From a virus, in IMG/VR virus record IMGVR_UViG_3300025151_000001, positions 28,241 through 92,240 of that record: DNA of 64,000 nucleotides; one strand, written 5' to 3'. The position numbers and the translations under genes were made by a program. The notes beneath the pieces were generated by a model that worked only from the letters and a program-made list of their open reading frames with translations, did no database searches and was not told the DNA's origin. Of this stretch, positions 1-64,000 are shown piece by piece. Position 1 is the stretch's first letter; each line of letters opens with the position of its first letter.

Positions 1-98
1 GGATTGGACCAGAACATATTTGTTATCTCAATATTCCAGACCTTCATTATGAAATATTAGTTGACCATAAGGAATACATCGAGGACGGTATGGGCTGA
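1..98 (+). CDS. 3' end of a truncated gene, unknown function
   Basis: An open frame runs from the left edge (first full codon at base 3) to a TGA at 96-98 and gives the last 31 residues of a protein that starts outside the window. The tail is acidic and ends in EDGMG. Its stop overlaps the ATG of the next gene as TGATG, the junction seen throughout this operon, which supports it being a real upstream gene. Too little is present to assign a family. Confidence 0.55.
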   Translation, partial: IGPEHICYLNIPDLHYEILVDHKEYIEDGMG

Positions 99-454
99 TG
101 TTTCAAGATGAACTTATTCAGACTTGGCTTGCTAAGTATGATAACTTAACATCATTTAGTTTTATGGCTTTCTTAAATGTTGATGAGGAACTGCTACAGT
201 TTGTTGCTAAAGGACTACATCTTAGGTTAATGATACTAAATGAGTCTGAGCAATTCGCTATTGTTCATGATAGAGTTGACGAGCAAACTGCAAAGGCATT
301 AGGAACATATCAAGGAACCTCGTTCTCTCTTATTTTTCCCGGAAAAAATAGTGATTTTGAAGATTTAGTTAAAACAACAGTTCTAGAGGGTATGGATTTT
401 CTTAGAATTAAGGTAGAATATCTTGGAATGACGGAGGCATATGATTATGTATAG
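98..454 (+). CDS. hypothetical protein, 118 aa
   Basis: No family recognised. The protein is soluble and acidic, with no Cys pairs and no membrane segment. The ATG overlaps the upstream stop by one base (TGATG), and the stop lies inside the start region of the next gene, so it is translationally coupled on both sides. Its place at the head of the visible replication operon suggests an early accessory protein; that is inference only. Confidence 0.6.
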   Translation: MFQDELIQTWLAKYDNLTSFSFMAFLNVDEELLQFVAKGLHLRLMILNESEQFAIVHDRVDEQTAKALGTYQGTSFSLIFPGKNSDFEDLVKTTVLEGMDFLRIKVEYLGMTEAYDYV

Positions 455-842
455 TAAAGATATGCTCACAGGAATTTTATTGTGTGGGTCAAAAATTGAT
501 TTTCATATTGAAAAGAATGAGAAATCTAATATTGGCTATTCAATTAGACTTAGAGTAAATCTAAGAGCAGAACAAGAGTTCCTTCTCGGTGTGCAAAGAA
601 GCCTTTTACAGTTTGATATCAAAAGCACACTTAAAGAACAAGAGAATAAGGCTCGACCAAAACCAATTTTAAAAATTGGTGGGATTAAGAATCTATACCT
701 TCTCACGGAAATGGTGGATAACTTACCCGATGCAAAGGGTGAATGGATTAGATTCAGAGAGGCAGTTGATATTGTCTCTAATAAAGAGCATTTGACTCTT
801 GAAGGAATGGAAAGAATGTTAGAATTAAAAGGAGTGTTATAA
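447..842 (+). CDS. LAGLIDADG-like single-domain protein
   Basis: 131 aa. The central part (a stretch with IRLRVNLRAEQEFLLGV, then LKIGGIKNLYLLTEMV and a helical end) resembles the alpha-beta half-domain of archaeal LAGLIDADG endonuclease or maturase-like proteins, but the catalytic LAGLIDADG helix itself is not visible, so it may be a degenerate DNA-binding version. An ATG at 441 is also possible. The GGAGG at 433-437 is nine bases from the 447 ATG and only three from 441, so 447 is preferred. The stop overlaps the next start (TAATG). Family assignment is tentative. Confidence 0.5.
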   Translation: MYSKDMLTGILLCGSKIDFHIEKNEKSNIGYSIRLRVNLRAEQEFLLGVQRSLLQFDIKSTLKEQENKARPKPILKIGGIKNLYLLTEMVDNLPDAKGEWIRFREAVDIVSNKEHLTLEGMERMLELKGVL

Positions 843-1687
843 TGGGACTCACCAATTTAAATAGAAAGCGTGCAATTTTGATTACAGGAAAACCGGGAAC
901 AGGAAAATCAACGAAGGCAAAGACCTTCTGCGAAGACCCTGTTGTTATGTTCGCAAATTCGATAGACACAACCGATATTGGTTCTCTATCAAAGGATAAT
1001 GGAATCATTATTGAAGACGTTCACCACAAGCCAAATAAAGAAGACATTCTATATTTACTTCGGAACTATAAAGGGCAAATTGTCTTGACTTCAATCAATG
1101 AAAAGTCTGTTCCGTCTGAAATCAAAAATATGTGCCAAATTAAAAGAGCCGGGAGTAACAACTACTTGCGTGATGAAGTTATGTCTTTAGCACCAAGAAG
1201 TGAAACTCCTCAAGCGGCTGAAATAGATACATACTCTTTGGTTAGAATGTATCTTAAGGAAACAGATAGAGACAAGGTAGCGAATGCCTTGCTCTTCAAT
1301 AAGCCATCAGATACACAAATCGTTTCATGGCTTGCAGAAAATATGCATCCGAATCGTTTAATTTTTGTTGATGGTGTAGTTAAACGAAGATGGAAGCAAG
1401 ATTACTTCTATCAAATGTTGGCTTATGCTCACGAAGGTAATTCCTTTGGTCGAGTAAATATGCCAAAGCGGAATGCTTATTCTAAAGTTCCGTATATCTG
1501 TCGAAAGTTAGGGGTCAGGAATGAAAAGACTCTTCGACAGTTGCTCAAAGACCCTGAATTTTCTGCTTGGGCAGGAAAGAAACTCAACAACACCGAGCGT
1601 CGAATTATCGGTATCGCTGATAAGAAACGCCGTAAAAAGACGGACCCTGTTGTTTATGACGTGGGAACTCTTGACCAATTTATGTGA
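842..1687 (+). CDS. AAA+ type ATPase, possible clamp-loader-like
   Basis: 281 aa. Walker A is near residues 16-23 (GKPGTGKST) and a Walker B-like GIIIEDVHH is near residue 55-62, followed by a helical C-terminal half rich in Lys and Arg. It lies two genes upstream of the RFC small subunit, which makes a viral clamp-loader large subunit or a replication-linked AAA+ ATPase plausible. At about 280 residues it is much shorter than a cellular RFC large subunit, and no BRCT or recognisable collar domain is seen. The Lys/Arg tail may bind DNA. Function beyond ATP binding is inference. Confidence 0.6.
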   Translation: MGLTNLNRKRAILITGKPGTGKSTKAKTFCEDPVVMFANSIDTTDIGSLSKDNGIIIEDVHHKPNKEDILYLLRNYKGQIVLTSINEKSVPSEIKNMCQIKRAGSNNYLRDEVMSLAPRSETPQAAEIDTYSLVRMYLKETDRDKVANALLFNKPSDTQIVSWLAENMHPNRLIFVDGVVKRRWKQDYFYQMLAYAHEGNSFGRVNMPKRNAYSKVPYICRKLGVRNEKTLRQLLKDPEFSAWAGKKLNNTERRIIGIADKKRRKKTDPVVYDVGTLDQFM

Positions 1688-1691
1688 TAAT

Positions 1692-1952
1692 ATGAAACCA
1701 AAAAACAAAAGAATCATTGATGGTTGTGTAGAAATTATTCTTGAAGTAGGAAGACCGCTACCAACCAGAACCTTAACTGAGATGTTACAGGATAGAATGC
1801 CTAGGCATTGGCTTCCTGCAAATTCTCGAACAACTGCTAATATCTTATCTAAATGTGATAAGGAAAGAAAACTAAAACTAGTCCCTGTGGATATCAACAG
1901 ACCAAAGAATAGAGACTATCTTTGGACTGTTAGAGATGAATGGAGGAATTAA
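1692..1952 (+). CDS. small winged-helix-like protein
   Basis: 86 aa, starting at the ATG four bases after the preceding TGA. A longer frame from 1521 exists but would lie inside the ATPase gene, so the short start is preferred. The order helix, helix, then a basic segment and a Trp-containing end (LWTVRDEW) looks like a small winged helix-turn-helix DNA-binding domain. Its position between the ATPase and RFC genes is consistent with a replication or regulatory role. No named family is claimed. Confidence 0.55.
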   Translation: MKPKNKRIIDGCVEIILEVGRPLPTRTLTEMLQDRMPRHWLPANSRTTANILSKCDKERKLKLVPVDINRPKNRDYLWTVRDEWRN

Positions 1953-1953
1953 A

Positions 1954-2862
1954 ATGCTATGGACAGAAAAATATAGACCAAGTAAAATCAGCGAAGTGAT
2001 TGGACAAGAACACTTCACAATGGACGCATCAACATGGGTTGAAGAAAGGAATATGCCTAACGTTCTTCTATACGGTAATCCCGGTAATGGAAAAACTGCT
2101 GCGGGTATTGCTCTCGGCAAGTCTATTCTCAAAGAAGCCTTTGATGATAACTTCGTTGAAGTGAATGCATCCGATGACCGACGGTTAGAAACAGTCAGAA
2201 CAACAATCAAAACTATTGCACAAAGCGGAACAATTGGTGAAGTTCCTTTCCGCATCATGCTTCTAGATGAAATGGACGGAATGACTTCTGATGCTCAGAA
2301 TGCACTAAAGCGAATTATGGAAAGATATTCATCTAACATTCGTTTCATCATTACATGTAACGACAGAAACAAGATTATCTTTGCTCTTCAAAGCCGATGT
2401 GCAAACTACTATTTTAGGCCATTGACTAATGAAGTCATCCTTGAAGTAATACAGAAAATCCTTCAGGCTGAAGGAGTCGAGCGATTTTCTCAGGATGAAT
2501 TAGTCACCTTTATATCCTCGGCGTCCCTCGACTTAAGGAGGGTCATTACCGAAGTGCAGGCAGCAAAGTCTAGCAATACTTCCCTCAAGAAACAAATTGA
2601 AATTGGGCTTGAAGACTTCTCTAAAGGCTTAGATATTCTAATCAACAATAAAAATTCAGCAATTGCTTACTTTCATAAGATGCTTGTTGACGGTAGGTCA
2701 GTAAAAGAAATCTGTATTGGAATGCACGATGCGGTAATCAATTCAGAAGGATTAGATGCGAAAATTAAATTCAAGTTCTTAAGAACAATTGGCGAAACAG
2801 AATGGCGGTCCACAACTATGACTCCGAAGGTATTACTTTCGTGGATGGTTGGACAACTTTGA
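1954..2862 (+). CDS. rfcS: RFC small subunit (clamp loader)
   Basis: 302 aa. It opens with LWTEKYRPSK, the RFC signature. Walker A GNPGNGKT is at residues 41-48, Walker B LLDEMD at 103-108, and the SRC arginine-finger motif at 147-149. These are the defining features of archaeal and eukaryotic clamp loader small subunits, which use ATP to open the sliding clamp and place it at primer ends. An ATG at 1936 is in frame, but GGAGG at 1942-1946 lies seven bases before the ATG at 1954, which fixes the start. It should work with the clamp at 5244 and the split polymerase. Confidence 0.92.
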   Translation: MLWTEKYRPSKISEVIGQEHFTMDASTWVEERNMPNVLLYGNPGNGKTAAGIALGKSILKEAFDDNFVEVNASDDRRLETVRTTIKTIAQSGTIGEVPFRIMLLDEMDGMTSDAQNALKRIMERYSSNIRFIITCNDRNKIIFALQSRCANYYFRPLTNEVILEVIQKILQAEGVERFSQDELVTFISSASLDLRRVITEVQAAKSSNTSLKKQIEIGLEDFSKGLDILINNKNSAIAYFHKMLVDGRSVKEICIGMHDAVINSEGLDAKIKFKFLRTIGETEWRSTTMTPKVLLSWMVGQL

Positions 2863-2883
2863 AAAAATAAGAAGTGATTAAAA

Positions 2884-4092
2884 ATGCAAGAAGATATGAA
2901 AAATGAAATCGGGAAGTCCCTTCAATACATTGGGATGACTCAAGAAGAAGCAGAACAAAAGTATGGAGAAATCTGTGCTGAGAATGGTTTGGAAATTACC
3001 GATGCTTTCGGTAAAGCCCTTTGGCGCTCATTTGTGGCGCAACATCGCCGTTCTCAGAACAGACCCTCAACCGATAGTGGAAGCCTAACAAAAAAGGTAT
3101 TTGGGTTCTTCATGGCTTTAGATGCACCCCGCGATATGATGGCTTGGCGTCGTCGTCGTGCCGGTGAAGAATACCGGCGTGATTCAGACAATGCTCTAGA
3201 AAGCGGCATCGTTGCGGTTGCTACGCAGAATGCTCTTGGAAAGTGGGTTGTTTCCCGCTATCATAAGGGCGAATACCAAGAGAAGACTGTAAGTGGTCTT
3301 CCGAATGGCGCTGAAGAAGGAGAAGATGGTTCCTATTACATCCCACTTGATGATACGGAACGATACGGAAACGGTGGAGAAAATAAGGGATATGGCAAGC
3401 CTCTCCCTGTTGAACAATTCCGCCGTCAAGGTCTTTTCTATGGTTCGGTTGAAGGTAAGGAAGGAATGGCTCTTTATCCATTCTCTTATAAGAATCAACC
3501 TGCCGTGGAGTTTGAACCTAACACCTTTGAATGGGTTCACTTCCTAGCAATTCCGAACGATAACGGTAATCTTTACGGCATGACCGATGTAACAAAGGCT
3601 AGCCTTGTTTTGAATTCGGCTCTTGACCCTGAAAATAGCGACCATAGGAACATGGATAGTTTCGACTTTGAGAACCTTCTCATTAATGAAATGTCGAGTC
3701 ATATTGTTCCTCTCGTTGAAATTGACCGAGCGCACGTTGAAAGGCAATCCCTTCCATATAACGAGCGTTTCATCGTAACTGATGGTGTGGTCTGCAACAT
3801 GAACATGACTCCAACCTCTAACGGAAACCGAATCCTAAACATCACAGACTTGAATGCTGAGTTTGACTATGATGAAGGAAGCGGTGTAGTTACCTGTTGG
3901 ATTCCTGCACATATCGAAATTGATTTCGGTATTGGTTCATCTGTTATCGTTATTGGTAATACCTCTCAACGCTCAGTTGACGGGGAATCTGAACCTGCAA
4001 CTATTAACACAACCGGACTTTATGTCCTTGACCGAAAGGGTTCAGCCGTTGAGGTGACTCAAGCGGTTGAAGAGGACTACGATTGGTTCTGA
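2884..4092 (+). CDS. RPA-like single-stranded DNA-binding protein
   Basis: 402 aa. The C-terminal half has the beta-rich pattern of an OB fold, and the protein ends in the acidic tail EEDYDWF. An acidic tip with a terminal aromatic residue is typical of viral and bacterial single-strand binding proteins, where it recruits partner proteins. The N-terminal 70 residues are helical. The position between the clamp loader and recombinase genes fits coating of ssDNA at the fork. Sequence similarity to any one RPA family is weak by eye, so the call rests on tail, fold pattern and context. Confidence 0.6.
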   Translation: MQEDMKNEIGKSLQYIGMTQEEAEQKYGEICAENGLEITDAFGKALWRSFVAQHRRSQNRPSTDSGSLTKKVFGFFMALDAPRDMMAWRRRRAGEEYRRDSDNALESGIVAVATQNALGKWVVSRYHKGEYQEKTVSGLPNGAEEGEDGSYYIPLDDTERYGNGGENKGYGKPLPVEQFRRQGLFYGSVEGKEGMALYPFSYKNQPAVEFEPNTFEWVHFLAIPNDNGNLYGMTDVTKASLVLNSALDPENSDHRNMDSFDFENLLINEMSSHIVPLVEIDRAHVERQSLPYNERFIVTDGVVCNMNMTPTSNGNRILNITDLNAEFDYDEGSGVVTCWIPAHIEIDFGIGSSVIVIGNTSQRSVDGESEPATINTTGLYVLDRKGSAVEVTQAVEEDYDWF

Positions 4093-4169
4093 ATTAAACT
4101 ACCGTGTAAGCGTGGCGGTCGAATGACGCTCAATAGGGTGCAAAGCCCTTTCCCGTTGGGGGTTTAAAT
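4093..4169 (+). other. structured intergenic segment with a possible 14-codon ORF
   Basis: This is the longest gap inside the plus-strand operon. It contains several inverted repeats: the ends pair (ATTAAAC at 4093-4099 with GTTTAAAT near the 3' end), a hairpin with loop GAAT around 4113-4132, and AGGG/CCCT around 4134-4148. A 14-codon frame runs from ATG 4123 to the TAA at 4165-4167. It could be a processed or regulatory RNA element, a small leader peptide, or both. GC content is clearly higher than in its flanks. No known RNA family is recognised. Confidence 0.35.
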
Positions 4170-4433
4170 ATGTTAAAACAAAATAGATACTTTTTACTAG
4201 AAAACAATTATGTGATTGATTTAATCAATGTTGACTTTATCACATTCAAAGAAAACGAAAAGAAAAACGGCGAATATTGGCTCAAGTTTCATCTTGGTTC
4301 AAAAGAATGTCGTTATAAGGCTGATGGACAAGACGAAGTTGCTAAGATTTTGCGAGTTTGGTCAAATGTTCACGGCCAAGAACTGAATTTAGAAGAATAT
4401 GAAATTGGTGGTTTCAATGGGTCTAACGTCTAA
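4170..4433 (+). CDS. hypothetical protein, 87 aa
   Basis: A small beta-rich protein with no recognised motif; the C-terminal third is acidic. It begins just after the structured segment at 4093-4169 with a G-rich ribosome-binding site (GGGGG about eight bases upstream). Its 3' end overlaps the start of the RecA-like ATPase gene by about 17 bases, suggesting coupled translation with that gene. Confidence 0.6.
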   Translation: MLKQNRYFLLENNYVIDLINVDFITFKENEKKNGEYWLKFHLGSKECRYKADGQDEVAKILRVWSNVHGQELNLEEYEIGGFNGSNV

Positions 4434-5238
4434 GCAAGGAACTACGGCAGCAAGTAACGAAACTCAGAACAATTCTAGACTTATTGCCTTCAAGCAAAAA
4501 CTTCAAGCGCAAACCGAGCGCCGTCTAGAGCGTAACAATCGCTTGGTTCTTGGTATTTGGGGTGAACCTAAAACTGTTAAGTCGGGTCTTGCTCTAGATT
4601 TCCCAGATAAGAAAATTTATGTGCTTGATTGGGATGACGGCTGCGAACCGACATGGCGTCAGAATCATGAATGCACCGATAGGATTACGCTCTGGAATCC
4701 ACAAGTTCTGAATGATAAAGGCGAAGCAGACATTACCGCTTCTGAGAGAAATTCAGAAGACTTTATTCTTTTTGTGCAAGAAAGGATTGCAGATGGCGAA
4801 GATGTTTTATTTGTGTTCGATGGTGTAGATAAATGGTTAGACATTTGCACTTTGCACGTTACAGGTTCTTCAAAGATTGGAAAGCCACAGAAGATGAAGT
4901 TTGAATGGGGTAAGCGTAACGCTCCCTTTTATGCTCTCTTGAAGATGTGTAAAACTTTAGATTGTGACCAAGTGTATATTACACACGCCAAGGCTGATTA
5001 TGGTTCAACAGGTGAAGTCGTTGGTCAGAAGCCAAATTGGCACAATTGGGGAGATGCTCTTTTCCAAGTCATTAGCACAAAGCAAACAAAGAAACAGGGC
5101 AATACCATTTATAAGGCAACTCTAACTGCCTCTAAAACAAATACAGAACTAGTCGGTAAGACTTGGGAAACTCTAACTGTTGGACCCAATATGGTCAAAT
5201 GGGAAGGAATCCCCGAACTACGCAAAGGCAAGGTTTGA
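4417..5238 (+). CDS. RecA/RadA-core ATPase, Sak4-like recombinase
   Basis: 273 aa. A Walker A-like loop (GEPKTVKS) follows a beta strand, then a second strand with the acidic KIYVLDWDDG, and a Walker B strand (VLFVFDGVD). This arrangement is that of short RecA-core ATPases in viruses (Sak4/AAA_24 type), which act in single-strand annealing or recombination. The ATG at 4417 is preferred over 4399 because GGTGG at 4407-4411 precedes it. Its neighbours are the RPA-like protein and the sliding clamp. It lacks the N-terminal domain of cellular RadA. Function is inferred from family and context. Confidence 0.65.
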   Translation: MGLTSKQGTTAASNETQNNSRLIAFKQKLQAQTERRLERNNRLVLGIWGEPKTVKSGLALDFPDKKIYVLDWDDGCEPTWRQNHECTDRITLWNPQVLNDKGEADITASERNSEDFILFVQERIADGEDVLFVFDGVDKWLDICTLHVTGSSKIGKPQKMKFEWGKRNAPFYALLKMCKTLDCDQVYITHAKADYGSTGEVVGQKPNWHNWGDALFQVISTKQTKKQGNTIYKATLTASKTNTELVGKTWETLTVGPNMVKWEGIPELRKGKV

Positions 5239-5243
5239 GAAAT

Positions 5244-6011
5244 ATGAAATTTAATATTAATACGAATACATTCAAAGAAGCACTAGAAAGCATTCAAGTA
5301 AAAGGCAAATACGTCAAAAAGGGTGGCCTATCATCCGGTAGTCTTGATGATATCTTTTATATGAAAGGTGAAGAAAATCAATTGCAACTTTGGTCAGGTA
5401 ATAATACCTTCGTTGTGAACATCGTTCTTGATGTTGAGATAGAAGAAGAGGGAGGCTTTATTTGCAGGTCTTCGTCTATCTTACCTTATTTGAAGAAGTT
5501 TGGGGAAGAAGTAACTGTTGAAACAGGTGACTTTATGACCCTTTCATCGGGGACTCGTAAGGCTTCTATTCCAAGAGTAGTTGAATGGTCTAATATTCAA
5601 GTAATTACCCGTCTTGGTCCTAGACTGTCTGAAATGCCAACTGTTTTAGACCCTGAAAATATTCCAACTATGGGCAAAGCAAAGTTTGAAGGAGCATTCA
5701 TTATTTCTAATGAAACTCTTTCAGATGTTATTTCTGGTTGCGAACTTGTTAAATCGGGTGTATATAAAATTGACGCAAAGAAAGATACACTAACCTTTTC
5801 TAGCGAAGATGGAATCAACAACAATTATACTGAGGAAATTACACCAATGCTTCGTGTTGGTGATGAAGCAACCGTTGAATTTTCTGGTCCGCTTCACAAA
5901 TTCTTCAAAAAAGACCAAGTTCTAACCTTTTATGTTTTAGATGATGCACCTATTGTTATCATTTCTGACGATAGGAGGTTAGTTAAGGCTCCCTATGTCG
6001 GAGGCGTATGA
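5244..6011 (+). CDS. pcn: PCNA-like sliding clamp
   Basis: 255 aa, the usual length for an archaeal PCNA monomer. The chain alternates beta strands and short helices in two similar halves and ends with a strand giving VIISDDRRLVKAP, like the PCNA C terminus. It is immediately followed by the polymerase gene and preceded by the RecA-like gene. The clamp tethers polymerase to DNA and is loaded by the RFC complex encoded at 1954. The start is the ATG at 5244, five bases after the preceding stop. Similarity is structural rather than motif based, so other clamp types remain possible. Confidence 0.75.
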   Translation: MKFNINTNTFKEALESIQVKGKYVKKGGLSSGSLDDIFYMKGEENQLQLWSGNNTFVVNIVLDVEIEEEGGFICRSSSILPYLKKFGEEVTVETGDFMTLSSGTRKASIPRVVEWSNIQVITRLGPRLSEMPTVLDPENIPTMGKAKFEGAFIISNETLSDVISGCELVKSGVYKIDAKKDTLTFSSEDGINNNYTEEITPMLRVGDEATVEFSGPLHKFFKKDQVLTFYVLDDAPIVIISDDRRLVKAPYVGGV

Positions 6012-7679
6012 ATGATTATTAGCAAACTAAATACAGGAAGGCATATTTTTAAATCATGGAGAGAGAATGGAGAAAAGAAAACTGAAGTTGTGGAGTTTAA
6101 TCCTTATTTCTATATCCGTAAGGACCATCCCGAAATCGCTGAGTATAAGCCTTCAGCATATACCGAAAGGCGATTTAAATATAAAGAAACTGATGCAGTA
6201 ACTTTGGACGGTCTTCCTCTAAAGAAGGTATTTGTTGATAAATCTGAAGATATTAGAGAAGCAAAGAAGCGTTTCTCTGAGACTTGGGAAGCAGATGTTC
6301 CTTTTCATTTCCGTTATTGTGTTGATGAACTAACCGAACTCCCAGAATATAAACTGCGAAAGTGGTATTGGGATATGGAATGGATGCCTAGTGGAAAATA
6401 CAAGGATGCAATTACTGCGATTAGTCTCTATGATAACTTTAGTGAAACGTTTTATCTTTGGACTTGGTTCCCCGAACACCCTCCTAAATTTTCAGCAAAC
6501 CCTGAAATTGAAGGCTACGGAAACGACATGAGAATCTTCTCTTCGGAGAAAGAGATGATTGAAAGTTTTGTTAATGAATTGAATACTCAAGACCCTGATA
6601 TGCTTATTGCTTGGTTTGGTCTAAAGTTCGATTTGCCGGTATTGCTGAAGCGTATGTGTGCAAATGGGTTGAACCCTAACCTTCTAAGTCCTGTCTTCGC
6701 CGTTGATGGCATTAAGAAGACTAAGGATGGCTTCACTTACATTAAGGGAGACAATGGCTTCTCACCGATTTCTCAGCCCATCAAGGGCCGCATAACCCTT
6801 AACTTAGACCTTGCTTTTGAGCGACAATGGAACGATTCTCAGCGAGGGACGCTGCCTTCTCTCTCATTAGATTATGTTTCTAACACTTTGTTTGGAGAAG
6901 GCAAATCTTGGGAATCTAAGTTTGAAGGTGACGATTTCTATAATCGTGGGTGGCTTGAAGATACATACCATTATCTGCAATATGCTTTAGTTGACGTTGA
7001 AATCCTTAGAAAAATTGATGAAACTAACTTTACTAGTGAGGCTATTATTTCTCTTCAAAGACTTCTAGTTGCTCCCTTTGATGCTTGTTTTTATGCATCA
7101 CACATGGGTTCAATTTACTTTATGCGTAATGCTTGGTGGAAAGCACCAACAGGCCTAAAGCCCGAAGAACGTGAACAATACGAAGGTGCTATGATTTATG
7201 ACCCGACTTCTGAAGGAACAAATGGTCTTCATCTAAATGTAGCAGCATTTGACTTCGCAGGTCTATATCCATCAATGATGATTGCAAGAAACATTTCTTG
7301 GGAAACTAAGTCAGTAGAACCTACTGAATTTGCAGTTGATTTACTTACTCCTAGAGATTTCTCAGAAATGTCTGAATCAAACTATAGGTTTTATAAAACT
7401 GATAAACTCGGCCTATTGCCTCAATCTGTCCTTACGCTTAAGAACCTACGAAATGAATATAAGCGACGGATGCGTGAGGCCCGTGAAGAAGGGAATGACG
7501 AAGATTATACGAAGTGGTATAACAATCAAATGGCTGTAAAGCGATTAATGGCTTCTTTTTACGGCATTGTTGCCTTCCAAGGTTTTGGTTGGGCAGATGT
7601 AGAATTAGCCGCTTCTATTACTGCTTCAGCAAGAGAAGCAATTCGTGAAGCAGCATTTGTAGCAAAGGAGATGAAATAA
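6012..7679 (+). CDS. polB: DNA polymerase B, N-terminal part (exonuclease and palm motifs A and B)
   Basis: 555 aa. Exonuclease motif I (D121-x-E123), motif II FD at 206-207 (the usual Asn is replaced), and motif III Y324-x3-D328 indicate an active 3'-5' proofreading domain. Polymerase motif A is DFAGLYPS from residue 414 and motif B is KRLMASFYG at 510-518. The chain stops just after motif B. Motif C and the thumb are encoded separately at 8280-9167, so two chains must assemble for activity. No intein sequence is visible at the break. GGAGG at 6000-6004 precedes the ATG. Confidence 0.93.
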   Translation: MIISKLNTGRHIFKSWRENGEKKTEVVEFNPYFYIRKDHPEIAEYKPSAYTERRFKYKETDAVTLDGLPLKKVFVDKSEDIREAKKRFSETWEADVPFHFRYCVDELTELPEYKLRKWYWDMEWMPSGKYKDAITAISLYDNFSETFYLWTWFPEHPPKFSANPEIEGYGNDMRIFSSEKEMIESFVNELNTQDPDMLIAWFGLKFDLPVLLKRMCANGLNPNLLSPVFAVDGIKKTKDGFTYIKGDNGFSPISQPIKGRITLNLDLAFERQWNDSQRGTLPSLSLDYVSNTLFGEGKSWESKFEGDDFYNRGWLEDTYHYLQYALVDVEILRKIDETNFTSEAIISLQRLLVAPFDACFYASHMGSIYFMRNAWWKAPTGLKPEEREQYEGAMIYDPTSEGTNGLHLNVAAFDFAGLYPSMMIARNISWETKSVEPTEFAVDLLTPRDFSEMSESNYRFYKTDKLGLLPQSVLTLKNLRNEYKRRMREAREEGNDEDYTKWYNNQMAVKRLMASFYGIVAFQGFGWADVELAASITASAREAIREAAFVAKEMK

Positions 7680-7880
7680 ATGGTAAAACCAATTAAACAA
7701 AGAATTGAAGAAGTAATTGACTCTTATAACTCAGGTGAGACATTTTTCACAAGAGATTTCAAAGGAAGAGCATACGATAGTATGGGTAAATATACACCCT
7801 GTAACAACTCTATTGGACTTCGATTAAAGGCAAGTCCAAAAGTAATTCGTATTGGAAAACAAACATGGAGGCGAATTTGA
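7680..7880 (+). CDS. small basic protein between polymerase halves
   Basis: 66 aa, basic, with helical N terminus and a beta-rich basic C terminus ending in TWRRI; possibly a small winged-helix DNA-binding domain. The ATG lies directly after the polymerase stop, with AGGAGATG upstream, and its stop overlaps the next start (TGATG). It is one of three small genes lodged between the two polymerase genes and could be a polymerase partner. Function unknown. Confidence 0.6.
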   Translation: MVKPIKQRIEEVIDSYNSGETFFTRDFKGRAYDSMGKYTPCNNSIGLRLKASPKVIRIGKQTWRRI

Positions 7881-8095
7881 TGAAACTAGATAACAAAAGC
7901 AGACTTAATTTATTAGAAGACAAGATTGAACAACTAACGCAGAGGATTAATCATCTTGAAGATGAAAGAGAAGAACTCTTTGCTATTGTGAAAGAAGTAA
8001 TGGCCTTGCGTAGTGCAGTAACAGAAATGCAACAATTGCATGAAGCACCCGCTATGAAATTTATACACTACTCAGAAAAGGGGTGGTGGAAGTGA
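7880..8095 (+). CDS. small coiled-coil protein
   Basis: 71 aa. Residues 5-45 have the heptad pattern of a coiled coil (LNLLEDKIEQLTQRINHLE and onward). The start at 7880 is chosen because GGAGG at 7867-7871 is eight bases upstream and the ATG overlaps the preceding TGA; an upstream ATG at 7865 lies before that site. It may oligomerise or bridge partners. The function is unknown. Confidence 0.6.
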   Translation: MKLDNKSRLNLLEDKIEQLTQRINHLEDEREELFAIVKEVMALRSAVTEMQQLHEAPAMKFIHYSEKGWWK

Positions 8096-8283
8096 ACCCA
8101 TCAAATAGTGCTATTTTGGCTATGATGGAGAGACTCAAAAGATTAGAAAGGTTAGTTGATAACCTACCTGATAGCATTTGTCGTTGTTGCGGTGAATCAA
8201 TGTGGACTACAGATGGTGTGGACTATATGTGCGTATCTTGTGAAGAAACATTTACTTGCGATTGGTGTGGTGAAGAAGAATGA
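8092..8283 (+). CDS. small zinc-ribbon protein
   Basis: 63 aa, starting at a GTG that overlaps the preceding stop as GTGA, with GGTGG upstream. The N-terminal 25 residues form a helix, followed by Cys pairs (CRCCGE, CVSC, CDWCGEEE) that would bind one or two zinc ions. The stop overlaps the ATG of the C-terminal polymerase gene (ATGA), so it is coupled to that gene. A structural or DNA-binding partner of the split polymerase is plausible but unproven. Confidence 0.65.
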   Translation: MNPSNSAILAMMERLKRLERLVDNLPDSICRCCGESMWTTDGVDYMCVSCEETFTCDWCGEEE

Positions 8284-9167
8284 AGGTAGTTTATGGTCAC
8301 ACAGATTCAATCTATGTCCAGATTGATGATATAGACCAAGCCTTAGAAACCGTAAAGAAGATTGAAAATGTCGTCAGGAAGAAGTTCCCGAATGTTCTCG
8401 GACTTGAAGAACATCCCGTTGCATTGGAGTTTGAAAAGTATTATTCAGCATTGGGTGTCGGTATTACGAAAAACAGAAACGCAGGAATGATTACATGGGA
8501 AGATGGTGTTCATCTAGATAAGCCCAAATTCACCATGACGGGTTTTACTGCAAAACGAGTAAGTGAAACTAAACTTGCTAAGGAAGTGCAAACAAAAGTG
8601 CTTAAAATGTGGGTTGAACAAAAAACTCAGGGGGAAATCAACAATTACCTGTATGAAACTTACTCCTCCGTAAGAAATGGCGAAGTTCCTATGCGTTCAA
8701 TCGTAAAACGTAGTCGTTTGAGGGAGGACCGCTTTATGCTGAAGTGTCCCGAATGCAAGCGACACCATGAAATGCGTTCAGCGATTCGCATGAAGTGGTG
8801 TGACCGTTGCGGGAAGGATTCAAAGGATTTTGTGACGCTTCAGTATAAGCGACCTTCAATTTCTTCAGGAATTGCGGGAGTTCTCTATGCTTGGGAGCAT
8901 CTAGGGACAAAATTCGAAGATTCTTACCTCTATCTAAGAGTTGACGCACCCGGAAAGACCTTTACTCATCCTCTCACTAAAGAACAAAGGCAAGTTGACT
9001 ATATTTCTGCATCATCTTATGATGAATTCGATAATTGGACTCCTGATTATGAGCATTATGCAGAACAGGTCATTAAAAAGGCAGAACCTATCTATCGTGC
9101 TATGGGTTGGGAAACTTCTAGCATCAGAACAAACAGAATCCAACTAAAATTAGAAGAATGGTGGTAA
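8280..9167 (+). CDS. polB: DNA polymerase B, C-terminal part (motif C and thumb)
   Basis: 295 aa. It starts four residues before motif C, which reads YGHTDS rather than the usual YGDTDS, so the first Asp is His while the second, metal-binding Asp is kept. A thumb-type basic motif follows (GITKNRNAG). Residues around 155-180 carry CPEC and CDRC, a zinc-binding pair set in the thumb region that is not typical of the family. It complements the 6012-7679 protein. The ATGA overlap with the zinc-ribbon gene suggests coupled synthesis. Confidence 0.9.
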   Translation: MKVVYGHTDSIYVQIDDIDQALETVKKIENVVRKKFPNVLGLEEHPVALEFEKYYSALGVGITKNRNAGMITWEDGVHLDKPKFTMTGFTAKRVSETKLAKEVQTKVLKMWVEQKTQGEINNYLYETYSSVRNGEVPMRSIVKRSRLREDRFMLKCPECKRHHEMRSAIRMKWCDRCGKDSKDFVTLQYKRPSISSGIAGVLYAWEHLGTKFEDSYLYLRVDAPGKTFTHPLTKEQRQVDYISASSYDEFDNWTPDYEHYAEQVIKKAEPIYRAMGWETSSIRTNRIQLKLEEWW

Positions 9168-9169
9168 AT

Positions 9170-10075
9170 ATGGAACAAAACGAAAAATATAAAGCAGTAA
9201 TCAACTCGATGGATGAATACACCTATCAATGGAACCCTGAAAATGCAGAAGACCCGTCTAAACCAATCCTGAAGATTACCAAATCTTCACTTGGGACGCA
9301 TGATTGGTGTCCTAAGAAGTATGATTTCAGTTATGTTCAGCGTCTTCCCCAAGACCAAACTGAAGCAATGTTAAAAGGAACGGTAGTCCACAATGCAAGA
9401 GAGGATTTCTTTAATGATTTTGATATTACTAAGGCGGAAACAATGAATAACACAGAACTTTTGGACTACTGCCAAAGTCTTTTCCCCATTGATGACTATT
9501 TAGACATTTATTTGACTATCGCATCAACTGAAGCAGAAAGATTTATTGAAGCAAAAGAAGAAGATAAGTTAGATGAGTATTTGCCGGTAGTTAACGAAGG
9601 TTTATTTGATGCAGAAATCACTTTTCGGGCAAATCAAAGCAAGAAGTTCACACTTCAGCGTGATTATAAGATTCACCTTCAAGGAATCATTGACCGAGTA
9701 TTTAGAGAAGGTAATTCTCTAATCCCATTGGAGTTGAAGACAGGGCCTTGGAAGGACTATAAAACAACAATGATGAGAAAAGAAATGGCTTTTTATCAGT
9801 TGATGATTGAATCTGCTCCCGAGGAAGTTCTTATTAAGAATGGATTAACTAAAGATATGAAAGTGACTCATTGGGGTTGGTATTACCCTGTATCAAATTA
9901 CATGTATGTTGAAGAAGCAAAGAAACGGTCTATGACTTCTGTTACAGATGGTATTGCCAAACTTCTTCACGCATATGAGCAGGGTATTTTTGCACCTAAG
10001 TTTTATTTTAAGACGTGTAGTCATTGTTCCTTCTTTGGTATCTGTGATGCGGCTCAAACGGATTCGTGGTTATGA
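9170..10075 (+). CDS. Cas4/RecB-like nuclease with Fe-S type cysteines
   Basis: 301 aa of the PD-(D/E)XK superfamily. C47 in HDWCPKKY and the C-terminal C283, C286 and C292 form the four-cysteine set of Cas4 and AddB-type nucleases, which hold a 4Fe-4S cluster. Core motifs are GTVVH, GIIDRVF and LELKTG, the last two providing the D and ExK residues. Such enzymes cut or resect DNA ends with 5'-3' polarity. The ATG at 9170 is preferred over 9158 since GGTGG at 9160-9164 lies just upstream. No Cas1 or CRISPR array is nearby, so a viral recombination role is likely. Confidence 0.85.
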   Translation: MEQNEKYKAVINSMDEYTYQWNPENAEDPSKPILKITKSSLGTHDWCPKKYDFSYVQRLPQDQTEAMLKGTVVHNAREDFFNDFDITKAETMNNTELLDYCQSLFPIDDYLDIYLTIASTEAERFIEAKEEDKLDEYLPVVNEGLFDAEITFRANQSKKFTLQRDYKIHLQGIIDRVFREGNSLIPLELKTGPWKDYKTTMMRKEMAFYQLMIESAPEEVLIKNGLTKDMKVTHWGWYYPVSNYMYVEEAKKRSMTSVTDGIAKLLHAYEQGIFAPKFYFKTCSHCSFFGICDAAQTDSWL

Positions 10076-10449
10076 TGATTAAGAATTTGATTGAATCTAA
10101 AGTATTAGCGAAAGATTGGACGTTTAATGAAATTTCAAACTTAAAACAAACAATTGAAGCACTATCTCATAGCCTCTACTCTGAAATGAAATTAAGTGAA
10201 CGCTTCCAACTAATTCGAGAAATTAGAATCAATGATGCATATGTTGGAAGCACATTTGAAGATTCTATGAGACAAGCAATTATGTCTTCACTTCAAGCAG
10301 AAGTTGCAGGCATTATTCGTGAAATGTTAAATAATGCAACAGTAAATTTCGGAGGTAATAAAAATGATGTTTCCAAGATTAGTGTGGGCGGGGAGTCACA
10401 TTCCGAACGCACCACAGATGAAGAGAAAGAAAGTTCTAACAAAGAATGA
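10072..10449 (+). CDS. hypothetical helical protein, 125 aa
   Basis: Mostly helical, with a Ser/Glu/Lys-rich tail that reads through the start of the primase gene: the two frames overlap by 86 bases. The start at 10072 overlaps the nuclease stop (ATGATGA). No family recognised. The low-complexity hydrophilic tail may be unstructured. Confidence 0.55.
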   Translation: MMIKNLIESKVLAKDWTFNEISNLKQTIEALSHSLYSEMKLSERFQLIREIRINDAYVGSTFEDSMRQAIMSSLQAEVAGIIREMLNNATVNFGGNKNDVSKISVGGESHSERTTDEEKESSNKE

Positions 10450-11407
10450 TTATTCCAATTTTGTAAATTCTCACAATAATAGAACAAATGTATATACTAC
10501 AGTTTATGATTTTGAAGAGTTTTCAGAAACTACGGCTATTGATTCTTCCGTTGTTCTTAATCGAATTTTCTTAGATTTTGATGCACACGATGAGAAATTA
10601 GAAGATGCATATAGTGATGTTAAGTTGATTATGCAAATGGTCAAAGATGAAGATTTAATGCATACACTATTTTTTTCAGGGAGGGGATTTCATTTATTCA
10701 TTGAAGGAGAGCGCACAGACGATATTAGAAATATTCAGGCTTATTTCAAAGTCATTAAAGAATATCTTAGAAATGGTGGTGGCGGGTCTTCTCTCGATGA
10801 TAGAGTAGGACAAGCAACTAGACTACGAAGAGTTCCAAATACAGTCAATATGGCTTCTGATGATGGTCAAGGCAATCCCCTTTATTGCATCCCTCTTTTC
10901 TATGAAGACGTGATTTCAATGAATCTTAACGAAGTGATTGGAATGGCGCGAAGTCCGCGACTTATTCCCTTCCGAAAGTCGGGGTCTAAGAGGGTGTTCT
11001 TCCCCGAACAACCCCCTATTGAGATGGTGGAGGGCGAGGTTTCTGTGCCCCAACACGACGGTAATCTCCCCATCCTTCCATGTTTATACCATGCGACTAT
11101 GGTAGAGAATCCCGGTCATTTTGCTCGCGTGTATCTTGTTCAATGGTGGCGAGATATTTTGACTAATTGCACGGGAGTTCAGTTAAGAGGCGAACAAGCA
11201 AAGCCAATCATCAATAAGATTATGGATGAAATACATGAAGTTTATGGTAAATCAGAAGACGTTTGGTTAGATTGGAATGAACGTGAATCTAGAAAGCACG
11301 TATCATATACCGTTAGAAACAATCGTTTCTCTCCTAGTTGTAAGACTCTGATTTCAAACGGATATTGCGTAGGTAAATGTTGGAGGTTCCCAAATGGAAA
11401 GAAGTGA
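10364..11407 (+). CDS. primase, PriS catalytic domain fused to PriL-like Fe-S domain
   Basis: 347 aa. The catalytic acidic pair DFD is at 71-73, SGRGFH at 105-110, and an R-x2-RVPNT stretch near 154-160, all typical of archaeal-eukaryotic PriS. The C-terminal part carries C240, C326, C335 and C339, the spacing of the iron-sulphur domain of PriL. One chain therefore appears to join both primase subunits, as in the plasmid enzyme PolpTN2. A strong GGAGGT at 10351-10356 fixes the start. It would make primers for the split polymerase. The Fe-S part is inferred from cysteine pattern. Confidence 0.82.
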   Translation: MMFPRLVWAGSHIPNAPQMKRKKVLTKNDYSNFVNSHNNRTNVYTTVYDFEEFSETTAIDSSVVLNRIFLDFDAHDEKLEDAYSDVKLIMQMVKDEDLMHTLFFSGRGFHLFIEGERTDDIRNIQAYFKVIKEYLRNGGGGSSLDDRVGQATRLRRVPNTVNMASDDGQGNPLYCIPLFYEDVISMNLNEVIGMARSPRLIPFRKSGSKRVFFPEQPPIEMVEGEVSVPQHDGNLPILPCLYHATMVENPGHFARVYLVQWWRDILTNCTGVQLRGEQAKPIINKIMDEIHEVYGKSEDVWLDWNERESRKHVSYTVRNNRFSPSCKTLISNGYCVGKCWRFPNGKK

Positions 11408-11495
11408 CTTAATGTTTTATGCTAGAATTGCGTTTTATATAACAGGCACTATTGCTTTTATTTTAACATCAATAATGGGGGTAGCACAATGCTAA
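11394..11495 (+). CDS. 33-aa single-span membrane microprotein
   Basis: A short frame from an ATG preceded by GGAGG (11382-11386, seven bases away) gives 33 residues. After a charged start (MERSDLM) comes one hydrophobic segment of about 20 residues that could cross a membrane. It overlaps the primase 3' end and the XPF-like start, consistent with the dense packing. The function is unknown; a small membrane anchor or regulator is possible. Confidence 0.5.
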   Translation: MERSDLMFYARIAFYITGTIAFILTSIMGVAQC

Positions 11496-12184
11496 TCATA
11501 GATTCAAGAGAAAAAGAAGGTTCTAAACTAGTTCGACTAGTTGAGCAAAAGGCAAAAGCATTAAACATCAAAACAGAAAAGAAGTGGATTGAGATTGGCG
11601 ACTACGTTTTCAATGATGTGTGTTTTGAAGCGAAATCAACCACAGACTTTTTGGGTTCCGTTATTTCAAAAAGAATGTGGACTCAGATTGATAATATGGA
11701 TAGAGCATATAAAACAAATATTGTTTTAATTTATGGTAATATTCAAGAAGCGATTAACAATGTAATAGATAATGCACCAAACAATATGCCTAGGGCAACG
11801 CGAGGAATTCTTTTAAGAAACAAATTTTTGGGAGCATACGGGCGAATTATTCTAGACATGGACACTAAACCAATGTGGGTTGAATCTGAAGAGGAAGCCG
11901 CAGAAATCATTACTGCGGTGTGTAAAATGCAACCTCTAGATAGGCCTAGTATTAAGCCTAGGATTCATAAGAGACTAGCAACAGATGATTTAAGGGTTGA
12001 TATGCTTTCAACCATTAAAGGAGTATCTGAATCAAAGGCAGAACGCTTGATTAACGAATTCGGTTCCATTATGGAAATCGGAGAACAGAAAGCATACGAA
12101 ATTACAAAAATGGAAGGTATCGGTCCAACGGTTGCAAACCGTATTTTAGATACATTAAACTCAGAAGATAAGGTGAGAATATGA
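11489..12184 (+). CDS. XPF/Mus81/Hef-family structure-specific nuclease
   Basis: 231 aa. The N-terminal ERCC4 nuclease domain shows IDSRE near residue 4-8, GDY at 37-39 and FEAKS at 46-50, a variant of the ERKxxxD active site with EAK in place of ERK. Residues 150-225 form tandem helix-hairpin-helix motifs (IKGVSESKAERLI, MEGIGPTVANRIL). Such enzymes cut branched or flap DNA at stalled forks and recombination junctions. It lacks the helicase domain of archaeal Hef. It overlaps the next gene (ATGA). Confidence 0.87.
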   Translation: MLIIDSREKEGSKLVRLVEQKAKALNIKTEKKWIEIGDYVFNDVCFEAKSTTDFLGSVISKRMWTQIDNMDRAYKTNIVLIYGNIQEAINNVIDNAPNNMPRATRGILLRNKFLGAYGRIILDMDTKPMWVESEEEAAEIITAVCKMQPLDRPSIKPRIHKRLATDDLRVDMLSTIKGVSESKAERLINEFGSIMEIGEQKAYEITKMEGIGPTVANRILDTLNSEDKVRI

Positions 12185-13632
12185 ATGAAGCAGAAGAATA
12201 TGTTGAATTTTATGAAGAACGAGCAACGGCTTTTTCGGAGTCGCTTCCTAGATTGGTTAGGGAGTTTCAGAAGTCTGCTCTTGAAGTTTCACACATGAAC
12301 GACGTGCCTGCGGCAGTATCGTTCTTTGTGATTCTAGGTCAGATTTCAAAGGATTTTGTTCAAATCGTGAATGGAAGAAATATTGAAGACTCTAGAATCC
12401 ATTTCTGTTGGATTCAAACTTCGGGAACAGGGAAGTCAACCCTTTGGAACTTTGTTGGTCCGGTTGCAGAAGGTGTCTTTAGAAGAATTAATGAGAAGGG
12501 AACGCATCCTAACTTGGTTTGGAAAGACTACAATCGTCCTCAAAGTTTCGACACCTTTTCTCTAACTGACTACACAGATGCAACTCTGATTGGTGGTTTC
12601 AATAAAACAATCAATGACGAGGGTGAAGTTGAATTAGATTCTGTTCCCGGTCACTTGGAAGGTGCGGGTCTTGCCCATTGGGACGAATTTGAATATTCAG
12701 GTGTGTTCAAACCAACACAACACAATGAATCTTCTATTGTGTATCTAAATACTCTAATGAATACACTAGCCGGTGAATCTTGGGTAATCAGTAAGGCTCT
12801 TCGTCAGTTTGATAACGAGGTAAAATACTGCCTAAGTCAACGTTCAACTATCGCTATGACTTATCCTCCCGAGAACCTTAGTGACGTTATTGCAAATAAG
12901 GGTGTTCTTCAACGTATGCTTCTTTATGTTTGGGATGTTCCTGAACACATTCAACAAAAAATGCGTCGTGACCAAATCATGAAAGCAGGAACCTTTGAAG
13001 AAGTCGATTCACCAATTGAGAAATTCGTAAATGGTATCTATAAAGTATATGAAGAATTGAAGAAAAAGTTCGATGAATCTGGTCGTGATGCTAAGTCAAC
13101 TATCAAGTATTCCCCTGCTTTTAATGATGCTCTAATGTTAGAGTATGAAAACATGGAAGCATTCATTAACAATACTAATGCTGACGTTCGTAAAGTGGCG
13201 CAAAACTTTACCACCCGTTTGATGAAGATTCTGATTAAGATGAGCGTTCTTTGCTGTATCGCTGAAGCGCCCTCTATTAAGAAAGCAAGCGACAAATTCG
13301 TGGTTGGGCCGAGAAACGTCCGTCAAGCGGGAAGTGTTGTCCGACAATGCTATAGCACATTGGTTGATTGGCTAGAGCAGGGCCTCCGAGTCAAGCGACG
13401 AAGCATCGCAGAAAAGTCTCTGTTTCCTGTATTTGTTAAGGTTTATGCTGAAATGGTGACTGAACAAAACGAAGGCTTTGTTTCAAAGAAAGACCTACTT
13501 ACTAGAGTAATGAAAGAAGGCAACAAATCTCAACCATCTGTCTATAATTACTATAGAAAGATTCAACATAAATTCAAAGAACAAAAAGAAGGACGCTCAG
13601 TCTATACTAAATTAGTTGGTGATGAAGAATGA
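12181..13632 (+). CDS. P-loop ATPase, putative replicative helicase
   Basis: 483 aa. Walker A is in WIQTSGTGKSTLW near residues 78-88 and Walker B in AHWDEFE near 160-166, with a later sensor-like segment (QRSTIAMTYPPE) and an arginine-finger region. The C terminus has a winged-helix look. This order matches ring helicases used by archaeal viruses (MCM-like or DUF3987-type), though the exact family is not clear by eye. It is the only candidate replicative helicase in the window and lies among primase and nuclease genes. Helicase activity is inference. Confidence 0.6.
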   Translation: MNEAEEYVEFYEERATAFSESLPRLVREFQKSALEVSHMNDVPAAVSFFVILGQISKDFVQIVNGRNIEDSRIHFCWIQTSGTGKSTLWNFVGPVAEGVFRRINEKGTHPNLVWKDYNRPQSFDTFSLTDYTDATLIGGFNKTINDEGEVELDSVPGHLEGAGLAHWDEFEYSGVFKPTQHNESSIVYLNTLMNTLAGESWVISKALRQFDNEVKYCLSQRSTIAMTYPPENLSDVIANKGVLQRMLLYVWDVPEHIQQKMRRDQIMKAGTFEEVDSPIEKFVNGIYKVYEELKKKFDESGRDAKSTIKYSPAFNDALMLEYENMEAFINNTNADVRKVAQNFTTRLMKILIKMSVLCCIAEAPSIKKASDKFVVGPRNVRQAGSVVRQCYSTLVDWLEQGLRVKRRSIAEKSLFPVFVKVYAEMVTEQNEGFVSKKDLLTRVMKEGNKSQPSVYNYYRKIQHKFKEQKEGRSVYTKLVGDEE

Positions 13633-13850
13633 AATGGGAAAACACATATAAAGTATTTGAAGTATCAAAAGGCCCGAAAGTGATTATTGAATCTCTTAAC
13701 ACCTATGGGGAAGAAGGTTGGGAATGTTCATCTATGGTTACAGTAGCCGGACAAAATATCGTTGTCTTCTTAAAAAGAAAGATTGAAGAAGATGTTCCTG
13801 TAGATAAAGAAGAGGCTAAACTTAGCAAACTTTGGTCTGGCGGTGAGTGA
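13629..13850 (+). CDS. DUF4177-like small protein
   Basis: 73 aa. The segment LNTYGEEGWECSSMV followed by a beta strand with VVFLKRK is the signature of DUF4177 proteins, small beta-sheet proteins common in viruses and bacteria with unknown role. The tail is acidic. The start overlaps the helicase stop (ATGA). Confidence 0.65.
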   Translation: MKWENTYKVFEVSKGPKVIIESLNTYGEEGWECSSMVTVAGQNIVVFLKRKIEEDVPVDKEEAKLSKLWSGGE

Positions 13851-13851
13851 A

Positions 13852-14445
13852 ATGAATGTAATGGCGATTGACTTAGAGACAAAAAATATGTCTTATGAAA
13901 TTGGAGGATTTGGTAATACTCATATGTTTCAAGTTTCGACTGTGACTACTTGGGACGGTTCGACGGGGACGGCATATGTTGATGAAGCCGTTGATTCTTT
14001 CGCTAAGGGTGGTCACGTCGTCAAAAGCCTTCGTGACCTCAAATATGACCTAGACGATTTTCAGAAGACAGGAGGCCTTCTATTAGGCCACAATATCGCA
14101 GCGTTTGATTTACCTATCCTTCGAGATTCTTTGGACATATACTGCATTCGAAAGTATTTGGAGAATAAGCAATACATTGATACTAGTAAAGCATTACTTA
14201 AAGGACATGGGGAGAGATATCGTCTTCAAAATTTAGTTGAGTGTTCTTTAGGCGCTTCAAAGACTATGGATTCTGCTGATGCTCCTGCACTTTGGAAAGC
14301 AGGAGATTATGATACGGTCGTTGATTACTGTTTAAAGGACAGTCAATTAGTCTATGACCTTTGGAAATACGGTCAGAAAAATGGAATCGTTAAAGGATTT
14401 TCTGTTGAAAAAGAGGAGTTTGTTGATTTAGGAGTTGATTGGTGA
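13852..14445 (+). CDS. DnaQ-like 3'-5' exonuclease (DEDDy)
   Basis: 197 aa from ATG 13852 (a GTG at 13843 is also in frame). The RNase H-like exonuclease motifs are present: D7-x-E9 in AIDLETK, GHNIAAFDLP for motif II, and YCLKD for motif III, the Tyr form typical of DEDDy enzymes. It resembles the free-standing proofreading or processing nucleases of tailed viruses. As the split polymerase already has exonuclease motifs, this enzyme may degrade host DNA or process RNA or DNA ends instead. Confidence 0.82.
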   Translation: MNVMAIDLETKNMSYEIGGFGNTHMFQVSTVTTWDGSTGTAYVDEAVDSFAKGGHVVKSLRDLKYDLDDFQKTGGLLLGHNIAAFDLPILRDSLDIYCIRKYLENKQYIDTSKALLKGHGERYRLQNLVECSLGASKTMDSADAPALWKAGDYDTVVDYCLKDSQLVYDLWKYGQKNGIVKGFSVEKEEFVDLGVDW

Positions 14446-14597
14446 TGACAGGTTGGGAAATTTTTGCTCTTATTGTTTTTTTGTTAATTGTGCTTTTGTT
14501 ATTCTTTGCAGCATTTGGCGGTTCTAATATCACCGATGAATCTGTTGAGCAATACATGGCTCGCTTAATCAATTCGCGTGATAAGAATGGGCCTTAA
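14445..14597 (+). CDS. 50-aa single-span membrane protein
   Basis: The ATG overlaps the exonuclease stop (TGATG). A near-unbroken hydrophobic stretch covers residues 5-25, followed by a hydrophilic tail of about 25 residues. The pattern is of a small N-in or N-out single-pass membrane protein. Small hydrophobic proteins in viral genomes are often holins or membrane regulators, but nothing here proves that. It is followed by an overlapping zinc-ribbon gene. Confidence 0.6.
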   Translation: MTGWEIFALIVFLLIVLLLFFAAFGGSNITDESVEQYMARLINSRDKNGP

Positions 14598-14745
14598 ACA
14601 AAGATGTCCATTTTGCGATAAACATACACTAGCGAAGCGGCTAGTCGCCTTTTATGTAGGCGCACCCGGACAAGTTAAACTGTGGGAATGTAGAGAGTGT
14701 AAGGGTATTTGGTCGAAAGACACACTTAGGGAGGTTGGGGAGTAA
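14587..14745 (+). CDS. 52-aa zinc-ribbon protein
   Basis: CPFC near residues 7-10 and CREC near 35-38 form a zinc ribbon, with a basic linker. The ATG lies inside the 3' end of the membrane protein gene (11-base overlap). It is the last gene of the plus-strand operon, and its 3' end forms the left arm of the terminator hairpin. It may bind nucleic acid; the function is unknown. Confidence 0.65.
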   Translation: MGLKQRCPFCDKHTLAKRLVAFYVGAPGQVKLWECRECKGIWSKDTLREVGE

Positions 14746-14769
14746 TTTTCCCCGACCTCCCCATTTTTT
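14729..14769 (+). terminator. hairpin terminator of the plus-strand operon
   Basis: A 13-base arm at 14729-14741 (GGGAGGTTGGGGA) pairs with 14749-14761 with a single G-T wobble around a seven-base loop, and a run of six T follows at 14764-14769. Archaeal termination mainly uses U-runs, so both hairpin and T-tract may contribute. A weaker AT-rich inverted repeat (TTAATAA/TTATTAA, about 14783-14812) follows and could stop transcripts from the minus strand. Confidence 0.75.
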
Positions 14770-14819
14770 GGTCTTCTAAAAGTTAATAATATTTTTCATG
14801 AACTTATTAAGTAGTTTGA

Positions 14820-15836
14820 CTAATATGTTAATGAAAAGATAGGGAATGTATTAGGTGTTGGACCGGGACTAAGTTTTGCGTTTAGAATTACACCGGGAGC
14901 AGGACTTCCACTAATTCCCGTAGTTCCACCAAATACAGTAGAAACATAAATTGTTCTACCATCACTCGACCAATCAAAACCAGCAATAGATTCTGCGACA
15001 CTTGCGGTTGCATAAATTGGTCCCACATCACGGTCGCCAAGATAAGAACTTAAATCAAGAGTATAAACCACAGAACCCATAGTGCTTACGTCATATGGTG
15101 TTGAAAGGGCGTATTCTCTAATGGCTTTATTTTGTGAAACAAAAATCTTTGTGCCGTCATCATTAAATTTAACGCCTGTAATATTCCCATTAGCAGAAAC
15201 ATCGGTTATTGTTTTAGTTCCAATAGACGTAACGCTGCTTAAATTATATGCGCTATTGCAAGTATATGAACGCAATTTATTTTGAGTGCTGCTAATACCG
15301 CTTCCTACTACAACCTTAGTCCCATCATCATTCCATGCACAGGCTTGAAGACCAACAGCACCTAATGGATTGCTAATACTACCTGCTGCTGATAAGGTGC
15401 TACTAATATCTCCGGGTGTAGCATAAGAGGCGGCAAAAAGGTCATTACTATTCCAACCGGCCACAAGAAGATATTGCCCTGTATCATCAAAGTGAATATC
15501 TCTTAACTGTTGATTACTACCTGTAATTGCTGAAATATCGTCAACCTGAACAACCAAACCATCTGTATTCCCAATAGGTAATTCACGAACTTGTTCGGTT
15601 CCAGAATCGTAAATAGAAGGACCATTACCGGCATTGCAAATATAAAAATCCGAATCAGTTACAGCAATTCCCGTAATAATATCTGCTCCCTGTCCACCAC
15701 TTCTTGCAGTATCTTGAGTAAAGTTAAAGTTAATTCCTACCGGGCTAACGCTTGCAAATTGTGATAAGTCGAAAGGCCCTGCGGCATTTACCTTATCTTC
15801 AGCACAAGCACCTGCAACGGCTAAATACAATCTCAA
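14820..15836 (-). CDS. beta-propeller protein, putative tail fibre or receptor-binding protein
   Basis: About 338 aa. It holds repeated blade-like segments such as FDDTGQYLLVAGW, WNDDGTKVVVGSG, FNDDGTKIFVSQ and WSSDGRTIYVS, the D-G-T/K/Q pattern of propeller blades in viral tail fibres. No ATG is available at the start. A TTG overlapping the upstream stop as TTGA (15836) is the most economical start; a TTG further up (15878) overlaps the previous gene more. As the last gene of the late operon, next to other fibre proteins, it probably contacts the host surface. Confidence 0.65.
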   Translation of the reverse strand: MRLYLAVAGACAEDKVNAAGPFDLSQFASVSPVGINFNFTQDTARSGGQGADIITGIAVTDSDFYICNAGNGPSIYDSGTEQVRELPIGNTDGLVVQVDDISAITGSNQQLRDIHFDDTGQYLLVAGWNSNDLFAASYATPGDISSTLSAAGSISNPLGAVGLQACAWNDDGTKVVVGSGISSTQNKLRSYTCNSAYNLSSVTSIGTKTITDVSANGNITGVKFNDDGTKIFVSQNKAIREYALSTPYDVSTMGSVVYTLDLSSYLGDRDVGPIYATASVAESIAGFDWSSDGRTIYVSTVFGGTTGISGSPAPGVILNAKLSPGPTPNTFPIFSLTY

Positions 15837-17668
15837 GCCCCCAATACTACATAATTGTTGTTTCCATCTGCAATGCAAGTAACGCCATTACGAGCCGATA
15901 CACTAATATCTGTTTGTGCGCCATTCATGGTATCTCCGGCACTACTACCTGCACCTGTTCGAAGTGTAAAACCATTTGCATCATTACTGAGAATAGTAAA
16001 ATGAACACCCGCGCCTTGATTATCAGGGATTGTAATAACAATACTACTCCCTGTAACAAAGATGTATTTACCCGCGTGAGTTGCTTCGGTTAAAGTCGTA
16101 TTTGCAGTTAAAGAAACTGTATCTAATCTAGTTGACCTAAAATTATGTCCTGTTTCAACCACTACATCTCCATCTAAAGTAATATCGCCTGTTCCCTTCG
16201 TTTCAATTTCAATGCCTACGTTGGTATCTCCACCCGTTGCAGATAATTTAGGAGCATTACCCGTAGCCGCGTTAGCAATAGTAAATTCATTTACTGCACT
16301 ACCTGTTTCACTAAACTTGAGAAGTTCTAAAGTTCCATCACCAAGAGCATTACCGTTAACGTCTAACATACCGCCTAATTGTGGTGTGGTATCTTCAACG
16401 ACGTTAGAAATACCTGTTTGTGTATCTAAGGATAAAACATAATACCCTGTAATCAAGGGACTTGTGGTATCAGTCATTCCAACTAAAATAACAGATTCTC
16501 CGACCTCTAAAGTCAATGCCTGTGCCGGTGACGCTGCAACTACTCTTTGGTCTGGGTTTGGATTGATACCTGTTGCTGCTGAAGCAATACCGTCAAAAAC
16601 CTCACTACCCGTCAAAGTAATAGTGCAAGCAGAACTATGAATATTTTTTAAGAAGAGCAGCCTTTGGGCGCAAGAAGCAGCAGATGGTAATACGACGCTT
16701 CCCGCATTAATGAAGTAATATAAATCATTAACCCCCATAGTTGGACCGGCTTCGATTGATGCATCGCCGAGAATGTATGCACCGGAAGATAAAGACCCAA
16801 CTGTAACATCATTTGTTGTTGAAGCACCATTACTTGTTACTGAATGTAAGGTTGGGTCTGATGCCGTTAATGCTCCAATATCACTCACAACTTCTGTTCC
16901 GGTTCTAAAATCTACATTTCCACCGCTATCTAAAACTAAGAACTTATCTGTATCTGTTCCGGCATTGACTACACTACCTAAATTTGCTGTCCCTGCAATT
17001 GTTGTTGTTCCGGCTCCATCAACGCCAAATTTAACTGCGTCAGAATTATTTCTAACTTCAAAGTCAGTATTAGCGTCATCACTACCTAAACGCATAATGA
17101 TTTTTTTATCTGCATCTGTGTTATCAATGGTAAAATCTCCACCTGCTGTTGCTACCTCAACGGTAGTTCCACCAGAAGCGGCAGTTACTTTAGACATTTC
17201 TGTATATGTTCCGCTATTGCTATATGCTAAGGAAAGAGAGTTTTTGGTTTTTCCTGTTCCAAAATATTGAACCCTCATCGGATTGCTACCCGTATGTGCA
17301 AGAACAGCAATAGGAACATCACCGGCAGTAAAGGCGGGAACCTTGTTTGCAGCGGTAGGGTTAATTACGGCTAATGCAGAAGAACGAGCAACTAATAAAT
17401 GATAGCCTGTAGTATATGTTGTTGAAAGGGTAATGCCACTACCAGAAATCTCTACTCTTTCTTCATCTCTTAAAACTACACCCGCAGCAATCGTTGCCGT
17501 TGTTGCAGTAACAGAAGTAGCATCAAAACCACTAATAACATAATTTCCTGCTACACCTAAACTAAGTGCTTTAATCAAGCCCGTGTGTGGGTTATCCACA
17601 CCGTCTTCAATTTGTGTTAAAGAACCACCTGTAGCCATTTGACTATAATATCCCGGATTACTTACCAT
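15833..17668 (-). CDS. tail fibre-type structural protein
   Basis: 611 aa from the ATG at 17668, which has GAGGTGG upstream (a TTG start at 17683 is less likely). The protein is rich in Thr, Gly, Ala and Ser, with repeated beta segments and several VTATTATIAAG-like and GDITLDGDV-like stretches, as in trimeric fibres. It ends in NNNYVVLGA, a common end for such beta-structured virion proteins. It lies between a collar-like protein and the propeller gene and is probably part of the fibre. Confidence 0.65.
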   Translation of the reverse strand: MVSNPGYYSQMATGGSLTQIEDGVDNPHTGLIKALSLGVAGNYVISGFDATSVTATTATIAAGVVLRDEERVEISGSGITLSTTYTTGYHLLVARSSALAVINPTAANKVPAFTAGDVPIAVLAHTGSNPMRVQYFGTGKTKNSLSLAYSNSGTYTEMSKVTAASGGTTVEVATAGGDFTIDNTDADKKIIMRLGSDDANTDFEVRNNSDAVKFGVDGAGTTTIAGTANLGSVVNAGTDTDKFLVLDSGGNVDFRTGTEVVSDIGALTASDPTLHSVTSNGASTTNDVTVGSLSSGAYILGDASIEAGPTMGVNDLYYFINAGSVVLPSAASCAQRLLFLKNIHSSACTITLTGSEVFDGIASAATGINPNPDQRVVAASPAQALTLEVGESVILVGMTDTTSPLITGYYVLSLDTQTGISNVVEDTTPQLGGMLDVNGNALGDGTLELLKFSETGSAVNEFTIANAATGNAPKLSATGGDTNVGIEIETKGTGDITLDGDVVVETGHNFRSTRLDTVSLTANTTLTEATHAGKYIFVTGSSIVITIPDNQGAGVHFTILSNDANGFTLRTGAGSSAGDTMNGAQTDISVSARNGVTCIADGNNNYVVLGA

Positions 17669-17669
17669 A

Positions 17670-18008
17670 TCATTCCACCTCAATAACGAAGAAAATTTCT
17701 AAAGTTTCTGTTGATGTAAAGGGGCCTACACCATCAAATGATTCTCGTCCAAATAATAAAGAGCCATCAAAGAATCCTGCTTCACGAATTACTTTGCCGG
17801 GGATGGCAGAACCCGCAATACTTAATTTAACTTCGACAACGTTTTCAGTTGATTGGTCGTTGACTACTGTAACAGTAATTGAACCAATTGGAACATCTAA
17901 ATCAGTAGCGGCGGGACTTGTTGAGTTTCCACCTAATCCAATCTTACCGCCATCAACATTATCTTTAATGTATTTGGCTAATTGAAATCTAAGGTCATCG
18001 GTAATCAA
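17670..18008 (-). CDS. tail-associated protein, 112 aa
   Basis: The segment GKVIREAGFFDGSLLFGRESF is like the core of short tail-fibre-associated proteins of tailed viruses, with beta strands before and after. The start is a TTG overlapping the upstream stop (TTGA). It sits between the giant tail tip protein and the fibre. Probably a connector of fibre to tail tip, by context. Confidence 0.55.
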   Translation of the reverse strand: MITDDLRFQLAKYIKDNVDGGKIGLGGNSTSPAATDLDVPIGSITVTVVNDQSTENVVEVKLSIAGSAIPGKVIREAGFFDGSLLFGRESFDGVGPFTSTETLEIFFVIEVE

Positions 18009-21000
18009 TATTCCACATCCACTAAATCTGTTTCGGTAATTGTTCCTAATCCACCAAAGGTTGAGCCAAAACCTAGAGTAATTCCGAAACCCAAGGTCAC
18101 ACCCGAAGACGCTCTCTTCCTAACAAGCAGACGAAGGGGCTTGACCTTAAGTGTTTCTAACACATCAAATGTAGAAGTATTTTCATTAAATGCTTGCTCT
18201 CGGATAGTGGCGTTGGTTTGTCTATTACTTACAAGTAATTCAGCAAATCTGTCTTCTAACTTCTTTGAGAAAAGACCCAACTCTAAGACCATGTTTCCTG
18301 TAAGTAAGTGTTTTACTTCAAGAACGTAATATTGATTAAGTGGGATGTTTTCTCTTCTAATTTCAACATTGATAATGTCTCCGGGTTTAAGTTGAGAAAT
18401 ACCTTTATGTCCAACTTCTAAAACTAACTTTTTATTTGCTCTAGTGTGTAATAAGAAAAGTTCTGTTGCCCTATCATCAACATCACTCTGAGAAGCAAGT
18501 TCTCTTTCAAACACTTCTAAAGTTTTCTTTCCGTTCTTTTTAATGTCTCTAAGATTCTTTCTAACAGTTTTGTGTTGTCTTCCAAAAACAATAATTTCGT
18601 TGTATTTATCGAAGGTTGTTGATTCGTTCTTAAAATCAAAGATTTGATATTCTCCAAAGTCTGATAAGACAACATCGGTGTAGTGGGTGTTGTCTCTCTT
18701 GGGTTTTACCTTGAATACCCCATCTTCCTCAACTAATCTAAGTTCTTTCTTTTTCGTAATATAGTTAATCGCTGAAAGCAAATCAACCCCTTGGAAATTT
18801 GGTGAAGCAAAACGAGGATAAGCCTGAGTTGTTAAGTCAAAGGAAATATCATTTTCTTCTAACAGGTCATTGATAATTCTTTCAGATTCATGCCCAATAG
18901 TTACACCGACTCCAATGTTTGCTCTTTTGAAGTTACCTCTCACTTGATTTGGGACAGTCAATGTAAAGACCTCAGAAACAGAAGGAACGCCCAATGTCTT
19001 TTTCATTTCAGAGAAAGAGAAGGCAGTTCCTAATTCAGAATCCTTGGAGGTCAAGGAGGTCTTATATGTAGTAACTCCATCAGAAACACACATTTGGTAG
19101 AAACCCTGTGGAACACACGTTTTGATATTTGCAGCAGAGCGATAGACTACATTTTCTTCAGAAGAAGATTTTCTGTCCAAATCAGCAATAACATACATAG
19201 ATAAAGCCGCTTCAGAGCCACCTTGATTTACATCTGTGTTATGAACAATGAATGGACCGGCCTCCTTTTCTTTAACTAGGTATGAAGAAATATTATCATA
19301 AGTTCTGTTTCTTCCATTCATTTTTGTATATCTAGATGATAACTTATTCAACTCAATAGTTTTAGGTGTGAAATCATAAGTGCAAACATGGTTGGGCTGC
19401 ATAATTCTAAAATAATCATTAGCCAATTGCTTATCTGTGATAATGATATGAGTTAGAGTGCTATCCGATGTATCAATTTCATGAGACACAACATATGCAA
19501 TTTTGTCTGGGTTCATTTCGTTGATTGATACTTGGTCATCTTGAAGTGCAGAGTTATCGGTATAGGCGGTTCCTTCATATCTAATCTCTTCAAATGTTCC
19601 CTGTTCTGATACCAAGTAACAACCAGAAAGACCATTGATTAAGTTTAGCCAATAATGTTCATCAAAATCAGCAGTTTCAATTTCGTATTTATAGAAATTA
19701 CCGTCACCTACTTCATTGCTCAATTGAGTTTCTGTAATTCCTGATTCAGCAGTATTAAGTTTCAGTCTGAATTTCATTCCAATATAAGCACCATCAGAGT
19801 CTTCTTCACTATTGGCCGTCTTTTCAAAGTCGTCATATCTGTAAAACTTCTGTCCATTGACTAAACCAACCAAATAGAAATTATATAAAGAACTCAGAGC
19901 GCCGTTAATTTCTGTTAATCTAGGAGAAACCGTTCCCGGAGTTAAATTTCTAGTTGAGTCTTCAATGCTAAATCTATCCAAGAATAGAGGTAACATCTCA
20001 TTTGTTAAGAAGTCATGTTCTGGATTAGATGAAGAACTACATTTCTGATAAATACCTAATACTTGGGAAGTGTTAGCATTGAATGTCGCTCTATGTAAAT
20101 TGAGGTCTTTTCCTAAATTTGGTGGTAGGAAAATACTAGCATTATTTGTTTGAAGGCTCTGTAAAGTTCCACTATATTTCGTATTAAAGTAATCAGCATA
20201 ATTGTCTTTATCAACAACAGCGCCCTTTAACATATGAATATCTGTTCTAAACTCAAATGATTCCTTGAGTCCTCTTCCTTCAACTAAGGAATATTTTACT
20301 TCAGTCACCTTAAAAAGATTACCTGTATAAAACGCACCACTATTTGTTTTATTAGCAATAGCCGTTAATGTAATTTCTCCGCCACTCGGAGTTCCTGATA
20401 CAGTTCCAATTAAATTTCCTTCACTATCACAAACAATATTGCCGTTAGCAAAATTTGTCTCATTAGACGCAGTAATCTTAAAAGGCGCTGAAGTGGTATA
20501 GTCTGAAACACTACTCACTACTGAAGTTGTTTGCGCGAGGTCAGTAAATTGGTATTCAAGTCTTGGGAGTGTAGCCTTTTTATTAGGTAAGTTCTCGGGG
20601 TCAATTTGATTAAAGTGCCAATCATAAACACATTCAGTTAATCTCATTAAACCAAACTGTTTAAGGTCTGTAACAGAATCTGAACTTGAAATGTTAAAAG
20701 TCTCATAATCAGTATCAATGTTTGATTGAACTCTAGATTGTGCTAAACTGTGGTCTTTTGGCGTTGATGAATTAACTGTGTTCGTATCTTTCTTTAACAT
20801 GATAGAGTAGTTGGTTATTTCTCTAGTTAATGTAGGATTTAAAACGCTGTCCTTTCTTTTACCACTATAAGGTTCAAGGTCAGAATTTACAAACAAGAAC
20901 ATTTTAGCAACTTTGGGGTCAATTTGATATAGAACATCATGGCCCCGGAAAGGACTTACGCCTCCGATAACGTCAGCATCTTTATACACAGGTGAAGCAG

Positions 21001-24000
21001 AACTTCCACTTTTGTGAAATTTAGTATCAAAAAATCTAGAACCGGAAACAGGTTGGAATCCTTGTGATTCTGTTAATGGATGATTTTCTGTCCCTGAACC
21101 TGTTTGTCCAACACCCGTAATATTAGGAAGTGTTTGTAGTCCCGGCCCAAATCTATAGGCATCGGCATAATATCTAATCTCTGAAATGATTTCATTATAG
21201 TAATCTAAATCATAATCTTCCGACCAACTTGTCTTTTTGGGAGTTTTGTAGTTAACATTTCCTCTTTCCAAGTTAAAAATTCTATATAGGGGACTACCAA
21301 ACTTATGAGTATAACTATCAAAATTTGTTGTTGAAAAAGAAAAGGGTGCTTCAAAAAGTAAATTGGTATTTGCACTAGGGGACTCTTGATATTTTGGATT
21401 TAATAGACCAACTACCTTACCTCCGTGCAAATGTGCAGCATTCAAAAATGCTAAAGAATGTGCTAAGTCATTAGCAGATGTTACTCTTTGAAGATTTCCA
21501 CCAGAAGATGTTGCTCTTCTATCTAAGAAAATTGTATTAACTCCTGCTCCTGTGGTTGAAGTATGAATATGCTTTCCAATAAAAACACCGTCAACATAAA
21601 CAGGTTCTTCGTAGTTATAATAAAATGCTAATGAAGTTGGACTAAATGACCTACTGTCAGAAATAGAACCCGTAACTCCTAAACTTGAAAAAGTTTTTTC
21701 TATTGTGCTTTGGCTGTTTGTGTCCACTCGACCGAGAGAAAGCGGAACATAAGGAGCCAATTCAATAGTCGTTTCTGTATCTCCGCGAGAAATATTTAGA
21801 ATAGAAAAATCAATGAGGCTATTTACTACGTCAAAGGTCTGATTTGTTCCGTCTGTGTTTTGAAGCCTCGCTTGGAAAAATCTGTCATTTTTCATATTAG
21901 AAGGGTGATGAATAGGATAGCCCAAAGAGTTAGCATCATCATCACTTGATGTCCCAACGAGAGCAGTTCCATCATTACCACTAGCATCTAGTTTTGTTCC
22001 TGAATCAAACAATATTCCCTTATCAGCGGAGCCTTCTAATGCTGTAGTCGTTTGAGTAACAGTATAATTTGCCGCTAATGCTTTGTTTAAAACATATGAC
22101 TTCGATAATCTCTTAAATAGAGAAACGCTATTTCCATAACTTCCAAACTTAGCAGTATCAACTAATGTTACTCTTACCGAAGAAAAGGTATCAACTACAC
22201 CAATGTAAGCAAAACTACCATTAGAAAATTTTCCAAATAGTTCATCACCCGGAGAAATATCAGTTGTTGTTGAATTGATATCAAAAATTTTAGAATCTCC
22301 ATTTAAGAAAACTCCTGAAGTTACTACTGTTCTGCTTAAATCTTGAACTGAATTATAAAATGACTTAGAAGAATAAATCATATCTTTAGAGAATAACTTA
22401 TTAGAATTCACAATAGGTGATAATAGTTTTCTTAAATTATTCCTTCCTTCTAATTTAACATAAGTTTGACCCATCTCTTTAGAAGTTTCAACTGATTCAA
22501 CTGCACCGTCAAATCTTTCAACAAAAATTTGATAACTGCCTAAAAGATATTTTAAAGGATTAGTGTCATATCCATCCCCAGAAAAACTTAAAGTTAGCAT
22601 CTCTTTATCCTTGTCGGAACTAGTTACCGAGGCATAGATAAATCTAAAGTTCTTTGTTGTGAACCTAACAGATAGGTTATAGTCCCTACCTTCAACGATG
22701 TTAAACTTAGTTAGAAGCGTCCCATCAGTTGAATTATATGCTCTCCTGTATAATGTCTCTTGGCCTAAACTCGTTAAAGAAGTTGAATTTGTGAACTCGC
22801 CTTCTGTTTCTAATCTACTAAATTCATTAAATTGAATCGTTGTCGAAGTGATTGCTTCAACAATTAAAATTCTAGAACCTACCTTAACTTCATCATTAAC
22901 ATTTAAAAAACTAGTTAAATCATAATCACTAATTACTGTATATGTTCTAGAACCTGTATGAGAATCTAAAGATGCTTTAAGTTCGAACCAATCAAAAAAA
23001 TCTCCTGTATGAACTAGATGTCTAACTCTTAGTGCATCTTCTTCTGAAACCTTTTTTGTGAAAATTCTATTGTTATCAACAATACTTACATTAGCAAATC
23101 CTGACCTCGAACCTACAGCATCAGTAATTTCTGCTTCAATAACACCCACCGCAGTATTGCAGTATGTTGGTGAAAAATCATAATGAACGTAGCGAGTTGG
23201 TCCGGTTAAATTAATTGTTCCAGAAATGTCGTTATCAACTTGTCTTCTTGCATTATAAAAAACATCTTCGTAGTCTGTGAAGTCTTCGGTAGGTAATGAA
23301 TACGAAGACTCTTGGGGAACAGGAGTCCCGGCTACGTCTTTGTTTCTTAAAACGTCGGTTAATGTAACCTGTAAAGAATATGGACTATAATCAACGACAG
23401 CATTTGAGAAATCCTGTTCGACCATAAATGCTGTTTTCAAAGAGTTGACGGTAACAGTTGAACCACTAGTTACTGAATTGCTTTGAACGAAATATTTTGT
23501 GTTATGGTCCAACTCTCCCTTTTTATTTACTTTAGTTTCTTCAATATAGAAAAGAGGCCTTGAACAAACTAAGTCATTTCTGAGACTATCGCTAATGCCT
23601 CCAGAAAAAGCAATAGCATTTGAAGTTAAGAGAGGCCCCTTAAACAACATAAATTTTGTCCCTTTTGGAATTTCTTTGCCTAACTTTGGAGTAAATTCTA
23701 ATGAGTCCCCTGCCGCATCATCTGTTAATGATTCAGTAATTCTAGCAAAATGGTGCTGATTTGCATCATCTGAATGCAAAAGAATAAACCAATAGTGAGT
23801 AGTATTAATACTTAATTGGACCCCATCTCCTGTAAAGGCATTATATTGCTTAACAATATGACCGGGCGTTGTTGCTAAATTAGTGTATTCTGTTAAAAGA
23901 CCTGCGCCACTTGAGATTTCATCAAATGTTAAATTTTCACTATCATCTGAATGAATAATAGTAAAATGTTTTTTAGATGAACTAGAAGAAGTATTTGTTT

Positions 24001-24073
24001 TAATCTTAGGATTCGTTGGACAATTAGTGTTCGTGTCCGTAGTCGAACCTTTATTGAGAACAGTTAGAGCCAT
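18005..24073 (-). CDS. giant tail tip / baseplate hub-like protein, 2022 aa
   Basis: The largest gene of the window. The chain is beta rich, with a C-terminal region of about 250 residues (LRLVEEDGVFKVKPKRD through ELGLFSKKLEDRF) that resembles the hub and late-control domain of viral tail tips, including a segment like GDIINVEIRRENIPLNQYY. The rest has many Thr/Ser/Asn-rich strands, probably several Ig-like or lectin-like modules. It follows the LamG-like protein with a TAATG overlap. It likely closes the tail tube and contacts the host. Domain borders cannot be fixed by eye. Confidence 0.65.
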   Translation of the reverse strand: MALTVLNKGSTTDTNTNCPTNPKIKTNTSSSSSKKHFTIIHSDDSENLTFDEISSGAGLLTEYTNLATTPGHIVKQYNAFTGDGVQLSINTTHYWFILLHSDDANQHHFARITESLTDDAAGDSLEFTPKLGKEIPKGTKFMLFKGPLLTSNAIAFSGGISDSLRNDLVCSRPLFYIEETKVNKKGELDHNTKYFVQSNSVTSGSTVTVNSLKTAFMVEQDFSNAVVDYSPYSLQVTLTDVLRNKDVAGTPVPQESSYSLPTEDFTDYEDVFYNARRQVDNDISGTINLTGPTRYVHYDFSPTYCNTAVGVIEAEITDAVGSRSGFANVSIVDNNRIFTKKVSEEDALRVRHLVHTGDFFDWFELKASLDSHTGSRTYTVISDYDLTSFLNVNDEVKVGSRILIVEAITSTTIQFNEFSRLETEGEFTNSTSLTSLGQETLYRRAYNSTDGTLLTKFNIVEGRDYNLSVRFTTKNFRFIYASVTSSDKDKEMLTLSFSGDGYDTNPLKYLLGSYQIFVERFDGAVESVETSKEMGQTYVKLEGRNNLRKLLSPIVNSNKLFSKDMIYSSKSFYNSVQDLSRTVVTSGVFLNGDSKIFDINSTTTDISPGDELFGKFSNGSFAYIGVVDTFSSVRVTLVDTAKFGSYGNSVSLFKRLSKSYVLNKALAANYTVTQTTTALEGSADKGILFDSGTKLDASGNDGTALVGTSSDDDANSLGYPIHHPSNMKNDRFFQARLQNTDGTNQTFDVVNSLIDFSILNISRGDTETTIELAPYVPLSLGRVDTNSQSTIEKTFSSLGVTGSISDSRSFSPTSLAFYYNYEEPVYVDGVFIGKHIHTSTTGAGVNTIFLDRRATSSGGNLQRVTSANDLAHSLAFLNAAHLHGGKVVGLLNPKYQESPSANTNLLFEAPFSFSTTNFDSYTHKFGSPLYRIFNLERGNVNYKTPKKTSWSEDYDLDYYNEIISEIRYYADAYRFGPGLQTLPNITGVGQTGSGTENHPLTESQGFQPVSGSRFFDTKFHKSGSSASPVYKDADVIGGVSPFRGHDVLYQIDPKVAKMFLFVNSDLEPYSGKRKDSVLNPTLTREITNYSIMLKKDTNTVNSSTPKDHSLAQSRVQSNIDTDYETFNISSSDSVTDLKQFGLMRLTECVYDWHFNQIDPENLPNKKATLPRLEYQFTDLAQTTSVVSSVSDYTTSAPFKITASNETNFANGNIVCDSEGNLIGTVSGTPSGGEITLTAIANKTNSGAFYTGNLFKVTEVKYSLVEGRGLKESFEFRTDIHMLKGAVVDKDNYADYFNTKYSGTLQSLQTNNASIFLPPNLGKDLNLHRATFNANTSQVLGIYQKCSSSSNPEHDFLTNEMLPLFLDRFSIEDSTRNLTPGTVSPRLTEINGALSSLYNFYLVGLVNGQKFYRYDDFEKTANSEEDSDGAYIGMKFRLKLNTAESGITETQLSNEVGDGNFYKYEIETADFDEHYWLNLINGLSGCYLVSEQGTFEEIRYEGTAYTDNSALQDDQVSINEMNPDKIAYVVSHEIDTSDSTLTHIIITDKQLANDYFRIMQPNHVCTYDFTPKTIELNKLSSRYTKMNGRNRTYDNISSYLVKEKEAGPFIVHNTDVNQGGSEAALSMYVIADLDRKSSSEENVVYRSAANIKTCVPQGFYQMCVSDGVTTYKTSLTSKDSELGTAFSFSEMKKTLGVPSVSEVFTLTVPNQVRGNFKRANIGVGVTIGHESERIINDLLEENDISFDLTTQAYPRFASPNFQGVDLLSAINYITKKKELRLVEEDGVFKVKPKRDNTHYTDVVLSDFGEYQIFDFKNESTTFDKYNEIIVFGRQHKTVRKNLRDIKKNGKKTLEVFERELASQSDVDDRATELFLLHTRANKKLVLEVGHKGISQLKPGDIINVEIRRENIPLNQYYVLEVKHLLTGNMVLELGLFSKKLEDRFAELLVSNRQTNATIREQAFNENTSTFDVLETLKVKPLRLLVRKRASSGVTLGFGITLGFGSTFGGLGTITETDLVDVEY

Positions 24074-25194
24074 TAAGCATCAGTCTCCTCAAATCTAAGA
24101 TACATCAACAGGTTATTTAAGTTAGTCACGATAGTTGAAAGAGACTGAAATCTATCCTTTGAACTATTGATTACTGCTAATTCATGAATTTCTCCCATGA
24201 ACTGTTGATTTGTGCTAGCAGCATTATCTCCCGTTCCACCTGTTCCATTTGCCCCAATAAAATAAGATTCTTTATCAAATGCAAAGGTTCCAGAGTTTGT
24301 GTGTTTTGAGTCAAGTATTTTATTCCCATTTACATAGATTTCAATTGCATTATCGTTTGAATAATAAGTAACTGCAATATGCTGAAATGAATTGATATAG
24401 GAGGGTTCAACATAACTAGGAAGAAACAAACCATCCCCGGTGCTTAAGCCCGATGAATATGCTGACGTTATGGTGATTACTGAGGACGTTTTTGTATTGA
24501 TGGTCCCGACCTTCACAAACTCAGTTCCCGACCGAGCAAACACGTCTTGGACCTGCCCTTGGACAAAAGAGGTGGTCGGGCTGCATGAAATGGTAGTCCC
24601 TGACCCCGAGTAGTCGCCTGTAAGAGTTGAAACCTTATCATAGACAAATTGCCCCGTTTTATCGAAACCTTGCTTATCTAACGCTGCATATTGGTATTGA
24701 AAGCCCGAATCTGGACTAATTGCATAGTCCGAAGTAAATGTTTGAGTCGCCCCTCCGATAGTCATAACAACTTGAATTTTATAATTAGCCGGGTTATTTT
24801 CATTATGTCCGGTATCATTGACTAGATAAATCTTAAGCGACGTGCTGTGAAACAAAGCCATTTTGTGATTTAGCCTATCTGCTCCACCTGCATCATAGGT
24901 TTTCAAATATAAATTGCTTTGATAATTTGAAGCCGTTCCATCACCATATGTAACAGGCAAACCGGGCATAATTTTCTTTGAGTTTGCGATTGTTCTTACT
25001 GTATCTCCTGACCACTTACCGTAACCATTTACATCATAAGGAGTAACAACTGCTTCAAAACAAAATGAACCTTCATGGTCCCAAATGCCATAGTTAGTCG
25101 TTGCTACATTTGCAGCATAATCAATGGTAATGAACCCATTACACATGACGGGAAAGACAATAGAACGCTGCTTTCCTGTAAGAACGTCATACAT
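24073..25194 (-). CDS. LamG/concanavalin A-like lectin domain protein
   Basis: 373 aa. The features are those of a laminin G jelly roll: an early FCFEAVVTPYDV strand, central INSFQHIAVTYYSNDNAIEIYVNG and a closing FMGEIHELAVINSSKDRF. The single domain appears to be interrupted by an insertion that holds GTTISCSPTTSFVQGQV. Such domains on tail tips bind surface sugars. A GAGGTG site precedes the ATG. It is followed by the giant tail tip gene. A role in host attachment is inference. Confidence 0.75.
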   Translation of the reverse strand: MYDVLTGKQRSIVFPVMCNGFITIDYAANVATTNYGIWDHEGSFCFEAVVTPYDVNGYGKWSGDTVRTIANSKKIMPGLPVTYGDGTASNYQSNLYLKTYDAGGADRLNHKMALFHSTSLKIYLVNDTGHNENNPANYKIQVVMTIGGATQTFTSDYAISPDSGFQYQYAALDKQGFDKTGQFVYDKVSTLTGDYSGSGTTISCSPTTSFVQGQVQDVFARSGTEFVKVGTINTKTSSVITITSAYSSGLSTGDGLFLPSYVEPSYINSFQHIAVTYYSNDNAIEIYVNGNKILDSKHTNSGTFAFDKESYFIGANGTGGTGDNAASTNQQFMGEIHELAVINSSKDRFQSLSTIVTNLNNLLMYLRFEETDA

Positions 25195-25203
25195 GATAAC
25201 ACC

Positions 25204-25803
25204 TCAGGGAAGAATTCTAGCAATTTCAAATTCTAAAGTAAATTCAACCTCAACTGTGTCGGCAGTAAAGGTGGTGCTAAATTGGCGAATGAATCCTTTA
25301 AGTCCATCATTCGCTTCTGAATCTGGAAATTCTGTTCTGAAAGGAACATTTAAGTTATCGAATTCGTTATTGTCCCCTCTTGCGTGATAAGTGAATGGAA
25401 TGTTTCTTTCAGTTACTTCATTATAGTCTTTGTCAACTTTAGATGGAATTAAAAACACTAATTCAACAATTGCTTGATTTTTAGCAACACCTGTTGAGTC
25501 AACCGAAGAATGAATCAACTGTGCAATTTCATGTGCCGTCATAGTAACTGTTGAACCATGACGAGTTAAAGGGCCTTCAATAATAAAACCGCTGAGGGAA
25601 AGATTTTTGCCCGCCATACCAATATCCAATGCAACTGTTTCTGATTCACCCGTAACTAGACCAGAAAGAGGAACTTGCATTGAAGGAATTGTTTTAGATG
25701 TGCTAACTGAAACACTAGTTGCCCGTAAAGGAATGGTGTTAATGGTTGCACCATCATTACCACTATGTTTCCCTGTCTTAAGATAAACGTAGTAATCTGG
25801 CAT
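25204..25803 (-). CDS. tail protein, 199 aa (distal tail or tail tip component)
   Basis: Beta rich, with a preference for Thr, Ser and Val, and no Cys. It lies directly downstream of the tape measure gene, the position of the distal tail protein in siphovirus-type operons. The start ATG has GGGTGATTAA upstream. The family cannot be named by eye. Confidence 0.5.
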   Translation of the reverse strand: MPDYYVYLKTGKHSGNDGATINTIPLRATSVSVSTSKTIPSMQVPLSGLVTGESETVALDIGMAGKNLSLSGFIIEGPLTRHGSTVTMTAHEIAQLIHSSVDSTGVAKNQAIVELVFLIPSKVDKDYNEVTERNIPFTYHARGDNNEFDNLNVPFRTEFPDSEANDGLKGFIRQFSTTFTADTVEVEFTLEFEIARILP

Positions 25804-25807
25804 TTAA

Positions 25808-27358
25808 TCACCCTAATGTTCTAGACGAAACGCTTCTATTAACCTTAGAGTTAACCATTCGGCCAATCTCGTCTGCAATTCTTCTTAGTTCTGCATTCGA
25901 TGTATCGCGTGCATTGATAGTAATGTTGAAGGTGTTGCCTCCGCCACCCATAACTCTCTTTGAATCTTGAGCAGTTCTAACTGTTGAACCTCTTGGAAGA
26001 CTAACCAACTCAGGGCCTCTTTCGCCAACTAAGGTCATTGGTGCAGTTACGGGACCACCTGCTGATTTAGCACCAAACAACTTTCCAAGTTTAGCCCCTA
26101 TCCAATAAATCAAACCAGCAACTACTGCTGCTACAATTGCTGCAATCCAAGTCATACTTAAGAAGAAAATAATTCCACCAACAACAATTGCAATCAATGT
26201 AATGATTTTCTTAAATGAAGCAGCCAAGTCTGTCCAACCTGTAGTTAGCCAATCCCATCCTCTTTTGATAACATCCATGATTAAAACACCAACTAGCATA
26301 AATGCAGCACTTAAAAGAGTAACAGCAACACCAAGAGAAAACAGCAGCATTCCTCCAAGAATCTTAAGAAGGCCGTCAATTAGCATTTCTAAATCCCCTC
26401 CGCCAAAGAAAGCATTAAAGACATCTTTAACTCCATCAAAAGCAATCATTAAACCTGCTAAAGCAATTTTTCCTACGACCTTAATTGCTTCCCAAGCCGC
26501 CTTTAGGCCTTCTAAAATAGATGGACCGAATGCTTTGAATGCTAAATAGGCTAAGATAATAATACCAACAACTTTGAAAATAATACCCATAAACATAATT
26601 GCTGCCCTTACTACAAACTTTTTAATTAGTTTCATAATCTTTCCAATGTCAGATTTATTGAACTTTTTAATAAAATCTCTTGAATTTTTCTTTGATTCTC
26701 TAAATCTATCTGATAGTTTTCCACGAAGTTTCTTTGGATTTAATACTTGCTTTAATTGTTTGAAAGTAACAGGCATATCCATACCTGTAATAGCCTTTAC
26801 CGTAGCACTTCTTCTTCTAAGCCTCATTGTTTTTTCAGCCTTTTGTCTGCCTGCTAATTGTCTTCCTAAACCTCTAATTTCATCGGCATCTGTAGATTTT
26901 CCTATTCTATTAGCAAATGTGCTTTGTGCTTTTTTTGCTCCCCTAATATTAGAGGTATACATCTCGATTCTTTTTAAATCAGCCTTACTTGGTGCTAATT
27001 TACTAAATAAGTTTTTGGTTCCACCAAACTTTTTTAATCCCGGAAACTTTCTAATAATAAAGTCGGTTTGCTCAAGAAGAGAAACGATTTTATTGAACCC
27101 TCTGAAGAAATCAAAAGGAAAGAAACCATATAACACTCTTCTGAATTTTGCGAAAGCGGTGTCTCCTTTCCTAGCGTATTCTGCAAGCCGTCCGAAAGCA
27201 GTTGCGGCTCCTTCTGCTTCCTTAGTAGTTTTTTTAATGTCTTTCTCAACTTTTTGACTTGCTAAAGATAGTTTTTTCATTACCTCTAGCATCTCACCCG
27301 TTGTTTTATTCAGACCATCAAGAGCCGATTGCATCTTGATAATCTGAGAAGCCTTCAT
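25808..27358 (-). CDS. tail tape measure protein
   Basis: 516 aa. The N-terminal 110 residues are a coiled coil, the middle (about 240-430) has several long hydrophobic stretches, and the end carries TAPMTLVGERGPELVSLP, the characteristic C-terminal motif of tape measure proteins, with a Gly-rich linker and a final helix. Tape measure length sets tail length and the protein is ejected ahead of the genome. At 516 residues it suggests a fairly short tail. It is directly downstream of the frameshifted tail chaperone genes, as expected. Confidence 0.85.
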   Translation of the reverse strand: MKASQIIKMQSALDGLNKTTGEMLEVMKKLSLASQKVEKDIKKTTKEAEGAATAFGRLAEYARKGDTAFAKFRRVLYGFFPFDFFRGFNKIVSLLEQTDFIIRKFPGLKKFGGTKNLFSKLAPSKADLKRIEMYTSNIRGAKKAQSTFANRIGKSTDADEIRGLGRQLAGRQKAEKTMRLRRRSATVKAITGMDMPVTFKQLKQVLNPKKLRGKLSDRFRESKKNSRDFIKKFNKSDIGKIMKLIKKFVVRAAIMFMGIIFKVVGIIILAYLAFKAFGPSILEGLKAAWEAIKVVGKIALAGLMIAFDGVKDVFNAFFGGGDLEMLIDGLLKILGGMLLFSLGVAVTLLSAAFMLVGVLIMDVIKRGWDWLTTGWTDLAASFKKIITLIAIVVGGIIFFLSMTWIAAIVAAVVAGLIYWIGAKLGKLFGAKSAGGPVTAPMTLVGERGPELVSLPRGSTVRTAQDSKRVMGGGGNTFNITINARDTSNAELRRIADEIGRMVNSKVNRSVSSRTLG

Positions 27359-27362
27359 GTTA

Positions 27363-27572
27363 TCAACTCTTTATTTTCTTAGAAGCCTTTTCAATTTCTT
27401 CTGCCTTGATTTCTTCAAACACTCTATGAACACTCAACAAATCTAAGACGAGAGAGGATGGCATTTTATAAATTTCTAATGGGCTGATTCCTAATGCTTT
27501 AGAAAGCGAATAGACGATAATGAGGGAAACAGTTGCAGGGTCGGATTTTCCTCCCTTAACTGCTGCCCTCAA
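27363..27572 (-). CDS. tail assembly chaperone, -1 frame extension
   Basis: A 69-codon frame whose first candidate start is only a TTG. It lies one frame back from the upstream gene and is joined to it by the slippery heptamer at 27578-27584. Translation after slippage would enter with CGA AAT TTG and continue. The product is the T part of a G-GT style fusion that helps load the tail tube and tape measure. By itself it has no ribosome-binding site, so it is probably made only as an extension. Helix-rich and acidic at the end. Confidence 0.7.
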   Translation of the reverse strand: MRAAVKGGKSDPATVSLIIVYSLSKALGISPLEIYKMPSSLVLDLLSVHRVFEEIKAEEIEKASKKIKS

Positions 27573-27584
27573 ATTTCGTTTTTT
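27530..27584 (-). promoter_or_regulatory. programmed -1 ribosomal frameshift signal
   Basis: The heptamer A AAA AAC lies at 27578-27584 exactly in the zero-frame phase X XXY YYZ. Fifteen bases beyond it a stem forms from CAGTT (27558-27562) with AACTG (27530-27534), plus AGGG (27553-27556) with CCCT (27537-27540), which could stall the ribosome. The zero frame stops at 27569. This is the textbook arrangement of tail chaperone frameshifting, here in an archaeal-type virus. Confidence 0.78.
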
Positions 27585-27940
27585 CCTTCAGTCTCCTCAA
27601 ATGCATCAAATGGATTTGGGAGAACCTCTTTAATCTGAGAACCTACATACGGATTTAATCGTAATAGGTCAACTGTGGAAAGTGATGGTTCGGATTTAAC
27701 AATGAAATTTTCAACCATGTAGCGATACATAGCATTCAAATCAAGGTCAAAGTTCTGATTTTTTGCGTCAACTTTCATAAGACTATTCATAGCCTTATCA
27801 ACCTCAAGCCATGTGGGTTCTTTAACCCAGACTTTTAGGTATTCTTCGCGGTCTTCGGCCACCCTAATGTAGTGGCATTTTGGTTCGGTTAGTGCAAATA
27901 GCACGTTCTTATCTGTAACAATTTTCTTATCGTTTAACAT
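27569..27940 (-). CDS. tail assembly chaperone, upstream frame (G-type)
   Basis: 123 aa from the ATG at 27940, which has GGTGG just upstream; an in-frame start at 27967 is possible. The protein lies between tail tube and tape measure genes, the place of tail assembly chaperones in tailed viruses. Near its end the codons GGA AAA AAC form a slippery site, followed two codons on by the TGA stop at 27569-27571. About one in many ribosomes would shift to produce a fusion of about 192 residues. Chaperone function is by position and frameshift signal. Confidence 0.75.
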   Translation of the reverse strand: MLNDKKIVTDKNVLFALTEPKCHYIRVAEDREEYLKVWVKEPTWLEVDKAMNSLMKVDAKNQNFDLDLNAMYRYMVENFIVKSEPSLSTVDLLRLNPYVGSQIKEVLPNPFDAFEETEGKNEI

Positions 27941-27989
27941 AGTTCCACCTTCATAACCAACAAACAAACAAACGTATGTTGGTGGAATA

Positions 27990-28097
27990 TCATTTTGCTA
28001 ATTTAGATTTCTTTAATGATTTCTTTTTAGTTTCAACTTTCTTAGTTTTCTCAACTAAGGATTCTTTGAAACGCTTTTGCTTTTCAAATCTATCCAT
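27990..28097 (-). CDS. 35-aa lysine-rich protein
   Basis: A short frame with an ATG at 28097 and GGTGATTAG upstream yields a 35-residue basic protein, about 40 percent Lys and Arg, predicted to be one helix. It fills the otherwise empty gap between tail tube and chaperone genes. It may bind nucleic acid or neutralise charge during tail assembly; the function is unknown. Confidence 0.5.
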   Translation of the reverse strand: MDRFEKQKRFKESLVEKTKKVETKKKSLKKSKLAK

Positions 28098-28101
28098 CTA
28101 A

Positions 28102-30054
28102 TCACCCTTGGAGAATCCAATGGCTTACTGCGGTGCAGGATTGAAGAGTTCTAGGCATAACTGTAGCCTCAACAACTACAGGGCCTTTATCGTCAGGGAT
28201 TGGGAAGTTAACCGCAGAGGTTTGATAGTCAGTAAATTTGAGATTAAAGTTCTCGCCATTTGCTTTTTCAAACTGTAGTTCGATGTATTCTCCTGAAGCG
28301 GTGTTATCACCTGTTCTGCTCAAGAGTTCAGTATAGAGTTTGTCGTCAGTAACGTGTCCTGTAAATTGCAGTTCATAGGTTCTTTGTGCAGGAATGCCTT
28401 CTTTGATAGAGGTGTTACCCACGCCAATGAATCTCCGGTCTTGAAGATTGTTATTCATGGTCAAAGTTAGAGAATTGATTTTTAAGAACTGTTGACCAAA
28501 AATCTTGAAATATCCGCGAGAGAAGAAGAAAGGTTCAAGGAAGGTTGGTTGAGAACCGTAATTGAAGAAAGTAGTTTCATCAGTTACGCCACGACGAGCA
28601 TCATAAGATTCTGTTTGTTCAAGTGAATGAACTGCTCGACTGTTTAAGTCAAGAGTCATCTTGATTTCTTCATTTTCGTTAGCACTAAGCGTCAAGGTAT
28701 TTACTCTATTTCCACGCGCAATCTTAACAAAGTTTAGGCTTTCATCAGCCGATGCTGTTTCAGTTCTGTAAGTGTTGGAAGAGGGAAGTTTGCTAAACAC
28801 TTGCTCAATAGCAAAAGAAGGTAAGTTGTCTGTATCTTGTTCAGCAAAGGTGTATGTAATTCCATTAGTCATGTTACCAGAAGATTCTCCCGGAACAGTA
28901 AGTTTATCCATGTTCGCAAGAGCGTCCGAACCTTTGAGAATCGGAGGGCAAATTACCGTTCCAACCGAACGATAGAAAATTGGACCCGTTTCAACGTGTG
29001 CGCCTGCATCAAAGTAGGTTGCACCGGAAGTTTGAGCAGTAAATTCATCACCTGCCGCTAATGATTCAGTAGCGCTAGTCGCTGAAATGGTTGTGCATTT
29101 CCCTAAGAAATAATATAGCCAAGCAGCATGGTTAGCAACAATTCCTAGATTTGCACCACTAGCAGTTTCAATTCCTTTATACTGATAAGTAAAGTTACGC
29201 GAGCCACCGAGAGAAAGGTTCACCTGTTTCATTTCAACTTCAGTAGTTGGGAATGTAGCAGATTCAAGAATACCTAACCATTCATCGGCTAAGAGTCTTG
29301 CAGTTGCAGCCGTTGTGACGCTTGCACCGGCAGTAGTAGTAGTTTTAGTCATATTTGTGCTATCGGACACAGAGAGACTTTGACTAACTGTTCCTCCAAA
29401 GGTGTTAGTTAAAACTAAACTATCTCCGCTTCTTGAAGCAGAAAAATGAATAGAACCTGTTTTAGCAACTTCAGCAACAATAACGTCAATGACTTCTTCT
29501 GCCGTAGTGATATCAGCATCACTAATATCAACAGTTAAGTTAGCAGTTGCTCCTCCGTATGAACCATCATTAGTCAAACCAATTACATAGGCAGTTGAAG
29601 TTGCTCCATCTGAAGAAGGAACTTGACCAAAAGAAATGCTATCATTATCATAGTTAGCCTTAGTATCTGAATTAAATTTAATGCTTAAAACTTGAGCAGT
29701 ATGAATACTTGTGGAACCATCACCGGGTCCGGGAACAGGCGCACCATATCCACGAATGTGGAAATAATCCTGTGAAGTATTTACTGTAATGCTAGAGGAA
29801 ATAGCAGGACTAAAGGTAATTGTTGTTGCGGTGTTAGCAGTAATTCTGTGAGAAGAAGTAAAAGTCCCATTGTCGTAATATTCAATAACACAACCTACAT
29901 AGAGGTCTTTAACTAACCGATAATCATCTGAAAAAGCAGTTGCTACAGTAATTACGTTTTGAGTATTAATAACCGAAATCGGAACGTAAATATCAGTTTC
30001 AGGCACAAATGTGAGCGATGCTCCGCTTCCTAGAAAAATGTCGGTGTTAGGCAT
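28102..30054 (-). CDS. major tail tube protein
   Basis: 650 aa, beta rich throughout and Thr/Ser heavy. Its position directly before the tail chaperones and tape measure, with the tail terminator upstream, marks it as the tail tube subunit. It is large for a tube protein (usually 150-300 residues), so extra surface domains are likely: residues about 120-260 look like an inserted beta-sandwich. The 3' region has the strand pattern FKIFGQQFLKINSLTLTMNN seen in tube folds. Context is the main evidence. Confidence 0.7.
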   Translation of the reverse strand: MPNTDIFLGSGASLTFVPETDIYVPISVINTQNVITVATAFSDDYRLVKDLYVGCVIEYYDNGTFTSSHRITANTATTITFSPAISSSITVNTSQDYFHIRGYGAPVPGPGDGSTSIHTAQVLSIKFNSDTKANYDNDSISFGQVPSSDGATSTAYVIGLTNDGSYGGATANLTVDISDADITTAEEVIDVIVAEVAKTGSIHFSASRSGDSLVLTNTFGGTVSQSLSVSDSTNMTKTTTTAGASVTTAATARLLADEWLGILESATFPTTEVEMKQVNLSLGGSRNFTYQYKGIETASGANLGIVANHAAWLYYFLGKCTTISATSATESLAAGDEFTAQTSGATYFDAGAHVETGPIFYRSVGTVICPPILKGSDALANMDKLTVPGESSGNMTNGITYTFAEQDTDNLPSFAIEQVFSKLPSSNTYRTETASADESLNFVKIARGNRVNTLTLSANENEEIKMTLDLNSRAVHSLEQTESYDARRGVTDETTFFNYGSQPTFLEPFFFSRGYFKIFGQQFLKINSLTLTMNNNLQDRRFIGVGNTSIKEGIPAQRTYELQFTGHVTDDKLYTELLSRTGDNTASGEYIELQFEKANGENFNLKFTDYQTSAVNFPIPDDKGPVVVEATVMPRTLQSCTAVSHWILQG

Positions 30055-30081
30055 TATTTAATTCCCCCTCGTAAAACAAAC

Positions 30082-30591
30082 TTACGGGACTGTGAGGGCA
30101 AATCTCTTTGCTTCGATATTTACTTTATATCCAAATAATCTTTTAGCACGGTCGTTTGACTCGCTTCTTGAACCGACAAACAATTGATTAAAATTGGAAC
30201 CATCGGATGCGGTGTAGCCACGCCTCGCGCTCTCAAGTGCATGACGGGCAATCAGGTATAAAGCCCTAAGCCTGTCTCGGCCAAATCCTTCATCCGTTCC
30301 GCCTCTCTCATCGTGAACTGTGCGAATGTGCATCGTAAAACCATAGGTTTCATTTCTTACATCATAGTGAATAGTCGGATATTCAATTGATTGACTGTCT
30401 TCAAAAAAGATGATTACATCTTTAGAAGATAAATCATAGCGAACACCTTTATTCTTTTGGAGTGTTCTAACGTCAATTAAGTTAGGTTTAGCAATATGAC
30501 TTGAAGTAATATAGCCACCATCTTCAAGGGCGGTAGCCGAGGTAGTCCATTTTGAATCCAAAATGTCTATGAGAAGGTTGACTTCATCCAA
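30082..30591 (-). CDS. tail terminator / completion protein-like
   Basis: 169 aa with a TTG start, preceded by AAGGAGGTGG. The 3' half has RDRLRALYLIARHALESA, a helix, then a beta strand GYKVNIEAKRFAL. This matches the size and place of tail terminator proteins that cap the tail tube next to connectors. It overlaps the preceding gene by 25 bases. No sequence signature proves the role. Confidence 0.5.
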   Translation of the reverse strand: MDEVNLLIDILDSKWTTSATALEDGGYITSSHIAKPNLIDVRTLQKNKGVRYDLSSKDVIIFFEDSQSIEYPTIHYDVRNETYGFTMHIRTVHDERGGTDEGFGRDRLRALYLIARHALESARRGYTASDGSNFNQLFVGSRSESNDRAKRLFGYKVNIEAKRFALTVP

Positions 30592-30782
30592 TTAGCCACC
30601 TCCTTAAAAATTTCATTCTCAAGATATTTGTCAAAATCTTCTTGAGCGTATTTAATTTTTTCATCTTCAGACATTCTAAAATCAACACCGAGAAGTTGAG
30701 AGACTTCTGTTAATGCCTTTTGTCTTTCTTCTTGAATATCTAAGAACTTTTGAAAATGTGAAATTTGGAATTCAATCGCCAT
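30567..30782 (-). CDS. small head-tail region protein, 71 aa
   Basis: A helical acidic protein (MAIEFQISHFQKFLDIQ start), with GGGTGAT upstream of the ATG at 30782. A longer frame to 30923 exists, but would lie within the connector gene. It is placed between the connector and tail terminator genes, so a small connector or stopper is possible. Confidence 0.55.
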   Translation of the reverse strand: MAIEFQISHFQKFLDIQEERQKALTEVSQLLGVDFRMSEDEKIKYAQEDFDKYLENEIFKEVANWMKSTFS

Positions 30783-30792
30783 TTTTATCACC

Positions 30793-32097
30793 CTAATCAA
30801 TAAAATAGACGATATCACTCTTACCCGAAAGGATATCAAATGCTTCCTTACGGAGAATATCATACTTTTCCTTAGTAGTAATATTTCCTCCTGTTTCAGC
30901 GATGAGAATTGTTTGGTCATCATGACGTAAGATTTCAGAACAAACTAACTTAGTAGCGGCTTCGTGAATCGCTGCCGGAACCCTACTGCTTCCTGCAATA
31001 TAAGTAACAACAACAGAATTGTTTGTGTGATATGGATATTCTCTTAAAAAGAAAATACGGCCCTCGCTACCAATTGTCCAATAGTCACCAAGGCGCTTCA
31101 TATCATTTTTGTCCGTAAATTCAACCATTCCACAAACTGTTGGAATACCGTTGATTGAAGTAAATGTTGTTGTTGCAGAACTAGCACCCGTAGCAGTTGC
31201 GCTCATAACAACTGTTGTGGAGTTAGTAATAGAAGAAATTGTCGTATTAGCCGGAATATGGCTATGTCCACTAAGAGTCATGCCTACCTTTAACTTACTG
31301 CTATCTGCGACTGTTAGATTGGTCGAGGCATTTACCGTAGTTGCTGACTGTTGAATGCTCGCTTTTAGCACACAATCCGAGCCGTCGTCGCTTGGAAGCA
31401 GGGACGAAATGAGCAAGGTGGTCCCATCTTCTGAGTCCTTCTGAGCATAAAAGTAGTCAGACACCGTTAAATTACCAACAGTAAGGCTCTTTGCCGAAGT
31501 TGCTTTAGTAAATTGTGAAGTTGAAGATGGAAACTCTTCATTGATAAGATGGGCTAATTCAGACATAGCAGTTTTCTTTCCAAAGGTGACTTCGAATTCA
31601 GTAGCAAGAGGGGAACCATCTGTGCTTGCTTCTGTTTCAAAGGAGGTTCCACTATTGGGTAATTGCAAAGTAATAGAATGTAAATCTCTAAAATTATCTA
31701 GCATTTGGATAGACGCTTGAGCCGATGCAATTTCTTCATAATGATTACCCTGCCAAACTCTTAATGAAATAATTTTTCGGACTTTCATTTGGGGCAGTTG
31801 AATAAAACCAACATATCCGCCATAATATGAATGCATAGGATGACGAGTGAATTCAAAATTGTGAAACTCTTGTTCGTGAATAATAGGGCGATAAGAACGC
31901 TTTGCTTTATCATCAACCATTCCTTCGACGCGCTTGATAATAGCACCAACTTGTGCTTCTGATGGATTGGTTAAATCAGTAAATTCAGGAACCTGTAGCA
32001 TATCTGCAACTGCCACAACATCAGTATAGAAACCATAGCCATTCGCGTAGTCAGGAGCAATTGAGGTATAATCGCTTGGTGATGACGCTACCGGCAT
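30793..32097 (-). CDS. head-tail connector (adaptor) protein
   Basis: 434 aa from the ATG at 32097, with GGAGG at 32105-32109. The N-terminal part and the C-terminal part (VTYIAGSSRVPAAIHEAATK) match head-tail adaptor proteins of the gp6/gp15 type, whose helical core packs under the portal. About 200 residues of Ser/Thr-rich beta sequence, including VVMSATATGASSATTTF, are inserted, which makes it about three times the normal length. The insertion may decorate the neck. It is close to tail completion genes, in agreement. Confidence 0.65.
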   Translation of the reverse strand: MPVASSPSDYTSIAPDYANGYGFYTDVVAVADMLQVPEFTDLTNPSEAQVGAIIKRVEGMVDDKAKRSYRPIIHEQEFHNFEFTRHPMHSYYGGYVGFIQLPQMKVRKIISLRVWQGNHYEEIASAQASIQMLDNFRDLHSITLQLPNSGTSFETEASTDGSPLATEFEVTFGKKTAMSELAHLINEEFPSSTSQFTKATSAKSLTVGNLTVSDYFYAQKDSEDGTTLLISSLLPSDDGSDCVLKASIQQSATTVNASTNLTVADSSKLKVGMTLSGHSHIPANTTISSITNSTTVVMSATATGASSATTTFTSINGIPTVCGMVEFTDKNDMKRLGDYWTIGSEGRIFFLREYPYHTNNSVVVTYIAGSSRVPAAIHEAATKLVCSEILRHDDQTILIAETGGNITTKEKYDILRKEAFDILSGKSDIVYFID

Positions 32098-32099
32098 TC

Positions 32100-33329
32100 T
32101 CAAACCTCCATTAGTTCAAGATAATTGTTTCTGATTACAGCCGCAAAGTCTCGAAGTTTTTTACGGTATTTTGAACCTTTTCTTTGGGTTCCTAATGGAA
32201 CAGAAAAACCGATAGAGGTGTAGTCATCTCCTTCGCCCTTTCCCGAAACTAGACCTGTTTCAAACAGACCGTGTGTTTTAATACCTGATAGTTTAATCTT
32301 ATATTTTGTTTTCATGGATTCGATTTCTAATTCCATATTATAGAGATGCCAATCATTAGGATAAACTTTTTGAATAAATTTATCAGGATTTCTAATGATT
32401 TCAGAAAGAGTCATTCCTTCAAAGCGTTCACTACCTTCATCAACTTTTTTTCTCTTTTGTTTATGAAGATGGAAGATTTCCAAAAGAATTTTTTCTTTGA
32501 TTGCGTTAGAAATTAAGAAATTAAATAAATCCTCACTAACAGAATTTTTAATCCTAATTGAATAGTCTTCAAAGTTTTCATCTTCCTTAGCATCCTTGAC
32601 CTTACTAAATTCTTTTACTTCTTTTTTAAATTTTGAGACTAACATATTAAATGCGTTTGTGTGCAAACCGTCATCCTTAACCCTATCTCTAGAGACATCA
32701 TAAAAGATTGTTCTAGGTTCTTTGACGGGAGTTAAGTAAGGACTATAGCCTTCCTTTTGTAAGTAATCTACCTTTGAACCACTAATATCACTCGTTTGGC
32801 TTTCTGAAAGTTCTACAGATAAAACATTTTCTTCACCAATAAAGCCTTCATTTTCATTTGAATAATTTCTTTTAATAGCCTTTTTCAAATAATTAGAAGT
32901 AATAAACCCATCGGTCCCTGCTTCAATTTCTGGTGGCCTTTGAAACTGCCTAAAACCTAAAAGTCTCTTAATCTTTTCATCATCTAAGATTTCATCTAGA
33001 GTTAAGTCTTCTAATGGTTTTTCAACTTCATTACCAGAATCAACTGTAAACTTTGCATAAAGTTTCTGGCCCCGAAGAAGTTTTCCAATTGGTGTCTTGC
33101 TAATATCTTTCACAACCCTTTTCATTTCTTTAACCATTTCTTTCTGGCTAAAGCCCTTTACCTTTTCATTTCTAGGGTCTTCGATTGCCTCTTCCAATAA
33201 GTCCAAGTTATCAGCAAATGCTGAACCTGTAACTACATCAGAAAACATAGCACCTAAAACAAGAGTTCTAAATTCATCGCTACTAGTTTCAATGGCCTTA
33301 GTAGCATCAGCGCCAATTAGAACTCTCAA
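32100..33329 (-). CDS. hypothetical virion-region protein, about 410 aa
   Basis: Highly charged, helical, Lys/Glu rich, with a C-terminal beta region (YTSIGFSVPLGTQRKGSKY). No ATG is available; GAGGTG lies before a TTG at 33329 that gives MRVLIGAD, while a GTG at 33338 overlaps that site. It lies between the Gly-rich protein and the connector. A head completion role is possible. No family was recognised. Confidence 0.5.
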   Translation of the reverse strand: MRVLIGADATKAIETSSDEFRTLVLGAMFSDVVTGSAFADNLDLLEEAIEDPRNEKVKGFSQKEMVKEMKRVVKDISKTPIGKLLRGQKLYAKFTVDSGNEVEKPLEDLTLDEILDDEKIKRLLGFRQFQRPPEIEAGTDGFITSNYLKKAIKRNYSNENEGFIGEENVLSVELSESQTSDISGSKVDYLQKEGYSPYLTPVKEPRTIFYDVSRDRVKDDGLHTNAFNMLVSKFKKEVKEFSKVKDAKEDENFEDYSIRIKNSVSEDLFNFLISNAIKEKILLEIFHLHKQKRKKVDEGSERFEGMTLSEIIRNPDKFIQKVYPNDWHLYNMELEIESMKTKYKIKLSGIKTHGLFETGLVSGKGEGDDYTSIGFSVPLGTQRKGSKYRKKLRDFAAVIRNNYLELMEV

Positions 33330-33339
33330 GTAAAACACC

Positions 33340-33972
33340 TCACATTAGCCACTTAGCCCAAGCCGCACCCTTTTGTGCAACTTGCATCAAGCCTAATCCT
33401 GCTTGTGGGGGTTCATAGGACATTTGCCCTGTTTGTGGGTCAATCCAATAAGGACGACCATAGCCGTCTGTTCCGGCAGGTGGAACCGGATAACCTGAGC
33501 CGTTTTGCATAGCCCCTTGCATTTGATAACCACCGGCCATAGCACCACCCATAGCGCCACCACCAAATGCAGCCGCGCCCGGTGAACCTGCACCAAAGCC
33601 TTGAGATTCAAGGTATTGCTGCTTCGCCATTTTACGTTGCTGAATTACCTCTTGATTTAATGCAGATTGTAGAATTCTCTCGATATCAAGTTCGATATTT
33701 TCAGCAGTAATTCTTTCGTATTCTCGCATAGCATCGGGGTTCATTGTCGCGGAAGTTCCGTTGATATCCAATTTTAGTTTAGTTAACATTTTGCTTACTA
33801 CTCTCTCAGTAACATCTTCCATTAACTTTTCTAAAGTGCTAAGAAAATCCTTACCGTGGTATTGGAAAAATTCTTCAACATGGTTCTCTTGAAGAGAAAG
33901 AAGATTATTGACGGTTTTAAACGTCGTATCTCCTTGGCTGCTAATTGCGTTAATCACGTCTTTCTGTCCCAT
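33340..33972 (-). CDS. Gly/Ala-rich protein with helical N terminus
   Basis: 210 aa. The first 125 residues are helical. The C-terminal part is rich in Gly, Ala, Met and Gln, then carries YWIDPQTGQMSYEPP, which looks like half of a WW-type fold, and ends in a short amphipathic helix (AAWAKWLM). It belongs to the cluster that contains the GTPase and two membrane proteins. Low-complexity linkers suggest a flexible scaffold or surface protein. Unknown function. Confidence 0.55.
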   Translation of the reverse strand: MGQKDVINAISSQGDTTFKTVNNLLSLQENHVEEFFQYHGKDFLSTLEKLMEDVTERVVSKMLTKLKLDINGTSATMNPDAMREYERITAENIELDIERILQSALNQEVIQQRKMAKQQYLESQGFGAGSPGAAAFGGGAMGGAMAGGYQMQGAMQNGSGYPVPPAGTDGYGRPYWIDPQTGQMSYEPPQAGLGLMQVAQKGAAWAKWLM

Positions 33973-34600
33973 TTAATTCAACTCCTTTATCAACTAAGTG
34001 ATTTAATCTTTGAATGCTTGCATTAAGGTCATTCAAAAGAGCAGATGCTTCAGCCCTCTCGTCCTCAATCGTTGCAGGGGCGGGCGGCTTTATAGACCAA
34101 CCGGCGGCGGTGAGAGAGGTAACATCTTGTGGTGTTAAGCCGGTAAGTGGTCCTTTTTTCATAATTGAAGGCATTTTAGGTTTAAACCCTTTAAATTCAA
34201 GACCATGTTCATTAGCAAGAATCTGTTGCTCTAACATTTCCATTTGCATATGAATAGCAGCGTGTTTAGGACAATAGGTTCCTCTCATTGGGCGACCCTT
34301 ATGGACTTCTGTTAAAGGAATAACAGGGCGTAAATAATCTCCTGCATCCCAATGGTGATGTGTTCCACAAACAACACAACGGTCCTTAAGATTAAATTGC
34401 TTTCCATATCTAAAGAACAGAAACTTCTTCTTTTCTGGTAGCAATACCTTTCTAATTTCCTTAAGTTGTTTCTTAGGTTTAATTGAATCATATTTGTATT
34501 CTTCAATCTGACCCGGAGAACGAAACATCGGTAATTTAGGCAAAAATGCCGAAGGTGCTTGGGCACTTTGCATTCCCATTAGTTGTGGTTGCTGATACAT
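33950..34600 (-). CDS. zinc-binding protein next to the GTPase
   Basis: 216 aa from the ATG at 34600. A zinc-binding motif has CVVC followed after about 35 residues by CPKH, with extra His residues (THHHWDAGD). The N-terminal 25 residues are Gln/Pro/Met rich and the C-terminal part is helical. Overlaps the GTPase stop, so it is co-translated and may be its partner or effector. No family recognised. Confidence 0.6.
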   Translation of the reverse strand: MYQQPQLMGMQSAQAPSAFLPKLPMFRSPGQIEEYKYDSIKPKKQLKEIRKVLLPEKKKFLFFRYGKQFNLKDRCVVCGTHHHWDAGDYLRPVIPLTEVHKGRPMRGTYCPKHAAIHMQMEMLEQQILANEHGLEFKGFKPKMPSIMKKGPLTGLTPQDVTSLTAAGWSIKPPAPATIEDERAEASALLNDLNASIQRLNHLVDKGVELNGTERRD

Positions 34601-34605
34601 AATAA

Positions 34606-35265
34606 TCAATAATCCTTAATCATTGTGAAGATTCCTTTATACACCATTTCAGGGTCAGATTTTGCAGAAACAATATACTTAAAACAAGGTATTCCTCTAT
34701 CGTTTAGTTTGCTCATTCCGTATCTAAAGGGTTCAAAGATTTCATGTTTTAGAATATCATCCGTTGGATATTTTTTTCCCCAAATATCATATTTGTTTGC
34801 CCAAATTCCTACCGCTAATGGAAAGTCTGCATCCTTTTTCTTTTTACCGTCAGGCCAATAATCATTAATCATCGCATCAACAAAAAATTTCCATGCAATT
34901 TGGTGGTCCATATTTGAGTCGCTATCTAAGTGTCGGTGGTCAATCATAAAGATAACGTATTTTACTTTCCTCTCTCGCATATCTTTGAGCCATTCTTTCC
35001 AATAGATTGCCTCTCCACCAATGTCTGCTGTTTTTAATGTATGAGCATTACCATCGAGTTTAACATATTTTCTTGATGCACGGTGTCTTCCGACCGTTCT
35101 TTCTTTAATTTGTTGAACTTCTCCCCGTGTTCTCAATTGATGATGTAATGTTGTCTTTCCAACCATTGTTGCTCCATAAACTCCAAAATGAACTGCATGA
35201 AGTTTTCTGTAAATAGCAAGGGCCGCTTCCGTCACAACAACCGCAAAGCCCGTAAGAAGAGACAT
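34606..35265 (-). CDS. Ras-superfamily small GTPase, Arf/SRbeta-like
   Basis: 219 aa. The nucleotide-binding motifs are complete: G1 GATMVGKTT (31-39), a possible G2 Thr57 in RTVGR, G3 DIGGE (81-85) followed by a Trp as in Arf proteins, G4 NKYD (157-160), and G5 SAK (200-202). The N-terminal 20 residues form a hydrophobic or amphipathic segment (LLTGFAVVVTEAALAIY), like the anchor of SRbeta. A GTP-driven switch at a membrane is thus likely. It lies between capsid and connector genes, beside two membrane proteins. Its substrate or partners are unknown. The TTG-free ATG start has GGAGGG upstream. Confidence 0.85.
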   Translation of the reverse strand: MSLLTGFAVVVTEAALAIYRKLHAVHFGVYGATMVGKTTLHHQLRTRGEVQQIKERTVGRHRASRKYVKLDGNAHTLKTADIGGEAIYWKEWLKDMRERKVKYVIFMIDHRHLDSDSNMDHQIAWKFFVDAMINDYWPDGKKKKDADFPLAVGIWANKYDIWGKKYPTDDILKHEIFEPFRYGMSKLNDRGIPCFKYIVSAKSDPEMVYKGIFTMIKDY

Positions 35266-35280
35266 TCATTGAAACCCTCC

Positions 35281-35490
35281 TTAATGAGTAAAAATACCAA
35301 CAACGGCGTTAATCATCCAACCGATGATATCAACACCAAAGACTCCACCGACATTACCTAAAAGTAATGCGGCAACGGAACAAGTAATTCCGTAAAACCA
35401 AGCCTTTAATTTAAGAAACATAATGTCGGCAGAATGGGCGCGAGTCTGATTATACATGTAATCAGAATCAGACATACCCATAAGGTCCAT
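35281..35490 (-). CDS. two-span membrane protein next to the GTPase
   Basis: 69 aa from ATG 35490 (a TTG at 35496 is also possible). The second half holds hydrophobic stretches (FYGITCSVAALLLGNVG and DIIGWMINAVVGIF) that could span a membrane twice. It lies directly upstream of the GTPase gene in the operon. A role as membrane anchor or receptor of the GTPase, or a holin-like protein, can be imagined, but is inference. Confidence 0.6.
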   Translation of the reverse strand: MDLMGMSDSDYMYNQTRAHSADIMFLKLKAWFYGITCSVAALLLGNVGGVFGVDIIGWMINAVVGIFTH

Positions 35491-35506
35491 CAACAATCAT
35501 ATCACC

Positions 35507-35899
35507 TTATTGCAATTTAGCCAAGAAGTCAGCACTAACCTCGTTGTTTTGGTTTTGAAAACCAAACTGCGGTGAAGTGTTATAATCCGTTTGAAATTGC
35601 TTAGATGCTTCAAGAAGTTTTTTCTTTTGTTGTTCGTCACGGGACATTCTTGCCCAATATGCTTCAATCTTGCGGTCGAGCAAAAACAATTCAATACGGT
35701 CATTGAGGAATAAGTCCCCAATGGCTTTCATAATCATAATTGCTCCAACAGTAACTAAACCGAAGAGAACCCCGTGGGCTAATTTGGTATATGGGAAATC
35801 AATCCCATATTTAGAGTAAAAGAAAACATTTGCTCCGCTAAGACAACCACAAAATAAAATGGTCATAATCAGCCGAGTATCTTGATTGAGAGCAGCCAC
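35507..35899 (-). CDS. two-span membrane protein with helical tail
   Basis: 130 aa with a GTG start after GAGGTGATTTAAA. Hydrophobic segments are residues about 10-28 and 41-64, then a charged helix and a Gln/Asn-rich tail. Probably both N and C termini lie on the same side. It belongs to the membrane and GTPase cluster between the capsid decoration proteins and the head-tail connectors. The function is unknown. Confidence 0.6.
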   Translation of the reverse strand: MAALNQDTRLIMTILFCGCLSGANVFFYSKYGIDFPYTKLAHGVLFGLVTVGAIMIMKAIGDLFLNDRIELFLLDRKIEAYWARMSRDEQQKKKLLEASKQFQTDYNTSPQFGFQNQNNEVSADFLAKLQ

Positions 35900-35910
35900 T
35901 TTAAATCACC

Positions 35911-36192
35911 TCAGGCAAATTCGATGGAAACTGCAACTGAACCTGCATCTTCCTCAAAATAAATGCCGTTGGTGCAAAGGACACCGTGCATATCAAACTC
36001 AATTGTTTGATTTGCAGCAAGAGTAATTCTAGCAATTTCTTTACCAGAAGCAGCAGTATTGTCCCAAATTTTAACCGTAGCGGCGGAGCCTCCAACTTCT
36101 GTAGCATGAATGCTAATCAATAATGCTCTGTCTGAAGACACAACAGCACTTGAAGTTAAAACACCACTTGAACGGCAACCTGCAAAGCCCAT
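35911..36192 (-). CDS. small beta-sandwich virion protein
   Basis: 93 aa, a beta-strand pattern (ALLISIHATEVGG, ATVKIWDNT, RITLAANQTIEFD) common to small capsid decoration or fibre-head proteins in marine viruses. It is preceded by a 51-base gap with a short inverted repeat (GTAG-GGG-CTAC). Role in the capsid surface is inferred from context. Confidence 0.55.
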   Translation of the reverse strand: MGFAGCRSSGVLTSSAVVSSDRALLISIHATEVGGSAATVKIWDNTAASGKEIARITLAANQTIEFDMHGVLCTNGIYFEEDAGSVAVSIEFA

Positions 36193-36243
36193 TTGGATTC
36201 CTCCATTGGTGGGACGTAGCCCCTACTACTTAACCCCTTTGTT

Positions 36244-36618
36244 TTAAGAATCGTCAGATTTGACGGTTTCTTTCTTAGGTTTAGGGGTTGTTACCTTAGA
36301 GGCGACCTTTGAGACTTTGCTTTTTACGGCAGAAGTTTTTGGTTTAGCACCCAAAAGAGTTGTTTCAACATCAGAAGCCGAGCCTTTGATTTTAAGTTCC
36401 CTTAAAGCAAGGTCTAGAATTTTACCCTCTAAAGAACTAAGAAATTCTCTATCAGATTCTTCAAAGGTAAATAAGAAGTTAGGGTCTGAAAGTCTAATAA
36501 TTGCCCAACTTGAAGAAACAGAACAGGCTTCATCCCGAGTAATCTCGGTCGGCCCTTCTGTTCCAACAACGGTCATTCTAGAAAACTTAGCGTCTTTGCT
36601 CAGTTTTAGAGAAACCAT
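36244..36618 (-). CDS. hypothetical protein with Lys/Ser-rich tail
   Basis: 124 aa. The N-terminal 75 residues are mixed alpha-beta, and the last 45 are Lys, Ser, Thr and Val rich, with repeats of the KVSKVASKVTTPKPKK type, so disordered and basic. It lies after the decoration protein gene. A head protein that touches DNA or a linker is possible. Confidence 0.5.
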   Translation of the reverse strand: MVSLKLSKDAKFSRMTVVGTEGPTEITRDEACSVSSSWAIIRLSDPNFLFTFEESDREFLSSLEGKILDLALRELKIKGSASDVETTLLGAKPKTSAVKSKVSKVASKVTTPKPKKETVKSDDS

Positions 36619-36628
36619 ATTTACCGCC

Positions 36629-37210
36629 TCAAATCTGTCCGCGAACTTCTAGACGAATTGTGCCTAAGTTTCCAGAGGCCAAACCCGTATTGTCTGCGAT
36701 AGGCCCTGCATCGGCCAAACAGTAAAGGTATGCTTTATCACCTGTATTTGAGACACGCCCGACGTAGTAATACGTGTTAAACTTGTTTTGTCCCACAATA
36801 GCCACCGAAGTAATTCTTGAAAGACCAAGTGAAGCAGCGGTAACTACCTCGCCTGCGTGTGTAATTGCTTCGTTTCCGCCACCTGTATCGTTAGTTAGGT
36901 TAGAATCTGTAGTTAATACAGTTGCAGTTAACGCTGTAATTTCCATAAGAAGAGCGTTGTTTGCACCGGCAGAACCGGCAATCGTTACAATATCTCCAAC
37001 TTCGAAGCCATCCGTTAGATAACTACCTGCTGCGCGGGTAAGGGTATCACCCGTAGTTGCAGCGGTAATTGTCTGAGAAGCCGCCGTAGCGGTTGTTCCT
37101 GTTCTATATGCTGAGATTGCACAGTCGGCTAGGACGATATAATCATCACCGACGACCTTTGGGCGAGTAAAGCCCTTATGGTCAGCAATCAATGTAATTG
37201 CATTAGTCAA
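36629..37210 (-). CDS. capsid decoration-like protein
   Basis: 193 aa, Thr/Ala/Gly rich and beta stranded (TITAATTGDTLTRAAGS and later strands). It lies directly after the major capsid protein gene, the usual place for decoration (cement) proteins in HK97-type genomes. The assignment rests on position and composition. Confidence 0.6.
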   Translation of the reverse strand: MTNAITLIADHKGFTRPKVVGDDYIVLADCAISAYRTGTTATAASQTITAATTGDTLTRAAGSYLTDGFEVGDIVTIAGSAGANNALLMEITALTATVLTTDSNLTNDTGGGNEAITHAGEVVTAASLGLSRITSVAIVGQNKFNTYYYVGRVSNTGDKAYLYCLADAGPIADNTGLASGNLGTIRLEVRGQI

Positions 37211-37220
37211 CTAAAACACC

Positions 37221-38564
37221 TCATTGAAGGTTGGTAATCTTACCTTGACCCTTGAAGAAGGAACAGCCAACTTCACCGATGGTTCGGTAAAGAGCGCGGT
37301 TCCCGAGGGTTCCAACACCGAAGGGGTTTCCGTTGGAAATACCGTCCTCGAAGTATTGAGTAGGTTTCATAACAGATAGCCACATATGGTCGGTATCTAG
37401 GAAAAGCAAGTCACTAATCGAAGTTGAAGCGCCGGTAGTTGAAGGCATATCCTTGACCGGAATCAGAGGAATGTCGTAGTAGGTCGAAACACGGAAACCG
37501 ACTTCTTGGCCCTTTACACCACGAACGCCGTTCACGGTCGGAACAATTTCTTTTCGGTCCATGAAACGCTCTTGGCTCTGCAACAGGTCAGAAATGGCCT
37601 GAATGGTGTCGTAGCCCGTAAGGATAACCTTAGGAGAACCACCGGCGGTTCGCAGGTTGCGAAGAGTGTCGTTTAAGCGAGTTAAGGTCAAAGCCCGAAC
37701 ATCACCCGCAGCATAGCCACTACCGAAGTCAACTTGAGCATCTAAGAAAGATGCAGCGGTAAATCGCTCAGAACCGAAGATTTTACCCAAGTTGTTGGTA
37801 GCACTAGTTACATCGGTAGCAAGAACGTTATCGTCAATAGCAAGCAATTCATCACGGCTCGAAACAACCTTCATCAAAGATGTGTAGTTTCGCTCAATGT
37901 GGGGCATAGCGGAGGTTTCACCATAATGCTCCAAGGGCATAACGAGCATCTTGTTCTGAACTTCAGAGTGGTGCTTACCCATGTCTTCACGCATTTGAGC
38001 GCGAATGTCGCCAATACCGTCGTCAATCGCTGCCATTTCCATAGCCAATTCGGAGAAGTCGAATTGATGTGCGACTACTTTCGGAGAAACAAACAGTTGA
38101 GCGTAGGTTGGAGCAATTGGACCCAAACCATCAGCCGCAGTTGAAAGACCTGCATTCTCAGGAACGCCACCGATTGCGTCAGCACGGGGAGCATCTGCAC
38201 CGAGTAAAGCAGCATTCAAGGTTCCTGAGGTAGCAAGACCGAATGTATCACCACTACCACCGGCAGGGCGAGACTTCAGGATTCTCCAACCGGAGGAAGT
38301 GTATGGGCGCTTTGAAATCATCGAAAGAGCGTTGCATTCGCGGTTTAGCATAGACCAAACCTTTTGACCGTAAATTACGTTATAGAGGGAAGATAGGTCA
38401 CTTGCTGCCGTTGTTCCAGAACCGACACCTAAAGCAGTATCGTGTCCGGTGTGAAGACCGGCAACTGCGCCTGCTTGCTTCAGTAACGAATTACCTGCGG
38501 CAAAGTTTCCAAGTCCGTATGTTTGTGCTTCTAAATCTGCAATTGTGTTAATATAGCCACTCAT
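37221..38564 (-). CDS. HK97-fold major capsid protein
   Basis: 447 aa. Features: a helical and Gly-rich N-terminal arm, a central E-loop region and a long spine-helix segment (IRAQMREDMGKHHSEVQNKM), then P-domain and A-domain strands ending SFFKGQGKITNLQ. It follows the prohead protease-scaffold gene and precedes the decoration protein, the standard HK97 order. GAGGTGATTTAAC lies before the ATG. It forms the capsid shell. Similar in type to capsid proteins of tailed archaeal viruses. Confidence 0.85.
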   Translation of the reverse strand: MSGYINTIADLEAQTYGLGNFAAGNSLLKQAGAVAGLHTGHDTALGVGSGTTAASDLSSLYNVIYGQKVWSMLNRECNALSMISKRPYTSSGWRILKSRPAGGSGDTFGLATSGTLNAALLGADAPRADAIGGVPENAGLSTAADGLGPIAPTYAQLFVSPKVVAHQFDFSELAMEMAAIDDGIGDIRAQMREDMGKHHSEVQNKMLVMPLEHYGETSAMPHIERNYTSLMKVVSSRDELLAIDDNVLATDVTSATNNLGKIFGSERFTAASFLDAQVDFGSGYAAGDVRALTLTRLNDTLRNLRTAGGSPKVILTGYDTIQAISDLLQSQERFMDRKEIVPTVNGVRGVKGQEVGFRVSTYYDIPLIPVKDMPSTTGASTSISDLLFLDTDHMWLSVMKPTQYFEDGISNGNPFGVGTLGNRALYRTIGEVGCSFFKGQGKITNLQ

Positions 38565-38575
38565 GTTAAATCACC

Positions 38576-39781
38576 TCAAAGGTTTCCTCCGGTAAGACGG
38601 TGAATATCGGACCAATCCATCTTGGCGATATCGTCTAAGGTTGGAATGTTTGCAACTGCTTCTTCTTGAGCCTTTGCGATAACTTCACGTTCTGAGGTCA
38701 GAGACTTGCGAAGTTCAGTAAATTCGTTCTTAAGAGAAGCGATTTCGCTAGCAGCATCATAGTTCTGCTTTGCGATAAGATTCTCACGGGACGAAACTTC
38801 GGACTCAAAGCGAGCCGAAAAAGACTTCTGAAGGTTGTCGTAAGCGAGTTTTTCTAACTGCTCTTGACGGAAAGCCTCGTAAGCCTTTTCGATGTTTCCA
38901 ACGGAAAGGTCAAGGGTTTCTAACTCTTGGTTGTTAAATGCCTTAACAACGGGAAGGTCGGAAGCCTTTGGTTTTCCGTTTTCAATTACTACATGGTCCG
39001 CAGGTTCTCCAATTTCGACACCTGCGCCATCAAGAGTAGAAACAACAGCCTTTGCTTCCGAATCGTCCATGTATTCCATAGACTCTTCTTGGTCATCCAT
39101 CATTTCTTCGGATTCTCCGCCATAGTCACCACGTTCCATTTCGTCATCCATCATTTCTTCTTCTTCCTTTCGGAGCGAATTCACTTCTTTGAGAAGTGTA
39201 TCTAACTCTTCTAGTGCTTTTTCTAGTTTTTCGGTCATTTTCTCACCTGTTTTTTCTTGTTTTAAAATGTCAAACTTTGCTTCCGGGTTAATTCCTTTTT
39301 CACAAATCGTGACTTCATGCAGTTCTAACTTTGAAATTTCGTTATATTGTCCTAATTCAGAATTTGATTTCTTGACTTTCTGTAATGCTTGTCCACCAAT
39401 ACTAAAAGAACGGAGAGAACCTTTTCTAATTCCTCTGTTAATCTCCTTGGCTTTTTCGATATCATCGCGTAGTTTGATAACAACAAAGAATCCTACATCA
39501 TCAACTTCTGTTTTCCAGAGTCTTCCTGTTTTATCTCGGTAAGAGTCCACTACTTCTCCGACTTGAACATTTGAATGGTTGGTCATTACATTCCTAAATG
39601 ACTTTTGTTCCATGAATTTCTTAACTGCTTCGTTAAGTGCTTTGAGGGTAATCAAATCATTTTGCTTATCAACGATTTCAATGCTTGCATAACCACCAAT
39701 CATTAAGTCGTCGTTGCTTTTGAGAATCGTGAAATCTCCATCATCACCATTGGACTTCAGGAGGGTTCGCATTCCTCTCAT
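38576..39781 (-). CDS. prohead protease fused to scaffold protein
   Basis: 401 aa. Residues 1-170 form an XkdF/S78-like protease: H69 in TNHSNVQVGE and the nucleophile Ser in GSLRSFSIGG (122-130), with a matching domain end LHEVTICEKGINPEAKF. The remainder is a coiled-coil, acidic scaffold (EEEEMMDDEMERGD and onward). It ends KMDWSDIHRLTGGNL, a W-containing peptide like those tagging many other proteins here. The protease trims the scaffold and capsid arm during maturation, by family knowledge. Confidence 0.83.
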   Translation of the reverse strand: MRGMRTLLKSNGDDGDFTILKSNDDLMIGGYASIEIVDKQNDLITLKALNEAVKKFMEQKSFRNVMTNHSNVQVGEVVDSYRDKTGRLWKTEVDDVGFFVVIKLRDDIEKAKEINRGIRKGSLRSFSIGGQALQKVKKSNSELGQYNEISKLELHEVTICEKGINPEAKFDILKQEKTGEKMTEKLEKALEELDTLLKEVNSLRKEEEEMMDDEMERGDYGGESEEMMDDQEESMEYMDDSEAKAVVSTLDGAGVEIGEPADHVVIENGKPKASDLPVVKAFNNQELETLDLSVGNIEKAYEAFRQEQLEKLAYDNLQKSFSARFESEVSSRENLIAKQNYDAASEIASLKNEFTELRKSLTSEREVIAKAQEEAVANIPTLDDIAKMDWSDIHRLTGGNL

Positions 39782-39797
39782 GTCTCTTCATCTCCTT

Positions 39798-39810
39798 AGA
39801 GTATATAATG
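39798..39810 (-). promoter_or_regulatory. possible archaeal TATA-like element
   Basis: The 37-base gap upstream of the protease gene contains CATTATATAC on the minus strand, about 24 bases before the start codon, followed by AAGGAG. It could be an internal promoter for the capsid genes, but with the usual 25-base spacing the transcript would begin at the start codon and lose the ribosome-binding site. A chance match is quite possible. Confidence 0.2.
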
Positions 39811-39818
39811 ACCTCGCT

Positions 39819-42317
39819 TCAGGACTCAGGAATGGTCAAAGAATTATACCTGTCTTTGTAAATGTTCCATAAACCTTCATCTCCTTCTTTATCAGCCGGA
39901 GTTTGTTTATAGCCTGTCCACGCTAGCCACATTTTTTCATCCTTTACAGGGATAACTCTAAGGTGCAGTTTAGTTTCAAACTTATTACCCTTTAAGAAAT
40001 ATTCATGATATCCTTCCCTTTGGACACCTAATCGAATATCTCCTGCATCAATCAAGTCTTCCCTATCTTTAGTTTTAGAAACTTGAGCAGGGAATTTACC
40101 TGCTTTTCCGAACAACTCAAAAATTGCATCTTTTTCCGGTAGTTCAATATACCAAACTAAGTTTTCATCACCGAGTTGAATGCTAAAATCTAAGTTACCA
40201 TCTTTTCGAAGATAAATCTTAAACAAACCTTCTCTATATTCTTCGGGAGTTTTATATTCAGACTTGATTAATTTATCTGTCTCAGAAAACAATTTCTTTT
40301 CGGACATATCATAACTGATACCGTCCCTTTCTTCAGCCCAAGTCATTAACTTACGCTCTTTACTTTCTAGAATATCTTCATATTCTTCTGATTTCTTTTT
40401 CTTCAAGAAGTTATGCAATTCTCTAACTGTCTTTGGGCCTTGTTCTTTTAAGAAATTGATAATAGATACAGTAAGTTTTGCTTGCTTTGTTTTCATAATT
40501 TCCTCGGCTTGAGCCTTCCACATATCTAAATCTGCAATAGCATTCTTGGACATAAGGTTAGATTCTTCAAAACCATAGATAGTAAAACCATCATAATCTG
40601 ATTTAATGATTAATGTGGCCTCACCATGAATAAAGTCAGTAACTTTGATTCCTTTTTCTAAAGCACTAACATCATAATTTAATGATTTCTTAGTATCTTG
40701 AGATAACATATCTAAGGTGACAATTTTATCAGGTGCTTCTACTTCTGGGATTTCAATGACCTTTGCTGAGAAAACTGTGTATCTATCCCCGGCAGGCTTT
40801 ACTTCATCAACTTTCACACGAATAATGTCGCCTACCTTAGCAGAAATTTTGGTGTTAAGGGCCTTGCCTACGTCCATGTAGGTCTTGCCTTCAATCTCCC
40901 TGAAGTGCTTACCTTCGCCTTCTGTTGGTCCTGCGCCGAGCGTATATGAATACAGATTGCTTTTAGTCTTCTTAACATCGAGAACAATAAGGTCCAAGTC
41001 AACAAACTTCTTCCACTTAATCCATTTTGGATTCTTTCTTGTTCCAACATAATAAGTTGAGGTGGTGTCTTTAATGACCACACCTTCAGATGTAGGCATC
41101 TCCATAATTTCCTTCGAATAAGATTCAACATCTTTAATATTGTCGGCCATTCTAGTGTCTTTCTTGGATGGGAAAGCAACCTCTGTTGAAGAGCGAGAAG
41201 AGTAATTGTTGAAAAGAATAGTAATTCTATCCTCTAGCGGTTCTTCGATTAGCGACCTGTTCTCATGTCGCATAATATCGAAAACGTGCGCTCTTAGTGT
41301 AGCATTTGGGTATTTGCCTTTAAACACATGAGCAATTGTGTCTGCTCTATGAAGTGCTTCATCCTCATCAAATAAAATGAGTTCAGCATCAAGAATACAG
41401 TCTCCGTATTGTTTCTGCTTCATTTCTTTTACTTGGTCGGGACACTTATCAGTAATATCCTTTTCATTATAAGAATAAATTTTAACCTTATCATCAATCT
41501 TATGAATTTGGATTCTCATACCATCATATTTTTCTTGGATGACCCAATTACCACTAAAACCTTTTAATTCATTCAGGTCTTCAATATCGAAAATACGATA
41601 CATTGGTTTATTTGGAACTAAGAAATCAGACTGTGCTTTTTCCTCCACAGACTTCTGGGCCTTTTCAATTTCTTTAAGTTCATCTAACTCTTCTTCTTTG
41701 TGTTCAGAGAGATAAAACATTTCTAAAAGGTCAAGAGCAGAACTAACTTTGCTTTCGACCTTCTTTGAGTCTTTTCCATCACCGTATTGCTCGATGATGT
41801 ATAGGGCAACGTCGTCCACTTCTAGGTCAAGACCGGGGAAGCCGTCCGTAATTTCGTCCGGTTGCATATCTTTAATGCTCCAAACTTTCTCAGGAAGAGC
41901 ATCATTCCCGTCCCTTAGAGCATAGTGAAGAAACTTAGCCATAGTCTCTGGTTCTTCAAGTAATACTTCAAGAACTTTATCTTTGTATTTCTTTGTGAAA
42001 GGGTCATTGGCTTCATCAGCGGAAAGTCTCATATTTTTAATGCTCTCATAAATCTTAGATGCTTCATTGGTTTGTGGGTCCGAAGCATCTTTTGCTTCTA
42101 ATACATTTTCATTAAGGTAGTCTTCTAATACATTTGAAAGAGCATTAGTCTTAGAATAAATTTCCTTTAAGTCTTCAACTGCTTTTCGCCAACGACTACC
42201 GTATTCTTTTGGGTCTTCACGCGCAGAAAGATACGCTACGCGAGTCTTCTCGAATAAGCGAATAATCTCTTCAGAAGGAGATTCTTCTTTGTCGAGAAGA
42301 AGAGGCATATAAATCAT
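39819..42317 (-). CDS. lig: ATP-dependent DNA ligase with long N- and C-terminal extensions
   Basis: 832 aa. The nucleotidyltransferase core is complete: motif I EKYDGMR (adenylated K263), motif III around E312, motif IV EGVVIKD from 411, motif V KWIKWKK at 431-437, followed by an OB-fold. The first 230 residues are helical and charged. The last 300 hold a winged-helix-like part (VSIINFLKEQGPKTVRELHN) and a beta-rich domain that could resemble the phosphoesterase domains of LigD proteins. It lies in the head operon, apart from the other replication genes. The start overlaps the upstream stop (ATGA). Confidence 0.87.
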   Translation of the reverse strand: MIYMPLLLDKEESPSEEIIRLFEKTRVAYLSAREDPKEYGSRWRKAVEDLKEIYSKTNALSNVLEDYLNENVLEAKDASDPQTNEASKIYESIKNMRLSADEANDPFTKKYKDKVLEVLLEEPETMAKFLHYALRDGNDALPEKVWSIKDMQPDEITDGFPGLDLEVDDVALYIIEQYGDGKDSKKVESKVSSALDLLEMFYLSEHKEEELDELKEIEKAQKSVEEKAQSDFLVPNKPMYRIFDIEDLNELKGFSGNWVIQEKYDGMRIQIHKIDDKVKIYSYNEKDITDKCPDQVKEMKQKQYGDCILDAELILFDEDEALHRADTIAHVFKGKYPNATLRAHVFDIMRHENRSLIEEPLEDRITILFNNYSSRSSTEVAFPSKKDTRMADNIKDVESYSKEIMEMPTSEGVVIKDTTSTYYVGTRKNPKWIKWKKFVDLDLIVLDVKKTKSNLYSYTLGAGPTEGEGKHFREIEGKTYMDVGKALNTKISAKVGDIIRVKVDEVKPAGDRYTVFSAKVIEIPEVEAPDKIVTLDMLSQDTKKSLNYDVSALEKGIKVTDFIHGEATLIIKSDYDGFTIYGFEESNLMSKNAIADLDMWKAQAEEIMKTKQAKLTVSIINFLKEQGPKTVRELHNFLKKKKSEEYEDILESKERKLMTWAEERDGISYDMSEKKLFSETDKLIKSEYKTPEEYREGLFKIYLRKDGNLDFSIQLGDENLVWYIELPEKDAIFELFGKAGKFPAQVSKTKDREDLIDAGDIRLGVQREGYHEYFLKGNKFETKLHLRVIPVKDEKMWLAWTGYKQTPADKEGDEGLWNIYKDRYNSLTIPES

Positions 42318-42820
42318 CTAAGATTAATGAATTCTTCATCGGTTCTACTATGTCCAGTTCTACCGGCTCCACCATATTTTTGTTGTTCTATATAATCTTC
42401 CATCGCTTTTTCATGAAGTTTTGCGATTTGGTTTACATGATAATTGTCTTTAGTATCGGAACTTTTACTCAGTTCCTTAATGTGATGGTCCATCATCTGA
42501 AGCGAAGCCAATAATTTACCGGCGAGGCCGGGATAACCTGCTTTTTCTCTAGGTGGTCCTCTAAACTTAGCCTTCTTCATTTCTTGACCTGCAAGACCAT
42601 AACCTGAATGAGTTTCTTCACTTTGGGTCTTAATCTTAGTCTTATCAGCCTGAGCCTTTGGTCGCTTTAACTTGGCATTTTTGGCTTCATGCTCAACTTC
42701 ACCAATTTGAGTAGGCTCAATGTTCTTTCTTTTCTTTGCACTCAATTCTTCCTTAGCCTTTCTAGCCTTTTCAATAGCAAGACTCACTAATCTTTCTTCG
42801 GGTGTAACTCTTTCTGGCAT
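42314..42820 (-). CDS. Lys-rich head-region protein, 168 aa
   Basis: Charged, Lys/Glu-rich N-terminal 80 residues, then GPPREKAGYPGLAGKLLASL and a helix. The ATG at 42820 follows AGGTGA with five bases between. No family. The region between portal and protease often encodes scaffolding or internal head proteins; its composition would suit one. Confidence 0.55.
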   Translation of the reverse strand: MPERVTPEERLVSLAIEKARKAKEELSAKKRKNIEPTQIGEVEHEAKNAKLKRPKAQADKTKIKTQSEETHSGYGLAGQEMKKAKFRGPPREKAGYPGLAGKLLASLQMMDHHIKELSKSSDTKDNYHVNQIAKLHEKAMEDYIEQQKYGGAGRTGHSRTDEEFINLR

Positions 42821-42821
42821 T

Positions 42822-43046
42822 TCACTCACCTGATAATTTCTTCACAACATCGTGAATTTCTGACCAATCCATACCAGAAACATCACCAACCCCTGAGGAT
42901 TTTTGAATGTTCATCGAAGGGGTAGGGCTATCAACAACAACATAACCTGACTTCATCAGAAGATTGTCGTTATTATAAACGGCTTTCTCTAGTTGTTCAA
43001 TCTTAGTCGTGAGTGCTTTTAAAATCTCTAATAAATCTTCGTTCAT
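42822..43046 (-). CDS. small coiled-coil protein with C-terminal W tag
   Basis: 74 aa. The N terminus is a coiled coil (LLEILKALTTKIEQLEKAV) and the C terminus is SGMDWSEIHDVVKKLSGE, closely matching the C-terminal end MDWSDIHRL of the protease-scaffold protein. AAGGAGG lies upstream. A small scaffold-like or cargo-binding protein is a reasonable guess. Confidence 0.65.
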   Translation of the reverse strand: MNEDLLEILKALTTKIEQLEKAVYNNDNLLMKSGYVVVDSPTPSMNIQKSSGVGDVSGMDWSEIHDVVKKLSGE

Positions 43047-43408
43047 AATTTTTCCTCCTTCTTTTTAGCGGGATAAACTAAATCTTCCAATTGGCGATAG
43101 AGTAACTCATACTCCTTCCGTAATTTGCTAGCCGTGGCGACAATATCAACGTTGCGCTCGTCCATAGACTTCATCTTCTTTGTGAGTTTTTTATCTGATT
43201 TGACGAGTTCCATTGTTTTTAAAAGGGTAATCAAATCGCCTAGTTTTGTGAAGTCTTGACCAAAAAATTCAGAAGGCTCTGCCGTTTGAAGAGTCTTCTT
43301 AAGTTTCTTTCTTTCCTTAGAATTAAGAGTATCTAAAAGTTTTTCAGGAGATTTTCTCTCTTCTTTTAGAATGAATTCTTTTCCGGTGTCATAGTAATCC
43401 CAAGTCAT
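43043..43408 (-). CDS. helical protein, start MTWDYY
   Basis: 121 aa, Lys and Glu rich, nearly all helical. The second ATG (43408) is chosen because GGAGGC abuts the first. The N terminus has MTW but not the full tag. Position between coiled-coil protein genes suggests an internal head protein. Unknown function. Confidence 0.55.
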   Translation of the reverse strand: MTWDYYDTGKEFILKEERKSPEKLLDTLNSKERKKLKKTLQTAEPSEFFGQDFTKLGDLITLLKTMELVKSDKKLTKKMKSMDERNVDIVATASKLRKEYELLYRQLEDLVYPAKKKEEKL

Positions 43409-43410
43409 AA

Positions 43411-45306
43411 TCATGCCTCCGGTCTTTTTGCGACTTCTTTTCTAATGAAGTCTAGAGTCTTTTCTAAAATTTTAATTTGTGTTTGAAGTTCTTCAGAAAT
43501 TTTCAATAAGAGTCTAGTATCTTCCACATCAAAGTCAGGGTCTTCAATTTTATCTTTAAGAAGTTCTTCTAGAAGTTCTTCCATCTTGTCCTCTTCTTTG
43601 AATTTTTCATCGGTTAGACTATCAACCACTTCAGAAACTTCTTCCTTTACCCTACTTAGTTGGGACTTTAAAGAATCTAAGAACTCAACAGTATATCCTT
43701 CGACAATTTCAGAAATTTCTTCAGTCATCCCTACTTTGAATTTTCTTCCTAATCCAGACAAGTCGTCAGATAATTTATCAATCAAATTAAAAATATCAGT
43801 CATTTTCATTTTTCGGTCTTCAACAATTTTATCTAATGTTGATTCATACTCTTCAACAACTTTAGCATATTGAGGGTCAGAAATTAAAAGATATCTAAGT
43901 TCATCATTTTGAGTAATGCTCTCGATTTCTCTATTCTTTTCTTTTAATTCTGATGAAGTAAAGGTATCTGGTCTAATATTTTCTCTTTGAAGATTTCTTT
44001 GGATTCTTTTTTTGTCTTCCTCAGAAAGTTCGGAACCTTCTTTACCCGCATATTTAATTTTAATTAGAATTTCAGATAATGCCTTACGCATTTCTTCTTT
44101 AACTTTCTCATATTCTTTACGCAATCTTTTGTCTGTGATTGGGTAAGAACCCGGATTAGATTCAGCAAGTGTCTTAATCTTAACAATAGAAGTTTGAAAC
44201 CTAGTGATGTTTCTAGAAATCCTTTTACTCCTCTCTCTTTCTTGGGCTAACCTTTGTTTTCCTCTTCCAGAAATTCCTTGAATATCAATCGGGATTTTAG
44301 TTTTTACACCGTAAGCCCTACTAGCAAATCTCGTTAATCTGAGAATAGCCTTTTCACTATCCTTTATTACAAATAAAATCTTTTTTATATTTTGAAAGTA
44401 TTCTTTATATCCTCTACTTTCTGGGGTAATTTCGTTTGGTCTTTTAACGAACCTTAGACCACCACTAGGGTCTAATGTGTAGTCAAAAATATCAGAGTTT
44501 TTATTTAATTGAGAATCATCGTTTTCCATTAGAATTTTAATTAACTCTAACTTCAGTAATGGTTGCCCCTCTAAGATTTTAATGAAAAGGTCTTGTTCTT
44601 CATCAGTTGATTGGTCATCAGAATCTAAGTTTTCAATTGACTTGGAAAGTTCCTCTGAAAGATTTAAAAGTTTTTCTGGAACTTCTTTAGCAATTTCTTC
44701 TGCTTCAAGTCTTTTAACTCCTCTTCGAGATGGTTGTTCAGAATAAAATGCAGCGAATTGCTCTCGAATATCTTTTAGAAGAGTGCTAGTGGTAATTCCC
44801 TTTGGAGAATCCGAGATTCCTTTTAAAATATTGACAAGTCTCGTTTCAGTCTCCTTAACTCTACCATACTTAGTTCTTAAAAAGTCCTTAAAGTCAGATG
44901 ATTTTTTAACCTCGTTTGACTCAAGAAGCCCTTCCAGATTTGGTTTTTTAACTTGTTCAGTAAGAGTATCAATCAATTTTCGCCTTTTCTCTTCTTCTCT
45001 TTTTTCCTTAGCAGTTTTCTTTTTCTTTTTGCCCTCTGGTTTAAGTGACCTAATTTGTTCAGCATCTGCTTCAGTATAAGTTCTTCTTTTTACGGGTGTT
45101 AGCCTATCATTCGGAAGGGGTCGTTTTTTATAAGAAGCATATACTTGTTCGCTAAATGCTCTTTGCTTTAAGAAACTATTTAATTCAGAAGCACTAGTAA
45201 ATTTTGTAATTTTTGAATAAAGTCTATCTCCAACTACAGTCTTAATTACATTTCCATGCGAGAGCATATCTGGCTCAACGTCTTCTTTAAGAAGGTTTTG
45301 CCACAT
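43411..45306 (-). CDS. large coiled-coil protein, tag-like start MWQNLLKE
   Basis: 631 aa, Lys/Glu/Leu-rich and almost wholly helical, with several long coiled-coil segments (around 95-130, 380-460 and 530-630). It opens with MWQNLLKEDVE, a near match to the tag shared by many small proteins here. A good RBS GAGGTGATTTTAA is present. It may be an internal or injected virion protein. No catalytic motif was found. Confidence 0.6.
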   Translation of the reverse strand: MWQNLLKEDVEPDMLSHGNVIKTVVGDRLYSKITKFTSASELNSFLKQRAFSEQVYASYKKRPLPNDRLTPVKRRTYTEADAEQIRSLKPEGKKKKKTAKEKREEEKRRKLIDTLTEQVKKPNLEGLLESNEVKKSSDFKDFLRTKYGRVKETETRLVNILKGISDSPKGITTSTLLKDIREQFAAFYSEQPSRRGVKRLEAEEIAKEVPEKLLNLSEELSKSIENLDSDDQSTDEEQDLFIKILEGQPLLKLELIKILMENDDSQLNKNSDIFDYTLDPSGGLRFVKRPNEITPESRGYKEYFQNIKKILFVIKDSEKAILRLTRFASRAYGVKTKIPIDIQGISGRGKQRLAQERERSKRISRNITRFQTSIVKIKTLAESNPGSYPITDKRLRKEYEKVKEEMRKALSEILIKIKYAGKEGSELSEEDKKRIQRNLQRENIRPDTFTSSELKEKNREIESITQNDELRYLLISDPQYAKVVEEYESTLDKIVEDRKMKMTDIFNLIDKLSDDLSGLGRKFKVGMTEEISEIVEGYTVEFLDSLKSQLSRVKEEVSEVVDSLTDEKFKEEDKMEELLEELLKDKIEDPDFDVEDTRLLLKISEELQTQIKILEKTLDFIRKEVAKRPEA

Positions 45307-45317
45307 TTAAAATCACC

Positions 45318-45542
45318 TCAGAAGGGAATGTTTTCTTTTCGTCCACGACGACGTGGAGGAAGACTAACTACATCAGGAATATCCCTTGAAGTAGGAATAG
45401 ACTTGTGTGTTGTGTCAGTAGGTAAGCCAACAGAAAAATCCCGATTAGGAGTAATTTTTCTATCTGCGTTTGCATTCTGCGCTTTTACTTTTGCCAACTC
45501 CTTTCGGAGAGCAATTTCTTTTTGTCTTAAATCTTCGGTCAT
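45318..45542 (-). CDS. small basic protein, 74 aa
   Basis: The first 25 residues are a helix (EIALRKELAKVKAQNA), followed by a Pro/Arg-rich tail with PPRRRGRKENIPF. GGTGATTAA lies before the ATG. It lies between portal-side genes. No family recognised. Confidence 0.55.
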   Translation of the reverse strand: MTEDLRQKEIALRKELAKVKAQNANADRKITPNRDFSVGLPTDTTHKSIPTSRDIPDVVSLPPRRRGRKENIPF

Positions 45543-45556
45543 TTAATCACCTTATT

Positions 45557-45850
45557 CTAAAGTCTATCAATCACTTCTTTAGAAAATTCTTCATAATCGT
45601 CTTCCGTGTAATCTGTAAGCAAAAGGATGTTAGGTTCCCCATTTTTAGTTGTTAGATTATATTTTTTAGCAATATCTAAAAGAATTTCATATTCTTTTTG
45701 ATAGTTATACGGCTTTTCAAAGAAATAAAAGATGCTTTCTCTTCCTGCACCTCCAATAATCTGATAATTTTCTAAAGTCTTTCCTAGAGCAATAAGAATA
45801 TCAGGAGTTCCCGGTAATCTTTCTGCCTTTCTTAATTCATTCTTCCACAT
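45557..45850 (-). CDS. small protein with tag-like start MWKNELRK
   Basis: 97 aa, mixed alpha-beta. The ATG at 45850 overlaps the portal stop (TGATG). N-terminal MWKNELRKAE is a looser relative of the W tag. The rest has YQIIGGAGRESIFYFFEKP and NILLLTDYTEDDYEEF. The function is not known. Confidence 0.55.
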   Translation of the reverse strand: MWKNELRKAERLPGTPDILIALGKTLENYQIIGGAGRESIFYFFEKPYNYQKEYEILLDIAKKYNLTTKNGEPNILLLTDYTEDDYEEFSKEVIDRL

Positions 45851-47496
45851 CAAGGAATCCTCCTTTCACTTCTTCTATCAACGTTTTGATTACCCGCATC
45901 TTCAGGTAATCCGGTGAATCTCTTATCCGGTCCCACGCTTTGCCGTGCTTTATTTCTTGTGGCCGGTGGGTTCTCTTGGGGCGTAGGACTTCCACCCTGT
46001 AACGCTTGGCGTTGCATTTCATCGAGGTCACGTTGGTCAACGTTTGAACCTGCTAATGGGTCAACCTTAGCACCTTCTTCACCTTCAGGTTGTTCTTCAG
46101 GTTTTGGTTCAGGCGGAGGTTTCTTGAAAGTAAATTGTCCGTCTTCATCCATATCAACCTCAAAGCCAATATTTTTCATAGAAGCAGCAAGGCTAATTTC
46201 TAATTCACGCTTCCTAAGAACAGCAATTTCATCTTCTTCTTCGGATGGTGGAAGTTTAAGTTTCCAATCTGTGATACCGAATTGTTTAGTTAAGTATGGG
46301 AAAACGTAATTGTTATACACATTCTGAGCCATTTGGACCGCACGATTCGTAACAAGGATTTGCATACCTTCATTGTTAAGACCACCGCTTGTTGTGTTAT
46401 CAGCCATAAAGACTTTGCTTACACCATAGAAAGCAGAAATTCTGTCGCGTAAGTCATCCTTTACTGCGACATAATCCATCTCTTTTAGGCTGTCCATAAA
46501 CTTAATCCATTCAATAGCACCTTTGCCGTTCTCGGCTTCAATACCCATTACAGGAATAAAATGGGGGTCAGCCTCCATCTTCTCTTTAACGGAACGCCAG
46601 AAAGAACGCATGGATTCCATGTTTCTAGTTTGAACTGCAAGAAGACCACGGGGCATTCTACTCTTAGTGTAAGATTGATTTACATAATTCTCCATTGCAA
46701 TTAGAGTCATGATTAAATTATAAAGAGTAAGAATAGGAGAAGTCCCATATAAACGAGAAGGGCTATATTTACTAAAGTGAAGAATTTCTCCTTCAATGAA
46801 ATATTGGTCTTCTCCATGAGCGCGATTCACGAAATGAACAGGAAGAAGATTACCACCACAACTTTCACAAGTTTCATGCGGTTCAGAGACTAATACTGAA
46901 CGATGATTAATACAAGTAAAGCCTTTGGTTCCTCTAACTCCATCCTCATCCGAGTAAATATTCATAGTTACAGGGTCGCCCCGATACATTTCTTTGATAC
47001 GATGCATTCTAATTTTACCGTTCCCATCAATAAAATATTCTTTAACAAGAACAATGTATGCATCATCCATAATGTTGAGGTCGTCTTCTAATTCTTTAAG
47101 AACATCAATGAATAATTGTTCTGACTTATTAACATATCCTTCAATAAAGTTTTCAGCGTAAATTAGTTGTTTAGGATTAGGTTTTTTTAATTCTGTTGAA
47201 CCACACCTAGCACACTCATCAACCGGCTTATCGTGTTCTTTTCCACAACTTTCGCATCTTGCTTCAAATGCCTTTTCCCAATGATAGCCTCGTCTAAACG
47301 TTTCCTGTTTTAATTGCGTAGTGCAAGTTCTAGCGATAACAGATTGCTGATGCAGAGAATAAATGATTGGAGAAGTTACCATGTGCTGATAACTTCTTTC
47401 TTGGATGCCCATATTGAAAACTTGCCTATCGGCAGGTTTCGGAGTTTGCCTCCTAAAGAGGTTAGTGATGGAGAAGCGTCTTGGTCCTTCAGCCAT
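45850..47496 (-). CDS. portal protein with zinc-ribbon insertions
   Basis: 548 aa from ATG 47496, which has GGAGG (47505-47509) upstream. The clip and stem pattern, an end with VLRKRELEISLAASMKNIGFEVD, and a Pro/Glu/Gln-rich tail match HK97/SPP1-type portals, which form the DNA channel at one capsid vertex. Two Cys sets (CESC with CARC, and CINH with CESCGG) lie in the first 230 residues and would bind zinc, which is unusual. It lies after the large terminase and LAGLIDADG genes. Confidence 0.8.
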   Translation of the reverse strand: MAEGPRRFSITNLFRRQTPKPADRQVFNMGIQERSYQHMVTSPIIYSLHQQSVIARTCTTQLKQETFRRGYHWEKAFEARCESCGKEHDKPVDECARCGSTELKKPNPKQLIYAENFIEGYVNKSEQLFIDVLKELEDDLNIMDDAYIVLVKEYFIDGNGKIRMHRIKEMYRGDPVTMNIYSDEDGVRGTKGFTCINHRSVLVSEPHETCESCGGNLLPVHFVNRAHGEDQYFIEGEILHFSKYSPSRLYGTSPILTLYNLIMTLIAMENYVNQSYTKSRMPRGLLAVQTRNMESMRSFWRSVKEKMEADPHFIPVMGIEAENGKGAIEWIKFMDSLKEMDYVAVKDDLRDRISAFYGVSKVFMADNTTSGGLNNEGMQILVTNRAVQMAQNVYNNYVFPYLTKQFGITDWKLKLPPSEEEDEIAVLRKRELEISLAASMKNIGFEVDMDEDGQFTFKKPPPEPKPEEQPEGEEGAKVDPLAGSNVDQRDLDEMQRQALQGGSPTPQENPPATRNKARQSVGPDKRFTGLPEDAGNQNVDRRSERRIP

Positions 47497-47668
47497 GCTT
47501 AACGCCTCCGTCCGTCGCTTGTTCGTCATCATTCAAGAGGGTGTCGGCATCCATTGGCTGAGGCATACCTGCTTTTACCCAACAATCATAACAAAAGCCA
47601 AAAGGAGCCTCTGTTGAACCAAAATATTCAGGGTCATAACAACAACTATAATATTTCCAATCAGGCAT
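47489..47668 (-). CDS. small Cys-rich protein, 59 aa
   Basis: Starts MPDWKYYSCCYDPEYFG and carries a later CYDCW pair; the Cys residues could bind a metal. The ATG at 47668 follows GAGGGC; an upstream start at 47698 would overlap the previous gene more. It overlaps portal start by eight bases, so it is coupled with portal synthesis. Confidence 0.55.
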   Translation of the reverse strand: MPDWKYYSCCYDPEYFGSTEAPFGFCYDCWVKAGMPQPMDADTLLNDDEQATDGGVKHG

Positions 47669-49253
47669 AAGCAGCCCTCTTTTGTAGTTTATTTTCAACT
47701 GTATTTTCTTCTGACTTTTTAAATCCTTTTAACTGATTTTTATACTTTTTTAGAAGTTTAGAAATGATTGAGGTAGCACTTTCAAAATTAAGCCTATCGT
47801 TAATTTTAGATTGGAATTCCTTAACTGCTTCATCTGGTAAATTTCTCAGTTTAGGATAACTTCTTTCAAGGCCTGCTCTATCAAATTTAATGATGGTTCC
47901 AATTCCTTCTAATTCATCCATTGCAGACATTTTGCAGTTATCTCTATACTTTTGAATATCGTCTTTATAGATGCCTTCTTTTTCAAAATCAAAACCAACG
48001 TGGTCTTTGTGGTTTTCCCATTTCATAAGTTTGAAAATTTCACCACATCGTTGCTTATACCAATCTTGTTTCTTAAATGATTTTTTCATTCGGACTAATT
48101 CTAGAAGTAATTCTGCATTTCCTTTCTTTAATCGGAAGTGAGGAAGACATTTGGTGAGAAGATTATGCACATCATCCTGTGAATAAAAGTTTAGGCGATT
48201 AACAGGACGGGTATCTTGTGGTGACTTTTGGTCAAGATGAAGACGACCGAAACCAATGCTTTTATGCATTTCTTCCATGAAAGCCTTCCCTCTTTCGCCC
48301 GTTGCAACTAAACCGACCCTAGGGTTAAAACTCCTATCCATTGTAATGTAACCATCTGAATCAATAAATGCAGCAGTATAAGCCCAAATATTTTTCTTAA
48401 TCTCTGAAGAGAATTTATAATAAGAACCACTTGTGTTAACGATATCTAATTTTTTAACTAGTTGAGAAATAGATGCAGGACTTGAAGATTTATATAAAAT
48501 AGTAGGCATTCTATCATGAATCTGCTTTGCTCCAATACCGGGTTCATCACAAACTGATTTCAAGATAAAATCTTCAATCCTCTCTTTCTTCGACTTAGTA
48601 ATAGATTGATTTGAAATTTTAGCAAGGGAGTTTCGAAATTGCTTTTTAGCAGAATTCATTTCTTTTTGGAGAATAGCAAATTCTTTTCCTAAATTTACTT
48701 CTCTTTGATTTAGGTCAGCCTCCCAATATTTACACAAAGAATCGACAACTTCTCTTCGAATATCTTTATTTTTCATCTTATGGAGTTTATGTAAATCTTT
48801 TTCATTAAATCTCATTTTAAGAAGAGTAGATTTGTATGGCCTAACCCAATGAATAAAATTAATTGACTTATCAATATGGTCAGAATAAGCATCAATAAGA
48901 GTATCAATAGATTTAGACATACGTTCTCTATCATCGCCCTTTAACTTTCGCCTAGCCTTACGCAATTTTCTAATCAAGTCTGGAACAGTTTCTTCTTTAA
49001 CAATATACTCCTTTGGAAAAGAATCTAAGTGCTTTCTTGCTTGGGAAGCATTAATTTTTAAATCATTGGATAGTTTGGTAATTTCTTCTAGTTCTGAAAA
49101 AACTGCTCCCGTATCAAGTGATGCTCTAATTTCAGTAAAGTCTACACCTAAGGCTCTTTCTGCCTCATCTTTAACTTGTTCTTCTTCTTCATCTAATTCT
49201 GCTAGACGCTCCATTCGGCTCGCCGCTTCTCTATATTCTTCAGGAGTAGGCAC
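47661..49253 (-). CDS. coiled-coil protein with LAGLIDADG endonuclease domain
   Basis: 530 aa with GTG start. Residues 1-240 are helical and charged. About 240-300 looks like a winged-helix part (IGAKQIHDRMPTILY). From about 300 comes YTAAFIDSDGYITM, a LAGLIDADG active-site helix with Asp residues, followed by a typical alpha-beta half-domain (GFGRLHLDQKS, VNRLNFYSQDDVHNLL). One such motif is seen, so it would act as a dimer. It sits between large terminase and portal as a free-standing gene, either a homing endonuclease or a domesticated packaging protein. Confidence 0.7.
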   Translation of the reverse strand: MPTPEEYREAASRMERLAELDEEEEQVKDEAERALGVDFTEIRASLDTGAVFSELEEITKLSNDLKINASQARKHLDSFPKEYIVKEETVPDLIRKLRKARRKLKGDDRERMSKSIDTLIDAYSDHIDKSINFIHWVRPYKSTLLKMRFNEKDLHKLHKMKNKDIRREVVDSLCKYWEADLNQREVNLGKEFAILQKEMNSAKKQFRNSLAKISNQSITKSKKERIEDFILKSVCDEPGIGAKQIHDRMPTILYKSSSPASISQLVKKLDIVNTSGSYYKFSSEIKKNIWAYTAAFIDSDGYITMDRSFNPRVGLVATGERGKAFMEEMHKSIGFGRLHLDQKSPQDTRPVNRLNFYSQDDVHNLLTKCLPHFRLKKGNAELLLELVRMKKSFKKQDWYKQRCGEIFKLMKWENHKDHVGFDFEKEGIYKDDIQKYRDNCKMSAMDELEGIGTIIKFDRAGLERSYPKLRNLPDEAVKEFQSKINDRLNFESATSIISKLLKKYKNQLKGFKKSEENTVENKLQKRAAYA

Positions 49254-49262
49254 ATAATCACC

Positions 49263-50690
49263 TCAAAAGTTCAGGCCCATGAAGCCGCGCTGCGGTCGGG
49301 AAGTGGTTGGGTTCCCACCGAACAGGTCCAAGTCGTCAAGCAGAATAAACGCTTCTGAAGCCTGATAGGTGGCTGCATTTGCTAAGGCGAGACTCATAAC
49401 CATGTCGTCATGTGCGCCGATTCCCTCAAACTTTCCATTGTCTGTAATTGCGAACATAGACATTTCTTCTACTAATGTTGAAGTAACTCTCCTACTTTCT
49501 TCATTGCCATAAGGGAACTGAATTTTCTTATTCTCAAGAGACATTTGAAGATTGAGAATAATCTCCTGCTTCTTCCGACGAGTCGTGTTGAAATCATGAA
49601 CGTTAATGTCCGCGACTTGGCGTAACTCTTGTGTGAAAGACTTTGCGAATGTATTTGTTTCAAACAAAACAACTTCAGGACGGAACATTGAGTTAATCAG
49701 TTTAACTTTCTGAATGTTGTCTCGGAATTGAACGTTCTTTGCTCGGTCAATATAGACCAAACGTTTGTTCTCATCCTCATCCATTTCGAGAACCGTGATT
49801 ACGTTATAGTCACCATCAGTTGAAATAGCAGGGTCCACACCAACGAAATATTTGTGACCTTCTCTTCGCATTGGCTTTAGAACGAGGTCTTTATTCTTAG
49901 CAGCATCTAAGTATTCTGGATTGAACAAACTCATACCTGTTGAAATAGGAACACACATATATTCTCTTGTGAACTTAAGAGTTCCAATTTCAGCCTTACG
50001 AGACATAAGAGCATCGTAGTTCCAACGCTCGGGCCATAGGGGTTCATTTAATGAATCTAAACAGGGATAAGTTCTAACCGTGTAGGCTTCGTTTTCTGCT
50101 AACTGTTGGTAAATATCTGTATAACTGAAAGGTGTTCCAATAACGCGAAGTGATGCGGTGTGGTGAAGTGTAGGAATCATGTCTCCATAAAACCAATCAG
50201 TAACCTTTTGAATAGCGGTCATGCTAAATTCTTTCAAAGGGTCGTCAATTACAATCTCTTGTGGGTGAAGACCACGAATCTGAGAACCGACAGAACGCTC
50301 AAGGATTTGGTTTCCATTCGTAAGAGTAATGTTTCCAATCGCCCAACCGCGTGCAGGTTTATATTTCTTGAGATATGGATGGGCGAATAATTTATCAATG
50401 TCTCTCATGTGAACCATTGTCTGTTTTTGGTTAGATGAAATATAAAGCATTTGATAAGGTGGCTCTTGGAAAACTAAATTCCAAACGACCCAACTGTGCA
50501 TAAATACAGACTTACCGTGGTCACGGGAACAGATGATAACAGTTCTTTGAGTGCTATTCATCAGTTCGTGCCATTCTTGAATATAAGATGGAAAGTCAAA
50601 ACCTAAAACTTGCTGAAAGAAATATGGAAAAGAAGTGGCGGACAACTTCATGTCCATTGCTTCTTGCAAGTCTAAAGGTGCGGACTCCAT
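49263..50690 (-). CDS. terL: terminase large subunit
   Basis: 475 aa from the ATG at 50690, which has GGAGG five bases upstream. The ATPase domain has SRDHGKS (55-61) and Walker B EIVIDD (145-150). The nuclease domain has D286 (FVGVDPAIS), E344 (VLFETNT) and D428-D429 (AHDDM), as in T4 gp17-type packaging motors. It pumps DNA into the prohead and cuts the concatemer. It is directly upstream of the LAGLIDADG gene and portal, as expected. Confidence 0.93.
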   Translation of the reverse strand: MESAPLDLQEAMDMKLSATSFPYFFQQVLGFDFPSYIQEWHELMNSTQRTVIICSRDHGKSVFMHSWVVWNLVFQEPPYQMLYISSNQKQTMVHMRDIDKLFAHPYLKKYKPARGWAIGNITLTNGNQILERSVGSQIRGLHPQEIVIDDPLKEFSMTAIQKVTDWFYGDMIPTLHHTASLRVIGTPFSYTDIYQQLAENEAYTVRTYPCLDSLNEPLWPERWNYDALMSRKAEIGTLKFTREYMCVPISTGMSLFNPEYLDAAKNKDLVLKPMRREGHKYFVGVDPAISTDGDYNVITVLEMDEDENKRLVYIDRAKNVQFRDNIQKVKLINSMFRPEVVLFETNTFAKSFTQELRQVADINVHDFNTTRRKKQEIILNLQMSLENKKIQFPYGNEESRRVTSTLVEEMSMFAITDNGKFEGIGAHDDMVMSLALANAATYQASEAFILLDDLDLFGGNPTTSRPQRGFMGLNF

Positions 50691-51205
50691 CATTTCCTCC
50701 CCCTTAAAACATAAAACCACTTTGAAATTGGTAAGCCTTTGACTCCCCATGTAGCGCCTTTAGGGTGATTACTGTAATAATTTCTAAAACCTTCAACGGT
50801 TGAATTATTTCCATAACTTCCCAACTGTTCATCAGTAGGGGCCATCGTCCATCCTTTACCTTCATTAATTCGAATCCAATCCTTATTAGACATAGTGCTA
50901 CTACTAAATCCAGCAAAATAAGGTTTTGGTAATGTATTATCTGCTTTTTCTGTTAATTTTTTATAAAATCCTTTTCCTTGATATTTTGGAGAAACGAAAG
51001 TTCCACCTCTTAAAGTAATGCCTTCTTTTTTAGAATACCCAGCAGCACCAACAATGTTGTCATCATCAAATAAAACTAAATAGTTGGTGATAGGATAAAA
51101 AGAATCAAGAGGAGAATTTTTCGAACGATTGCTCGGTAGGGTTCCTCCTTCTGTTTTTTTCCAAAGAGAAACTAATTCCTCTTTAGGCATATCTTTGAAT
51201 TCCAT
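50690..51205 (-). CDS. GNAT-type N-acetyltransferase
   Basis: 171 aa. Motif A with GTFVSPKYQGKGFYKKL holds the QxxGxG acetyl-CoA loop, after the YLVLFDDDNIVGAAGY strands typical of GNAT folds. Position between small tagged proteins and terminase is common for viral GNAT proteins, which may acetylate host proteins, toxins or small molecules. The substrate is unknown. It overlaps the terminase start (TGATG). Confidence 0.75.
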   Translation of the reverse strand: MEFKDMPKEELVSLWKKTEGGTLPSNRSKNSPLDSFYPITNYLVLFDDDNIVGAAGYSKKEGITLRGGTFVSPKYQGKGFYKKLTEKADNTLPKPYFAGFSSSTMSNKDWIRINEGKGWTMAPTDEQLGSYGNNSTVEGFRNYYSNHPKGATWGVKGLPISKWFYVLRGRK

Positions 51206-51209
51206 ATTA

Positions 51210-51449
51210 TCACTCGTATTCTTTGATTAGACCTTTAATTTCTTCTGATACTTTCCTGAGTCTCTGAGCCAAACTTTTGTATCTTGAAGCCCTGCTTTTA
51301 TCCTTTAAAGCATACTCTTCCAAGATAGGAACAAACCTGTTAATTGCCCCATGTAATGATGGAGAGGCACTAAATTTTTGCCTAAGTTCTCTAGAAATTT
51401 GTTCAGGAGGATGCTGAACAGGATATTTCCTATCGTAGTATTCAGCCAA
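51210..51449 (-). CDS. small helical protein, 79 aa
   Basis: No ATG; a TTG at 51449 follows AAGGTGATTAAT, whereas the GTG at 51458 lies within that site. The chain is helical and basic, with HPPEQISRELRQKFSASPSLHGAI like small phage proteins of unknown role. It forms part of the small-protein cluster before the terminase gene. Confidence 0.5.
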   Translation of the reverse strand: MAEYYDRKYPVQHPPEQISRELRQKFSASPSLHGAINRFVPILEEYALKDKSRASRYKSLAQRLRKVSEEIKGLIKEYE

Positions 51450-51454
51450 ATTAA

Positions 51455-51742
51455 TCACCTTCTTGATTTATTACCGTGACATTTCCATTTCTTACGACTT
51501 AGATTATTTGGACTATTGGGGTCACTTCTCCAATTGCCCTTGATTTTATTAGACCTAGCACAGTAAGCGTCCCCCTTAGAAGTTCCGGGTCTGATTCTAT
51601 CTTTTCCATCTTTGGCTTTTCCTGCTTGACCATACCTAACAGTTTTTTTTCTTCCGGTTTTTTTATTCGTGACTACTTTCTTAAAACGTCTTTTAAATTT
51701 TAAGACGTCCTCCTTTTCTTTGAGAATATCTTTCCAATCCAT
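51455..51742 (-). CDS. tagged small basic protein (MDWKDILK)
   Basis: 95 aa, strongly basic. The N-terminal tag is MDWKDILKEK. The C-terminal half, with RIRPGTSKGDAYCARS and NSPNNLSRKKWKC, is a recurring small domain in virus genomes. AGGAG lies before the start. It may bind DNA in the head. The tag links it to the targeting hypothesis. Confidence 0.68.
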   Translation of the reverse strand: MDWKDILKEKEDVLKFKRRFKKVVTNKKTGRKKTVRYGQAGKAKDGKDRIRPGTSKGDAYCARSNKIKGNWRSDPNSPNNLSRKKWKCHGNKSRR

Positions 51743-51743
51743 T

Positions 51744-52190
51744 TCAATTTCTCCTATTTTTTGGACGGATATACTCATCTAAGAATGAAGCAGGATTTTC
51801 ATCTGAAAATAAATCTGAAACAGAACGTGCATCATCTTGTTTCCCTTCATTTTTGCATTTTTCGAAGTCTTCTAATATTTTTTTAGCAGACGGAACATAC
51901 CAACTTGGTAATTTACTTTCGCCTCTTGGTGGGTTTTTTGCACTTTCGATTCTTTCTTTAAGTAATTGAATAATATAATCGCATGTTTCTTCTACATCAT
52001 ATTCTAAAATATTTTCCGCATTTTGTCTCATATATTCCGCATTTGGTTTTAGATAAGGAAATTCATCCGACATACTTTCATAGTAATCTGCTAATTTATG
52101 GTCAAGCATAGCAAAATCAGATACTAAATTGGTGCAACAAAGTTTTTTTGCATCCACTTTAACATTTTTAAGAATAGTCTTCCAATTCAT
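51744..52190 (-). CDS. tagged protein (MNWKTILK)
   Basis: 148 aa with a W tag at the start, then a helical body with two adjacent Cys (KLCCTN) and one further on (ETCDY). ATG 52190 follows AAGGTGATTGAA. No family recognised. Close neighbour of other tagged genes in a tight run. Confidence 0.6.
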   Translation of the reverse strand: MNWKTILKNVKVDAKKLCCTNLVSDFAMLDHKLADYYESMSDEFPYLKPNAEYMRQNAENILEYDVEETCDYIIQLLKERIESAKNPPRGESKLPSWYVPSAKKILEDFEKCKNEGKQDDARSVSDLFSDENPASFLDEYIRPKNRRN

Positions 52191-52191
52191 T

Positions 52192-52581
52192 TCAATCACC
52201 TTTCATTTGGTTTTTCTTGGACTTTTCATCATCCTTAATAGGACCACCTGCGGCCCAAGTATAACAAGTCCTATCCTTATGACATTTAAAGTCGTGCATC
52301 CAACAATATCCCAATTTGCCCTCTAATGGCATACATTCTTTCATTCTTGGGCTAACGTCAAAAGCAACACAGTTTGAACAATTGGTTTTCTTAGCAGCCT
52401 CAACATCGGTATTCCAATGTTCTGCAATTTTTTCCCAATAGTCACCGGGTTTTTCAATAGTCAAGGGACCATACTGAATATGCTTTGCTTTGATAGCAGC
52501 ATCTCTGTTCTTAGTGTTTAACTTCAAGTCTTTGGTTGCCCGTGGGCAAGCCAACTGTTTTAGAATGACTTCCCAACTCAT
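52192..52581 (-). CDS. tagged Cys-rich protein (MSWEVILK)
   Basis: 129 aa. After the tag MSWEVILKQ it holds a cluster of Cys and His (NCSNCVAFDVSPRMKEC, then GYCWMHDFKCHKDRTC) that should bind zinc or another metal, and a GGPI motif. Similar Cys patterns occur in small proteins of marine phages, of unknown role. The start at 52581 is preferred over an upstream ATG because the tag aligns there. Confidence 0.68.
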   Translation of the reverse strand: MSWEVILKQLACPRATKDLKLNTKNRDAAIKAKHIQYGPLTIEKPGDYWEKIAEHWNTDVEAAKKTNCSNCVAFDVSPRMKECMPLEGKLGYCWMHDFKCHKDRTCYTWAAGGPIKDDEKSKKNQMKGD

Positions 52582-52586
52582 TATAA

Positions 52587-52973
52587 TCATTCCTTAAATG
52601 CGCTAACTAATCTGCTCAGATTATCTTTCTGTTTCTTCTCTTTCCTCTTAGAAGGAAGGTTTTCCTCAACAAGCCGAGCATATTCAGCAATTTTCTCTTT
52701 GGTTACATAACCAAAAACATTATCGTTTTCCTTAATGCCAATGTCTTGAGGGTGTTTTAATCCGGGATAGGCTAACATAACTTCATATTGACGGTAATCC
52801 ATAGGGTTATCGAGGTATTCTCTAGGAGTGCTATATGCTCCCTTTCCTGCAAGGATGCTAAATTTCACTCCTTCTCCGAATTCGTAGATAACGTTCCAAT
52901 TACCGTTTCTATCTACTTTGAAATCTAAAGAATCAAAGTTAAACTTTTGTTTTAAAATATTTTTCCAACTCAT
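52587..52973 (-). CDS. tagged protein (MSWKNILK)
   Basis: 128 aa. Tag MSWKNILKQ, then a beta-rich part (NWNVIYEFGEGVKFSILAG) and a helical Lys-rich tail. GAGGTGATTATA precedes the ATG at 52973. The function is not known. Confidence 0.62.
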   Translation of the reverse strand: MSWKNILKQKFNFDSLDFKVDRNGNWNVIYEFGEGVKFSILAGKGAYSTPREYLDNPMDYRQYEVMLAYPGLKHPQDIGIKENDNVFGYVTKEKIAEYARLVEENLPSKRKEKKQKDNLSRLVSAFKE

Positions 52974-52978
52974 TATAA

Positions 52979-53158
52979 TCACCTCTTAGGATTTCTAAGC
53001 ATAGCAAAATCTTTTCCGGTAATCTTTCCGTCCTTGTCGGCATCAATTTTCTTTTGATTACCAGAGAGTTTCTCCATCTCTTGCTTTTCACAATCAGCGC
53101 AACCGCAGCCCATTTTTTCTGTGCCGCAATGGGCTTTTAGAATATCTTTCCAAGTCAC
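52979..53158 (-). CDS. tagged Cys-rich EF-hand-like protein (MTWKDILK)
   Basis: 59 aa from a GTG at 53158 with GGAGAGGATGAA upstream; the longer frame to 53278 lies within the next gene. After the tag come CGCADC and then KKIDADKDGKITGKDFAML, a calcium-binding EF-hand loop with D-x-D-x-DG and a final acidic residue. A small metal-binding cargo protein of unknown role. Confidence 0.68.
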   Translation of the reverse strand: MTWKDILKAHCGTEKMGCGCADCEKQEMEKLSGNQKKIDADKDGKITGKDFAMLRNPKR

Positions 53159-53159
53159 T

Positions 53160-53531
53160 TCATCCTCTCCTTCTTTTATACGTTTTACACGCAGCGCAAG
53201 TAGGTCTGCATCTTTGCTTAGTTCCCTTAGAAGCATCTTTACGACCACAGGGTTCTGTTCCCTCTTCGTCGTCTTCACAAGATTGGCACGAAATCCAACC
53301 CTTTACCGGACCGCTTCCACCTCTTCTTCCAAACCATTCATGCAAATCATCATTTGCTTTCTTAAGTTTAGATTTTTTACCTTGTCTACATTGAACCATG
53401 TAGCCAGATTTATAGGCTGAACTTTTCATTCCGTATTTTTTATCGGCTAACTTAGCGCAACGGTCTTTAGGCTCACCTTTGCTATTATGCGTTGCGGTGG
53501 CCTTCGCCTTGAGAACTTCTTTCCAATTCAC
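53160..53531 (-). CDS. tagged basic Cys-rich protein (MNWKEVLK)
   Basis: 123 aa from a GTG at 53531, with AGGTGAC upstream. Tag MNWKEVLKAKA, then a segment like KDRCAKLADKKYGMKSSAYK and YMVQCRQGK, known from small basic proteins of other viruses, followed by Cys pairs (SCQSC, CRPTCAAC). Basic charge fits DNA or RNA binding in the head. Confidence 0.68.
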   Translation of the reverse strand: MNWKEVLKAKATATHNSKGEPKDRCAKLADKKYGMKSSAYKSGYMVQCRQGKKSKLKKANDDLHEWFGRRGGSGPVKGWISCQSCEDDEEGTEPCGRKDASKGTKQRCRPTCAACKTYKRRRG

Positions 53532-53536
53532 AAAAG

Positions 53537-55996
53537 TCACCTAAAGTTCGCTTTGATTAGATAGACAGAATCAGAAGACACACCGTATTCTAATCCAATA
53601 GATTTGAAAGAATCAATAGCCTTTACGATGTTCTCAATCTCAAGAGCCGTTAGGTCTAAATTGCTCTGTTGAAGATAGTTTTGCATCTTAATGATGTCTT
53701 CAATATTTTCATAAGAGAGTAGGCCGTAATAGACCTGCTCTCCCTTGAGTAGTCTTAAATTATCATGTGCTTCAAGTAGAGCCTTTTTAACACGCATAAA
53801 TGCCTTTTCACTTATGATGTTAAAGTCCCGACCCAACGTAAGAAGACCCTGAACATTTTCTTCAAACCTTTCGGGATTTGCATTAAGAATTAAAATCATA
53901 GCATTGAAGTATTCAATATCTTTTGGCTCATTAATTTTTAAATCTTTATAAAGTTCAATGGGGCTTTTATCAAACTCGCTAAAACCAAGAGGAGTTGTCT
54001 TATCTAAACCTTGTAGGTCCATCTGATAGCCAATAAATGCAGCCAATTCCTTTAAAACTTGTTTTTGTTCGGGGCCTCTTCTTGCTTTACCGAAGAAACT
54101 AGCAAGTGCGCGTGAAGCCCTTCTGGCCTTTTTAGCCAACTTATCAAAATCTCTTACTTCACCGGGATTCTTAAATTCTTCAAAGAAACCCGTGATAGAA
54201 TTGATTTGAGTTGATGTAATGGAACTTAGGCCCCGATTAACCTTTGTTTCAAAAGAACCCCTAAGAGAAGTTGAAGATTCAATGGCGCTAACGAAGGGAT
54301 GATTCCTATAGAAAACTAAGTAATCTAATTCTTCGCAAAGTTGCGCTGCTTTGATGAATGTCTTCTCAAGTAATTCAGAAAGTTTTTCCTCAAACTTCTT
54401 AGCGGTTGCTTTCTTCTTTTTAACAGGAAGATTTAGAGAGAAATAGTCTCTGTCTGTAGTAGTTCTCGTAGCGACTCTAAACTGCCTCTTACCTTGACCA
54501 ACATCCTTTTTACTTGGAGTAGTAGGGAAAGCAGCCCCCGTCATAGTTGCAGCCCTAACGGGTTTATCTTCACCGAAATAGAAATCAACAACAGCGTCTA
54601 GGAAAACTTTGATTTCATCTTCCTTCTGTTTAACACTTCTATAAATACCACTAAAAGAAGAATGCTGTGCTAAAAAGTTAGGCAGATAATAATCAGCACC
54701 TTGTTTCTGTGAAATCATACCTTCACTATCAATATCTACTTTGAAAGAAGCGTAGTCTTCCAACTCCTCTAGATTCTCGAACAAATCATCAATGATTTCT
54801 TCAACATCTTCTTTGAATTTAACTTCCACTTCATTTCCTTGAATTTCGTCAAACATTGGTTCAATGAAAATTTCACGAAGATAATTGAGAGCGTCCTCTC
54901 TACTTGTTCCAAAAGCATCAGATTTAACGGCAAGACCATTAAGATTTTGATTTACATGAAGAACCGACAATGGGTCGAGAAGGACTCTTTCCATAGCAGT
55001 TTTAAATTTATCTTCATATTCCGTAAACTCATTCTCTATTCTTTCTTCTGTAACACTAGCATCGAAACGAGTTTTGCCCTTTACACCTTCTGATGAGTCA
55101 AGCATATTTTGAAATGCATTTGCAAATCCTAACTTTGAAATTAAAGTATCGAACATATTAGCGGCTGCTCCGGCTGCATCAAAAATAGAAACTTCCTTTG
55201 GGCTAAACTCATCATCAGTAATCATGAATTTAGCGTTTTTTACTAAATTCTTTTTCGTAACTGTTTGAACAAAGTCTAACTTCTTAAATTTAGGGTCTGA
55301 GAATAATTCGATGAGTTCTCCATAGTCTTCATTGACTTGTTCGAACTCTTTATAAATTCTGTCTCTATCTTCTTTGGACAAACCTAACTTAAATTCATCC
55401 CTGAGAGGAGAAGTGAAGTTAATGATTTTAATTTTACGACTAGGTTTAGGATTAATTTTTCGAATGATAGAACGAGCGAAATTGATTAATTTCTGATGAA
55501 GGCCGGGATTAAGTAATTTAAGATTACCGTCATCAATCTTCTGAGTAAGGTCACGAATTCTAGCCTTTGCCTCTCCCTTATATTTTGAAATCGACCTTCT
55601 ATTTAAATCATTGAGAGAGGTTTCAATTAAGTCTCTAGCAGTAATTGGTTCTCCGCTATAAGTGACTTTGAATGTCTTTAATTTTTTAACATAACCTTCA
55701 AGTAGCGCAGTAATCTGAGTTTCCTCCATTGGCTCAACAGGTCCAGAAGTTGAACTTTGCCCACGGAAAGGGCTATCACGCCCCGTAAATAAACTTTGAA
55801 TCTTCTCAATTAATTCTTCTGATTCGTCAGATGAAAAACCGATACCTTGGTCTTCAAGAAAGTCAATAATCAAACCTTCCTTTTTTCTAGCATTAGTCTC
55901 TCCTCGGTATTTACCATAAAGGCCCAATAGAGGCTGAGGGCCACCGAATCTCTCATTCAGGGCTTCTAGTGCTTTTTGTTTTTCACTAGCATTCAT
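53537..55996 (-). CDS. large helical protein, 819 aa
   Basis: Long chain of charged helices and coiled coils, without Cys-rich motifs, a signal or membrane spans. Segments such as KARRASRALASFFGKARRG are basic. The tag motif is absent. With the 626-aa gene upstream it forms a pair of big proteins next to the small terminase-like gene. Could be an internal core protein or an ejection protein; the evidence is only size and position. Start ATG at 55996. Confidence 0.55.
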   Translation of the reverse strand: MNASEKQKALEALNERFGGPQPLLGLYGKYRGETNARKKEGLIIDFLEDQGIGFSSDESEELIEKIQSLFTGRDSPFRGQSSTSGPVEPMEETQITALLEGYVKKLKTFKVTYSGEPITARDLIETSLNDLNRRSISKYKGEAKARIRDLTQKIDDGNLKLLNPGLHQKLINFARSIIRKINPKPSRKIKIINFTSPLRDEFKLGLSKEDRDRIYKEFEQVNEDYGELIELFSDPKFKKLDFVQTVTKKNLVKNAKFMITDDEFSPKEVSIFDAAGAAANMFDTLISKLGFANAFQNMLDSSEGVKGKTRFDASVTEERIENEFTEYEDKFKTAMERVLLDPLSVLHVNQNLNGLAVKSDAFGTSREDALNYLREIFIEPMFDEIQGNEVEVKFKEDVEEIIDDLFENLEELEDYASFKVDIDSEGMISQKQGADYYLPNFLAQHSSFSGIYRSVKQKEDEIKVFLDAVVDFYFGEDKPVRAATMTGAAFPTTPSKKDVGQGKRQFRVATRTTTDRDYFSLNLPVKKKKATAKKFEEKLSELLEKTFIKAAQLCEELDYLVFYRNHPFVSAIESSTSLRGSFETKVNRGLSSITSTQINSITGFFEEFKNPGEVRDFDKLAKKARRASRALASFFGKARRGPEQKQVLKELAAFIGYQMDLQGLDKTTPLGFSEFDKSPIELYKDLKINEPKDIEYFNAMILILNANPERFEENVQGLLTLGRDFNIISEKAFMRVKKALLEAHDNLRLLKGEQVYYGLLSYENIEDIIKMQNYLQQSNLDLTALEIENIVKAIDSFKSIGLEYGVSSDSVYLIKANFR

Positions 55997-57873
55997 GGTT
56001 CTTCCTCCACTTTAATAGTGTCCATTTCTATAATTTTATTTGCAATTAGACGTTTGACTAAATCTTCTTGTGCTAATAGTCTTGAAACTTTATTAGGGTC
56101 ATTGAGGCTACTTTTGATGTGATTATAAAATTGTTCGATAGTTTTATCATGAAGACTAACTAATCCTTCTTTTAACTCGCCACTTAATGCCTGCACCCTC
56201 TTCATGAGGGAGGAAGACTCATCAGATAAAGCCTCCGGGGTGGACGAAATATCGGAGGATAAATTCTCACTTTCTTCTGAGTTATCTTTGATAAAGTGGT
56301 CAACCAATAGAAGACATGAGAATAAGAAGTCTTTCGTCGAAGATGGGCCTAAATTAGAAATGTCAGAAAGTGTATAATATTTTTCATGGTTCTCTTCTGT
56401 TAACAATGTAGCAATGTTAAAAGATAAGTCTACTTCTGGTAATTCTTCTGAAGTTGCAATATCCGGCTCAAATTCTTCAGCGTCAGTATATTCTTCAATT
56501 TTTTCATCAGGCCAATCGAAACCTCTAACGAAATTTCTAGGAGTTCCTCTTAGAAGTTTAACGAACTGCTTTCCGTCCTTTTTTCCTAAGAAGACAGCAA
56601 ACCTACTGCCTTTATATTTGCTATAGAATTCATCAAAATATTCATCATCTGGGAACAAAAAGACATTCTCAAAACTTTTAATTCTAGCCTCGGCAATATC
56701 TCTATTTTCTCTGCGTCTGAACTCATCTGTTGATGGTCTAGCAACCCTACCTTGAAGGTCTGAATCAGTAATTGTTCTATCGAAGAAAATCTGTTCAGCC
56801 ATCTTAGGCGTTTGGATTTGTTGAGACAACCAACGCTCAATGTTTTCCTTGCTACCGTTATCTTGATAGAATAGAGAAACGAAAGCAGGATTTAAATTAT
56901 TTGGGTCTTTCAAAGCATATTCTGTAATGTCTTTTCCGATTCTTTCTGGGAATAAAATATCAAACACAGGCTTGACATTTTTCTTTAATTTCTTAGTGAT
57001 AATGAAAAGACTGTAAATGTTTGTGTGAGTAAAGCGTTCAGGCAAACCTAACTGAACGTCTAGACCTAAATTTAAGTCAATTTTTCTTTTAGCATCTTTT
57101 AAGGCTTGATAATAGTCAGAATAGGTAAAGTTAACGGTAGCGTCAAAACTTCCCTTTTTATCCTTTATATCAACTAAGGCATACTCTTTTCTTTGTTTTT
57201 TAGAAACAACTCTCTCAATTGCTTCCCTTTCTGCTTCCATAACTACTCCTTTAGAGGGGTCTTCGCCATCTACTCTCTGACCTAAGACGTATTCTCTTTC
57301 TGGAGTAGTGAATTCCTTATCACCATACTTCACAGTAACGCTTCTTTTAAATTTTAAGAAGTCAACTTCTTCAGGATAGGCTTTTGCTAGTTTGACTAGT
57401 TTTCTTACGATAGAATCAATCTGTTTTTTAGTTTTGTTACTCACAGTTGTTCTAGATAAAGTATAATTGTTGTAAATTTCCTTCAATTTTTCTAAATCAG
57501 TCTCCTGTTCTAGCCCCAAGAAAGAAAAATTGGTCTTTAGGGGTTTATTTTTCTTCATTTCATAGTATCTCTTAGATTGCTCATAGAGTTTTTCGACAAA
57601 TTTCACTCTATCCTCTCTTTTGAACTTAGGTTTAACAAAAAGTTTGGAAATTTCGTTAAAAAACTTCAATTTTTCCGTTCCTTCGTTGCGAATTAACGAA
57701 GAAAACTCACTTTTGAAAGAATCGAGACTATCGAGTGCAGTAGTTTCTGATAAAAATCTAATAATTTCATCAGTTCTCTTACTTTCTGCATATTTTTTAG
57801 AAATGTTCACCAAATCTTGACGACTACCCATACCCATAATAGCAAAGTTCATCAAAATTGGGGACAAAACCAA
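55993..57873 (-). CDS. large helical protein, 626 aa
   Basis: Helical, Lys/Glu rich, with TTG start preceded by GAGGTGATTGC. A section with GSFDATVNFTYSDYY and LGLDVQLGLPERFT looks globular. The 3' end overlaps the 819-aa gene start. No family could be named. Probably a virion core protein by position. Confidence 0.55.
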   Translation of the reverse strand: MVLSPILMNFAIMGMGSRQDLVNISKKYAESKRTDEIIRFLSETTALDSLDSFKSEFSSLIRNEGTEKLKFFNEISKLFVKPKFKREDRVKFVEKLYEQSKRYYEMKKNKPLKTNFSFLGLEQETDLEKLKEIYNNYTLSRTTVSNKTKKQIDSIVRKLVKLAKAYPEEVDFLKFKRSVTVKYGDKEFTTPEREYVLGQRVDGEDPSKGVVMEAEREAIERVVSKKQRKEYALVDIKDKKGSFDATVNFTYSDYYQALKDAKRKIDLNLGLDVQLGLPERFTHTNIYSLFIITKKLKKNVKPVFDILFPERIGKDITEYALKDPNNLNPAFVSLFYQDNGSKENIERWLSQQIQTPKMAEQIFFDRTITDSDLQGRVARPSTDEFRRRENRDIAEARIKSFENVFLFPDDEYFDEFYSKYKGSRFAVFLGKKDGKQFVKLLRGTPRNFVRGFDWPDEKIEEYTDAEEFEPDIATSEELPEVDLSFNIATLLTEENHEKYYTLSDISNLGPSSTKDFLFSCLLLVDHFIKDNSEESENLSSDISSTPEALSDESSSLMKRVQALSGELKEGLVSLHDKTIEQFYNHIKSSLNDPNKVSRLLAQEDLVKRLIANKIIEMDTIKVEEEP

Positions 57874-57882
57874 GCAATCACC

Positions 57883-58539
57883 TCATTGAAGGTCACTTTG
57901 GAAGCGGTCTTTGATGCGAAGCCACACTTCAGGGTCCGATTCTGCTAAAACTTCCTGAACAATTTCCATTTGCTTGTGAATAACGGTATGTTCAGTCTTG
58001 TGAATAAGTTTGCCTTTGAACTCCATTAGGTATTTTAGGCTCTCTCGGACCTCTCTTGCGAGTTTTGTTAGGGAATCAATCACCTTCGGGTCTAATTCGT
58101 CCTGTGCAAAGATTTCATCTAACTTGGAATCTAGCCTTTGAACGTTGTTTGAGAGGATTTCGACCTCGTTAACTTCCTTTTTTGCAATCATAGAGGCCGC
58201 AGATTCCTGCACCACCGGCTTCAAGTGGTGCTTCATGTGGCGTTGGACCTGTGCTTTCGTGGTCCCGAGGGCCTGAGAAATCGCTTCAGCATCAATTGTT
58301 CCTTCGGAAAGGGCCATTTCATAGTGTTTCCTCAATGGGTCCGTGCATAAAGAGCAACGAGGATTAGACGAAAGAACGTAGTCTCCCATGTGATTTCTCT
58401 GATGTTGAGCGCACGTCCCGCTTCTCCATCCGTTCTCTCTATCGAGAGTATCAGGGTTGAGTTGTCCACTTTCAAGACCTGCTTCTAAGGCATCGCGGTC
58501 TTCGTGATTGCACAAACCACAGCGTTTTCGAGTAACCAT
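57883..58539 (-). CDS. zinc-finger DNA-binding protein, putative small terminase
   Basis: 218 aa. Two similar halves (about 7-52 and 61-108) each have a Cys pair (CGLC, CSLC) followed by a helix-turn-helix-like part and a pair of His (HQRNH, HMKHH), so a duplicated zinc and HTH module. The C-terminal half is a long coiled coil (residues 125-170). This layout suits a ring-forming small terminase that recognises viral DNA for packaging. The large subunit lies 7 kb on. Assignment by fold order and context only. Confidence 0.55.
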   Translation of the reverse strand: MVTRKRCGLCNHEDRDALEAGLESGQLNPDTLDRENGWRSGTCAQHQRNHMGDYVLSSNPRCSLCTDPLRKHYEMALSEGTIDAEAISQALGTTKAQVQRHMKHHLKPVVQESAASMIAKKEVNEVEILSNNVQRLDSKLDEIFAQDELDPKVIDSLTKLAREVRESLKYLMEFKGKLIHKTEHTVIHKQMEIVQEVLAESDPEVWLRIKDRFQSDLQ

Positions 58540-58540
58540 A

Positions 58541-59545
58541 TCAAACCCTCAACACTTCATCCCATTTCAACACTACTTCTTCTTGAGTAGTCGGATTTAC
58601 GAACTTCTCAGGAACCCTTGTGTTTCTAGCGGCAGCACGTCGTAATAGTTCTCGCGCGTTCTTTGGAGTAAGTTCAAAGAAAACCTCATCAACTTCTCCC
58701 GTCAAACTAAAGATTCTCTTTACGTCTTCTGAAGTTTTTGGATTTAGTTTGAGAGGTGTTGTCGCAAGGTATTGTGCTAACTTCTTTGAACTCAATTCCT
58801 CCTCAGTATAAAGTGAAGCGGTCTTTAACGCCCTGTTAATGTATTGTCCTAGTTGGTCAAGTTTAACAAGTTTGTTAATCAAAGTAAGGTTGTTAATCAC
58901 TAAGTCAACTTCATTCTCTTCAATATCTTCAATGGCTTTCTCCAAAACAAAGTAAAGGCCGGTAAGTTTCAGACTCCCGCTACCATCACCAAAAAGTGCC
59001 TGATGATAAGGCGGCTGCTGATTGCCGTTTGCCCTTCGGGAATAGAAGCCTTCCTTCGCAGCCTTTCCGGTCTTCGCCTCAAAATACGGAGTCCGGTAGT
59101 GACCATAAACTTTTACTTTCTTACCCTTTGGGACGACCTTACCTCGGACACGTCTAAAAGATTGGGGTTCTCGGAACAGAGTGTTCTTTGGGTTCAATGT
59201 CGAAGAAGGAGCCTTAAATTCATCTAGTGCGTCAAGTAACGCTTCTAGCATTTCTAACTCTTCGTCATCTTGGTAGCCTTTTTCTAGAATCTTACCAACT
59301 TCTTCTAATACTTTAAAAGCACCGTCTTCTCCAGAATTGCTAGAGTTTGCACGGCGAACCTGAGAATTAACGTGCTGAGAAATTTGCACATAAAGGTTGC
59401 CCTTGTCTTCCTTTGTTCCAAGAACTTCACCCGAGAACGATTCGCACTTTTTCTTCCATTTCTTGAAAGACTTACCAAAGCCGCGATTTACGACTTCGAC
59501 AAATACACCGGGAACGATTTCAATCCTCTCTTTCTTCCTTACCAC
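58541..59545 (-). CDS. hypothetical protein with C-terminal W peptide
   Basis: 334 aa with GTG start after GGAGGAAGAAGC. A globular centre has HYRTPYFEAKTGKAAKEGFY; the rest is helical. The last residues are VVLKWDEVLRV, which recall the shared tag placed at the C terminus. It borders the small terminase-like gene. The function is unknown. Confidence 0.55.
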   Translation of the reverse strand: MVRKKERIEIVPGVFVEVVNRGFGKSFKKWKKKCESFSGEVLGTKEDKGNLYVQISQHVNSQVRRANSSNSGEDGAFKVLEEVGKILEKGYQDDEELEMLEALLDALDEFKAPSSTLNPKNTLFREPQSFRRVRGKVVPKGKKVKVYGHYRTPYFEAKTGKAAKEGFYSRRANGNQQPPYHQALFGDGSGSLKLTGLYFVLEKAIEDIEENEVDLVINNLTLINKLVKLDQLGQYINRALKTASLYTEEELSSKKLAQYLATTPLKLNPKTSEDVKRIFSLTGEVDEVFFELTPKNARELLRRAAARNTRVPEKFVNPTTQEEVVLKWDEVLRV

Positions 59546-60200
59546 GCTTCTTCCTCCGTGAATATCTAATGTTGTGAATACCGGGTGTGGCCGAAGTCAC
59601 CGCCCCTGCCGCCTTCTGTGTGTCCTCGTTATTAGACTCATCGTCCAAGACAGACCAAGAGAAACGAATTATTTCCATTGGGTTATTCCTATAAACAATT
59701 TTCGCGTTATAGTCTCCGGTCCCACGAACCACACCAATTTGTGATTTTGTCCCGTCCGCATTTGACCTACCATAATCTTTATGACTTGATTTTAAATAAA
59801 ATCCACTCATAAACGACCAATCTCGCCAAACGAAATCGTTTTGTAAAGCATATTTTATAATCATCCTTAACTGACCTTCATCCTTTAAATCTTCTAATAA
59901 TTCACAGTAAAGGTCATCTTCCAAAAAATCTCTTTTTTGAAGCCATAACCAACCATTTATCATATCTCCTCCTTTTGGCCCCGGAACATCAAAACCAATG
60001 GTGAGTCTATTTGGGTCATCAAAAATTGTTGTCGTATGCTTCCACATTTTTGATAAATCAATAAGATATTCTTTGAGTTTTTCGAAACAATCCTTGTCTT
60101 CTTTGACTCGCTTAAATGGTTTCTGAATATCAATTGGAGCCATACCCGTTTGGGTTTTACCCTGAAGTTTTTGGTCCTTAAGGATATCAAACCAAGTCAA
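59520..60200 (-). CDS. tagged paralogue 1 (MTWFDILK)
   Basis: 226 aa from a TTG at 60200, which overlaps the upstream stop (TTGA). The N-terminal module is MTWFDILKDQ followed by GMAPIDIQKPFKRVKED, as in the next three genes upstream. A globular part with DLYCELLEDLKDEG follows and a basic tail (RYSRRKKRGKEERED). One of four tandem paralogues. The function is unknown. Confidence 0.68.
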   Translation of the reverse strand: MTWFDILKDQKLQGKTQTGMAPIDIQKPFKRVKEDKDCFEKLKEYLIDLSKMWKHTTTIFDDPNRLTIGFDVPGPKGGDMINGWLWLQKRDFLEDDLYCELLEDLKDEGQLRMIIKYALQNDFVWRDWSFMSGFYLKSSHKDYGRSNADGTKSQIGVVRGTGDYNAKIVYRNNPMEIIRFSWSVLDDESNNEDTQKAAGAVTSATPGIHNIRYSRRKKRGKEERED

Positions 60201-60775
60201 AGGAACCCACTCCAATTATCAAATTCCTTGTGAAGTTTGTAGGTATTTTCATAAAATCTTTCTTCATCTTCAAAATAATGGGCAACTAAAATAAGTGCCG
60301 TATCTTCTGTATCATAAGAAGCACCTTTAGGTTGAATCTCTATTTGATAGATAGTTCCCTTTTTAAAACAAGTAATTAAATAATTACCAACTTCCTCGAC
60401 AATATCTCCAGAAGGGGGCCTTAAATTCTTAAACATTTCAATTGCTTTGCAGTAAATTTCATCGGGAACATCCCCCTTTGGTGGAATTTTAACTGCGGTA
60501 TGAATGAAAAAATTATCTTCAGTATTTGGTTCGGTATAATAAAAATTCATTACGTTTGCTCCATGCCACCTGCTACCAGAATTATCAATAACTTCAGGTT
60601 TTGTTTCTCTACTTTTGGGGAAAGACGCTTGCACCTTTTTAGCAATTTCTACGAATTTTTCATAACAACCTTTATCCTTCACCCTTTTGAAAGGCTTTTG
60701 AATATCAATTGGGGCCATGCCTTGCCTTTGACTTTGCACAGTCTTGGCTTCTTTGAGGATTTCGAACCAATTCAT
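60197..60775 (-). CDS. tagged paralogue 2 (MNWFEILK)
   Basis: 192 aa. It shares the tag MNWFEILKEAK, the second motif GMAPIDIQKPFKRVKD, a Cys-containing helix, and PDEIYCKAIEMFKN with its neighbours. The middle holds beta strands (NFFIHTAVKIPP). It overlaps both neighbours by 4 bases. The rapid divergence of C-terminal parts compared with the N-terminal module suggests selection on the module. Confidence 0.7.
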   Translation of the reverse strand: MNWFEILKEAKTVQSQRQGMAPIDIQKPFKRVKDKGCYEKFVEIAKKVQASFPKSRETKPEVIDNSGSRWHGANVMNFYYTEPNTEDNFFIHTAVKIPPKGDVPDEIYCKAIEMFKNLRPPSGDIVEEVGNYLITCFKKGTIYQIEIQPKGASYDTEDTALILVAHYFEDEERFYENTYKLHKEFDNWSGFL

Positions 60776-61224
60776 TTCATTTCATCCTCCCTGAATTCGG
60801 ACCCGATTACAGCAACATTATCTCTTCCTGCATCTTTTTCTCCAACGTATGCATAAAAATGATTATATCTATAATCAGAGGAAAATCTATAACTTAAGTC
60901 TGAATCTTCAAACCTATGGTCTACATTTTTATCATGATTTGCTATTTTTTCTTCAATCCATTTTTTAGCCTTGCAATAATACTCATCGGGATGAGATTCA
61001 ACGATTATTGCAAAATCTTCATGAGAAGAGGCTTCCCAAATTAGCATCTTCTTACTTTCGAATTTAGGAGACTCTAAGCGTGAATCAAAAAATGCTTTGA
61101 GTTTCTCAAAACAACTATCATCTTCTTTTACCCTTTTAAAAGGTTTTTGAATATCAATAGGAGCCATCCCTGCACGGGAAGACTGAACAGAAGTCTGCTC
61201 CTTCAGGATATCAAACCAATTCAT
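60772..61224 (-). CDS. tagged paralogue 3 (MNWFDILK)
   Basis: 150 aa. Tag MNWFDILKEQ, then GMAPIDIQKPFKRVKED, a CFEKLKAFFD helix, and a shorter globular domain with HPDEYYCKAKKWIEE. Helical with a mixed beta end (YRYNHFYAYVGEKD). Part of the four-gene array; it overlaps both neighbours. Confidence 0.7.
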   Translation of the reverse strand: MNWFDILKEQTSVQSSRAGMAPIDIQKPFKRVKEDDSCFEKLKAFFDSRLESPKFESKKMLIWEASSHEDFAIIVESHPDEYYCKAKKWIEEKIANHDKNVDHRFEDSDLSYRFSSDYRYNHFYAYVGEKDAGRDNVAVIGSEFREDEMK

Positions 61225-61739
61225 TTCAATCCCTCTGGTTCATAAACATTATATTCAAGAAGTAGATTTTTTCTTTTACCGTATGTAATAATATAGTTAA
61301 CTCGGTCTAATTCTTCTATTGCTTGGGAGATAATTTCTAAATCTCGATGAGAAGGCATACTAGATAAAGGTGCGGACATTAAGTTCCCCTTAGTCCAATC
61401 AATTTTTAATGAATGTGAAATAGAAACCTTAAGTGCTTCTAAAACTAAACAATACATTTCATCAGGTATCTCGGGATTAAATCCTATAAACAAATATTCT
61501 AATGGATTTTCATTAGGTTCAACGAAATAATTTTTATGGTATTGGGCTAAAAAGCCTCCATTTTTGCGAGGGTCTCTCGTCTCAAATTCGAACCTACTTT
61601 CAACAAAAGCAATTAGTTTGTTAAAGCAATCATCTTCTTCCTTTACCCTCTTAAAAGGCTTTTGAATATCAATTGGTTTCATACCCTGTCTTTGACTCTG
61701 AACTAACTCAGAGTTTTTAAGGATATCAAACCAAGTCAT
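61221..61739 (-). CDS. tagged paralogue 4 (MTWFDILK)
   Basis: 172 aa. Tag MTWFDILKNS, then QGMKPIDIQKPFKRVKEE, then CFNKLIAFVESR and PDEMYCLVLEALKVS. First of the four-gene array in transcription order. It overlaps the 207-aa gene upstream by 14 bases, and that gene starts with the related MKPFDIRE. The function is unknown. Confidence 0.7.
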   Translation of the reverse strand: MTWFDILKNSELVQSQRQGMKPIDIQKPFKRVKEEDDCFNKLIAFVESRFEFETRDPRKNGGFLAQYHKNYFVEPNENPLEYLFIGFNPEIPDEMYCLVLEALKVSISHSLKIDWTKGNLMSAPLSSMPSHRDLEIISQAIEELDRVNYIITYGKRKNLLLEYNVYEPEGLK

Positions 61740-62349
61740 TTCTATCCCTTTTCAAAAGTCGAAACCATTCAGACTTGTTCATCTCTTGAAAATCAGAACT
61801 AAATTCAGGTTCACCAACATCAACAGTTTCAGCATCGTCGTAAGTTCTCTCGGAAAGATTCCTAGACTCATTGTGGACAATTAAAGCATTTACAGTCATA
61901 AACATCCCTAAGAAATTCATGACCTCACTAGTGAAAGACTCAACTAATGCATCGTCAATGTCTTGAATCTCAGTTCCAACAACTTTTCTCAAAGATGCAA
62001 CAAAAGTGTTATCGTCAAGAATATCATTAAGCATAGTAAAGATAGCCTTTTCGACTTTTTCTTCATCAACAATCCCGTCGAATAGGGGCATATCAATAAT
62101 ATCTTCAGGGTCCATATCTGGGTCAATCTCTGGCTTTTCGCCCGGACTCAGAACATCCTCGGGGTCCAAAGTTAAAGAATTTCCAAGCACTTCGCTCATA
62201 ACTAAAGCAAATGCTTCGGAACCAAGAGTATAATTTCTCTCGGCTTGTCTTGCCAAATTGAGCATACCTTGACCATAGTTCTCTTTAACCCAAGCGGTAA
62301 GAGCATCCATTTCATCTGGAATATTTTCTCGGATATCGAAAGGTTTCAT
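61726..62349 (-). CDS. acidic protein with C-terminal W peptide, 207 aa
   Basis: Acidic helical protein (residues 60-100 rich in Asp/Glu/Pro: EIDPDMDPEDIIDMPLFD). It starts MKPFDIREN, like the second motif of the paralogue family, and ends KSEWFRLLKRDRNDLV, so the tag appears at its C terminus. It overlaps the next gene by 4 bases at each side. A scaffold- or cargo-linked role is possible. Confidence 0.6.
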   Translation of the reverse strand: MKPFDIRENIPDEMDALTAWVKENYGQGMLNLARQAERNYTLGSEAFALVMSEVLGNSLTLDPEDVLSPGEKPEIDPDMDPEDIIDMPLFDGIVDEEKVEKAIFTMLNDILDDNTFVASLRKVVGTEIQDIDDALVESFTSEVMNFLGMFMTVNALIVHNESRNLSERTYDDAETVDVGEPEFSSDFQEMNKSEWFRLLKRDRNDLV

Positions 62350-62633
62350 TGGTTATCCCTCACAAAATTGGAAACCTTGTCTAAAACTCTATTTAGATTG
62401 AACGCTTTGAAAGACTGAGTAATTCCCTGAACTCTTACCTTAATATACATCATTCCTTTATTTCTGCCGGATGGTTCTGAAGTAAGGTCAATTTGCCCCC
62501 AATCTGCTTTTAGTTTATACCTTGGACCAGATTTACCGAAACCTCCGGTAATCTCTCCACCAAAATCGTTTTCAATATTCTCCAAGAAATCTCTCGGAGT
62601 AAGCATCTTAAGGACGTCAAACCATTCAGTCAT
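62346..62633 (-). CDS. tagged small protein (MTEWFDVLK)
   Basis: 95 aa with the tag one residue longer (MTEWFDVLKML). Then comes a compact beta domain (RYKLKADWGQIDLTSEPSG, MMYIKVRVQG) and a helix. GGTGATTAG lies upstream. The beta domain has no recognised family. Confidence 0.65.
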   Translation of the reverse strand: MTEWFDVLKMLTPRDFLENIENDFGGEITGGFGKSGPRYKLKADWGQIDLTSEPSGRNKGMMYIKVRVQGITQSFKAFNLNRVLDKVSNFVRDNQ

Positions 62634-62642
62634 CTAATCACC

Positions 62643-62996
62643 TCAAGCAGCAGTTCCAGAATTGGATTGATTATCTTTGCTTCGAACCTTCATTGCTCTA
62701 ACGAAGTTTGAAATTTCGGCAAGAGACTTTGTTGCAGCATCAGGCATACCCGCAACTTCAGCAGTTCCTCTCAATAATTGCAAAGCACTTCTTTGCTGAA
62801 GTCCGTCCTTTGCATTTTTAACGGCTTCAATACGGCGCTCTAATTCTGCAATATTGCTCCGTGTCTTTCTTCTGTCAACCCCCGCTTGCCGCAATTTAGG
62901 GTCATTTGGAATGGGCATTTCTTCAGGCATAAATTCCCTGACTTCCGCCATCTCTCTTTCATTTAGCGGTGCTTTCAAAATATCTTTCCAAGTCAT
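62643..62996 (-). CDS. tagged helical protein (MTWKDILK)
   Basis: 117 aa from the ATG at 62996. Tag MTWKDILKAP, then a helical body with ELERRIEAVKNAKDGLQQRSA and a Ser/Asn-rich tail. It overlaps no gene; its 5' end is separated by one base from the stop of the upstream gene. The function is unknown. Confidence 0.65.
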   Translation of the reverse strand: MTWKDILKAPLNEREMAEVREFMPEEMPIPNDPKLRQAGVDRRKTRSNIAELERRIEAVKNAKDGLQQRSALQLLRGTAEVAGMPDAATKSLAEISNFVRAMKVRSKDNQSNSGTAA

Positions 62997-62997
62997 A

Positions 62998-63264
62998 TTA
63001 ATCATCTACTCCAAATAGTTCTTTTAATTCATCGCGCAATTGTTCATATCTTTCGGAATCAATTTTACCTTTCATGAACATATTGCCAATTTTTTCAATA
63101 CCTTGTTGGTAGGTATCTGCCCCCGTTCGTAATTCAGGCGACCTTTCCCTTCGTTTTCGTTTTTCGTAGGTAGGCTCCATGCCGTATTCCCTAAAAGATT
63201 CGGGGTCAATGTTTCTTTCGTTATCAGAAACCCTTTTTCTTTTTATTACGTCTTCCCAAGAAAT
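62998..63264 (-). CDS. tagged basic protein with a probable ATT start
   Basis: 88 aa if the frame opens at the ATT at 63262-63264, one codon after the stop of the upstream gene. From there the chain reads ISWEDVIKRKR, an exact fit to the tag, preceded by GGTGATTTGA. The first ATG (63180) would cut off this tag and 28 residues. The middle is basic (KRKRRERSPELR), and the end is helical and acidic. Alternatives are a mutated start or readthrough of the TGA, since the two genes share a frame. Confidence 0.55.
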   Translation of the reverse strand: MSWEDVIKRKRVSDNERNIDPESFREYGMEPTYEKRKRRERSPELRTGADTYQQGIEKIGNMFMKGKIDSERYEQLRDELKELFGVDD

Positions 63265-63549
63265 TCAAATCACCTTTTCTAAAGCATCAATATACTTCTG
63301 CAATCCCTTTTTATATTCTTTGCCCGTAATTGTTCCTGTTTCACCGGGGTCAGGATATGTTGAATCATCCTTCATTTGAGAGTAATATTTCTTTGCTTGT
63401 CGGAGTTCATCCTTAGCAATTTCTTTATAGTTGCTCTCATTGATTTTATCGCCAAATAATCTTTCCATTTCTTGTGGGTCATACATACCCAAAAGTGCTC
63501 TTTTGAGTTGTTGCAAACCGTCTTGTTTTAAGATATTTCGCCAAGTCAT
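63265..63549 (-). CDS. tagged protein (MTWRNILK)
   Basis: 94 aa from the ATG at 63549, which has GAGGTGAACAAT upstream; a longer frame to 63606 would run into the neighbour. After the tag MTWRNILKQD come helices with MYDPQEMERLFGD and an end ALEKVI. Part of the cluster at the right end. The function is unknown. Confidence 0.65.
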   Translation of the reverse strand: MTWRNILKQDGLQQLKRALLGMYDPQEMERLFGDKINESNYKEIAKDELRQAKKYYSQMKDDSTYPDPGETGTITGKEYKKGLQKYIDALEKVI

Positions 63550-63561
63550 ATTGTTCACCTC
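63541..63561 (-). repeat. 21-base start-module repeat, copy 1
   Basis: The minus-strand block GAGGTGAACAATATGACTTGG, which joins a ribosome-binding site, an ATG and the first two codons of the tag, is present without change here and at 63842-63862. A partial third copy lies at 63862-63873. It shows that tag and leader spread together by local duplication. Confidence 0.85.
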
Positions 63562-63565
63562 ACGA

Positions 63566-63850
63566 TTAATTTTTTGGAACAAGACGCAATAATTCCTCAA
63601 TTTCATCTAATGCGTTATCTAAATGTATTTCAAGTTCACTAATTGCTCCGCGTTGTTCATCTGTAAATTCTACATATGAATCTGCAGTAATTTTATCATT
63701 AAGACTATCAATGGCCATCTTAATTTTACTAGTGAGTTTTCTGAGGTCGAAATTATGCACCTCTTTATAGTAGTCGAATTCCTCTATATCAGAATAATCA
63801 AAATTCATCTTTTTAGTAAAATTTTCTTTTAAAATATCTTCCCAAGTCAT
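63566..63850 (-). CDS. tagged helical protein (MTWEDILK)
   Basis: 94 aa from the ATG at 63850. Tag MTWEDILKEN, then an acidic helical body. Its leader has the same 21-base RBS-start block as the next gene (see repeat). An upstream ATG at 63871 also reads MTWE, left by a partial copy of the start, but the RBS lies between the two. Confidence 0.65.
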   Translation of the reverse strand: MTWEDILKENFTKKMNFDYSDIEEFDYYKEVHNFDLRKLTSKIKMAIDSLNDKITADSYVEFTDEQRGAISELEIHLDNALDEIEELLRLVPKN

Positions 63851-63862
63851 ATTGTTCACCTC
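63842..63862 (-). repeat. 21-base start-module repeat, copy 2
   Basis: Identical to 63541-63561. It serves the gene that ends at 63566, while the partial copy just upstream (63862-63873) lacks the ribosome-binding site and gives an extra MTWE start. Together they form a small duplicated start signal. Confidence 0.85.
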
Positions 63863-63882
63863 CCAAGTCATATTTAATCAAT

Positions 63883-64000
63883 TCAATAAAATTTGCCTTT
63901 CACTTTAATTTCAATCGTATCTTTTGGAATTCCAAGTGTTACGAATTCCGCTTTGTATTTCTTTCTAATGTATTCTTGGATTTGTTCTTCACTCATACCA
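63883..64000 (-). CDS. small protein, possibly cut by the window edge
   Basis: An ATG at 63996 gives 37 residues (start MSEEQIQEYIRKKY) with a short helix followed by a beta strand. The frame stays open to the right edge, so the true start may lie outside. No tag is visible in the part seen. It ends 33 bases before the next start. Confidence 0.45.
   Translation of the reverse strand, partial: GMSEEQIQEYIRKKYKAEFVTLGIPKDTIEIKVKGKFY

Follow-up and report, generated by a model that had tools for sequence, protein, structure and literature searches.

A terminal tryptophan peptide partly shared by scaffold and candidate cargo proteins in tailed viruses that probably infect marine archaea

In the viral locus considered here, a gene encoding a prohead protease fused to a scaffold ends with a short peptide centred on a tryptophan, and many other open reading frames (ORFs) begin with a peptide that resembles it. 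The question that this raises is whether the scaffold and a set of protein cargoes could be addressed to the assembling head by the same signal. In our reading, proteins dock through a terminal W-x-[DE]-I peptide, which would load cargo in the manner of the capsid-targeting sequence (CTS) of phage T4 and would also be used by the scaffold; this reading, which is built by analogy, has in our estimate a probability of about 0.5.

The window, meaning the whole stretch of 64,000 bases that was analysed, corresponds to bases 28241-92240 of a viral record of 92,240 bases. Its minus strand encodes a terminase, a portal, an S78 protease and a major capsid protein (MCP) of the SU10/HK97 type, as identified with Pfam and PHROGs, and the MCP gene begins 11 bases after the protease-scaffold gene (Table 1). 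The nearest named relatives of the protease and the MCP belong to the haloarchaeal tailed viruses HVTV-1 and HCTV-1 (25-31% identity). On the plus strand, several genes look like RFC, PCNA and PolB when their translations are read by eye, which fits with an archaeal virus; the PolB-like one (6012-9167, plus strand) seems, again by eye, to be broken into two ORFs with small ORFs in between. The family probably consists of tailed viruses with marine archaeal hosts, and we infer that it corresponds to the 'magroviruses' of marine group II, which are related to haloviruses and have a portal, a terminase, an MCP and a prohead serine protease (PMC10160649). The head cluster also contains a gene for an ATP-dependent DNA ligase of 832 amino acids (39819-42317, minus strand), which is devoid of a W tag and lies between the mini-scaffold and the protease. 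ORFs of similar size occupy the equivalent position in the relatives L232 and L234, which, together with L233, come from a 'Maricaulis' MAG (NZMJ) and are viral contigs of this group that were probably mis-binned.

Table 1. Coordinates of the features discussed, numbered from the first base of the window.
Feature	Position	Strand	Basis
MCP, SU10/HK97 type, candidate receptor	37221..38564	-	Pfam, PHROGs
Prohead protease (S78) fused to coiled-coil scaffold, 401 aa	38576..39781	-	Pfam, PHROGs, alignment of relatives
C-terminal docking-like tail MDWSDIHRLTGGNL, residues 388-401	38579..38620	-	conserved W; low-confidence model
FDILK, end of protease domain, candidate cleavage site	39260..39274	-	invariant lysine 174
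FTILK, second candidate cleavage site	39719-39733	-	invariant lysine 21
Mini-scaffold, 74-aa coiled coil, scaffold-like tail MDWSEIHDVVKKLSGE at 42825-42872	42822..43046	-	hhalign, profile search
123-aa protein, split tag MTWDYYDTGKEFILK; clade-B orthologues MTWENILRK	43043..43414	-	sequence
631-aa protein, N-tag MWQNLLKED, between portal and scaffold genes	43411..45306	-	tagged counterparts in relatives
GNAT-type acetyltransferase ending KWFYVLRGRK	50690..51205	-	Pfam Acetyltransf; homologue ends
Six consecutive N-tagged ORFs	51455-51742, 51744-52190, 52192-52581, 52587-52973, 52979-53158, 53160-53531	-	tag pattern
334-aa protein, C-terminal W peptide KWDEVLRV	58541..59545	-	homologue ends
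Four paralogous N-tagged ORFs in tandem, MxWF[DE]ILK...GM[AK]PIDIQKPFKRVK	59520..61739	-	sequence
207-aa protein ending SEWFRLLKRDRNDLV	61726..62349	-	sequence
Four N-tagged ORFs	62346-62633, 62643-62996, 63265-63549, 63566-63850	-	tag pattern

The protease-scaffold gene, directly upstream of that of the MCP, encodes a Peptidase_S78 domain (Pfam E 5e-10; PHROG head maturation protease E 2.5e-16) followed by a coiled-coil scaffold. The initial annotation made this protein end with KMDWSDIHRL; the peptide is indeed there, but the true end comes five residues later (AKMDWSDIHRL-TGGNL), so that the C-terminus reads ...AKMDWSDIHRLTGGNL and the tryptophan is residue 390 of 401. In the AlphaFold2 model, which is of low confidence throughout, a long helix (294-377) is followed by a linker and then by a separate short helix (390-397). 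This model (pTM 0.20) and that of the MCP (pTM 0.51) are both too weak for placing a binding site; Foldseek returned only weak matches to HK97-type capsids (best E 6e-3), and a sequence search of the PDB gave no meaningful relative. The tails themselves lie well outside what chance would give. Across 18 aligned relatives (down to 56% identity), W390 never changes, behind a linker that varies in both length and sequence. Among the 193 distinct scaffolds found overall, all of the 187 that are complete carry W.[DENQST][ILV] within their last 26 residues, the six others being all cut by contig ends, and the consensus of the tail is M-[DS]-W-[SGN]-[DE]-I-[HN]-x-[MLF]-[VA]. One contig of this collection, IMGVR_UViG_3300021958_000021 (184,733 bases, from which the loci L022 and L054 both come), carries two scaffold genes that differ from each other and are separated by about 90 kb, and probably represents two joined viruses or a double-length assembly.

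A second protein carries the same kind of tail. The GMDWSEIHDV that had been proposed to end the 74-aa protein was confirmed, with seven more residues after it (GMDWSEIHDV-VKKLSGE, W61). This tail aligns with the scaffold profile over 19 columns (hhalign E 7e-6), the scaffold profile recovers orthologues of the small protein in other genomes (E 3e-6 to 8e-4), and 104 distinct tails of this kind were collected, all of which makes it look like a mini-scaffold. We also scanned 2.9 million viral contigs (IMG/VR) with a degenerate DNA pattern for M[DE]Wx[DE]IH[KE]M, irrespective of the position of the peptide within the protein. There were at least 104 in-frame matches. Among the matches listed, 48 are scaffold-sized and 56 are small proteins; the peptide is found in the scaffold and mini-scaffold kinds only, and every time it lies 11-16 residues before the C-terminus. 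Since a position-blind scan leads to two kinds of proteins and always to their C-terminal end, this is a terminal peptide common to two coiled-coil proteins.

The N-terminal tags are far more widespread. The pattern M-x(0-2)-W-x-x-[IV]-[LI]-K opens about 300 protein families whose bodies are unrelated; it is thus a conserved short N-terminal peptide on unrelated, presumably internal, proteins. Each of seven near-complete records holds 8-19 ORFs opening with M-x(0-3)-W-x-x-[ILV]-[IL]-K, where codon-shuffled genomes average 0.0-0.15, so that a chance origin was rejected. The genome studied here has 15 clear N-tagged proteins (17 matches, two of which are implausible ORFs) where about 0.1 would be expected after shuffling, and additionally the split form in the 123-aa protein. 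The tags also follow the strand of the head genes: when loci were fetched by similarity to the scaffold, and not via the tags, 71 of the 110 families with a tryptophan start on the scaffold's strand had the tag motif, for 0 of 25 on the opposite strand. A search of the literature, mostly outside subscription papers, gave no report of such a tag in archaeal viruses. Pfam gave four isolated hits, and no functional theme, for 93 tagged families that were sampled. The possibility that the tags are an artefact of start codons or of shared DNA was rejected as well: the synonymous codons for their I and L vary, C-terminal forms exist, and a reversed control pattern gave no match.

Several particularities of the tagged genes deserve mention. 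In the four tandem paralogues, GM[AK]PIDIQKPFKRVK directly follows the tag, and a similar tandem array (NIQISSQRTSSKDYV) is present in the relative G023. For the tagged ORF of 59 amino acids at 52979-53158 (minus strand), Pfam gives a weak match of the dockerin/EF-hand kind (E 2e-4), which falls just short of the cut-off. The ORF at 47661-49253 (minus strand) has a C-terminal part that resembles a family N-tagged in relatives (MTWKDILKLDIKGLRQTYPALRGLPDE), fused to a sequence that is homing-endonuclease-like by eye. A few long proteins of G023, G027 and G012 also contain tag motifs of full strength in their interior (for instance EETWTDILKIDGG, ENSWQSILKVGG and QASWFSILKKK), which may reflect fusions of cargo genes or mark sites of internal release.

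How closely does the scaffold tail resemble these tags? The two were proposed to share a core W-x-D/E-I, and this is correct for the W (position 0), the D/E (+2) and the I (+3), but at +4 the tail has H or N in place of the L or I of the tag, and the lysine at +5 is common to both in one clade only. On the side of the tags, residue +2 is D, N or E in 58% of the cases, a position that was not used in their selection. Once the N-terminal tags are excluded, a profile of the tag ranks the scaffold tail about 7th-8th of roughly 29,800 sequence windows in two relatives, and the mini-scaffold tail second in one genome; the scaffold tail of the present genome is not among its best nine. The similarity is therefore real but partial, of moderate strength and "not overwhelming". 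In clade B, the scaffold tails shift from IHK to IHN or IN and the mini-scaffold tails to IN or IG while the tags stay ILK, hence the absence of any diagnostic covariation of tail and tag across clades. With IH or IN in the tail and ILK in the tag, a shared site is plausible rather than established.

Among 30 long contigs sampled via the tag pattern, 19 carry the scaffold, and the W peptide was present in each of the eight tails inspected; the complete scaffolds of this sample are also counted in the 187 of 187 given above. As for the 11 without a scaffold, G024, G038 and G039 are fragments with the terminase near the contig end, and G042 has four tags but neither terminase nor scaffold could be detected. 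The remaining ones were set aside as unrelated phages, in which the match is either a holin-like W..IFK or a single one due to chance. In the whole records of more distant archaeal viruses (HVTV-1, HCTV-1, vir519 and vir335), there are no tags, and no such tail. A tagged relative with a scaffold devoid of the W peptide would count against a common route; such relatives were searched for and none was found.

The W peptide is not restricted to the C-termini of scaffolds. W-x-x-[ILV]-[LI]-[KR] occurs 25 times within the last eight positions of proteins and 3 and 2 times in the next two bins, for an expectation of about 5 that we estimated from the internal rate. A reversed control motif also has some C-terminal excess (10), so these counts are inflated by related sequences; counted by family, there are 10 cases. 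Versions of the motif with F or Y have no clear C-terminal excess. The best example is the 334-aa protein, in which nearly all of 26 homologues, most of them 23-35% identical, end in a W peptide (KKSWEEILKC, KKSWHEYLWG and LKWDEVLRV for instance). GNAT-type acetyltransferases, the one at 50690-51205 among them, end in a similar manner, but some of the C-terminal matches, such as that in a strand of the GNAT-type protein, may simply belong to the protein fold. These C-terminal forms make the motif independent of the start codon, which rules out an explanation by translation start, and they bridge the N-terminal tags and the scaffold tail.

The lysine of the tags points to a second possible function. 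The K:R ratio is 295:7 in the N-terminal tag families and 6:4 in the C-terminal forms (Fisher p 1.6e-4). A comparable motif lies in the N-arm of the MCP, N-x-L-L-K at residues 25-29 (LLK at 38478-38486), in which N25, L28 and K29 are invariant in an alignment of 50 sequences; all 74 of the non-redundant MCP sequences have [LIVM]-L-K, which starts between residues 23 and 28 after a spacer of variable length. HK97 cleaves its capsid protein after lysine, and the MCP motif is a candidate maturation cleavage site. The protease domain itself lies between F-x-I-[LI]-K and FDILK, the lysines of which (21 and 174) are invariant among 18 relatives, although FDILK and FTILK could be mere strands of the protease fold. 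Taken together, the lysine bias of the N-terminal tags, the N-x-LLK of the MCP and the lysines bordering the protease suggest that [IL]LK is the protease site and W-x-x-I the docking part. The ILK of the N-terminal tags may thus double as a prohead-protease site, though the tag lysine may instead serve binding. The initial idea that the protease could trim the tags is in this way favoured, indirectly, by the lysine bias and by the MCP motif.

In the docking reading, the scaffold and the mini-scaffold would display the W peptide on a flexible linker beyond their coiled coil, and this peptide would grip the inner face of the assembling capsid, as in the 80alpha/SaPI1 pair. Hundreds of unrelated proteins from the structural-gene strand bear a version of it, mostly as an N-terminal M-x-W-x-x-I-L-K and sometimes at the C-terminus, and would thereby reach the interior of the prohead as cargo, in the way of T4 proteins that bear the CTS. 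Their I-L-K would probably be the prohead-protease site, the tags being trimmed upon destruction of the scaffold, a step which we put forward with more reserve. The initial claim that cargo and scaffold share one loading route gains from the common core, the conservation of the tail, the second tailed protein and the co-occurrence of tails and tags, and loses from the fact that tail and tag are not identical; what remains suggests that a single mechanism may bring both of them into the head. The most complete form of the proposal, a two-ended and virus-wide cargo address serving the scaffold, the mini-scaffold and hundreds of interchangeable cargoes, with ILK as the protease site that releases the cargo upon destruction of the scaffold, is one that we regard as less likely than not.

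There might also be two separate motifs, one in the tail for capsid binding and one in the N-terminal tags for another signal (for example, one that recruits proteins to a hub of the virus or of the host, such as a complex for replication or takeover), W-x-[DE]-I being then a convergence of two short amphipathic helices. The H/N versus L/I difference at +4, the variable K of clade-B scaffold tails next to tags that keep ILK, the moderate profile score of the tail and the lack of covariation all speak for it. We nevertheless find it unlikely, considering that W, D/E at +2 and I at +3 coincide, that C-terminal W peptides of non-scaffold proteins (KKSWxExLW) bridge tail and tag, that the tags sit on the structural-gene strand beside the head genes, and that tail and tags are both missing from the outgroups. 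The tag could otherwise contact the coiled coil of the scaffold or mini-scaffold, the scaffold tail being a self-association element. This has the merit of agreeing with T4, in which proteins are directed by the CTS to the core formed by the scaffold (PMC3012670, PMC9958956), but a linker-borne tail beyond the coiled coil, on two proteins, fits better with the capsid binding of 80alpha SP and CpmB (PMC5644958), which makes contact with the scaffold core improbable. Finally, the invariant LLK of the MCP N-arm and the K bias of the N-terminal tags could be taken to mean that the tag is purely a feature of proteolysis or of translation start, that is, a cleavage propeptide with no docking role or a shared 5' sequence. 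Such a feature would explain neither the conservation of W and I besides LK, nor the varying I/L codons, nor the W peptides at C-termini, and we hold it for very improbable.

If the docking reading is right, a simple sequence rule would read the protein payload of widespread uncultured marine archaeal viruses straight from their genomes, and hundreds of so far unknown ORFs would become predicted cargo of the virion. Cargo delivery by archaeal tailed viruses would then be open to direct testing. In the more complete, two-ended form of the proposal, marine archaea would receive from the virion a large and fast-changing set of proteins, acetyltransferase included. The docking reading would also be a case of scaffold and cargo using one docking peptide, and it would provide a tag ready for loading proteins into an HK97-fold capsid, usable at either end of a protein.

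It remains to place this system among those already known. The closest in genes are HVTV-1 and HCTV-1 (Druskaviridae), which have a homologous S78 protease (31% identity) with a long acidic scaffold-like extension, followed by a homologous MCP (25-30%). They differ in having no matching W tail and no tags; they do have KSWEQED or KSWEEED roughly 25 residues before the protease ends. We did not count this segment as a relic of the tail, as it has no I at +3 and is that far from the end. Encapsulins also direct cargo into an HK97-fold shell through a short terminal peptide (PMC8346489, PMC11866011), but these are cellular compartments with few dedicated cargoes, defined by a non-viral shell free of portal, terminase and packaging genes, whereas the present genome is that of a virus with portal, terminase and protease.

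The scaffold SP of 80alpha and the CpmB of SaPI1 bind one capsid site through a common C-terminal RIIK helix-hook (PMC5644958). As here, these are two internal, coiled-coil or dimeric proteins, one a scaffold and one small, with one C-terminal peptide, which in our case is that of the scaffold and mini-scaffold. The RIIK motif is absent, the tails having W-x-[DE]-I-[HN] instead, so the tail is not a member of the 80alpha/SaPI type and at most its functional analogue. Furthermore, the two tailed proteins come here from a single virus, a related peptide is found on many other proteins, and capsid binding is a prediction. In T4, diverse internal proteins have in common only the N-terminal CTS; they are located within the scaffold core, and the prohead protease gp21 removes small peptides from their N-termini (PMC3012670, PMC9958956). 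The CTS and the tags are alike in being short conserved N-terminal peptides on otherwise diverse proteins. The CTS has a different sequence, however, and is reported not to be conserved in other core proteins, while the motif described here is on hundreds of families, is also C-terminal and has a core in common with the scaffold tail, the packaging and cleavage of the tagged proteins being predicted. The system would thus function like the T4 CTS and the SaPI/80alpha tails and be a sequence member of neither, and its new part would be the use of one core for scaffold and cargo, at either protein end and across hundreds of families.
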